DNA of 33,188 nt. Origin: Paludibacter jiangxiensis (GTDB taxonomy: Bacteria; Bacteroidota; Bacteroidia; Bacteroidales; Paludibacteraceae). Position 1 is the stretch's first letter, and each line of letters opens with the position of its first letter. Where the stretch lies: contig CAMBSB010000039.1 of NCBI GenBank assembly GCA_945870155.1, positions 1 to 33,188 of the forward strand. The letters run 5' to 3'. The notes under the pieces were generated by a model that saw only the letters and a program-made list of their open reading frames with translations, did no database searches and was not told the DNA's origin. Positions 1-33,188 of this stretch are shown in pieces. A program made the position numbers and the translations under genes.

Positions 1-2309
1 CGAGCCATAAGATAACTTAATGTTGATTCTGCACCCTGATTCAGATTTACATGTGTTTCTTCCAAACCATCGTAACAGCCTCCGGTACAAGGGTTATAAA
101 CAATTTGTTTCAATCTGTTTTCACCCAAAAACCAATCAAAAGCTATATGCAATTTAGTTAAATAATCCTCAGTTTGAAAGATTTCATAAAATAGATTTAA
201 AGTCATAATGGTATACGAAACATCGATGGGTTGTTCTCCATAATTGGAAGCAATTTCGCCTTTTTTTAACCATTTTCTGTTTGAAATAACTTCTATTCCA
301 TTTTCATTAAATATATTAGCTATAAGAAACTTAAATGCCGATTTTGCAATTCCTTTATATTTAATATCGCCGGTTATGAGCCAAGCATAAAGCAAAGATT
401 CGGGCAGAATACTATTGGCATAAGTAAGGTAGGATTCAAACCACATCCATTTTTCACTCGACTCATGTTTAAACATTTGTACTAATCTGTCGGCAAAGAC
501 TTTGATAAGCGTAACATTCTGAATCGTTTTAACTTGTTTATTGTAATAAAAAATTCCTTTAATTGCAAATGCCATAGCTCGGGTAGAATGAATAGTATCT
601 ATCTGTTCTAATGCATTTTGTAATACTGATTCAGCTTGAACAAAAATATCATAAGGCAATTTATTTTTCATCGATACTAAATATCCTAAAGCCCATACAG
701 CCCTTCCATTGGCATCGTCCAGGTTCACTTCATCATTTTGATTTGTAAATACTTTATTCTCATCTACATAATTCAAAAAAACACCATTTGGCAACTGGCA
801 GAAACTAATAAAATCCAGGTAGGTTTGTATTTTTTCGATGTTTTCATTATCATTGATTGATTTTAATAACATGCATGTAACTATCAATGCACGAGCATTA
901 TCATCGAGTGTATAGCCCGATTTTAAATCCGGAATATTTACTTTCGAAAACTGTAAAATACCAAAATCGGTGGTCATTAATTTCACATGATTCAGATTTA
1001 AGGGTGGTACATTGAATTTCAATTCAATTTTTTGCGGATTTTTTGATTCGAATAATTTGGCATGAGCTACTGCAGAATTTTCCCAAGATGTAGATACTAT
1101 TTTTTGTAAAGTATTAGCTATAATGCATTTACGCAGAGGATAATCATTCATTAAACGAATAACTCCATCGGCTAAAAGAGCTGAATTTTTAAAATCGAAA
1201 ATGATTCCCGTATCTTCAGTTAAAACCTCTTTAGCATGAGGTATGGGAGTTGAAATTATGGGGCAACCGCAACTCATTGCATAAACAAAAGTACCACTAA
1301 CTGCCTGATTTGGGTCATTGGTTGTAAATATATAAATATCTGTCAATTGTAAATATTCAAGTAAAACCGGTAAATCGAGGTACTTATTAATGAACTGTAC
1401 ATTGTCTTCTAATTTAAGCTCTTTAACCTTTGCCATTAAGCTTTCCCTGTAAATTTCGCCCTCATGTTTCACCACTTCGGGATGTGTTTTCCCAATTATC
1501 AAAAACATGATATATGGTATTTCTTTAATAATAGCCGGTAATGCATCCAGGGTTGTTTCTATACTTTTACCTGAACTTAGTAATCCAAATGTGGTTAATA
1601 CTTTTTTGCCCTTTAAGCCATATTTTTCTTTTAAAAATTTTTCATTTAAATGCGTTATTAAATGGGTTCCATGAGCAATTATTGAAATTCTACGTTTAGG
1701 AACTTCATATTCATTCATCAATATATCAGCCGATGTTTTGGTCATTACTATAATTGATTTACATACTGATGCGATGTCTTTAATTTTTTGTTTTAATTTG
1801 TCATCCGGGTTTGGTAAAACAGTATGAAACACAATTACGATAGGTTTTTTTAAGGTATTCAACATTTGCCGAAAAGCTGGCTCATTATCTTTGTAAAAGC
1901 CAAATTCATGTTGTATTAGTATTAATTGAATATGCTTATCTGAATTAATTTCTTTGACAAATTCAGTGTATGAATTGGCATCCGTGGTATCCAGCTTAAA
2001 TTTTACTTCTTCAGGATATTCAAAATCAGATTTACCGGCTTCCAAAGCACATACGTTAATCGAAAATGAATTACTAAATTTATTATTCACAGCTTTTATC
2101 AGGTCTTGCGAATAGGTTGCAATTCCACATTCGCGAGGAGGATAAGATGTTACAACCAAAATTTCAGTTAAATCTTCAATATTTTCCTGTGTTGCTAATA
2201 AATTAATTTTTTTATTAATTTTTTGTGGATATAAAATTTCATCTACCTGATATACTGGTTGTTGAATTATCATTTTATTTGAATGATAAGTATCGGCTAT
2301 ATTTTTCAT
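1..2309 (-). CDS. GT4-type glycosyltransferase with C-terminal helical domain (3' end outside window)
   Basis: About 769 codons are visible and the frame is still open at the window edge. The N-terminal half reads as a GT-B glycosyltransferase of family GT4. It has an early 'TSYPPRECGIATY' segment, 'LIQHEFGFY' in the acceptor-side fold, a 'GLLSSGKSIETTLDALP' segment as in the GT4 donor domain, and 'YAMSCGCPIISTPIPHAKE' around the nucleotide-sugar site. The rest resembles the (alpha/alpha) barrel tail of Bacteroidota proteins annotated only as glycosyltransferase ('LDDNARALI', 'NLNQGAESTLSYL'). The ATG at 2309 overlaps the TGA of the GH130 gene by four bases, so the two are translationally coupled. 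A role in making or remodelling a mannose-containing glycan is inferred from that partner; donor and acceptor are unknown. Confidence 0.85.
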   Translation of the reverse strand, partial: MKNIADTYHSNKMIIQQPVYQVDEILYPQKINKKINLLATQENIEDLTEILVVTSYPPRECGIATYSQDLIKAVNNKFSNSFSINVCALEAGKSDFEYPEEVKFKLDTTDANSYTEFVKEINSDKHIQLILIQHEFGFYKDNEPAFRQMLNTLKKPIVIVFHTVLPNPDDKLKQKIKDIASVCKSIIVMTKTSADILMNEYEVPKRRISIIAHGTHLITHLNEKFLKEKYGLKGKKVLTTFGLLSSGKSIETTLDALPAIIKEIPYIMFLIIGKTHPEVVKHEGEIYRESLMAKVKELKLEDNVQFINKYLDLPVLLEYLQLTDIYIFTTNDPNQAVSGTFVYAMSCGCPIISTPIPHAKEVLTEDTGIIFDFKNSALLADGVIRLMNDYPLRKCIIANTLQKIVSTSWENSAVAHAKLFESKNPQKIELKFNVPPLNLNHVKLMTTDFGILQFSKVNIPDLKSGYTLDDNARALIVTCMLLKSINDNENIEKIQTYLDFISFCQLPNGVFLNYVDENKVFTNQNDEVNLDDANGRAVWALGYLVSMKNKLPYDIFVQAESVLQNALEQIDTIHSTRAMAFAIKGIFYYNKQVKTIQNVTLIKVFADRLVQMFKHESSEKWMWFESYLTYANSILPESLLYAWLITGDIKYKGIAKSAFKFLIANIFNENGIEVISNRKWLKKGEIASNYGEQPIDVSYTIMTLNLFYEIFQTEDYLTKLHIAFDWFLGENRLKQIVYNPCTGGCYDGLEETHVNLNQGAESTLSYLMA

Positions 2310-3346
2310 ATTTTCTTCATGTTTAGTAAAAGTTCTTTCATTAATTCTGACATACTTAACGATGCAACGGCAATATGTGAATCAGCCGCACCGTAGTATA
2401 TAAATAATGTATCGCCAAACAAGGCAGTACCAGTTGGGAAAACAACATTATTAACATCGCCAATTAGTTCCCAACGATATTCGGGCGAAAATAATGGATA
2501 ATTTAATCGTGCAATTTCTTTTCGGGGATCATCAATATCCAATAAAGCAGCAGCACAAGCAGAATAAACAAGTCCTTTATCTGTATCTTCAACTCCATGA
2601 TAAATAAGTAACCAACCATGTTCTGTTTCGATGGGTGGACAGCCACTTCCAATATAACTTGATTCATGTTCAAATTCGGGATCCATTACGATATGATCTT
2701 GAAAATTGCGGAAATAATCATCCCAAAATTCTTTAGTCAAATCCTTAATTTCTTTTATTGAAACAAGTTGAATTCCAGGCCGAATGCGATGTAGAAAAAC
2801 TAAATTACCTTTAATTCGACGTGGAAAAAAAACCAAATTTTTATCCCATAACAAAATCTTTTCATCCGGGTCTGCCTCCTGATAATAAAACTTATGGTTG
2901 TGATAGTAGTTTTTATTCACTTTTCCGGCTTTTTCAACCAAATACACAAAATGTGCGTACGAAATAGGAGGAACTATTAAACCATGCTTTTTGAAATGAA
3001 ATAAATCTTTTGAAGTAGCTAGTGCTCCACGTGCATTTATTCCATCATATGCTGTGTAGGTTAAATAAAAAGTATCATCGATTTTCGAAATACGGGCATC
3101 TTCCACACCTTGTGATTCATAATCAAACTCCGGAATCATAAAGGGTTTATCCCACCTTTCTGCAATAGTTAAAGGGCCATCGAGTTTGCAATAACCTATA
3201 CTTGAATGATTTCCTTCGCGTACAGCTCTATAAAAGATATGAACATTGTCACCTTCGCGATAAGCTGCCGGATTTAAAACTGCTTCATTCTCGAATTCAA
3301 AATCAGTTTTTGATAGTAGAATTCCTTCTTTTTTTACGTTGATCAT
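2306..3346 (-). CDS. GH130 family mannoside phosphorylase/hydrolase
   Basis: The 346-residue protein is a five-bladed beta-propeller enzyme of glycoside hydrolase family 130. It shows the family 'GVEDARI' segment, whose Asp is the expected proton donor, followed by 'YLTYTAYDG'. Later it has 'GSGCPPIETEHGWLLIYHGV' and 'FPTGTALFGDTLFIYYGAAD'. GH130 members cleave or phosphorolyse beta-mannosides, often beta-1,2- or beta-1,4-linked mannose; the linkage cannot be read from sequence by eye. There is no signal peptide, so it is probably cytoplasmic. It is the first gene of a two-gene unit with the GT4 gene downstream (ATGA overlap). A run of GATTGGTT-like repeats lies just upstream of its start. 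Confidence 0.9.
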   Translation of the reverse strand: MINVKKEGILLSKTDFEFENEAVLNPAAYREGDNVHIFYRAVREGNHSSIGYCKLDGPLTIAERWDKPFMIPEFDYESQGVEDARISKIDDTFYLTYTAYDGINARGALATSKDLFHFKKHGLIVPPISYAHFVYLVEKAGKVNKNYYHNHKFYYQEADPDEKILLWDKNLVFFPRRIKGNLVFLHRIRPGIQLVSIKEIKDLTKEFWDDYFRNFQDHIVMDPEFEHESSYIGSGCPPIETEHGWLLIYHGVEDTDKGLVYSACAAALLDIDDPRKEIARLNYPLFSPEYRWELIGDVNNVVFPTGTALFGDTLFIYYGAADSHIAVASLSMSELMKELLLNMKKI

Positions 3347-3350
3347 TGGG

Positions 3351-3421
3351 TGATTGGTTGATTAGTTGATTGGTTAATTGGTTGATTAGTTATATGGTTG
3401 ATTGGTTAATTGGTTGATTAG
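3351..3421. repeat. Tandem GATTGGTT/GATTAGTT simple repeat
   Basis: Roughly nine degenerate copies of an 8-base unit (TTGATTGG, TTGATTAG, TTAATTGG) fill the gap between the GH130 start and the permease stop. It lies in the 5' leader of the GH130 gene, so copy-number changes could affect its expression; that is only inference. Confidence 0.8.
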
Positions 3422-3451
3422 ATATTGTAGAAGCAAGAAAATCAAATTGGC

Positions 3452-4564
3452 TTAAAATTCTACTCTTTTCTTTTTGAAGGATCTTAATTTTAAAATTGGT
3501 GGCATGGTATCGCCTAACAGAAATCCCCAGGGTTTAAGAGGTTCTACGTGATCGCAAATAACTTTTACAATGGCCAAAATTGGAATTGACAAAAACATTC
3601 CTGCCACTCCCCAAAGCGCATTTCCTGCAAGAACCACTATAATTGAAAAAAGCGCGTTGATTTTTACTTTTGCTGCCACAATTTTTGGCACAATAATGTT
3701 ATTATCAATTAGTTGAATAATATAATAAATGATTAAAATATAAATTGCATACATGGGTGATGTTTTAGTAGCCAGAGCAACCATCATGGGCAAAGCCACT
3801 GCAATAATACCTCCAATATATGGAATCATATTAAGTAAGGCTGCAATTACACCCAGCAATATTGCATAATCAATACCAAGAATTAATAGCGCCGCCGAAT
3901 CAAGCGTAGCTATTATAGCTGTTTCAATTACAATTCCTAATAGATAGTGTTGAACAACTGATTTTGTTTGAGTTACAATTTTTGCTACTTCTGTTTGATT
4001 GTTAGAATCAAATAGTCTGTGTATAAACTCAAGCAAAAGTGGTTGATAAAAGAGGAAAACAAAAATATAAACCGGGATGAGCAAAACCATAGATAAACTA
4101 CTACCCAAACTTACAATGATTTGAGTAATTATTGTACTATTTGTATCTAATAATTCGGCTTTGGTTTTTGTAATCCAATCATGAATAAGTTGTGGCTTAA
4201 TGTCAATATAGTCCGAAAATGAAATAATCATTTTGTTTAATAAGGTGGTAAATTTTGTAACAAATAATGGCCATGTCTCACTAAACTGAGTTAGCTGCGC
4301 ATATACAAAAGCAATCAATGCATATAAAATGCATACACTGAGAATCAATACGATAAGTATCGAAAAAATTCTATTAATTTTTAAACGAATGAAAAAATTC
4401 ACCAAAGGATTGAGTAAAATTGCCAACAAAACCGAAAAAACAATTGGAACTATCAGATTTTGGGCATAATGAAGCATTGAAATTGAAACAAAAATAGTTA
4501 CCAAAAGGAAACTGATTTTGATATAAAAAGGTATTTCAATCTTATTATTTATCAATGGTTTCAT
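3452..4564 (-). CDS. AI-2E family (PerM/YdiK-like) inner-membrane permease
   Basis: The 370-residue protein has about eight hydrophobic segments in the AI-2E transporter family layout. A pair of helices at the N-terminus is followed by a long amphipathic region (about residues 90-150). The conserved C-terminal helices then carry 'LLGVIAALLNMIPYIGG' and 'IIQLIDNNIIVPKIVAAKV', the family signature. Members export quorum signals, ions or other small solutes, and the substrate here is unknown. Its start overlaps the upstream 134-residue gene by 20 bases, which suggests one transcript with the Holin_X and YtxH genes. The family call is firm; the function is not. Confidence 0.9.
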   Translation of the reverse strand: MKPLINNKIEIPFYIKISFLLVTIFVSISMLHYAQNLIVPIVFSVLLAILLNPLVNFFIRLKINRIFSILIVLILSVCILYALIAFVYAQLTQFSETWPLFVTKFTTLLNKMIISFSDYIDIKPQLIHDWITKTKAELLDTNSTIITQIIVSLGSSLSMVLLIPVYIFVFLFYQPLLLEFIHRLFDSNNQTEVAKIVTQTKSVVQHYLLGIVIETAIIATLDSAALLILGIDYAILLGVIAALLNMIPYIGGIIAVALPMMVALATKTSPMYAIYILIIYYIIQLIDNNIIVPKIVAAKVKINALFSIIVVLAGNALWGVAGMFLSIPILAIVKVICDHVEPLKPWGFLLGDTMPPILKLRSFKKKRVEF

Positions 4565-4949
4565 CTTTTGCTTCGCTAATATGGAATATAGAATTCAATA
4601 AATATTTAAACAAAGATCTAATTGTATCGGGATTTTGAGCAACTAAATTAGTTACACCAAATTGAAGTATTGTTCCTAAAAAAATTCTGAATGGATTTTC
4701 GGATGATCCAACTGCAATTTTTTTACTCAAAAAACCTGTCAACAAGCCCATTCCTGATCCAATAATATTGTTGAGTAAAAATGGGGATGTAGCAATATCC
4801 TTTAAAGTATTGTTAATAATACTTGCAGGCTTTAAGCTTTCGTAAATGGCATTGAACTGCTCTTTTATAAGCTGTCCTTGAATATCTAATTCAAATTGTT
4901 TTTCCTGAATAGCCAGTTTAATTTCGGCAGCTGAGTTTATATTTTTCAT
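4545..4949 (-). CDS. Hypothetical protein in YtxH/Holin_X cluster
   Basis: The 134-residue protein has no family that I recognise. The first 45 residues are a charged helix ('EIKLAIQEKQFELDIQGQLIK'-like). A glycine-rich hydrophobic segment around residues 62-75 ('IIGSGMGLLTGFLSKK') and a second around 86-102 may be membrane-associated. Its neighbours on both sides are membrane proteins and it overlaps the permease start by 20 bases, so it is probably co-expressed. Similar small genes sit beside YtxH/Holin_X genes in other Bacteroidota, as far as I recall; no biochemical role is known to me. Confidence 0.75.
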   Translation of the reverse strand: MKNINSAAEIKLAIQEKQFELDIQGQLIKEQFNAIYESLKPASIINNTLKDIATSPFLLNNIIGSGMGLLTGFLSKKIAVGSSENPFRIFLGTILQFGVTNLVAQNPDTIRSLFKYLLNSIFHISEAKDETIDK

Positions 4950-4978
4950 AATTGATTTTAGTGTTTATCGGATTAATA

Positions 4979-5320
4979 TTAATTCATTAATTGTCTGATA
5001 ATAAAGTCATAAAGCACTCTTTTCAACCATTTACGCATAAAAAAATAATACATAAATAAGAAAATCAAATTCAACCCTGAAATCACAAAAAAACCGAAGT
5101 ACACTTCACCCAGCAATTTGCCTATCCAAAGAGCAGCTGCAATATTGATAAAAAGCAGAAAAAAAGCTAAAAAAGCCAGCACTACTATTTGAGGTATAAA
5201 ACCTGAAATACGATCTGAAGCTTTATCGACAAATTTTAATACAGCTAATTCATAACCGTTTTTACCATAATTAGTAGCACTTTCAAGTATCGATTCAATA
5301 AGATTCGTATTATTTTCCAT
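4979..5320 (-). CDS. Phage holin family (Holin_X, PF07332-like) membrane protein
   Basis: The 113-residue protein has a short soluble N-terminus and two strong hydrophobic helices (about residues 43-68 and 74-95). A basic stretch, 'MRKWLKRVLYDFIIRQL', follows. Length and topology fit the Holin_X/DUF1469 family, which despite its name is a chromosomal membrane protein of unknown role in Bacteroidota. It lies 29 bases upstream of the 134-residue gene and behind the YtxH gene, giving a small envelope/stress gene set. No phage genes are adjacent, so a lysis role is unlikely. Confidence 0.8.
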   Translation of the reverse strand: MENNTNLIESILESATNYGKNGYELAVLKFVDKASDRISGFIPQIVVLAFLAFFLLFINIAAALWIGKLLGEVYFGFFVISGLNLIFLFMYYFFMRKWLKRVLYDFIIRQLMN

Positions 5321-5465
5321 GATATTTTACTGTCAAGTTTGTTGTAAATTCTAATTGAGATTTATATAAAAATACACAAATCCGCATCTAATTCATAGTT
5401 AAGATATTTGTAAATACAATAAATTTATAGACACGGATTTGGCAAACAATTTTAAGTTTAAACTA

Positions 5466-5744
5466 CTATTTCTTAGCAGTTTTCACTTCTTTCTCTAAAT
5501 CTTCGGCATGTTCTTTTGTTTCTTCTACAAAATCGGTAACATCTTCTTTTACTTTTTCAAATTTTTCGGTTATCGCATCGATAAAATCACTCAATTTGTC
5601 TTTTAAAGCATCTACTTCTTTTTCACCTGTTCTGTAAATCTTACGACGAAGAACTGTTCCTTTTGCCGGTGCAAATAATACACCCAATAACGCTCCGGTT
5701 GCTGCACCTGCTAAAACTCCTAAAACTACTTTTCCTGTACTCAT
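5466..5744 (-). CDS. YtxH domain-containing small protein
   Basis: From ATG 5744 the product is 92 residues. It has one glycine-rich hydrophobic segment ('VVLGVLAGAATGALLGVLFA', residues 6-25), then 'PAKGTVLRRKI', then a long charged amphipathic helix to the end. This is the YtxH (PF12732) pattern, seen in general-stress proteins of many bacteria. The frame stays open upstream to 5789, but that longer start would fall inside a TACATTTG promoter box (5787-5794), so I place the start at the MSTGK codon. It heads the cluster that continues with Holin_X, the unknown gene and the permease. Confidence 0.85.
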   Translation of the reverse strand: MSTGKVVLGVLAGAATGALLGVLFAPAKGTVLRRKIYRTGEKEVDALKDKLSDFIDAITEKFEKVKEDVTDFVEETKEHAEDLEKEVKTAKK

Positions 5745-5786
5745 AATGTTGTTTTTTTTTAAATTTAATTCTAATAATTTGATATA

Positions 5787-5794
5787 CAAATGTA
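5787..5794 (-). promoter_or_regulatory. Bacteroidota -7 promoter box (TACATTTG) for the YtxH gene
   Basis: Reading the minus strand, TACATTTG matches TAnnTTTG and lies 42 bases before the ATG at 5744. I see no clear TTTG at -33, so this is a partial match. Confidence 0.5.
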
Positions 5795-5898
5795 TTGATT
5801 ATAAGACTTTTCCTTATTACATTTTGAATGCATTTTGTTGCATAATTCACACTTAGCATATTGATAATTAATTATATAATAAATTATCTACAACTGTG

Positions 5899-6300
5899 TT
5901 ATTTACTAAATCTAACACGCGATATTTCAGTACCTAATGGATATAAAGCATCAGCATAGTCTTCGGCGGTAATAAAAATTTCCCAAAACATAAAAGGAAC
6001 AATAGACTCCAAACTGGTAGTTTGTACATTTAAATTTTTAAGTTGACCTATATTTCTAACTTCACTGTTATCAGTTACAACCCACACTACATAAGCGTTT
6101 TTTGAAGGATTCAATCTTTCAACTGCTGCTAAATTCCTTGCACTAACTAAAATCATCAAATTTCCGTTTTTATCCTGCTTTTTCCTAACAATAATATCGG
6201 CAGCCGGTGTTATATCTGAAACCGGAAACTTCATTGTAGATCCACACGATAGGAATAAAAAGAAAATAAGCATTAAAGAAATAAGTTTAAAAGTTTTCAT
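5899..6300 (-). CDS. Predicted lipoprotein of unknown function
   Basis: The 133-residue protein begins with a basic N-terminus, a hydrophobic core and a lipobox ending at Cys19 ('LFLSC'), so it should be lipidated and cell-envelope attached. The mature part is mostly beta-strand in character. 'YVVWVVTDNSEVRNIGQLK' recalls the extracytoplasmic domain of RskA-type anti-sigma factors, where 'YxVWLV' strands occur, but there is no membrane helix or sigma-binding domain. I treat that resemblance as weak. It is a single minus-strand gene, with no obvious operon partner within 100 bases. Confidence 0.75.
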   Translation of the reverse strand: MKTFKLISLMLIFFLFLSCGSTMKFPVSDITPAADIIVRKKQDKNGNLMILVSARNLAAVERLNPSKNAYVVWVVTDNSEVRNIGQLKNLNVQTTSLESIVPFMFWEIFITAEDYADALYPLGTEISRVRFSK

Positions 6301-6430
6301 AATTTGTTTTTTTAATTGTTAGTAATTAATTGATTATTAAAGTGCTATGTTTAATATATTGTATAAAACGTGGTTCGTTTTCTAATTTTACACCTTAGGT
6401 TCGTGGAGTTGGATGGCGAAATTGTTTGTT

Positions 6431-7015
6431 TCATTTTTCTTTATCCATGATTATCATATCGGGTTTGTACCCAAAAACCACAGTGGCTATTCGTCTATCA
6501 ACACCCATTACAGGAGCCGCAACAACAAAAATATCATTTACATACGATTCAATTAAAGGTTTTTGAATCCTCAAAAGCGAAGTATCAATTTCAGTTCCTA
6601 TGATATTGGTTTCCAACTTTTTGTTTGTCGATAACAATACATTCCCATTAGGTTCAATAATATGGATATATAAAAGATTTTTCTCTTTCACAAAATCACT
6701 TATCAAATAGTTTACTTGCTCTAAGTTTCCTCTCATAATCTCTGTTCTAATGCTCCAAACCAAAGGTTTTATCATATACATTAACAATTCTCTGCGGTTT
6801 TTATCTACCTGTTCAGTCACTTCTTTTTGTATAAAAATTATATCTTTTTTGGATTGATTATCTTTCCATAAATACATGGCATAAACTGAAAATACACCTA
6901 GTAATAATGTAAAAATCGTTGCGTATTTCCATATAAAACTAAAAATATTATTCTTCTTTTTCGATTTATTTGTCTTATTTTCAAGAAATAAATCATTTTT
7001 ATTTGAGTTTCTCAT
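6431..7015 (-). CDS. Single-pass membrane protein with extracytoplasmic sensor-like domain
   Basis: From ATG 7015 (MRNSNKND) the product is 194 residues. It has a basic cytoplasmic tail, one transmembrane helix (about residues 28-50) and a periplasmic region to the end. The periplasmic part has a long helix ('QVDKNRRELLMYMIKPLVW') followed by alternating strands ('LLYIHIIEPNGNVLLST', 'IFVVAAPVMGVDRRIATVVFGY'). This resembles the sensor (Cache/PAS-like) module of histidine kinases and chemoreceptors, but it stops there with no HAMP, kinase or effector domain. It may be a free sensor that works through a partner, or a remnant. The frame extends 15 codons further upstream; I prefer the ATG that follows the A-rich stretch. 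Confidence 0.7.
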   Translation of the reverse strand: MRNSNKNDLFLENKTNKSKKKNNIFSFIWKYATIFTLLLGVFSVYAMYLWKDNQSKKDIIFIQKEVTEQVDKNRRELLMYMIKPLVWSIRTEIMRGNLEQVNYLISDFVKEKNLLYIHIIEPNGNVLLSTNKKLETNIIGTEIDTSLLRIQKPLIESYVNDIFVVAAPVMGVDRRIATVVFGYKPDMIIMDKEK

Positions 7016-7050
7016 ATTGTTATTAGTTGTTTTTAGTTGAATTAAATACA

Positions 7051-7098
7051 AAAAAACCAACCCTAATTTTAAATCATATTTAAAAGAGTTGGTTTTTT
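7051..7098. terminator. Bidirectional terminator-like hairpin
   Basis: AAAAAACCAAC at 7051-7061 pairs with GTTGGTTTTTT at 7088-7098: an 11-bp stem with a 26-base loop, and a T-run on either strand. It lies downstream of the outer-membrane gene ending at 7290, which it may terminate. The loop is long, so efficiency is uncertain. Confidence 0.5.
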
Positions 7099-7289
7099 AC
7101 ATGCAATAATAATGTTTAATTATAATTCTGATTTACAATGTTTTATTTTTCACAATTTAGTCAATTCTGCATTTCTTAAAAGCATACTTCAGCACTTTTT
7201 TCTGAATTATTACAAGCGTTTATTTGCCAAATTGAGTCTTATTCCTATTAATTTTAAAATAAATTAAATGCTGTTGTATCTAAAACAAT

Positions 7290-7826
7290 TTATCTTATTG
7301 CTAATCCTATAGTAGAAAAACCTGTTGATAAATCAAGAAACACACCAAAATGGTTCGAGAAATGATATTCAGTACCTAAATGAAAATCAAGATACAATGG
7401 ATTTAAACCTTTGTAGTAAGTTCTGTCGCCATAATAGTTTGCATCCCAGGTTGTTCTAACAATTGAAAATCCGAGTGAACCTGCCGCATAAAAATCCCAA
7501 TTAGAACCTGCCCGAAGTAAATTATCTAAATATAATGTACCTTTTACACCTACAGGTAATACCAACGTCCGATAATTATTGTCAGAATATGATATCAATG
7601 TTAAAAATGGAGCTAAAGTAAAATTTCTAACCACATCAAATTCATAATTGAAATTCATAACCGGGAGGGTTTGACCAATGTGCCCGTAATAATTTGAATA
7701 TCCGCCTAAACCAAAACCAATATTGAAAGTACGTCCATGTAATTCAGCGTATCTTGAATTTTGGGCAGAAACAGTTGTACTGAAAATGGTACATAACAAG
7801 AGAAAAGAAATTAAAGTTGTTTTCAT
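7290..7826 (-). CDS. Outer-membrane beta-barrel-like exported protein
   Basis: The 178-residue protein has a clear signal peptide (residues 1-22, cleavage near 'TVSAQ'). The rest alternates hydrophobic and polar residues, with many aromatics and paired glycines ('FNIGFGLGGYSNYYG', 'YAAGSLGFSIVRT', 'LDFHLGTEYHFSNHFGVFLDLSTG'), typical of small 8-stranded outer-membrane barrels of Bacteroidota. It follows the 7848-8351 gene by 21 bases, so the two are likely one transcript. The specific role is unknown. The barrel call comes from residue pattern only. Confidence 0.75.
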   Translation of the reverse strand: MKTTLISFLLLCTIFSTTVSAQNSRYAELHGRTFNIGFGLGGYSNYYGHIGQTLPVMNFNYEFDVVRNFTLAPFLTLISYSDNNYRTLVLPVGVKGTLYLDNLLRAGSNWDFYAAGSLGFSIVRTTWDANYYGDRTYYKGLNPLYLDFHLGTEYHFSNHFGVFLDLSTGFSTIGLAIR

Positions 7827-7847
7827 TTTTTTAATTATTTGTTTTAA

Positions 7848-8351
7848 TTATCTGTGTGATTGTTGTTTATTCGATTTGTTATTTTTATGTGTCTTATTTG
7901 AATTGTCGTGTTTGTCTTTATTTTGAACCTTTATAACTGTATTTGATTTACTGTAGGTTTTACGAATATCAGGTCGAGAACCTATATTGCGTTGATTTTT
8001 ATCTTTATATCCTTTGTGGTATTTAATTTTATGTTCTTTGAAATGTGTATAAGGCATATTTCCTCTATAATCTGTTAAAACAACTTTATATCCATTGTAT
8101 AAATCGTAATTTCTATATCTTGTAGGTAGATAATTGCGTCTAACCCATTTAGTGCCAGAATAATAAATAAACGAATTTGTATAAACATCATAATATAACT
8201 CAATATCAGGCAAATAGTAATATTGCGCATTATCATAACCAGCCGGACCCCACTGTGGTGCATGTCCAATAGTGGCTGATACTGTGATTTGTGCCTGCGA
8301 CAAGCATACAAAACTTGTAATGCTGAATAAAATAAATATAAGTTTTTTCAT
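7848..8351 (-). CDS. Exported protein of unknown function with Lys/Asn/His-rich tail
   Basis: From ATG 8351 (MKKLIFILF) the product is 167 residues, with a signal peptide cleaved near 'SQA'. A tyrosine-rich middle follows ('YYYLPDIELYYDVYTNSFIYYSG', 'WVRRNYLPTRY'). The last 60 residues are basic and low-complexity (KHDNSNKTHKNNKSNKQQSHR). The middle resembles small secreted Bacteroidota proteins in which a Tyr-rich 'YYLPDIE.YYD' segment recurs, but I know no function. The frame is open 20 codons further upstream, but those codons would precede the signal peptide, so I use the later ATG. Confidence 0.7.
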   Translation of the reverse strand: MKKLIFILFSITSFVCLSQAQITVSATIGHAPQWGPAGYDNAQYYYLPDIELYYDVYTNSFIYYSGTKWVRRNYLPTRYRNYDLYNGYKVVLTDYRGNMPYTHFKEHKIKYHKGYKDKNQRNIGSRPDIRKTYSKSNTVIKVQNKDKHDNSNKTHKNNKSNKQQSHR

Positions 8352-8565
8352 TTGGGTAAATTTAAAATTGATTTTATTTTCAATATGCAAAGATGAGAAT
8401 GTTGGCATCAAAATCCTTTACATAATTAGGAGTTTGTGTTACATCATTCACACTTTACAATAAATATTGACAATAAAATCATTTATTTATGTTACATTTC
8501 GAAAACATTATTTGAAACAATAATTGAATATAATTAAATTATATCTAAACTTTATTCAATATTAT

Positions 8566-8596
8566 TTTGATATTAATTAAAAACATATTATATTTG
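8566..8596 (+). promoter_or_regulatory. Bacteroidota promoter (TTTG-N19-TATATTTG) for DUF2089 gene
   Basis: TTTG at 8566-8569 is separated by 19 bases from TATATTTG at 8589-8596, matching the phylum's -33/-7 consensus. The ATG at 8622 follows 25 bases later. This is the best promoter match in the host part of the window. Confidence 0.75.
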
Positions 8597-8621
8597 CGCA
8601 ATATTTAAAACACTATAAACG

Positions 8622-8888
8622 ATGCTACCAACATACTGCCCCAGTTGTAAATCTGAACTAAAAGTAAAATGTTTGAAATGCGAAAGCTGTCAGACAGAAG
8701 TGAGCGGATCATACGATTTACCCGTTTTATCACTTATATCAGAATCAGAACAGCAATTTATTTTGCGATTTATAAAAAACAGTGGAAGTTTAAAAGAAAT
8801 GGCCACAGAGTTAAAATTAAGTTACCCCACTGTCAGAAACATGTTAAACGATATAATTCAAAAAATTGAGAGTTATGAAAAAAAATGA
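8622..8888 (+). CDS. DUF2089-family zinc-ribbon/HTH protein
   Basis: The 88-residue protein opens with a zinc-ribbon (Cys6, Cys9, Cys17, Cys20, Cys23). Its second half is a sigma-70 region 4-like helix-turn-helix ('FIKNSGSLKEMATELKLSYPTVRNMLNDI'-like, residues about 49-80). This is the DUF2089 (PF09862) layout, presumed to be a small transcription regulator. It has its own strong promoter, and its 3' end overlaps the next membrane gene by 14 bases. In such pairs the regulator probably controls, or is linked to, the downstream membrane protein; the target is unknown. Confidence 0.85.
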   Translation: MLPTYCPSCKSELKVKCLKCESCQTEVSGSYDLPVLSLISESEQQFILRFIKNSGSLKEMATELKLSYPTVRNMLNDIIQKIESYEKK

Positions 8889-9447
8889 GTTTTGGGGTTT
8901 ATTAATTAATCCTTACACGCGCTTAGCTGGTTGGCAGGCATTTGCATTGGGAATAGTTTTTATACTGCTTACAGGAATTGTTGGAACATTTGCCAATGTG
9001 TATTTTGATGGTGCAATTGATATACATTTTGCCGAAAAAGCTACTTTTAAAAACTCTTTCAACTTTTTAGGAATTGACATATTAAGTGTATTTCTTGCAT
9101 TATCAATAGCAGGAATTTTCATTTCCAAAAACTTTCGTTTAATAGACATTTTAGGTACTATAACTTTGGCTAAGGCACCTTTTTTATTATTTGCCATTGC
9201 ATCACTACTAACTAAATCGCCTGGTGCTGAGCAAATCATTAAAAACCCTTTGTTAATTTTCAGTTCTGCATCATTTGTTATTGTAATGCTTCTTTCTATA
9301 CCAATAATAATATGGTATATAATTTTATTGTACAATGCATTTAAAACTTCTACTGGTGCTAAAGGAAATCAAGTAGTTATAGCATTTATTATTTCTTTAT
9401 TAATGGCCGAAATTATATCCAAATCACTCATCATATATTTAATCTAA
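8875..9447 (+). CDS. Yip1-like integral membrane protein
   Basis: From ATG 8875 the product is 190 residues with five hydrophobic segments. It starts 'MKKNEFWGLLINPYTRLAGW', close to the 'F..l..P..t'-type N-terminus of YIP1/DUF1282-like membrane proteins. An in-frame TTG at 8866 lies inside the preceding gene and is less likely as start. It overlaps the DUF2089 gene by 14 bases and is followed one base later by the oxidoreductase gene, so the three form an operon. The family call is tentative and the function unknown. Confidence 0.7.
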   Translation: MKKNEFWGLLINPYTRLAGWQAFALGIVFILLTGIVGTFANVYFDGAIDIHFAEKATFKNSFNFLGIDILSVFLALSIAGIFISKNFRLIDILGTITLAKAPFLLFAIASLLTKSPGAEQIIKNPLLIFSSASFVIVMLLSIPIIIWYIILLYNAFKTSTGAKGNQVVIAFIISLLMAEIISKSLIIYLI

Positions 9448-9448
9448 A

Positions 9449-10021
9449 ATGAAAAATACGCTTATAATTATTGGACATCCTCATTTCGATAAATCGATTG
9501 CCAACAAGGCAATTATTGAAATTTTAAAGGATAAAATTAAATTAGAAAAACTTGATTCAAATATTCGTTTTCGAAATTTGATTGAACTCTATCCCAATTA
9601 TAAAATTGACATTCCTGCTGAGCAAGATGCTTTAATTTGGGCAGATAATATTGTTTTGCAATTCCCGTTTTATTGGTATAATGTCCCTGCCATACTTAAA
9701 ATTTGGATGGATGAAGTGTTGGAATATGGATTTGCTTATGGTAAAACCGGTGATAAGATGAAAGGCAAGAATCTCTTACTCTCGTTTACAACCGGAGGTC
9801 CGGAGGAATCGTATACACAAGGTGGACGTAATAACTTTGAAATAAGCAGTTTACTCAATCCACATAAACAAACATCAAATTTAATGGGATGCAATTTTTT
9901 AGATCCAGTTTGTAGTCATAGTATGATAAATCTTCCGAATATTTCTACTGAATTAGATGAATTAAATGAAAAATCGAAAATTCATGCGAATCAAATTTTT
10001 AATACTATCAACAATTTATAA
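9449..10021 (+). CDS. NAD(P)H-dependent FMN/FAD oxidoreductase (MdaB/KefF-type flavodoxin fold)
   Basis: The 190-residue protein has the Flavodoxin_2 (PF02525) pattern. 'TLIIIGHPHFDKSIANKAI' forms the first strand and phosphate loop. 'ADNIVLQFPFYWYNVPAILK' follows, with the 'FPxYWxxxPAxLK' core of quinone reductases and KefF-like proteins, then 'VLEYGFAYG' and 'LLSFTTGGP'. It should reduce quinones or similar acceptors with NAD(P)H through a bound flavin. It starts one base after the Yip1-like gene stop, so translation is probably coupled. Confidence 0.88.
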   Translation: MKNTLIIIGHPHFDKSIANKAIIEILKDKIKLEKLDSNIRFRNLIELYPNYKIDIPAEQDALIWADNIVLQFPFYWYNVPAILKIWMDEVLEYGFAYGKTGDKMKGKNLLLSFTTGGPEESYTQGGRNNFEISSLLNPHKQTSNLMGCNFLDPVCSHSMINLPNISTELDELNEKSKIHANQIFNTINNL

Positions 10022-10047
10022 TTTAAAACCATAAAAAAATCAATACC

Positions 10048-11436
10048 ATGAAACGAATTATTTTTATACTTGCAACTTTACTATTTAGCTATATAGCATT
10101 ATGTCAGAACATTACAGGTGAATGGAACGGAGAATTATCGGTTCAGGGAATGAAGTTACGATTGGTTTTCCACATCACTCAGTCAGGAACAAACTATACT
10201 GCAACTATGGACAGCCCCGACCAAGGTGCTAAAGGAATATCAATGACTTCGGCATTATTTGAAAACAATATCTTAACAATTGAACACAGTTTGGCTAAAA
10301 TAAAATTCACAGGTAATTTGATAAATGCGGATAGTATTAGTGGTAATTTTGTACAAGGTGGTCAACAGTTTCCGTTAATACTTACACGGCATAAAGTAGC
10401 AGTGGAGAAAATCAAACATCCACAGGAACCTGTAAAACCATTTCCATACAATTCCGAAGACATAACATTTGAAAACAGTATTGATAGTATAACACTTGCC
10501 GGAACTTTTACCTACCCAAAAACTGCCGGAAAATTCAAAACTGTTATTTTAATTTCTGGCAGTGGCCCGCAAAACAGAGATGAAGAAATTCTCGGTCATA
10601 AACCTTTTCTTTTGCTATCCGACTTTTTAACCCGAAATGGTATAGCAGTACTTCGTTTCGACGATCGCGGGTGTTATGAGTCGAAAGGTGATTTTGCAAA
10701 GGCAACTTCAAATGATTTTGCAAAGGATGTAGAAGCAGCTGTGAAATATTTGAGAACCCGCAAAGAAGTTAATACTAAAAAAATAGGAATTATCGGTCAT
10801 AGCGAAGGTGGAATTATTGCTCCGCTGGTAGCAGTAAAAGATAAAAATATTAATTTTATCGTTTTAATGGCTGGCCCAGGAATTTCAGGCGGCGATATTA
10901 TTATTCGTCAAACCGAATTAATTGGACGTGCAAATGGAGTAACAGAAACTGATTTACAGGAATCTATAAAATCTCAAACTCAAATAATCGACTATTTGGT
11001 AAATATAAAAAATCTGGATAGTTTAAAAGTAAAGCTCGATTCATATTTGCGACTAAAAATGTTAGAAAATCCCGATATGCGTAATAATGAAAAATTAAAT
11101 GAACTTGTAAATCAGCAAATTACGCAGATCACATCACCTTGGTATTTGAATTTTATACGATATAATCCAGCACCCACGCTCGAAAAAGTGAAATGTTCAG
11201 TTTTGGCAATTATTGGAAGTAAAGATTTACAAGTTCCATCGGAAGAAAATTTAAAAGCCATAAAAAAAGCGCTTACAAAAGCTAAGAACAAAAAATTTAT
11301 AGCCAAAGAACTAGCTGGTTTAAATCATTTATTTCAAGAATGTAAAACCGGTGCTCCCGGAGAATATGCAAGTATTGAACAAACAATTTCACCAGTTGCC
11401 TTAGATATTATGCTAAAATGGATTAACTCTAAATAA
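10048..11436 (+). CDS. Exported alpha/beta hydrolase (S33/S9-like esterase or peptidase)
   Basis: The 462-residue protein has a signal peptide (residues 1-20). An N-terminal beta-rich domain of about 110 residues ('ITGEWNGELSVQGMKLRLVFHI') is common in Bacteroidota hydrolases of this type. An alpha/beta hydrolase domain follows from about residue 125. The nucleophile elbow 'GHSEGG' puts Ser252 as catalytic, with likely partners Asp393 ('GSKDLQVP') and His427 ('LNHLF'). 'ISGSGPQNRDEE' looks like the oxyanion region. It acts in the periplasm or outside on an unknown ester or peptide. It sits 26 bases after the oxidoreductase gene. Confidence 0.88.
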   Translation: MKRIIFILATLLFSYIALCQNITGEWNGELSVQGMKLRLVFHITQSGTNYTATMDSPDQGAKGISMTSALFENNILTIEHSLAKIKFTGNLINADSISGNFVQGGQQFPLILTRHKVAVEKIKHPQEPVKPFPYNSEDITFENSIDSITLAGTFTYPKTAGKFKTVILISGSGPQNRDEEILGHKPFLLLSDFLTRNGIAVLRFDDRGCYESKGDFAKATSNDFAKDVEAAVKYLRTRKEVNTKKIGIIGHSEGGIIAPLVAVKDKNINFIVLMAGPGISGGDIIIRQTELIGRANGVTETDLQESIKSQTQIIDYLVNIKNLDSLKVKLDSYLRLKMLENPDMRNNEKLNELVNQQITQITSPWYLNFIRYNPAPTLEKVKCSVLAIIGSKDLQVPSEENLKAIKKALTKAKNKKFIAKELAGLNHLFQECKTGAPGEYASIEQTISPVALDIMLKWINSK

Positions 11437-11527
11437 TGAATTAAATTTATCATATTTTTATAAACAACATTATTGTGTTGAATATCAATACAATAAAAAT
11501 ATATTATTTATATTAAAATAAAATTAC

Positions 11528-11535
11528 TATCTTTG
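11528..11535 (+). promoter_or_regulatory. -7 promoter box (TATCTTTG) for Nudix gene
   Basis: TATCTTTG matches TAnnTTTG 17 bases before the ATG at 11553. The -33 region has only TTTA at a short spacing, so the match is partial. Confidence 0.5.
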
Positions 11536-11552
11536 CAAAAAAGATAATTTTA

Positions 11553-12077
11553 ATGCAAAAAACAGAATACTTCCCACTCGTTGACGAATCAGGAAAAGTG
11601 ATAGGAAAAGCTAGCCGAAGTGAATGTCATTCCGGCTCATTTTTATTACATCCAGTTGTACATCTGCATGTTATAAACTCAAATGGCGAACTATATCTAC
11701 AAAAGCGAGCAGCAAACAAAGACATTCAACCCGGAAAATGGGATACTTCGGTAGGTGGACATGTAGATTTTGGCGAAGAAATTGAAATTGCTCTAAAACG
11801 GGAAGTTTTTGAAGAGCTTGGAATGAGTGAATTTAGTCCTGTTTTCATGAAACGTTATAAATTTGTATCTTCACAAGAAGCAGAATTGGTACATAGTTTT
11901 TATACAATATATAACGGCGAAATTACACCCGATCCTATTGAAATTTCGGAAGGAAAATTTTGGTCAATTGCAGAAATCGAGTTGAATTTAGGTAAGAATG
12001 TTTTTACTCCTAATTTTGAAAGTGAATTTTCAGCCTTAGTTTCTGAAAAATTATTGCCAATCAACAAGAAAAGCTAA
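11553..12077 (+). CDS. Nudix hydrolase (IDI/YfcD-like)
   Basis: The 174-residue protein has a perfect Nudix box from Gly69 to Met91 (G-x5-E75-x7-R83-E84-x2-E87-E88-x-G90), the Mg2+-binding loop that hydrolyses a nucleoside-diphosphate-linked substrate. The flanks 'FPLVDESGKVIGKASR' and 'HPVVHLHVIN..GELYLQKR' resemble the isopentenyl-diphosphate isomerase-like branch (YfcD type) rather than MutT. Isomerase activity is not implied. The substrate is unknown. The next gene starts five bases later, so they are one operon. Confidence 0.9.
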   Translation: MQKTEYFPLVDESGKVIGKASRSECHSGSFLLHPVVHLHVINSNGELYLQKRAANKDIQPGKWDTSVGGHVDFGEEIEIALKREVFEELGMSEFSPVFMKRYKFVSSQEAELVHSFYTIYNGEITPDPIEISEGKFWSIAEIELNLGKNVFTPNFESEFSALVSEKLLPINKKS

Positions 12078-12081
12078 TTTT

Positions 12082-13029
12082 ATGACAAAAAGCGTTACCT
12101 TGTTAATAAATGAAATAGGAAAATTTATAAAATCTGATTTTCATTTGGCATCTTATCTTTTTACATTTGTTATTATAGCTCTTTGTATCTATTTCAATTA
12201 CACGCAGCATTTTTACGTAAATTATATCCGACAAAGCTATTATACCGGAAACTCAACTTGGGTATTTCCTTTGTTTTATACTTCCATGTATTTTTTTATT
12301 GCCATATCAACTTTAGTTCTCAGAAAAGATTATAATGCATTGAAAAACAAAGCTTTTTATCTTAAAAGTTTATTTATTATTTGTATATATGGCATTTCTA
12401 TAGGTTTCTATTCTTATAAATCTATACACTTCCCTAACTTTTTTGAGGAAGAAAATCTTTTTATAATTCGCATTATTTCACAATTAAAAAGTTTGGTTTT
12501 TTATCTTATCCCTTTGTATATTTTAAAACTTATATTTGACAAAAATATAAAAGGCTTATATGGCTTAACTCTTAATAGCCAACATATTCGTGGATATTTA
12601 ATTTTGTTTTTGGCTTTACTGCCGTTTATAATAATCGTTTCATTTACTCCTGATTTTCAGTTGGCATATCCGCAATTTAAACCCTGGCTGTATACCGATA
12701 TTTTGGGTCTAAAAACCTGGCAAACAACAGCAATCTTCCAAATTAGTTATGCTATTGACTTTGTAATGACCGAATTGCTTTTCAGAGGAGCTTTGGTAAT
12801 TGGCATGGTAAGTATTTTGGGTCGAAATGCAATATTACCTATGGTAGCTATGTATGTAGCCATACATTTTGGCAAACCACTAGGCGAAACAATATCATCA
12901 ATTTTTGGTGGTTACATTTTAGGAGCATTAGCTTATCAAACACGCCATATATGGGGCGGTGTAATTGTACATATTTCCATTGCTTTGAGTATGGAATTAG
13001 CAGCAATATTTCAGCATTATACAAAATAA
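12082..13029 (+). CDS. CPBP-family membrane protein with altered first motif
   Basis: The 315-residue protein has about eight transmembrane segments. The C-terminal third carries the CPBP (Abi, CAAX protease-like) layout: 'TELLFRGA' at 230-237, 'YVAIHFGKP' with its His, and a last helix 'GGVIVHISIALSME' with another His. In the canonical motif the first position is Glu (EExxxR). Here it is Thr230, while Glu231, Arg235 and both His are kept, so proteolytic activity is uncertain. It lies five bases after the Nudix gene and ends in a strong terminator. Confidence 0.8.
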   Translation: MTKSVTLLINEIGKFIKSDFHLASYLFTFVIIALCIYFNYTQHFYVNYIRQSYYTGNSTWVFPLFYTSMYFFIAISTLVLRKDYNALKNKAFYLKSLFIICIYGISIGFYSYKSIHFPNFFEEENLFIIRIISQLKSLVFYLIPLYILKLIFDKNIKGLYGLTLNSQHIRGYLILFLALLPFIIIVSFTPDFQLAYPQFKPWLYTDILGLKTWQTTAIFQISYAIDFVMTELLFRGALVIGMVSILGRNAILPMVAMYVAIHFGKPLGETISSIFGGYILGALAYQTRHIWGGVIVHISIALSMELAAIFQHYTK

Positions 13030-13062
13030 AAAAAGACTGAACATATCAGAACAGTCTTTTTT
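13028..13062. terminator. Bidirectional intrinsic terminator between convergent genes
   Basis: AAAAAAAGACTG (13028-13039) pairs with CAGTCTTTTTT (13052-13062), giving an 11-bp stem with T-runs on both strands. It sits between the CPBP gene and the convergent purC gene and can serve both. Confidence 0.85.
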
Positions 13063-13083
13063 ATGAATATGTGAAAATTCAAT

Positions 13084-14031
13084 TTACACAGTTTTTAAAT
13101 ATGCAGTTACGTTTTTCTCAATACGTGAACTAATGTCTGCAATATCAGCTTTATCAAAAGCTTCTCCTGAAATATTTTCAAAAAGTTCAATATAGCGTTC
13201 GCTGATCCCTGAAACAATTTCAGGAGTCATTTCCGGAACTTGTTGACCGTCTTTACCTTGGAAACCATTGTCCATGAGCCATTCACGCACAAATTCTTTC
13301 GATAATTGTTTTTGAGCTTCGCCTTTTTCAAATAATTCCTGATAACTATCAGTATAAAAATATCGTGAAGAATCAGGTGTGTGAATTTCGTCAATCAAAT
13401 AAATTTTGCCATCACGGCGACCGAATTCATATTTGGTATCAACCAGAATTAATCCACGCTTAGCAGCTATTTCAGTTCCACGTAAGAAAAGCTCCATGGT
13501 ATATTTTTCAAGCATTTCGTATTCTTCAACCGAAACTAATCCCTGACTTAAGATTTCTTCGCGTGTAATATCTTCATCGTGACGACCCAATTCGGCTTTG
13601 GTTGTTGGTGTGATGATAGGCTTTGGAAAACGTTGGTTTTCGCGCATACCGTCAGGTATTTTTACACCACAAATTTCACGTACGCCGCTTTTGTATGTTC
13701 TCCATGCACTACCGCAAAGATAGCCGCGTACAATCATTTCTACCGGGTATCCTTCGCAACGTAAGCCAACGGTTACCATCGGATCCGGGCTTGCCAGTTT
13801 CCAGTTAGGAACAATATCAGCTGTTGCGTCCAAAAACTTAGCTGCAATTTGGTTGAGCATTTGTCCTTTATAAGGAATTCCCTTTGGTAAAACCACGTCG
13901 AATGCTGAAATGCGGTCTGTAGCAACCATTACAAGCAAGTCGTTTTTTACGGTGTATACATCACGTACTTTGCCGTGGTATGCATTTGTTTGTCCATCAA
14001 AATGGAAATCGGTGTTTGTTAGTGCGTTCAT
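13084..14031 (-). CDS. purC: Phosphoribosylaminoimidazole-succinocarboxamide synthase
   Basis: The 315-residue protein is SAICAR synthase, which joins CAIR and aspartate with ATP in the eighth step of de novo purine synthesis. It shows '[30 protein letters not shown]' at the N-terminus (quoted in part: the 'GKVRDVY' and 'DRISAFD' motifs). '[20 protein letters not shown]' and 'LVDTKYEFG' follow, then '[11 protein letters not shown]' near the end. The length matches the longer Bacteroidota/eukaryote-like form. It follows a GIY-YIG gene by 12 bases. Separation from phoH by that gene looks like a later insertion. Confidence 0.97.
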
Positions 14032-14043
14032 ATTGTATAGTTA

Positions 14044-14949
14044 TTATTGATTTTTTATATCGCTTTCTTCAATTTCTTTAATTGATTTGCCATTTTCACT
14101 TTTCCAGATGTTTCGTCCATTAATAGAATATCCAACTATAACAGCAGCGGCAGCAGATGAACTTTTAAATAAATAGTTTTTAGTAAATTTATTGTTAGCG
14201 ATGATATTCTCATTAGTTAATTTATCTCTTAGACTTTTATATCCATAATTTTCTGATACAGTTTTAGAAATTTCTGAGTTTTCTAAAACTACAATTCCCT
14301 CATCAGTTTGGATTGCTCTTGCTTTTATACCTTTTACATTAAGTTCAAAGTACATTTCCCCTTTTGTTTCAAGAATAGCAATTTTATCTGCTTGGTCTTT
14401 AATTAATGTTTTATCAAATTCTAAAGCAATTAATACTAATGGAGTTTCAAGAAATTTGTGACCAAGAGTACCAGTCAAAAGTTTGATATTTATGATAAAA
14501 TCTTCCATTGCATCTCTATCAGGTAATGGAAGTGACGTTAGACTTGGAGAATTTGAGTTTTCTAATTCATATCTTTTTGAGTTATATGAAATGTCTATTA
14601 GTCTACTTTCAAGGTATTTTACGTGAGATTTAGTCAAATTATTATCTTTGCTGGTAAATAATATAACTTCATTCCAAAAATCCTTCTTAATATCATGAGT
14701 TTTGAGCCTATCCCAAACGTTTTCAGCTTCTCCAATATAAACCTTATCATTATTCGTTTTCTCATCAATCCCAATAAGAAAATATATTCCAGGTCGATTA
14801 GACTCATTTGAAAAGTATTTGTTTAAATCAATTAATTTATTTCTTGGGCACGAGAATGCTTGAATTGTTAGGTTTACAACTTCAGCTAATTTAATACCAG
14901 TTACAGTTCCTTCTTTTAAATAGATACGAATACTTTTTCCTAAATTCAT
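14044..14949 (-). CDS. GIY-YIG nuclease-like protein with C-terminal DUF4357
   Basis: The 301-residue protein carries a GIY-YIG nuclease domain: GIY at 54-56, YIG at 71-73, the catalytic Arg81 in 'WDRLKTH', and a candidate metal ligand Glu114 in 'YLESRLI'. All the key residues are present, so it may be active. The C-terminal about 90 residues fit DUF4357 ('SSSAAAAVIVGYSINGRNIW'). Such proteins occur next to restriction or other defence genes as well as alone; none is adjacent here. Its position between purC and phoH, with only 12 and 29 bases to its neighbours, suggests acquisition into a housekeeping cluster. Function is unknown. Confidence 0.88.
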   Translation of the reverse strand: MNLGKSIRIYLKEGTVTGIKLAEVVNLTIQAFSCPRNKLIDLNKYFSNESNRPGIYFLIGIDEKTNNDKVYIGEAENVWDRLKTHDIKKDFWNEVILFTSKDNNLTKSHVKYLESRLIDISYNSKRYELENSNSPSLTSLPLPDRDAMEDFIINIKLLTGTLGHKFLETPLVLIALEFDKTLIKDQADKIAILETKGEMYFELNVKGIKARAIQTDEGIVVLENSEISKTVSENYGYKSLRDKLTNENIIANNKFTKNYLFKSSSAAAAVIVGYSINGRNIWKSENGKSIKEIEESDIKNQ

Positions 14950-14978
14950 TATAATTGTCAGTGAAAAATTGTTGATAA

Positions 14979-15977
14979 CTATTTCTTCAATATCAAAATT
15001 TCTTTCTTCTCTACTTGTTCCCCTTTAGGGGTTAGGGGTTCTTTTTCTCTTTTCTCATATGCCTCCACTATCCTTTGAACCAGTTTATGTCTAACAATAT
15101 CTTTCACATCAAATTCAACTTTAGCTATGCCTTTTACATTTTTCAAAATCTCCAAAGCATCTTTTAATCCAGATTTTTGAGAATAAGGCAAGTCTATTTG
15201 TGTCATATCTCCGGTAACTATCATTTTGGCATTCAGCCCCATACGTGTCAGAAACATTTTGATTTGCATGGTGGTGGTGTTTTGTGCTTCATCCAAAATA
15301 ATCACAGCATCACTCAGCGTTCGTCCTCGCATAAAAGCGAGTGGCGCAATCTGAATTGTGCCATTCTCCATGTATTCTTTGAGTTTAAGCGGCGTAATCA
15401 TATCCTGCAAAGCATCATATAGTGGTTGCAAATACGGATCAATCTTTTCCTTCATATCGCCTGGCAAAAAACCGAGCTTTTCACCTGCCTCAACTGCAGG
15501 TCGACTAAGGATAATTTTTTTTATTTCTTTGTTTTTCAACGAGCGAACTGCCAAGGCAATGGCTGTATAAGTTTTACCAGAACCAGCCGGACCAATGGCA
15601 AAAAGCAAATCATTCGTTTCAAAATCTTTTACCAACTTTTGTTGGTTTGCCGTGCGCGCCATGATAGATTTACCATTTACACCATGCAGAATAAGGTTGT
15701 CGAATCTGACCTCGACAGGTTCACTACCTTTAACTATTTCAATGATGTTTTCTTCCGATAAAGCATTATTATCAAGGCAGTAACGTTCTATTTTTTTTAT
15801 ATTTTCTATTAATCTATCAGCTTCCTCGTCACTTCCCGAAATTTTCACCACATGTCCTCTTGCCATTAATCGCAAATTGGGATGCAGATTTTTCAGCAAC
15901 TGAATATTGGAGTTATTAACACCGTAAAAAACAGTTGAATCAGTATGTTCGGAAAGTTCGAAAATGTGTTCTGTCAT
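14979..15977 (-). CDS. phoH: PhoH-family ATPase
   Basis: The 332-residue protein has the PhoH/YbeZ arrangement. A KH-like N-terminal region ('ARGHVVKISGSDEEADRLI') is followed by the P-loop ATPase domain, with Walker A 'GPAGSGKT' at 129-136, 'SRPAVEAGEKLGFLPGD', and Walker B 'AVIILDEAQN'. 'KMIVTGDMTQIDLP' comes next. The family is linked to RNA metabolism and ribosome maturation with YbeY, though direct activity is poorly defined. The last about 20 residues ('EPLTPKGEQVE') are encoded by a copy of the dispersed GC-rich repeat at 15016-15039, so the native C-terminus has probably been altered. Confidence 0.93.
   Translation of the reverse strand: MTEHIFELSEHTDSTVFYGVNNSNIQLLKNLHPNLRLMARGHVVKISGSDEEADRLIENIKKIERYCLDNNALSEENIIEIVKGSEPVEVRFDNLILHGVNGKSIMARTANQQKLVKDFETNDLLFAIGPAGSGKTYTAIALAVRSLKNKEIKKIILSRPAVEAGEKLGFLPGDMKEKIDPYLQPLYDALQDMITPLKLKEYMENGTIQIAPLAFMRGRTLSDAVIILDEAQNTTTMQIKMFLTRMGLNAKMIVTGDMTQIDLPYSQKSGLKDALEILKNVKGIAKVEFDVKDIVRHKLVQRIVEAYEKREKEPLTPKGEQVEKKEILILKK
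15016..15039 (-). repeat. Dispersed GC-rich repeat, inside phoH 3' end
   Basis: On the minus strand this reads GAACCCCTAACCCCTAAAGG followed by GGAA. It is a clean copy of the repeat family and is translated as part of the PhoH tail. Confidence 0.85.
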
Positions 15978-15986
15978 AAATGTTTA

Positions 15987-16009
15987 GAAGTAAGAGGTAA
16001 GAAAGTAAG
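15987..16009 (+). repeat. Left inverted repeat flanking the four-helix-bundle gene
   Basis: GAAGTAAGAGGTAA (15987-16000) is the exact reverse complement of 16420-16433. A second half-unit GAAAGTAAG follows. The unit AAGTAAGAGGTAAGA is itself tandem-like. Confidence 0.85.
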
Positions 16010-16023
16010 ACCTAAGAAATTTG

Positions 16024-16389
16024 TTATTTTTTCATATTAGCTTTGCTTACAGTAAAAATCTTTACAAGTTCATCTATTTCATTTTTAAGATTTGAAAAAG
16101 TTAATTTATCTAAGAGTTCTGCCTCTTCAATTAGTTCAAACCAAAACTGTGTTTCATCAATTTCTTCAACGACTATACACATTTTAGAGAATCGCTCGGC
16201 ATGAGATCTTCCACGTGTTACAGCTCTGAAATTAGCTGCCACAGAAGTTCCCGACCGTAGCAGCTGTTTCCCAATTATACGTAATTCTTCCGTCTGTTTA
16301 CAATATTTAGCATAAAACAAAATTATTGCTACAGCAAATTTTTTAGTTCTTAGTCTGTATTTCTCGTTGTAGTCCAAGCTTTCTAACAT
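16024..16389 (-). CDS. Four-helix-bundle protein, 23S rRNA intervening-sequence (S23) type
   Basis: The 121-residue all-helical protein matches the S23/IVP family (PF05635): 'KQLLRSGTSVAANFRAVTRGRS' in the middle (key part LLRSGTSVAANFRA) and 'FSKMCIVVEEIDETQFWFELI' in the third helix. The family was first found inside 23S rRNA intervening sequences. Stand-alone copies are scattered through Bacteroidota genomes without rRNA nearby, as here. The gene is framed by a 14-bp perfect inverted repeat (15987-16000 and 16420-16433), which suggests a cassette inserted between phoH and glyA. Biochemical role is unknown; the pentameric fold resembles Avd of diversity-generating retroelements, but no such element is present. 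Confidence 0.9.
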   Translation of the reverse strand: MLESLDYNEKYRLRTKKFAVAIILFYAKYCKQTEELRIIGKQLLRSGTSVAANFRAVTRGRSHAERFSKMCIVVEEIDETQFWFELIEEAELLDKLTFSNLKNEIDELVKIFTVSKANMKK

Positions 16390-16419
16390 AAATAATTATT
16401 ATAAAATTATACAAATTAC

Positions 16420-16453
16420 TTACCTCTTACTTCTTACCTCTTGCTTTCTTACC
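16420..16453 (-). repeat. Right inverted repeat flanking the four-helix-bundle gene
   Basis: TTACCTCTTACTTC (16420-16433) is the reverse complement of 15987-16000. It is followed by a degenerate second copy (16434-16453), so this side carries two tandem units just before the glyA stop. Confidence 0.85.
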
Positions 16454-16459
16454 ACTATT

Positions 16460-17740
16460 CTAGTACGCAAACAAAGGATATGCTTCCATTGTTTTATTTA
16501 CACGCTCACGAACCGAAGTGATAACAGCCTCGTTTTCAACATTTGAGAGCACAGTTTCAATCATTTCAGCGATTTCTATCATTAAATCCTCTTTGGCACC
16601 ACGAGTAGTGATAGCAGGGGTTCCTAAGCGGATACCTGATGTTTGGAAAGCAGAACGGCTATCGAAAGGAACCATATTTTTGTTCACTGTAATATCAGCT
16701 TCCACCAATACTTTTTCGGCCACTTTACCTGTCAATTCTGGAAATTTTGAACGAAGGTCAACTAACATTGAATGATTATCTGTACCTCCTGAAATAATCG
16801 TAAACCCACGTGCAATCAACGCATTAGCAAGAGCAGAGGCGTTTTTCTTAACCTGAGTTTGATATGCTTTATATTCCGGTTCAAGACATTCGCCAAACGA
16901 AACAGCTTTTGCGGCAATTACATGCTCCAGTGGCCCGCCCTGAATTCCGGGGAAAACAGCTGAGTCAAGTAGCGCAGACATCATTTTCACTTCACCTTTT
17001 GGAGTTGTTTTTCCCCAAGGATTTGGAAAATCTTTACCTAATAAAATGATACCACCTCGAGGGCCTCGCAATGTTTTGTGCGTTGTTGAAGTTACAATAT
17101 GCGCCCATTTCAAAGGATTTTCCAACAATCCTGCAGCAATTAATCCTGCTGGGTGGGCCATGTCAATCATTAAAATAGCACCCACTTTGTCGGCAATTTC
17201 GCGCATACGTTTGTAATCCCATTCGCGTGAATAAGCCGATCCACCACCTACAATTACTTTTGGTTGTTCACGTATTGCCACTTCTTCCATTTGGTCGTAA
17301 TCAACACGTCCTGTTTTTTCGTCTACATTATATTCGCATGGTTTATAGAGAATTCCTGAACTATTTACCAACGAACCATGCGACAAGTGTCCACCGTGCG
17401 AGAGATTCAATCCAAGAAATTTATCACCTGCGTTCATACATGCTAGAAAAACAGCTGCATTAGCCTGAGCGCCTGAGTGAGGTTGAACATTTGCCCATTC
17501 AGCACCAAAAATTTCTTTCAAGCGGTCGATAGCAATTTGCTCGCTTTGGTCAACAACTTCACAACCACCATAATAGCGTTTGCCAGGATAACCTTCGGCA
17601 TATTTATTGGTTAATACCGAACCCATTGCTTCCATAACTTGCTCGCTCACAAAGTTTTCTGAAGCAATTAATTCAATTCCCTTCAATTGACGCTGTTTTT
17701 CGCGTGCAATGATGTCAAAAATAACTTGGTCTCTTTTCAT
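16460..17740 (-). CDS. glyA: Serine hydroxymethyltransferase
   Basis: The 426-residue protein converts serine and tetrahydrofolate to glycine and 5,10-methylene-tetrahydrofolate with pyridoxal phosphate, feeding purine and thymidylate synthesis. '[12 protein letters not shown]', '[16 protein letters not shown]' and '[14 protein letters not shown]' are family hallmarks. The cofactor lysine is Lys222 in '[12 protein letters not shown]'. It is full length with no changed key residue. It lies downstream of the pyrB-pyrI-flavin reductase block, and its one-carbon product fits a nucleotide-synthesis neighbourhood with purC. Confidence 0.98.
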
Positions 17741-17755
17741 TTTTTAAAAATTCTT

Positions 17756-17780
17756 GGCCCCTTAACCCCTAAAGGGGGAA
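17756..17780 (+). repeat. Dispersed GC-rich repeat in the glyA 5' leader
   Basis: GGCCCCTTAACCCCTAAAGG followed by GGGAA, ending 24 bases upstream of the glyA ATG side. The inner CCCCTAAAGGGG can form a short hairpin in the leader. Confidence 0.8.
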
Positions 17781-17852
17781 TCATTGAGGCATTATTTATA
17801 TAATTATTGTTTTATTTATTCTTAACTTTCTTAGTACTATTCTCATAATTCA

Positions 17853-17874
17853 CTCTTTAGGGGGCTGGGGGCAG
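17853..17874 (-). repeat. Dispersed GC-rich repeat overlapping the CAT-like gene stop
   Basis: Minus strand CTGCCCCCAGCCCCCTAAAG then AG. It encodes the last residues 'LPPAP' and the stop of the acetyltransferase gene. It is inverted relative to the copy at 18493-18514. Confidence 0.8.
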
Positions 17875-18528
17875 TTCATCTAACAACTCCTGAAATCTCT
17901 CCACAAATTTCCCCACATGAAAACCATCCATTAAGGCATGATTGACATGAATATCAACCGGAAGCCACATTTTGTCTCTATCTTTGGTAATTTTACCGAA
18001 TGTTATTTTTGGTATACTACGTCCTTTATCCAAAATTCGTGCATGATTTACCGAAGTAAAATCTGCCCATGGTAATGTAGAATAATGAATAATATCTTCG
18101 CCAGAATGAGGAAATTTCAAACCTCGCTCAGCTTTTACTCTTTCATTCTCTTTTTTTGCAATGTTCATAAACATTTCAATATCTTCATAATATGGATAAA
18201 AACCATATCCAAAAGTTTCATCTTCTCTAAAAATTGTGGGGCCCGCTCCTACCCTTTCATAACAAAAAACTGTATTCTCTTCAATACGATAACGAAATTC
18301 TTCTATTTCATTTACTGCTTTTAGCGACAAATACAAGTAATACAATGAAAACGGATAAGCCATTTCCTTCGCATTTTTATATGCATGTGAACATTCAACT
18401 TTTAAAGTTAAACCAAATAGTGGTTCATCGAATTCTTTAAAAAATTCGAAATGTTCTCGGCGTTTCCAAGCTGATTTGTCAATTTCGTGTTTACCCCCAA
18501 CCCCTAAAGGGGAGTTTTGATAGTCCAT
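17857..18528 (-). CDS. Chloramphenicol acetyltransferase-like (CAT, PF00302) protein
   Basis: The 223-residue protein has the CAT fold markers: 'KRREHFEFFKEFDEP' near the start, 'FTSVNHA', 'PKITFGKI', and the active-site motif 'HALMDG' with His197 as the catalytic base and Asp201. Length agrees with the trimeric CAT family. Such chromosomal homologues often have other or unknown acceptors, so chloramphenicol resistance should not be assumed. Both ends of the gene are made of the dispersed repeat: residues about 6-12 ('SPLGVGG') and the final 'LPPAP' are repeat-encoded in opposite orientation. The gene looks like a cassette placed between glyA and the flavin reductase gene. Confidence 0.88.
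   Translation of the reverse strand: MDYQNSPLGVGGKHEIDKSAWKRREHFEFFKEFDEPLFGLTLKVECSHAYKNAKEMAYPFSLYYLYLSLKAVNEIEEFRYRIEENTVFCYERVGAGPTIFREDETFGYGFYPYYEDIEMFMNIAKKENERVKAERGLKFPHSGEDIIHYSTLPWADFTSVNHARILDKGRSIPKITFGKITKDRDKMWLPVDIHVNHALMDGFHVGKFVERFQELLDELPPAP
18493..18514 (+). repeat. Dispersed GC-rich repeat inside the CAT-like gene 5' end
   Basis: ACCCCCAACCCCTAAAGGGG followed by AG on the plus strand. It supplies codons just after the ATG of the acetyltransferase. Confidence 0.85.
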
Positions 18529-18569
18529 TCTATTTAAGTATTTAGAAAAAAAAAGAATAAAAGTACAGT

Positions 18570-18605
18570 AAAAAAAAACTAACCCAGTTCCCCTTTAGGG
18601 GTTAG
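18570..18605 (-). terminator. Terminator for the flavin reductase gene, made from a repeat copy
   Basis: On the minus strand CTAACCC (18605-18599) and GGGTTAG (18585-18579) form the outer stem, and CCCC/GGGG lie inside. Nine T follow. This copy of the dispersed repeat sits directly after the flavin reductase stop at 18614 and would end the pyrB-pyrI-reductase transcript. Confidence 0.75.
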
Positions 18606-18613
18606 GAGTGGTT

Positions 18614-19255
18614 TTACTTTTTCTTTTTCTGTACTGTCCACCCAAACTTTCCTATTTCTTCTCCCAATTTATAATAATGACCATGCGAATAAGCTATTAA
18701 CTTGGCTTTAGCTAAATCAAATGTATCGGTTTCAGCATCAATATATTTTGTATCAGCCTGAACATTAACAACATCGGCAATAAACATATCGTGCGAACCC
18801 AATTTAATAATATCTTTTACTTTACACTCAATGCAAAGCGGTGATTCTTTGACTATTGGTGCAGACACCTTTTCTGCTTTTACTGGCGTCAGCTTCATTT
18901 CGGCAAATTTATTAAAATCTTTCCCGCTTTTTACCCCACACCAGTCAGTAGCATAGGCCATTTCTTCGTTTGTCAGATTGATGACAAATTCCATATTTTT
19001 CTTAATAATATCATAAGAATGGCGCTCCGGACGAACAGAAATATAGCACATAGGTGGATTAGTACAAATTGTGCCTACCCAGCTGATGGTAATTAAATTA
19101 TAGTCTTCTTCCGAACTTCCACACGAAATCAAAACAGCAGGCAATGGATAAATCATGGTACCCGGCTTCCATGAAACATGCGTATTCCCAACTATCTCCT
19201 CTAAAGGGAGGTTTTGATTAGCCTTTATATTTTTATCTTTCATATTTTTAATCAT
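18614..19255 (-). CDS. Flavin reductase-like (FMN-binding split barrel) protein
   Basis: The 213-residue protein fits the flavin reductase/DIM6-NTAB family ('WKPGTMIYPLPAVLISCG', 'NLITISWVGTICTNPPMCYISVRP', 'FVINLT', 'CKVKDIIKLGSHDMFIADV'; partial motifs). It probably binds FMN; many members are flavoredoxins or reduce flavin with NAD(P)H. The first about 25 residues include 'NLPLEEIVG', encoded by a repeat copy at 19196-19215. The native start has apparently been displaced, since no ATG lies closer to the conserved 'WKPG'. It follows pyrI by 43 bases and ends at a repeat-derived terminator. Confidence 0.88.
   Translation of the reverse strand: MIKNMKDKNIKANQNLPLEEIVGNTHVSWKPGTMIYPLPAVLISCGSSEEDYNLITISWVGTICTNPPMCYISVRPERHSYDIIKKNMEFVINLTNEEMAYATDWCGVKSGKDFNKFAEMKLTPVKAEKVSAPIVKESPLCIECKVKDIIKLGSHDMFIADVVNVQADTKYIDAETDTFDLAKAKLIAYSHGHYYKLGEEIGKFGWTVQKKKK
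19196..19215. repeat. Dispersed GC-rich repeat (diverged) in flavin reductase 5' end
   Basis: CTCCTCTAAAGGGAGGTTTT retains the palindromic core (CTCC-TCTAAA-GGGAG) of the family but has lost the CCCCAACCCC flank. It is translated as 'NLPLEE'. Confidence 0.6.
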
Positions 19256-19298
19256 TGAATTAAGCTCAGGAAGTCCTCAATGGGGATTTAATGGGCTT

Positions 19299-19754
19299 TT
19301 ATTTTATTTTCACATTATCGCGTTTAACTTCGCGTTCACAATAATGGCATTTTAATATTACCTCATCATCAAGGTTCAAAACATGAAAACGAGTACTAAC
19401 AGGCTGATTATTAGTTATACAAACAGGATTTGCACATTGTACAATTTCTTTAATTTCATCCGGTAAAGTCAACGGACGTTTTTCAACAACCTGAAAATCA
19501 CGAATAATATTGATTTTTGCATTAGGCGCAATAAGTGCAATTTTATTGGTTTCATCTTCGGCAAAAGCACGATCGGAAATTTTTATTATTCCTTTTTTGC
19601 CTACTTTTGCACTTTCCAGGTTATTACCAATTGTAATTTGGTGTTCGCAAACATCTAAATGTAAGATATATACAACTTTATATAACTTGTCAGCAGGAAT
19701 ATGGTCAATCACTGTTCCGTTACGTAATGCTGCTACTTTTAATTCTTTTTCCAT
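19299..19754 (-). CDS. pyrI: Aspartate carbamoyltransferase regulatory subunit
   Basis: The 151-residue protein is the regulatory chain of ATCase, which binds CTP/ATP and holds the catalytic trimers together. The nucleotide-binding N-terminal domain has 'GTVIDHIPADKLYKVVYIL'. The zinc domain has all four cysteines, Cys107, Cys112, Cys136 and Cys139, in the C-x4-C / C-x2-C pattern. It starts 12 bases after the pyrB stop, so the two are co-expressed. Confidence 0.97.
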   Translation of the reverse strand: MEKELKVAALRNGTVIDHIPADKLYKVVYILHLDVCEHQITIGNNLESAKVGKKGIIKISDRAFAEDETNKIALIAPNAKINIIRDFQVVEKRPLTLPDEIKEIVQCANPVCITNNQPVSTRFHVLNLDDEVILKCHYCEREVKRDNVKIK

Positions 19755-19766
19755 TGAATACTAATT

Positions 19767-20702
19767 TTACGATTTTTCTTCAGTCCCATTAGTTAATTTG
19801 GGTGCTAACACCTTACTCACAATTGCTTGACGCACATAAAGTCCATTTTGAGCCTGTTGAAAATAATATGCTTTTTCATTACTATCAACATCCGGGTCAA
19901 TTTCGTTAACACGAGGGAGTGGATGCAGAATTTTCAAATTTGGTTTTGAATTTACAAGCATCTCATTTTTAAGCGTATATACATTTTTCACTCGCTCATA
20001 CTCCATCAAATCCTGAAAACGCTCTTTTTGAACTCGGGTCATATAAAATATATCGGCATCATTAAAATTGTCATGTAATTCACATGATTCTGTGTATAAA
20101 ATATTATTTTTTCTACAAAAAACCTTATACTCGTCAGGCATTTTCAATTCATCAGGAGCTATAAATTTAAAGGTTGGATTAAAATGCGACATGGCCATAA
20201 TCAATGAATGTACAGTACGCCCATATTTTAAATCTCCTACAAGGCAGATATTTAGATTTTCTAGTGTTTTTTGAGTTTTTAAAATTGAATACAAATCGAG
20301 CAGTGTTTGTGAAGGATGTTGATTGGCTCCATCACCTGCATTTATAATGGGTACTGGAGAAACTTCAGAAGCATATCTGGCAGCTCCTTCGAGTGGATGT
20401 CGCATCACAATAGCATCGGCATAACAGCTTACCATGTGAATGGTGTCGTTCAGCGTTTCACCTTTTGATGAGCTACTCGTTGCAGCATCTGAAAATCCAA
20501 TGATTGACCCTCCTAATCTGATAACAGCAGTTTCAAAACTTAAACGGGTACGTGTTGATGGTTCAAAAAACAATGTAGCTATCACATTACCATCTAATGT
20601 TTTGCGGTTTGGATTGGCTTCAAATTCCGCTGCGGAGTCAAGTATTGCAAGAATTTCTTCCTTGCTATAATCCGAAATAGATACTAAACTGTTGTTGCTC
20701 AT
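19767..20702 (-). CDS. pyrB: Aspartate carbamoyltransferase catalytic subunit
   Basis: The 311-residue protein carries out the committed step of pyrimidine synthesis, carbamoyl phosphate plus aspartate to carbamoyl-aspartate. The carbamoyl-phosphate site '[13 protein letters not shown]' spans residues 45-57. '[16 protein letters not shown]' and '[12 protein letters not shown]' are also present, so all key motifs are intact. Upstream, a promoter-like box, a short leader frame and a terminator suggest attenuation control similar in plan to enterobacterial pyrBI. A dispersed repeat copy sits between that terminator and the start codon. Confidence 0.98.
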
Positions 20703-20707
20703 AAATA

Positions 20708-20732
20708 GACCCCAAACCCCTTAAGGGGCTTT
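20708..20732 (-). repeat. Dispersed GC-rich repeat just upstream of pyrB
   Basis: GACCCCAAACCCCTTAAGGG then GCTTT on the plus strand, six bases before the pyrB ATG. The CCCCTTAAGGGG core is a perfect palindrome and could hide the start region in the mRNA. Confidence 0.75.
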
Positions 20733-20788
20733 AAATTAGTTTTTACTTTTATTTTAAAACACCATAATATTTCTCTTTGCTCACTCTT

Positions 20789-20812
20789 CTTCCCCTTTGG
20801 AAACCAGGGAAG
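20789..20812. repeat. Hairpin-forming relative of the dispersed repeat
   Basis: CTTCCC (20789-20794) and GGGAAG (20807-20812) flank a 12-base loop containing CCTTTGG. It resembles a decayed copy of the repeat, in the pyrB leader. Confidence 0.5.
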
Positions 20813-20822
20813 TTATATTATT

Positions 20823-20864
20823 AAAAAAACCAATATAAATCCACACTGATTCATATTGGTTTTT
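20823..20864 (-). terminator. Intrinsic terminator upstream of pyrB (candidate attenuator)
   Basis: On the minus strand AAAAACCAATAT (20864-20853) pairs with ATATTGGTTTTT (20836-20825), a 12-bp stem with a 16-base loop followed by a run of seven T. It lies 120 bases before pyrB and its 5' arm contains the stop codon of the leader frame. Without antitermination, transcripts started at 20960 would stop here. Confidence 0.75.
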
Positions 20865-20949
20865 GTATTTCTAAAGGGCAAATATCAATACAACTTATTG
20901 TATGTGAGTTGCTTTGTTCGAAAAAATATTTAAAGTTTCTTGTTTTCAT
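20851..20949 (-). CDS. Putative leader peptide of the pyrB operon (32 codons)
   Basis: ATG at 20949 opens a 32-codon frame (MKTRNFKYFFEQ...LEIQKPI). It begins about 10 bases after a TATCTTTG box and its TGA falls in the 5' arm of the terminator stem. The early part is U-rich (codons TTT AAA TAT TTT TTC), and a 5-bp hairpin (20891-20895 with 20907-20911) lies between that stretch and the terminator. This resembles the plan of enterobacterial pyrL, where a trailing ribosome blocks the attenuator when UTP is scarce. Translation is unproven. A 68-codon frame running further upstream crosses the promoter box and is probably not used. Confidence 0.4.
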   Translation of the reverse strand: MKTRNFKYFFEQSNSHTISCIDICPLEIQKPI

Positions 20950-20959
20950 TTTCCGACCA

Positions 20960-20967
20960 CAAAGATA
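20960..20967 (-). promoter_or_regulatory. -7 promoter box (TATCTTTG) upstream of the pyrB leader
   Basis: TATCTTTG on the minus strand matches TAnnTTTG. No clear TTTG is visible at -33. Transcription would begin near 20955, leaving a very short 5' leader before the mini-frame. Confidence 0.5.
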
Positions 20968-21088
20968 GTTCATTTTTTGGTAAAAATGAAAATTTACACC
21001 ATTTTTAAAACTATTTGAGCAACAAATATTTTTAAAAAATTCAATTTGCGTTTCCATTTAAAATAAAAATAATTCTATCAACATATTT

Positions 21089-21697
21089 CTATTCTTTAAT
21101 TGGGTTTTTCACATGAAGTCCAAATATTTTATCAAACTTTGATAATATTATTTGCAGTTCTTTTTTGGGAATTGAAATTTGCATATAACATTGATTATCA
21201 AATTTTTGTTTCAATACTTCAATGTTATTATCTTTTATTATTTTCATAATATCATTCAGCAACAAATAATCGAAGTGCAAATCAAAAATTTCGATTATTG
21301 ATTTTTCAATGATTTCGGTTTGTGCCAATGCATCGGATGCAGCTTCTTTATAAGCTAAAGCAAGCCCACTTGTACCCAGCAAAACACCTCCAAAATAACG
21401 TACAACAATTACAAGAACATTAGTAAGCTCACGTGAATTAATTTGACCTAAAATTGGGCGACCGGCAGTTCCGGAAGGTTCACTATCATCATAAGTTCTA
21501 AAATCCAATCTTTCAGCCCCAAGCATATATGCATAACACACATGTCTAGCATCAAAATAGGTCTTTTTATATTCTTTAATTATTGTACTAATTTCAACTA
21601 TATCCTGAACCGGCACTGCAAAAGAAACAAATTTACTTCCTTTTTCTTTGTAAATACCTTCTGATAAAGATGTTATAGTTTTATATGAGTCTACCAT
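21089..21697 (-). CDS. yigZ: YigZ/IMPACT family protein
   Basis: The 202-residue protein has the UPF0029/Impact N-terminal domain: 'KGSKFVSFAVPV', 'ARHVCYAYMLG', 'YDDSEPSGTAGRPIL', and the signature 'VVRYFGGVLLGTSGLALAYK' at about residues 109-128. A ferredoxin-like C-terminal domain (about 140-200) follows. YigZ-like proteins are linked to ribosome or translation control, but the bacterial function is not settled. It is the last host minus-strand gene before the pyrB leader and has no close partner. Confidence 0.93.
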   Translation of the reverse strand: MVDSYKTITSLSEGIYKEKGSKFVSFAVPVQDIVEISTIIKEYKKTYFDARHVCYAYMLGAERLDFRTYDDSEPSGTAGRPILGQINSRELTNVLVIVVRYFGGVLLGTSGLALAYKEAASDALAQTEIIEKSIIEIFDLHFDYLLLNDIMKIIKDNNIEVLKQKFDNQCYMQISIPKKELQIILSKFDKIFGLHVKNPIKE

Positions 21698-21828
21698 CCT
21701 GAAAATATAATTTAAAAATTTCTCATAAATTGAACCTTATCCTAATAAGATTGTTTTAGTAATAAGAGTTGTTTTTTATATTTACATATATTAATCGTTG
21801 AAAAGTTTAAACTTTAAAACAAAATATT

Positions 21829-22221
21829 ATGTCAAAATTTGAATTTAATCAACTTTACTTACAGCTTGAACGTGATATCAAACATTTAGCTTTTACCACA
21901 GAAATTGAATATCGCAATGAAGCTCTGGAAGATGCACAAGATGTAATTTCCAAACTAAAAAATGAAATTGAAAACTGGGTTTTACAGTTAAATGAAAGGA
22001 ATATTGCTTGTTATGAATTAGAGAATTTACTTGAATCAAAAAGAGTTGAAATTGCTTTAATTAGATTGAATAGCAAAGGTATTTCTGAAGAAAGAATTGA
22101 AACTTTCAAGGGCGATATTTTACGTTTTATTGCTAAAGCAATTATGAATATTTACCTGGATTCATTATTCAGAAATCAAAACAGAAAAGTAAATCAAAAC
22201 GACTTATTTATCGAAAACTGA
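21829..22221 (+). CDS. Hypothetical helical protein
   Basis: The 130-residue, acidic and strongly helical protein has heptad-like spacing between residues 20 and 70 ('EIEYRNEALEDAQDVISKLK', 'IENWVLQLNERNIACYELE'), suggesting a coiled coil. There is no signal peptide, membrane segment or motif that I recognise. A weak TATATTTA box at 21777-21784 lies 44 bases upstream. It stands alone on the plus strand between yigZ and the comM fragment. Confidence 0.7.
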   Translation: MSKFEFNQLYLQLERDIKHLAFTTEIEYRNEALEDAQDVISKLKNEIENWVLQLNERNIACYELENLLESKRVEIALIRLNSKGISEERIETFKGDILRFIAKAIMNIYLDSLFRNQNRKVNQNDLFIEN

Positions 22222-22326
22222 ATTTTTGATAAAACCTTATTAGCAAATCACTTATATTCGAATAAAAATGTCTATATTTGAAATGTATCTTTTATGCTTA
22301 ATATTATATTTTAAAATAATTTCTAC

Positions 22327-22385
22327 AAAAAAAATAGTAACTCACCAAAATCCAATAGTTTAGAACATTGATTTTGAAGTGAGTT
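22327..22385 (-). terminator. Terminator-like hairpin downstream of comM
   Basis: On the minus strand a stem of GATTTT and GTGAGTT segments (bulged, AACTCAC at 22339-22345 with GTGAGTT at 22379-22385) is followed a few bases later by eight T. It is 120 bases after the comM stop. Confidence 0.5.
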
Positions 22386-22460
22386 CCAAATCAAAACAAC
22401 GCCCAATATGTTAATAATTGCGATTTAATTATTAATTTAAAATTGAATATCGCTTTAGAA

Positions 22461-22487
22461 CACCCCCCTTGGGGGGTTGGGGGGCTG
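22461..22487. repeat. Dispersed GC-rich repeat downstream of comM
   Basis: CACCCCCCTTGGGGGGTTGG followed by GGGGCTG, ending 17 bases from the comM stop. It is the last copy seen before the mobile element; I find none to its right. Confidence 0.75.
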
Positions 22488-23389
22488 AGTATTTACAAAA
22501 AATATCAACCTGCCCAACCTTCTCTGTCCAAATTTCTGTAATTTATTGCTTCGGCAATGTGATTTGAAAGAATATTCTCTGATCCATCAAGATCGGCAAT
22601 AGTACGGGCAACTTTTATTATGCGGTCGTAAGCGCGAGCCGACAAATTTAATCTTTGCATGGCATTTTTCAACAATTCAGAACCTGCTTTATCAATTTGA
22701 GCATAAGATCGCATCTGTTTCGATGACATTTGTGCATTACAATACACACCTTCAATATCCGTAAATCTTAATTCCTGAATTTGACGCGCTTTTATCACTC
22801 GCTCACGAACAGTTTCACTATTTTCGGCATCTTTTAATTCCGACAACTTCTCAAACGGCACAGGTACAATTTCTATATGAATATCTATTCTATCGAGTAA
22901 AGGGCCTGAAATACGACTCAAATACTTCTGAACAACACCAGGCGCACACACACAATCTCTATCAGGGTGATTATAATAGCCGCACGGACAAGGATTCATG
23001 GAAGCAACTAACATAAAACTTGCAGGATATTCTATGGCAAATTTCGCCCTTGAAATACAAATCTTTCTGTCCTCGAGGGGTTGACGCATAACTTCCAACA
23101 CTGTTCTTTTAAATTCAGGTAGTTCATCCAAAAAAAGGACACCATTATGAGCCAGTGAAATTTCACCAGGTTGTGGAAAAGTCCCACCACCAACCAAAGC
23201 AACATCCGAAATTGTATGGTGTGGACTTCTAAAAGGTCGTTGAGAAATTAGCGAAGTATTGCTATCAATATTACCTGCAACTGAATGAATTTTTGTTGTT
23301 TCAAGTGCCTCATGCAATGTTAAAGGAGGTAGTATTGTTGGAATTCTTTTTGCCAACATTGATTTTCCGGCTCCCGGAGGTCCTACCAT

Positions 23390-23411
23390 TATTATAGTGT
23401 GAACTATTATA
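23390..23411. other. Probable left attachment site (attL) of the integrated element
   Basis: comM coding sequence ends here: codons for 'IIMVGPPG' occupy 23376-23396 on the minus strand. The junction carries an imperfect palindrome, 23390-23398 against 23403-23411, 8 of 9 positions paired around GTGA. Large serine recombinases use short imperfect-palindrome sites with a central dinucleotide. The exact crossover bases cannot be fixed without the empty site or attR. Confidence 0.6.
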
Positions 23412-23429
23412 CAGTAACAAAATAAGTTG

Positions 23430-23437
23430 TATATTTG
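23430..23437 (+). promoter_or_regulatory. -7 promoter box (TATATTTG) for the recombinase
   Basis: TATATTTG matches TAnnTTTG 31 bases before the ATG at 23469 and about 30 bases inside the element edge. No TTTG is seen at -33. Confidence 0.5.
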
Positions 23438-23468
23438 TGCCATTATAAACAATTTAACGCTTAAAAAT

Positions 23469-25391
23469 ATGAATAATATTAACAGTTATTGGGGTAATGA
23501 ATGCATTATTTTAACAAGAGTTTCAACCCAAAAACAAGATTTTGAGGGTCAAAATATCGATTTAAAGAAATACGCTGAAAGTTTAGGTTTTACAAAAATA
23601 CAAATAATTTGCACAAAAGAAAGCGGTTTTAAAACTTTTGAGTCAAAAGAGGGCTTTAAATTGGTTGTAGACTATTTAAACAGTAATCCAGATTGTAAAA
23701 CTATTTTCATCACTGAATTGAGTAGAATTGGACGCAATCGGCAAGTAATCACCAACATAGAATATTATTTAAAAGAAAATAAAGTTAATTTAATCGTTAA
23801 GGACACAAATATAAGATTATTTGATGATTTGGGTAATTATAACCAAAGCAGTAGTATAATGTTTGCCATTTATTCAAGTTTTGCCGAATCAGAAATGAAT
23901 CAAAAAAAAGAGAGATTTTCGAGGGGGAAAAAGAAACTTTTTGCTGAAGGTTTTAGTGTAACTGGTTCTGTTTTATTTGGATATGATAGAGTGATGGATG
24001 ATGTTGTTAAAAAAAATAAGTATGTAATTAATGATATTCAAGCCGAACAAATAAAAACAATTTTTAATTGGTATGTTAACGGCATTGATGGCGATGTATC
24101 AAAAAGCAGTTTGAAATATTTGACACTTGAAAGCATTAAAAGGGGGTTCGATAAATATCTACATTCAAAGCGAAATGTTAATAAATGCTTAAAAGAAAAG
24201 GCATATTTGGGGCAAAAGATTACTAATAATATTATGAAAAATGCTGAATATTGGGAATATAAACAACTTGATAAACCTAAATATATTAACGCTCAAAGCA
24301 TGTTGATTAAATATCCAGTAATTTTATCGGAAAATTTATTTAACAGTGTTCAATTGAAATTAAAAGAAAAAAATTCTGATAGTGATAAAAGTAAGCACAT
24401 TACAATTTTGTCAAAATTAATAGTTTGCCCAATATGTAACCATTATTTCAGGGGGGAATATTTGAACAAAAATACAACTGAATTGCATCACTTTTATAGG
24501 TGTTCGCATTCGAAAGCGGTCGTAAATAAATGTGTTAACAAATCGACTTTTTCGATGGTTCAATTAGATTCTGTGTTGTGGTTATTCATTAAAGAAAATA
24601 TATCAGAATTGATTAATAAATTAAATGAGTATTATCAAAATATTGATATTGAAGATATTAAGTTTAAAATTGAAAATGTGAGGGAAAAAATAAAGGAATA
24701 TGAAACAGATAGGGAAATAGAAAATAACATTTTTCGTAAATCTTACAAAAGTGCGAAAGATACTAATTTATTGATAAAAAATTTTGATGATGTAATAGAT
24801 TCCATCGATCTAAAAATTGAAAAATTAGAAAATGAAATTAATGAAATGAATGAATTAATTAACGATTTGGAATTAAATCAAAAAACTGACAAACAAGATG
24901 TTATTAATAAAATAAATGATATTCAAATTAACAAAAGCGAAATAAGAAAGTATATCAGATTGTTTGTTAAAAAAGTTATTCCTATATATTCAAATCGAAA
25001 ATATACAGTTTTAAAAATTAATAGTTTGGCAAATTTGGGAAGTACAGCAAATTTCAAAGATTTGAATAATATAAAATTTGAAAATAAAACCGCCGAAATT
25101 GAATATTATATTATAATAAATAAAAATGATAACAAAAGAATCAGAATCAAATATTTTGAAAATAGTATGAATGTTCTTTTTGAAAATGAATGCTTTAATT
25201 TAAACGATAATATAACAAATTTGGATGATATATGGCAAAATGATGTAAATACATTAGATGATAGTTTTATAAATTTGAGCGTTCAAAGCAAATTGTTTTT
25301 AGAACAAAATGTATTACAGTTTAGTTTGAATGAATTAAAATATGTAAGGTTTGAAAATGAATTGTATAAGGTTGACCAGAAAATAAAATGA
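23469..25391 (+). CDS. Large serine recombinase (integrase)
   Basis: From ATG 23469 the product is 640 residues. A resolvase-type catalytic domain (about 11-155) has the nucleophile Ser19 in 'LTRVSTQKQ' and '[12 protein letters not shown]'. A recombinase DNA-binding domain follows (about 170-300). Next is a zinc ribbon beginning Cys320-x2-Cys323 ('CPICNHYF') with further Cys in 'YRCSHS' and 'NKCVNKS', then a coiled coil (about 390-480) and an AT-rich-coded tail. This is the serine integrase layout, which integrates between short attP/attB sites without host factors. The frame is open 14 codons upstream, but those overlap the promoter box. It presumably inserted the element into comM. A directionality factor is not recognisable. 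Confidence 0.94.
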
Positions 25392-25404
25392 TAATCTTTT
25401 GATG

Positions 25405-25530
25405 TTATTTATTCAAATCTTTGTTTTCCTTATATTCCTTTTTTAGTTGTTTAAATCTATATTTGTAACTCGATGGATGATTAAATAACAGTATTAAAAT
25501 AATGTTTACAAAGTATTTAAGTTTTTTCAT
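25405..25530 (-). CDS. Possible 41-residue membrane peptide
   Basis: A minus-strand frame begins 'MKKLKYFVNIILILLFNHPS' and ends in a charged tail ('YRFKQLKKEYKENKDLNK'). One short hydrophobic segment and basic ends would suit a small membrane peptide. It has an A-rich leader but no good promoter box, and lies between the recombinase stop and the strong terminator at 25554. It may be chance; no homologue comes to mind. Confidence 0.25.
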   Translation of the reverse strand: MKKLKYFVNIILILLFNHPSSYKYRFKQLKKEYKENKDLNK

Positions 25531-25553
25531 TTGCCTATAATTTTAAAGGTTAT

Positions 25554-25589
25554 AAAAAAGTGCTATATATCAGATATAGCACTTTTTTT
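25554..25589. terminator. Very strong bidirectional terminator after the recombinase
   Basis: AAAAAAGTGCTATAT (25554-25568) and its exact complement (25574-25588) form a 15-bp stem with a 5-base loop and T-runs on both strands. It insulates the recombinase gene from the rest of the element. Confidence 0.9.
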
Positions 25590-25824
25590 GATAGAGTATA
25601 AATAATAATGTAAAAAAGTAAAACGAGAGAGAATTTAAAATAAATATAAAGGAATTTTTTTTAATCAAAAAATTAAGTTTTATTTTTTAGAAATTAAATT
25701 TTATTATATGCAATTAAGTTTTTGTAATAATTAAGTTTTGTTTTGTTTTATGCAAATGTACTGTAAATATTTTGATTTTTGGAAAAGTTTGAAAAATAAT
25801 TTTAATTTATGTAATATTTTTTTA
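25590..25824. other. AT-rich non-coding gap
   Basis: I see no gene. AATTAAGTTTT recurs three times (near 25670, 25710 and 25730). A TACATTTG box on the minus strand at 25753-25760 could drive a short RNA toward the terminator at 25589. The surrounding CAAATGTACTGTAAAT recurs at 27118-27133. Confidence 0.5.
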
Positions 25825-26205
25825 TTAAACGGCTCTAAACAAATCTTGAATCGAATTAAAAACATCAAATTGAATTGTATCAGTGCCATTTTTTATAACT
25901 TTTGCTATTGTGTAATACTCTAAACAAAAATTTGTAGTTACATCGACATTATATCTTAATTTTACTATTTCATTTGTTTTAAATTTGTTAACGAAGTCTG
26001 TTTTGTATAACATTTTAGTTTTACGAGAATCTTTTAAATTTTTAATATCCTTATATGTTTTATAAAGTGAATTAACTGATTCAGACCTAGATAATGCACC
26101 ATTATAATTTAATTCTCTTTCATTTTTTGGAATAATTTTTCCATCATTTTGAAACAATTTTATTAAATCTGTTGTTTCTTTTTCTTTTTTGATTGTTACT
26201 ATCAT
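25825..26205 (-). CDS. Element-encoded hypothetical protein
   Basis: The 126-residue protein is basic and rich in Lys, Asn and Thr, with no signal peptide or membrane helix. The first 75 residues look helical ('ESVNSLYKTYKDIKNLKDSR'). The last 50 look beta-rich ('VKLRYNVDVTTNFCLEYYTI', 'NGTDTIQFDVF'). I recognise no family. It lies 97 bases downstream of the 197-residue gene with the 32-bp palindrome between them, and is probably read from the same promoter or from one near the palindrome. Confidence 0.6.
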   Translation of the reverse strand: MIVTIKKEKETTDLIKLFQNDGKIIPKNERELNYNGALSRSESVNSLYKTYKDIKNLKDSRKTKMLYKTDFVNKFKTNEIVKLRYNVDVTTNFCLEYYTIAKVIKNGTDTIQFDVFNSIQDLFRAV

Positions 26206-26258
26206 TTTTTTAATTTTTTAATTTTTGATTTATTGGTTGATAGTAGATTAATATCCAT

Positions 26259-26290
26259 ATCAACATACTATATTAATATAGTATGTTGAT
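26259..26290. repeat. Perfect 32-bp palindrome
   Basis: ATCAACATACTATATT (26259-26274) is followed by its exact reverse complement (26275-26290) with no loop. It sits 12 bases after the stop of the 197-residue gene and 53 bases before the start of the 126-residue gene. There is no T-run, so an operator, partition or recombination site is more likely than a terminator. A related CATACTATATATATAG occurs at 29729-29744. Confidence 0.9.
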
Positions 26291-26302
26291 AAGCGGACAA
26301 AA

Positions 26303-26896
26303 TTAATTTTTCCAATTTTGTGTTTTTTCATATTCATTTTTAAAATCAATATGATTAATTCTTTCTTTATGCTTAAAAATTGCATATGAATAGTAATCAA
26401 TAAAATTTTCAAATATTTTTAAAATATATTTAAAATCATCATGCCTATAATCTTTAAAACATATTATAATAAGTAAATTGTCAAAATCAACTAAATTTTG
26501 TGTTGATGTTAAATCTTTTCTATATATATATAATTCATTTAAATTTTCATCAAATTCAAAACGGAAAACACCAAATTGATTAAAATGTACATTAAAAAAT
26601 TCAATAATCATTTTATTGCCATTCACATTTTCAATCATTTTGCTATCATTCTTAATTATCATTTTGTTACTTCTCAAATAATTGCATATAATTTTATCAC
26701 ATATGGAACTTGAACAATATTCAGTATTATATAATTTTAAATTTTTTATAACACCATTGTAAGTATAATTAATTTCATCAAGAGTACAATATTTTTTGCC
26801 ACTTTTCATCAATTTTTTAATTGATTCAATTACTTGAATTATTAAATCATTTTTCAATTGTTTACTACTTTTTTTTTCTTTTTCGGTTTTTACCAT
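26303..26896 (-). CDS. Element-encoded hypothetical protein with possible winged-helix N-terminus
   Basis: The 197-residue protein has a lysine-rich first 20 residues. Helices follow in 'KYCTLDEINYTYNGVIKNLK', then 'CDKIICNYLRSNKMIIKNDS', which could be a winged helix. The C-terminal half mixes beta-strands ('MIIEFFNVHFNQFGVFRFEF', 'LNELYIYRKDL') and a final helical region. I recognise no family and the HTH suggestion is weak. It has a good Bacteroidota promoter (26936-26968). With the 126-residue gene it forms a minus-strand unit diverging from the replication operon across the 2.9-kb repeat region, a layout typical of regulatory or maintenance genes. Confidence 0.65.
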   Translation of the reverse strand: MVKTEKEKKSSKQLKNDLIIQVIESIKKLMKSGKKYCTLDEINYTYNGVIKNLKLYNTEYCSSSICDKIICNYLRSNKMIIKNDSKMIENVNGNKMIIEFFNVHFNQFGVFRFEFDENLNELYIYRKDLTSTQNLVDFDNLLIIICFKDYRHDDFKYILKIFENFIDYYSYAIFKHKERINHIDFKNEYEKTQNWKN

Positions 26897-26935
26897 TTTT
26901 TTCTTTTTTAAATTAATAATTTGATTTGTTTTTCA

Positions 26936-26968
26936 CAAAGGTACTATATTTTTTTGATATTTTGCAAA
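26936..26968 (-). promoter_or_regulatory. Promoter (TTTG-N21-TACCTTTG) of the 197-residue gene
   Basis: On the minus strand TTTG (26968-26965) is 21 bases before TACCTTTG (26943-26936), which is 39 bases before the ATG at 26896. This is a good match to the phylum consensus. Confidence 0.65.
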
Positions 26969-27158
26969 TGTATTAAGTGATATTAACTGTATATTTGCTA
27001 TCATTAACATTAATTAAATATACATTTAAATTATTTTGCTATAAGAATAACATTAATGATTTTATATGTGTTTTTTGCTGTTTTAATGCTGTTTTTTTAA
27101 ATTCTCTTCCCTTTTCTACAAATGTACTGTAAATGTTTAGACTTTTTGAGTTAAGTTT

Positions 27159-27319
27159 CTAAACGATGGCAAGTTCCCTGAACGGATTGATAAGACCCTA
27201 AACGATGGCAAGTTCCCTGAACGATGGCAAGCCCTGAACGATGGCAAGCCCTGAACCATTGGCAAGTTCCCTGAACCATTGGGCAAGTTCCCTGAAAGGA
27301 ATGGCAAGCCCGAACCATT
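27159..27319 (+). repeat. Iteron-like array of about nine degenerate 17-21 bp units
   Basis: Consensus CTGAACGATGGCAAGTTCC. Units differ in length (19, 20, 19, 17, 17, 20, 21, 19 and a partial) and vary at the GATGG/CATTGG step. TGAACCATTG recurs once more near 27384. Lengths that are not multiples of three rule out a coding repeat, and there are no spacers as in CRISPR. The array is about half G+C inside DNA that is mostly A+T. Confidence 0.85.
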
Positions 27320-27537
27320 AATTTATTGTTAAAATTACTTTGAATGATTTTAAGCTCTTTTAAGCGACTTTTTTAATATTGTTTGAACCATTGCACAAAT
27401 AAAGGGGCGAAGATAGAACAGCGGTAAAATAAAGCGGTAAATTGATATATTATTTAGATTTTGTATACAGCATATAAAAAAGAGGGGTTGAATTTACATC
27501 TTTCATTGAATGTTAAATTAAAATACACTTTAAATTG

Positions 27538-27677
27538 AATTAACAAATTAAAAAAATGAATACATTGCTCTGCAACAACCTATTAATCAACATATTAAAT
27601 AAATCTTTGAAGTAATTAACAAATTAAATAAAATGAATACATTGCTCTGCAACAACCTATTAATCAACATATTAAAT
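27538..27677 (+). repeat. Tandem 63/64-bp direct repeat with duplicated mini-frames
   Basis: Copies at 27538-27600 and 27614-27677 differ by one inserted base in the A-rich part. Each includes an A-rich leader and an ATG (27556 and 27633) starting MNTLLCNNLLINILN. The first frame runs 19 codons to 27615, the second 15 codons to 27680. The peptide would be short and hydrophobic. Translation is unproven. Confidence 0.75.
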
Positions 27678-27880
27678 TGATTTAATAGTACAATAAAGGT
27701 ACATCTTCAAAGAAAATCTACATTTTTTTAAATTAAATGAAAATAAATTTTGAAACTACTCAAAAAATCGAAATATATACAGTACATCCCGCCCGCCCCT
27801 GTACATTGATGTAAAAATCTTAAGACATATGTAATTAAAATATTCAATTAAAATTTGTAATTTCTTTTTTACATTTTTTT

Positions 27881-27914
27881 TCTTTTTAAAATATGTTTCT
27901 TTTTAAAATATGTT
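27881..27914 (+). repeat. Exact tandem duplication of a 17-bp unit
   Basis: TCTTTTTAAAATATGTT occurs at 27881-27897 and again at 27898-27914 with no change. Confidence 0.85.
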
Positions 27915-27940
27915 TTTTTTACATTTGTATTTTTTAAAAT

Positions 27941-27984
27941 AACATATGTAATAAAAAACATATGTAATAAAAACATATGTATTG
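27941..27984 (+). repeat. Three tandem AACATATGTAATAAA units
   Basis: The unit recurs at a 15-16 bp period (27941, 27957, 27972), each with the palindrome ACATATGT. Another ACATATGT is at 27825-27832, and related ACATTTGTA and CAAATGTA words continue to about 28075. They look like protein-binding direct repeats. Confidence 0.75.
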
Positions 27985-28121
27985 TTTTTTTTAACATTTA
28001 TTTTCTTTTTAACATTTTAATCATTTTAACATTTGTATTTTGAAAAAATAAACATTTGTACTAAACGCAAATGTATTGTTTTTTTTATTTTTGTTAATTT
28101 CCTGAAAGGGGTTTTTAAATG

Positions 28122-28320
28122 GTCATAAATTTAATGATTTTAGATAGTTCAAAGAATTAGTTTTATAGTTAATTTAAGCACTTTAAAAGGGGGGTATATA
28201 TCTGGACACTCACAGTACTCAAATTGCGACATATATAATAATAAAGAAAAGAAAAGAAAGATTTTTTCATTTTCTTTGTTTTTTTTGGGAAAAAACAGAA
28301 AAAGAAAAAGGAGAAAAAAT
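28122..28320 (+). repeat. Copy 1 of a duplicated 200-bp non-coding block
   Basis: Nearly identical to 28377-28574. It contains, in order, GTCATAAATTTAATGATTTT, a G-run, TATATATCTGGACACTCACA with GTACTCAAATT, an A/G-rich stretch, and an imperfect hairpin of T-rich and A-rich arms around TTGGG. A chance 70-codon minus-strand frame crosses it, but the second copy does not preserve that frame, so it is non-coding. Confidence 0.85.
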
Positions 28321-28376
28321 AATTTAGGATTGATATAAAATCTATAATTCTAAACACGACTAAACTTTTTTTAATA

Positions 28377-28574
28377 GTCATAAATTTAATGATTTTAGAT
28401 AGTTCAAAGAATTAGTTTTATAGTTAATTTAAGTACTTAAAAAGGGGGTATATATCTGGACACTCACAGTACTCAAATTACTACACATATAATAATAAAG
28501 AAAAGAAAAGAAAGATTTTTTCATTTTCTTTGTTTTTTTTGGGAAAAAACAGAAAAAGAAAAAGAGAGAAAAAT
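28377..28574 (+). repeat. Copy 2 of the duplicated 200-bp block
   Basis: It starts 255 bases after copy 1. Differences cluster around the G-run (GGGGGG against GGGGG) and just after GTACTCAAATT (GCGACATAT against ACTACACAT). The T-rich hairpin is unchanged. Two copies of a structured block suggest paralogous small RNAs or paired binding sites. Confidence 0.85.
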
Positions 28575-28952
28575 GTAATCAATATTTTTTTAAAGTTTAT
28601 ATGTTTATGTATCTTCAAATTTTAGAATTAACAACGCCCCCGCCCCTCAAACCATCGCCCCCAAAAAGTCATTAGTTATTAAAATAATTTATTAAATAGG
28701 TTAAATATAGTATATTTATTTAGTATTATTGTATATTTATGCATTAAAATTGACATATAAATACAAGAAAAAAGCTATTTATTTGATGTTAAATTTACCG
28801 ATTTAATTCAATACATAAACTCAATAAAACCCCCTTAACAGCTACATTTTAGCCATTTTTGTACTATTCCATAATTCTACATTAAAAGGCTGCAAAATCG
28901 TAAACTTTGGTTTTTGCCTTTTCATTCACACTATTTAATGGATGAGGTTTGG

Positions 28953-28985
28953 AGGGCGGGGCCTCATTTCTTTATTGGCCGCCCT
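28953..28985. other. GC-rich hairpin in AT-rich DNA
   Basis: AGGGCGG (28953-28959) pairs with CCGCCCT (28979-28985) across 19 bases. An alternative stem joins ATGAGG (28943-28948) and CCTCAT just beyond the first G-run. No T-run follows. Two competing stems suggest a structured RNA or a single-strand/nick origin rather than a terminator. Confidence 0.6.
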
Positions 28986-29350
28986 ACCCATTTGATAATC
29001 AGTATATTATGTCTGTATTGATTTAGCGGAAATATTACATAAAATAAATAAAAATATATATTCTAATCTTTTTTATTAAAATTTTTATTTAAAACTTCAT
29101 AAACTTACATTTTAAGAATTAATTAAGAATTAAACAGCAATTCAATTTTAAAGCTTTAAATCAAAACATTTCTGCATTGCTAATACAAACAACTACTAAA
29201 ACAATTTAAGTCCTTTAAACCTCTTTAAATTGAATATATAAAGCAATGGGATAAGTACATTACAATCTCTTTCAACTACCTTTTAAATTGATGATCCAGA
29301 ATCATATCATTATATCAATTCAATTCAAATACATGTCTTTCTTTTTATCT

Positions 29351-29371
29351 ATAAAATTTTGCAAATTTTAT
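29351..29371. repeat. Inverted repeat ATAAAATTT-TGC-AAATTTTAT
   Basis: Nine-base perfect arms around a 3-base centre, about 440 bases upstream of the replication operon. Could be an operator; in such AT-rich DNA chance is possible. Confidence 0.5.
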
Positions 29372-29638
29372 TTTTAAAATAAATTTTAAATGAAAGCAGA
29401 CAAGACGACCATCGCCCCAAATTTGAAAAAAAATTAATAAAATATTTTATTTCAACTTTTTTTTTCAAAATTATTTTTGAAAAGTTTTTTACACATCTAA
29501 TCGATTGTATTTCAATAATATAAATTTTTATTTTTATTTTTTTGAAAAATAATTATTTAATTTCCTGTACTTTTTATCATTTAAATATATTTAATTATTT
29601 AAATAATATGCTTAATTATTATACTATCTATAAAGAAT

Positions 29639-29720
29639 CTACATTTTGTCGGCTCTTTGATATACTTACTTATATATAAACATAATAACAGACTGTATTA
29701 ACCTATTATATTTTGTCAGC
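29639..29720 (+). promoter_or_regulatory. Repeated TAnnnTTTTGTC(G/A)GC-like element before the operon
   Basis: CTACATTTTGTCGGC (29639-29653) and TTATATTTTGTCAGC (29706-29720) are 67 bases apart, 90-160 bases upstream of the first operon gene. They resemble the -7 promoter box with one extra base, or paired regulator sites. No better promoter is visible for this operon. Confidence 0.35.
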
Positions 29721-29810
29721 ATATTAGCATACTATATATATAGAATAAGATATTAAGCTATTAATCAATAAATAAAACAATAAATAAATACAAACTAAAC
29801 TCTAAACAAA

Positions 29811-30041
29811 ATGGAAAGACTAAGAAAAAAAATGACCAAAGAACAAAAGAAAAAAATTGGGGATGCAAATCGAGGGAAAAAGCGGACGCCCGAAACAATC
29901 GAAAAAATGAAAGAGGCAAAAAAAAATGTTGTTGTAACAAACGAAACAAAACAAAAATTATCTGATTCATTGAAAAAATATTGGTCGACTGTGATATGGG
30001 TTGATGAAACAGACAACGAAACTATTAACACAATAAAATAA
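29811..30041 (+). CDS. Stand-alone NUMOD3-like DNA-binding protein
   Basis: The 76-residue, highly basic protein carries two NUMOD3-type motifs: 'TKEQKKKIGDANRGKKRTPE' followed by 'TIEKMKEAKK', and again 'TNETKQKLSDSLKKYW'. NUMOD3 repeats usually form the DNA-binding tail of GIY-YIG or HNH homing endonucleases. Here there is no nuclease domain, so it may be a small DNA-binding or regulatory protein. It is the first gene of the plus-strand operon, ending one base before the winged-helix gene's ATG. The short hydrophilic C-terminus 'IWVDETDNETINTIK' is unlike the repeat. Function is inferred only. Confidence 0.7.
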   Translation: MERLRKKMTKEQKKKIGDANRGKKRTPETIEKMKEAKKNVVVTNETKQKLSDSLKKYWSTVIWVDETDNETINTIK

Positions 30042-30042
30042 T

Positions 30043-30714
30043 ATGGATAGGGAAAAACAAAAAATAATCGAAATGGGAAATTTCACAATCAACCCGATTC
30101 ATTTGAACATTCTATTAACACCATCTGAAAATATTATATTTAACATTATTATGCATTTTGAGGATGTAAATCAAATTTATATCAGTTTATCAGTTTTAGA
30201 ACTTTATTCAAGCTTTGCCAAATCATCGGTTATCAGAATGAAAAATAATTTAATCAAAATGAATTTTATTGAGATTACAAAAGAAACAAACAAAGGTTCT
30301 ATCATTGTAATTAAATGGAAAGAAATTTATAACATTTTAAAAAAAATAGATGATGAAAAGAATATTGTTAACAAATTAAAAATATGTGATGAATATAGAT
30401 TTAAACAGAATTTAAATGTAACAAACAAAGGTAATATTAACAAATATACAAATAGTGCTTTTGATATTTCATTAAACAATCAAAAACCTGAAATTGAACG
30501 GATTGAACAAAAGAAAGGATTAATAAAAGAGTCAAAAGATGTTATTGTAATACAACTAAATGAGATACAAAAACAATTGGAAATAACTGAAGATTTAACA
30601 GAAAAAAATGAATTAAATAACGAAATTAACAGATTAAAAAGACTAGCAAAATCAAAAAATAAAAATATAACATTTAACACAAATAAAAAATTATGGATAA
30701 TAACGAAATATTAA
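30043..30714 (+). CDS. Winged-helix protein with coiled-coil tail (candidate replication initiator or regulator)
   Basis: The 223-residue protein has an N-terminal winged helix (about 24-92): 'LTPSENIIFNIIMHF', then 'ISLSVLELYSSFAKSSVIRM' as the likely recognition region, then wing 'NFIEITKETNKGSIIVIKW'. A lysine/asparagine-rich linker and a coiled coil (about 160-205, 'IQLNEIQKQLEITEDL') follow. This resembles plasmid replication or MarR/DnaD-like wHTH proteins in plan, though I cannot name a family. In front of a helicase-primase and after an iteron-like region, an origin-binding role is reasonable but unproven. The 68-codon gene that follows starts inside its last 22 bases. Confidence 0.7.
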   Translation: MDREKQKIIEMGNFTINPIHLNILLTPSENIIFNIIMHFEDVNQIYISLSVLELYSSFAKSSVIRMKNNLIKMNFIEITKETNKGSIIVIKWKEIYNILKKIDDEKNIVNKLKICDEYRFKQNLNVTNKGNINKYTNSAFDISLNNQKPEIERIEQKKGLIKESKDVIVIQLNEIQKQLEITEDLTEKNELNNEINRLKRLAKSKNKNITFNTNKKLWIITKY

Positions 30715-30899
30715 AAGACACAAAAATAGTTGAAAAATTTCTACTAGATACATTTAAAGAGTATAAAAGAAATTTAAAAGAGGATGGAAATAAAAGCGAA
30801 AAAATCAGACTTTTTTCTGATATAAGAAAATTGGTTAATACCTTATATTTCCATCCCTCTTATCACGAAGATTTTTTTTTAGAAATAGGAAATGAGTAA
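30693..30899 (+). CDS. Small hypothetical protein in the replication operon
   Basis: The 68-residue, charged and helical protein ('IVEKFLLDTFKEYKRNLKED', then 'RLFSDIRKLVNTLYF') has no motif I recognise. Its ATG lies inside the end of the winged-helix gene in another frame, a 22-base overlap that suggests coupled translation. The frame keeps the same AT-rich codon use as its neighbours. Confidence 0.6.
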   Translation: MDNNEILKDTKIVEKFLLDTFKEYKRNLKEDGNKSEKIRLFSDIRKLVNTLYFHPSYHEDFFLEIGNE

Positions 30900-30930
30900 T
30901 AATAAATAAAATACAATGCAATATGAGTAA

Positions 30931-31092
30931 ATGAATAGTAATAGTAATAAGAATAAAAAAGTAAAAAGTGAAGCGGTTTTGAAGTTTGAAGCGATGAAAA
31001 AATCAATCAATAAACTGTTAAAAGAAAATGTTATAACAAAATCTGAAAGCATATATTTAATAAATAATTATTTAAACAATCTTGATAAATAG
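30931..31092 (+). CDS. 53-residue hypothetical protein just before the helicase gene
   Basis: The frame begins MNSNSNKNKKVKSEAVLKFE and ends in 'IYLINNYLNNLDK' with TAG at 31090-31092. Only two bases separate it from the helicase-primase ATG, so it is probably translated in the operon. It is basic at the start, helical throughout and without cysteine. No family is recognised. An accessory or loader role for the helicase is possible but speculative. Confidence 0.6.
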   Translation: MNSNSNKNKKVKSEAVLKFEAMKKSINKLLKENVITKSESIYLINNYLNNLDK

Positions 31093-31094
31093 TT

Positions 31095-32948
31095 ATGAAA
31101 ACATTTAACAATACAATAAGCAAACAGATTTTAAAACAGTCCGTTAATAATCTTTATGAAAGCGGTTTGCCATATGGATTAACAACCGATTCAAAGAATT
31201 TAGATGATATTTTTAGAATTGATAGGGGGAAACTTGTAACAATAACAGGCATCCCCAATATGGGCAAAAGTGAATTTTTAGACTTTCTATGTGTGCAGTA
31301 TAATAAGATACATAAACTAAAAACTGTTTATTTTTCGCCCGAAAATCAACCCATCGAATTACATTTTAGTAAGTTGATTAGTAAGTTTACAAATCAAACA
31401 TTTTCAAACAAAATTGATAAAAATGAATTCGATAAAACAGTTGATTATATAACAGATAATTTCTTTTTCCTGAATTATGAAAATATATTTAACTTAGAAT
31501 CTGTATTAACTGAAACTGAAAATATAGTTAATAATAACGAAAATGTTGGAATTCTAGTAATCGATTCATTTAACAAATTAGAGGCTCAAAAAGATTTCAA
31601 TGTTACAGAAACAGACTATATATCAAAGATTTTAGATAGTTTGGAAAGGTTCGCCAAAAGGTTAAATTTAATTGTTTTTCTTGTAGCACATCCCAGGAAA
31701 ATGCAAAAAGATTCAAGCGGAAACTACTCTATTCCAAGCCCTTATGATATAAATGGCAGTGCAAACTTTTTCAATAAATCGGATTATTGCATCACGGTAC
31801 ATCGCGACTATTCAGAAAATAATACAATCATTAAAATTGATAAAGTAAAATTTAAAAATTATGGCGTTGTAGGTGAAACAATTTTGGGGTACGACCTAAA
31901 AAGCGGAAATTATTTTGATATTGAACAAAGCGGAAATTATTTTGATATTGAACAAAATTATACTTATGTGCCTAAAAATTTTATTATTCCAGAAAGCAAA
32001 GAAAATAATAATACAATTGATTATCTAAGTACCGAAATAAGTTTTTTTAACGATATTAAAGATGTAATTCCGAAAAGTAGTACATTGAAAGAAATTTTAT
32101 TTTCTGAAAAATTTAAAGGTCAAAGAAATAAGATCGAAATTTTAAGAAATGAATTGGATTATGAGAAAAGAAAAGCTTTAAAATCTAATCTATTGAATTA
32201 TTCTGTTTCCTGCACATTTGAGGGCAAAAGGGCAAAAGAAAACATTAAAGAAATTAATAATCTTGTTTGCATCGATATAGACAAAAAGGATAATCTTCAA
32301 ATCATTAATAAAGTACCCAATATTTTAAAAAGTATTGATAATGTGTTATTTAGTTCAAAAAGTTGTGGTGGTGATGGTTATTTCTGTATAATACCAATTC
32401 AGGATAAAAACAATTTTTTAGGACATTGGAATAGTTTAGAAAAGGACTTTAAAAAATTAGGTATTGAGATTGATAAGCAATGCAAAGATGTTTCGAGGGT
32501 TCGTTATTTTTCAATTGATAATGATTATTATTTAAATACAAATTGTACGATTTACAATCGAATTTCAAATGTTTCTAAATCAAATGATAAGAACACAAAC
32601 AAAAGTATATTAAATGAAAATAAGGCATTTAAAACAGATAATAAGATAGATTTACAGTCAAAAGATACTTATCAAAAAATAATTAAAATAATTAACGATT
32701 GTAAAATAAATGATATAAATTTAACTGAAAATTATTCAAATAGATTTACTGTTTGCATGTCTCTAATTTCTGAATTCGGGGAAAACGGGCGGGAATTGAT
32801 TCACGAATTTTGCAAACTATCAAAAAAATATGATAAGGCAAAAACTGATGAGAATTTTGATAACTTATTAGAACGATATGAGGGAAACAATGATTATACA
32901 ATTAACTCTATATATCACATTTATAACAGCTTACATCAATTAAATTAA
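31095..32948 (+). CDS. Helicase-primase fusion in reversed order (Twinkle/DnaB-type ATPase + VirE_N/PriCT-like)
   Basis: This is a 617-residue protein. Residues 35-270 are a RecA-fold replicative helicase of Twinkle/DnaB type: Walker A 'GIPNMGKS' at 52-59, 'VYFSPENQP', Walker B 'ILVIDSFNKLE' with Asp157, 'FLVAHPRKM', then 'PYDINGSANFFNKSDYCITV'. After a linker holding a 27-bp duplication, residues about 315-480 match the VirE_N/BT4734-like domain (PF08800): 'ISFFNDIKD', 'CIDIDKKD' with Asp394 and Asp396, 'FSSKSCGGDGYFCIIP', and 'IDKQCKDVSRVRYFSID'. These parallel archaeo-eukaryotic primase motifs, but the usual histidine of motif II seems replaced. The last 90 residues resemble PriCT-2. Such domains normally come before a helicase, so the order is reversed. 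Confidence 0.82.
   Translation: MKTFNNTISKQILKQSVNNLYESGLPYGLTTDSKNLDDIFRIDRGKLVTITGIPNMGKSEFLDFLCVQYNKIHKLKTVYFSPENQPIELHFSKLISKFTNQTFSNKIDKNEFDKTVDYITDNFFFLNYENIFNLESVLTETENIVNNNENVGILVIDSFNKLEAQKDFNVTETDYISKILDSLERFAKRLNLIVFLVAHPRKMQKDSSGNYSIPSPYDINGSANFFNKSDYCITVHRDYSENNTIIKIDKVKFKNYGVVGETILGYDLKSGNYFDIEQSGNYFDIEQNYTYVPKNFIIPESKENNNTIDYLSTEISFFNDIKDVIPKSSTLKEILFSEKFKGQRNKIEILRNELDYEKRKALKSNLLNYSVSCTFEGKRAKENIKEINNLVCIDIDKKDNLQIINKVPNILKSIDNVLFSSKSCGGDGYFCIIPIQDKNNFLGHWNSLEKDFKKLGIEIDKQCKDVSRVRYFSIDNDYYLNTNCTIYNRISNVSKSNDKNTNKSILNENKAFKTDNKIDLQSKDTYQKIIKIINDCKINDINLTENYSNRFTVCMSLISEFGENGRELIHEFCKLSKKYDKAKTDENFDNLLERYEGNNDYTINSIYHIYNSLHQLN
31902..31955 (+). repeat. Exact 27-bp tandem duplication inside the helicase-primase gene
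   Basis: AGCGGAAATTATTTTGATAT plus TGAACAA occurs twice in a row (31902-31928 and 31929-31955), adding the peptide 'SGNYFDIEQ' a second time in the interdomain linker. The reading frame is kept. Perfect identity suggests a recent event or an unstable length. Confidence 0.95.
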
Positions 32949-33006
32949 AAATAAAACAAAAATAAATTACTAAATAAATAAATTAAAAAAAAACAAATTA
33001 AAAATT

Positions 33007-33188
33007 ATGAACAAAGAAATTAAAATTAAAGATTCAAAAAAAATCGGTGAAACAATTGCACACCTGCAAAATTTGGCAAATGTACTATCAGATAATTTGC
33101 AGAAATTAGATAGTTATAATGCAATTTATCAGATTATTGACAAAGAAATGATTTACGAAATAACAACCTATCGAGATGAAAAGAGCAA
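33007..33188 (+). CDS. Hypothetical protein, 3' end outside window
   Basis: ATG at 33007 follows an A-rich leader 58 bases after the helicase-primase stop, in the same direction. About 60 codons are visible: 'MNKEIKIKDSKKIGETIAHL', then 'LANVLSDNLQKLDSYNAIYQ'. The visible part is helical and lacks signal peptide and motif. It is probably the next gene of the operon. Confidence 0.6.
   Translation, partial: MNKEIKIKDSKKIGETIAHLQNLANVLSDNLQKLDSYNAIYQIIDKEMIYEITTYRDEKS

Follow-up and report, generated by a model that had tools for sequence, protein, structure and literature searches.

Elements that carry a large serine recombinase (LSR) have been reported in comM before, phage WO of Wolbachia among them. 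According to Durrant et al. 2022, 12.4% of predicted site-specific LSRs have a comM homolog as their target, and LSR targets are strongly enriched in DNA competence genes (PMC10083194), and phage WO inserts in the Wolbachia magnesium chelatase gene via an LSR (PMC9203015). In Acinetobacter, comM is interrupted by AbaR and other Tn7-like islands, and its inactivation is tied to low transformation (PMC11472951). Integrase-carrying mobile genetic elements (MGEs) are also described in comM of Aggregatibacter, Mannheimia, Francisella, and Pseudomonas in a source that places the action of ComM after DNA has been imported (PMC4774983). In Streptococcus pyogenes, the prophage Phi1207.3/Phi10394.4, with three serine recombinases and a GA dinucleotide, lies in comEC (PMC4260502).

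The locus described here resembles the elements of Durrant et al. in its LSR, its position inside a comM homolog, the convergence of many distantly related LSRs on this gene, and the enrichment of competence genes among targets; relative to the main text of that study, it adds the codon position, an inferred AT core, and an apparent common backbone that, in a single genome, occupies two competence genes with a different cassette in each (PMC10083194). Like sr1WO, it would have integrated by way of an LSR and has parts of the chelatase gene on either side; the sr1WO element is a Wolbachia prophage (PMC9203015). AbaR entered comM by Tn7-like transposition, whereas our element would have used attP x attB recombination by an LSR (PMC11472951), and the hosts of the integrase-carrying MGEs named above belong to phyla other than that of our source genome (PMC4774983). 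An earlier note on this DNA had presented a serine-integrase site in comM of Bacteroidota as a parallel to AbaR; it is not the first such case, as comM homologs are a very common LSR target in the published record (PMC10083194), phage WO included (PMC9203015).

The window, that is, the whole stretch of 33,188 nucleotides analyzed, is an entire contig (C39) from the draft assembly (339 contigs, 2.95% contamination) of an uncultured Paludibacter-like bacterium. We conclude with high confidence that an LSR element integrated in its comM and split ComM, and that a sister with the same backbone borders and another attP-LSR cassette sits in comEC. The features of the window are as follows.

22505..23392, minus strand: comM (yifB) 3' half, ATPase module to stop codon (Pfam; 95% identity to an intact relative)
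23379..23420, minus strand: attL, comprising the host attB half (23379-23390, 12 bp), core AT (23391-23392), and element half-site (23393-23420), from comparison with attR and 29 intact comM loci
23391..23392: AT dinucleotide at which crossover is inferred, identical to its reverse complement (attL/attR symmetry scan plus native gene length and residues)
23393..33188: in-window part of the element, which continues past the contig end; the opposite end of the element, L005:1-492, adjoins the 5' half of comM
23430..23437, plus strand: TATATTTG, candidate LSR promoter in the element arm, judged by sequence and position only
23469..25391, plus strand: LSR1, large serine recombinase, 640 aa (Pfam Resolvase and Recombinase; phrog_95)
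25517..25832: start of the backbone common to the comEC element, 96% identical to C121:1-321
25554..25588, plus strand: hairpin (15-bp stem, T-rich 3' arm) close to the integrase cassette border, a possible terminator (fold z -4.4)
25825..26205, minus strand: element ORF, 126 aa, without family match (Pfam, PHROG, PADLOC)
26303..26896, minus strand: element ORF, 197 aa, without family match (Pfam, PHROG, PADLOC, peptide patterns)
29811..30041, plus strand: 76-aa ORF with NUMOD3 motif, a homing-endonuclease-type DNA-binding piece (Pfam NUMOD3; phrog_314)
30043..30714, plus strand: element ORF, 223 aa, without family match (Pfam, PHROG, PADLOC, peptide patterns)
31095..32948, plus strand: phage-type primase/helicase of 617 aa, with BT4734-like_N and PriCT_2 domains fused to a DnaB-like helicase (Pfam; phrog_18375, phrog_239)

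In Pfam searches, the comM 3' half matches Mg_chelatase (E = 1.1e-83, profile positions 26 to 205 of 207) and Mg_chelatase_C (E = 1.1e-34); it is 95% identical to residues 215 to 512 of intact ComM from the same genus and stops at the N-I-I-M codons, directly ahead of VGPPGAGK. The 5' half, which the earlier note predicted beyond the element, was found on contig C309 (L005:444-1154), where it carries positions 2 to 28 of the Mg_chelatase profile and runs into AT-rich element DNA at the matching codon. Placed together, the two halves match the intact gene at every one of the 29 relatives' loci compared, which were the top matches of a wider search, none of them from the same species. At all 29 the site is uninterrupted and the native motif G-H-N-x-x-[ML]-[VI]-G-P-P has identical spacing, which bears out the claim that the break falls in a conserved codon block. 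The C-half, present in 188 of 199 genomes (own genome counted), has one place in the source genome, and a ChlI family search there returned three places, the ComM N-half and two frames of other genes (476 and 815 aa); searches with these two queries revealed no second comM. With each half single-copy, an old comM duplicate is ruled out, and the two outcomes the earlier note had set against itself (an intact comM elsewhere, or no 5' half) both fail. The gene adjoining the 5' half on C309 matches the comM flank at 14 of the 29 loci, and the window genes at 21829 and 21089, on the 3' side, matched at none, so that synteny backs the 5' side only. C39 and C309 are tied via gene content and att symmetry, without joining sequence, as are C121 and C199.

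Aligning attL with attR (core at L005:493-494) gave an inferred AT dinucleotide. The homology break does lie at Walker A, as first described, though not exactly before VGPPGAGK: the inferred crossover is 5 bp upstream of the V codon, within the second Ile codon of H-N-I-I-M-V-G-P-P. The attB is a near-palindromic 26 bp from the comM codons G-H-N-I-I-M-V-G-P, with 10 of 12 arm positions pairing, and the predicted attP is TTACTGTATAATAGTTCACACTATA-AT-TATATTTTGCACAATTATACAGTTGC, whose arms pair at 21 of 28 positions (shuffles: mean 14.2, maximum 19, n = 300). The site combines hybrid attL and attR sharing a short common core, a long inverted-repeat attP, and a short palindromic attB. Five registers keep the native gene length, and three of them restore GHNIIM, all with core AT; only one, the chosen register, is symmetric. 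Two further in-frame placements give attP scores of 22 and 20 out of 28 and would shift ComM length by two codons. In intact relatives, palindromy at the same site averages 6.8 of 12 (28 of the 29 intact genes, L047 left out) and equals the gene maximum in 2 of 28. LSR core dinucleotides are usually, though not by definition, nonpalindromic and thereby set orientation; because the inferred AT core of the comM cassette is palindromic, orientation would not be set by the core here.

LSR1 has the domain layout of a large serine recombinase, a long protein with N-terminal Resolvase (PF00239, E = 4.3e-18) followed by Recombinase (PF07508, E = 3.1e-6) and a zinc ribbon (PF13408, E = 4.9e-5; 24.0 bits, slightly below the 25.3 cut-off), and it matches PHROG integrase family phrog_95 (E = 7e-49). 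A phmmer search found no PDB relative at E = 0.001. The gene adjoins the break as claimed, but not within the proposed 70 bp, since its ATG (23469) lies 77 bp from the AT core; an alternative TTG-started ORF at 23427 is probably too long. Upstream, TATATTTG fits the Bacteroidota -7 promoter consensus, TAnnTTTG. LSR1 is the predicted catalyst of recombination between attP and attB.

At E = 1e-3, LSR1 has matches in 17 of 199 genomes, for the most part in frames of about 200 to 240 aa; it has matches in 14 of 393 within the order at E = 1e-15 and in 2 of 395 within the phylum at E = 1e-20, own genome counted each time. Its matches in phage and plasmid records (57 and 42, respectively) are all distant, and none of them covers 80%. 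A pattern scan with the single protein found no relatives in genome or viral contigs, and one with a two-row alignment found 3 and 2 loci, respectively, of which only G130 is close. In genome G130, an LSR 50 to 51% identical to LSR1 adjoins the comM C-half at the same codons and in the same arrangement, so that both LSR1-type elements known here (2 of 2) lie beside the C-half. When the attL element arm of G130 is compared with that of the window, only 13 of 30 positions agree. With both gene halves and both att sites in hand, this related junction substantiates the original proposal of a serine-recombinase element in comM.

The integrase gene reads into AT-rich DNA, as stated earlier: GC content per kilobase is 19 to 27% in the element from 24 kb on and 27 to 40% in the host part up to 22 kb. 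None of 200 shuffles was as stable as the hairpin at 25554..25588; a terminator consensus scan of 23300-25700 called nothing, this hairpin included, and called one on the C309 side (267-299). Partial matches to the helicase-primase occur in 228 phage records, of which 188 are from Flavobacterium phages. Among five ORFs searched for defense cargo, it alone matched PADLOC models, two of them, within its PriCT_2/primase part. Capsid, tail, and terminase genes were absent from six window ORFs and one C309 ORF (about 10 kb of element, middle missing), and the searched ORFs of this same portion contained no relaxase, type IV secretion gene, or Tn7-like transposase. Transposition is thus disfavored, given the LSR at the junction and no transposase match in the ORFs seen to either side of the missing middle. 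DNA of the element's right end matches C309, C199, and, weakly, C81 in the source genome, and stretches of 76 of the 339 contigs included no candidate for the middle. C46 and C50, the lowest in GC among these, were inspected in full and rejected for that role: they share no 21-mer with the tested element contig ends and look host-like by eye. Backbone DNA had no match in phages or plasmids, and peptide patterns, whose reach is close relatives only, matched three backbone proteins and LSR2 to no viral contig.

LSR2 belongs to the second element, which likewise splits a gene of this draft genome, in this case comEC, which encodes the DNA-uptake channel. PF03772 occurs there at two places only, both partial; at each of 30 relatives' loci the two comEC halves correspond to neighboring stretches of comEC, and their outer neighbors flank intact comEC at 17 and 12 of the 30. 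The ComEC family is present in 186 of 199 genomes (own genome counted). LSR2 matches PF00239 (E = 1.2e-19) and, below cut-off, PF13408 (22.3 bits), with PF07508 not found, and it is 23% identical to LSR1 over 384 aa; both reading frames are open, with no stops. The predicted attP of this element is AATAGTTGTAATACATATTATAACATTGATG-TT-AGTTTGTGTTATGACAAGTATTGCAACTATT; its arms pair at 19 of 28 positions (shuffle mean 14.25, maximum 21, n = 300), a score under the shuffle maximum that makes the TT core less certain. Phi1207.3/Phi10394.4 is a parallel in another phylum, with three serine recombinases and GA where we see one LSR and an inferred TT core (PMC4260502). At one border the window and C121 are 96% identical over 322 columns, the last 119 bp being identical up to the C121 contig break, and at the other C309 and C199 are 95% identical over 359 columns, the first 149 bp being identical; backbone identity is thus measured at the borders only, and the attP-integrase cassettes differ.

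Apparently, then, one backbone with two integrase cassettes has hit two transformation genes. The pattern points to a cassette that can be swapped to set the target and has been directed at comM and comEC, with cassette exchange and the identity of the unseen interior both inferred. We give an even chance to the full form of this idea, in which one backbone takes up distant serine integrases, each aimed at a transformation gene, and both have landed in one genome, where they would impair DNA uptake as well as recombination after uptake; the comM cassette would in addition have a palindromic AT core. In the titles and abstract openings of the open-access papers listed by our searches, we found neither a comM and comEC double case nor integrase module exchange of this kind.

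In the mechanism we propose, an integrative element with a phage-type helicase-primase, either a prophage or phage-derived, would enter the chromosome via its LSR by recombining attP with the 26-bp attB in comM. This would leave an N-terminal piece that keeps the ChlI/Lon-like domain (219 residues, extended by a brief read-through tail) and a C-terminal ATPase piece without the first 25 positions of the AAA+ domain model; from such pieces no normal ComM would be expected, and ComM function is presumably lost. The earlier note foresaw lower DNA uptake, but ComM acts after import, so its loss would instead lower recombination of transforming DNA (PMC4774983); the gene for the uptake channel, comEC, is nevertheless split in this genome as well. 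The element may reduce transformation, and it may be under selection for this effect.

Why transformation genes are struck has two principal explanations. The genes may serve merely as conserved and dispensable targets, transformation loss being a side effect that brings the element no benefit; this reading, which we place at evens, accords with the coincidence of attB and a conserved codon block, with the wide distribution of both genes, and with the lack of any sign of host transformability. It must accommodate two distant LSRs on one backbone that hit, within a single genome, two genes of one pathway, as well as the competence gene enrichment found by Durrant et al. (PMC10083194). Alternatively, splitting comM or comEC spares the element from deletion by incoming homologous DNA, an intragenomic conflict argued by Croucher et al. 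2016, who list MGEs in comM. The double hit and the Acinetobacter association favor such selection, which we consider plausible at somewhat less than an even chance: ComM loss in Vibrio cholerae is reported to have a very minor role with identical DNA, and an extra hit adds little after comEC is split, a redundancy that suits neutral targeting better.

Other explanations concern the state of the insertion itself. The contig search did not locate the element middle, as an old, decayed relic would predict, but open LSR1 and LSR2 frames, still recognizable att inverted repeats, and sister borders about 95% identical make a relic unlikely. Contig mis-joining or strain mixture, by which the comM and comEC junctions would be artefactual or come from different cells, is very unlikely. 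Draft contigs do break at the shared repeat, and the nearest relatives of the two comM halves agree weakly (L032 is closest to the N-half and L027 to the C-half; rank correlation 0.36, p = 0.054); against this, all four junctions are intragenic with the native frame restored and inverted-repeat att arms, outer genes fit relatives on three of four sides, and G130 independently has the same comM junction. Two insertions in different cells of a strain mixture are possible. The Listeria A118 prophage in comK is a reversible switch by excision, and the clean LSR junction here would likewise let excision restore comM exactly when ComM is needed; with no recombination directionality factor recognized in the seen part of the element, we rank this the least probable of all.

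Integrase choice of competence genes has been explained as selection against deletion by transformation or as a by-product of conserved, dispensable targets. Because the backbone is the same and the target differs, the comM/comEC pair is a natural experiment on that choice. The integration reading also yields exact att sites for an LSR that targets comM in Bacteroidales, and the predicted AT-core integrase would test the need for core asymmetry in nature.

We re-searched 22 genomes for other broken comM copies, and 16 gave a match. Those in G006, G008, G012, G022, G075, G109, G114, G117, and G179 were rejected as insertions, their pieces ending at contig ends. At locus L083, an LSR of another lineage (25% identical) occupies the same comM site in the opposite orientation; it had a match in 1 of 393 genomes at E = 1e-40 (G399, 33%). 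Across Bacteroidales, our survey met three comM codon blocks in use by LSRs.

comM is split in this genome, and our searches of the genome found no intact copy. The draft assembly totals 5.79 Mb, spread over 339 contigs, with 97.9% completeness, and the window (33,188 bp) corresponds to its complete contig C39. Two features define the junction:

22505 to 23392, minus strand: 3′ half of comM, with its stop at 22505; past 23392 the frame enters AT-rich DNA.
23469 to 25391, plus strand: LSR1, a large serine recombinase (LSR) gene starting at ATG 23469, with Pfam Resolvase and Recombinase domains, a zinc ribbon slightly below cut-off, and a match to PHROGs integrase family 95.

The earlier note expected a 5′ half of comM at the far end of the element and named an intact comM elsewhere as grounds against an insertion. 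A search of the genome with the ChlI family hit three places. Two are in other genes; the third, on the 3,686-bp contig C309, is the N-terminal half of ComM, covering residues 1 to 219 of 512 with 87% identity to a relative's ComM. This half terminates in GGHNIII, where 492 bp of element DNA take over. The comM C-terminal half matched only the window copy, and neither search returned a duplicate or intact gene. The Mg_chelatase profile falls on the N half at positions 2 to 28 and on the C half at 26 to 205, so that the split runs through the ATPase domain and ComM function would probably be lost. The 350-amino-acid gene beside the N half corresponds to a comM flank at 14 of 29 relatives' loci, and the window genes on the other side of comM, at 21829 and 21089, were matched at none of the 29. 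The two halves reach different top identities to relatives (N, 89.4%; C, 95.5%), with a different closest relative for each, but the identity gap is normal, because intact relatives differ likewise from one reference locus, L027 (N, 79 to 95%; C, 89 to 97%).

Uninterrupted comM in relatives gives the empty site. All 29 loci (L027 to L055), the best-matching loci of a wider search and mostly from the same genus, with no same-species empty site among them, encode G-G-H-N-I-[IV]-[ML]-[VI]-G-P-P-G-A-G-K with identical spacing. To place the core, we scanned in-frame cores common to both element-host junctions (attL and attR) for symmetry and native ComM length, and the core dinucleotide anticipated in the note emerged as AT, at window 23391-23392 and C309 stretch L005:493-494, with native length kept and strong symmetry. 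The resulting host site (attB) is GGTCATAACATT-AT-AATGGTAGGACC, with arms pairing at 10/12 positions, and the arms of the element site (attP) pair at 21/28 (mean, 14.2; maximum, 19 in 300 shuffles). Two alternative placements give attP pairing of 22/28 and 20/28 but make ComM two codons shorter or longer. Five registers keep native length, of which three restore GHNIIM, each with core AT; the other two GHNIIM-restoring registers pair at only 8/28 and 7/28. In intact relatives, palindromy at the site averages 6.8/12 across 28 genes, and in 2 of them no other position in the gene scores higher. The best reading of this anatomy is integration into comM, probably mediated by the LSR. A self-complementary core does not fix orientation in serine integrases; AT is its own reverse complement, and therefore the comM core should not set orientation.

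The genome's only two ComEC family matches, on contigs C121 and C199, are also partial. C121 carries a second recombinase, LSR2 (616 amino acids, 641 to 2491, minus strand), diverging from the 3′ part of comEC, and C199 carries the 5′ part; the split gene and its element fall within L122:641-3690 (C121) and L123:1-1420 (C199). Both parts map to adjacent stretches of comEC at 30/30 relatives' loci fetched, where the N-terminal part aligns up to its residues 320 to 330, the C-terminal part aligns from residue 23 to 25 at 27 loci, and the two meet at T-L-M or equivalent. Genes flanking the halves also flank intact comEC, an rpe-like gene at 17/30 loci and a 340-amino-acid DHH-type gene at 12/30 (labels assigned by eye). 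Within each junction pair, C39/C309 and C121/C199, the link rests on gene content plus the symmetry of the att sites and not on contiguous assembly. In G057, a relative whose genome is near-complete, the ComEC family likewise matches twice, both times weakly, possibly another split comEC.

Judged by sequence, the comM and comEC insertions are sister elements at their borders, where identity was compared, with a common outer backbone and a different attP-LSR part. C199 and C309 are 95% identical over the first 359 aligned columns, with the first 149 bp identical; C121:1-321 matches window 25517-25832 at 96% in matching orientation, and the 119 bp that abut the contig break are identical. LSR1 and LSR2 share 23% identity over 384 amino acids, and the differing portion, holding attP and the LSR, spans ∼2.3 kb. 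These common borders suggest that an attP-LSR cassette may have been exchanged between sister elements. A hairpin lies in the common part near both borders (fold z of −4.4 in the window, −5.7 in C309, and −7.6 in C199); a terminator scan called it in C309 and not in the window. The comEC core would be TT, with less certainty than the AT core of comM: its attP arms pair at 19/28, against a mean of 14.25 and a maximum of 21 in shuffles. With a draft genome, the two insertions may sit in different cells. The comM element's helicase-primase is phage-like by Pfam, PHROG, and phage-record matches; the middle of the element was sought in stretches of 76 of the 339 contigs and not located, so the element may be a prophage or of another type. 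Its gene-poor part carries direct repeats (window 27152-27311, 27517-27670, and 28112-28574), among them a tandem pair of 77 bp, a block recurring 254 to 255 bp apart at 94 to 95% identity, and short units of the GGCAAGTTCCCTGAACG type.

Insertions of this type have precedents. Durrant et al. 2022 (PMC10083194) describe LSR insertion in magnesium chelatase/ATP-dependent protease homologs, the target of 12.4% of their predicted site-specific LSRs, which we equate with comM/YifB from the annotation name; they also report strong enrichment of competence genes among LSR targets. Bordenstein and Bordenstein 2022 (PMC9203015) place phage WO in a Wolbachia magnesium chelatase gene, and Croucher et al. 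2016 (PMC4774983) report mobile elements in comM of several proteobacteria and raise intragenomic conflict. The window insertion therefore belongs to a known type. For comEC, excerpts on Phi1207.3 (PMC4260502) describe a prophage with serine recombinases inside the gene. Among titles and abstract openings, we found no earlier case in which a single genome has both comM and comEC occupied by the same backbone carrying different integrase cassettes. According to two papers (PMC4774983, PMC11472951), DNA enters through the ComEC channel and ComM works on it once imported, and a double hit is thus predicted to stop both steps; the second would be redundant for blocking transformation, which calls for caution about a reading by selection.

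LSR genes adjoin comM at at least three different codon blocks. An order-wide LSR search gave 15 matches, 4 with a comM half within the fetched 1.5 kb (our genome, G130, G399, and G363). In G130, an uncultured Porphyromonadaceae MAG (CAMTPD010000338.1), an LSR 50 to 51% identical to LSR1 diverges from the comM C half at the window's codons; the contig's start (L007:1-47) resembles Illumina adapter sequence. Another LSR lineage occupies this first site, the codons leading into Walker A, in viral contig L083:1-2356 (IMGVR_UViG_3300025716_000049), where it adjoins the N half, the orientation opposite to the window's. The G399 and G363 LSRs (31% identical to each other, 25 to 27% to LSR1) lie at a second site, as does a third LSR in viral contig L082. 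Both genomes have the two comM halves on one contig, about 27.3 kb apart in G399 (L076/L079; contig C7, about 228381-255686) and about 31.7 kb apart in G363 (L077/L080; contig C57, about 145113-176790). The G399 element is complete, and by eye its cargo includes two paired genes of macro-domain/DarT-like type together with a set of ubiquitin-like/E2/E1-JAB genes.

LSRs converge on comM pieces ending at NPCPC|GYY in G193 (L095), a G139 fragment (L107), and Acetoanaerobium phage ANDSL2_ph1. The G193 and G139 pieces end at residue 354; a separate contig of G139 (L093) bears an uninterrupted comM frame as well. ANDSL2_ph1 (PP197248.1, L089:5932-8092), a culture-supernatant phage record, carries an internal fragment (residues 192 to 354, ending NPCPC) convergent with its integrase gene; integration there could join this fragment to the host comM 3′ end, perhaps rebuilding an AAA+-only ComM. 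In the record of Evtepia phage NatCom_42594 (PV036445.1, L088:4205-5104), a comM piece starts at residue 1 and meets a stop at the AHHGV codons, near residue 303; it could restore the 5′ end upon integration or be host flank. In L084:43-651 (IMGVR_UViG_3300022936_000191), a comM N half without an LSR beside it ends at DVKER (residue about 203) and is followed by phage-like ORFs, one terminase-like by eye, a possible further insertion site.
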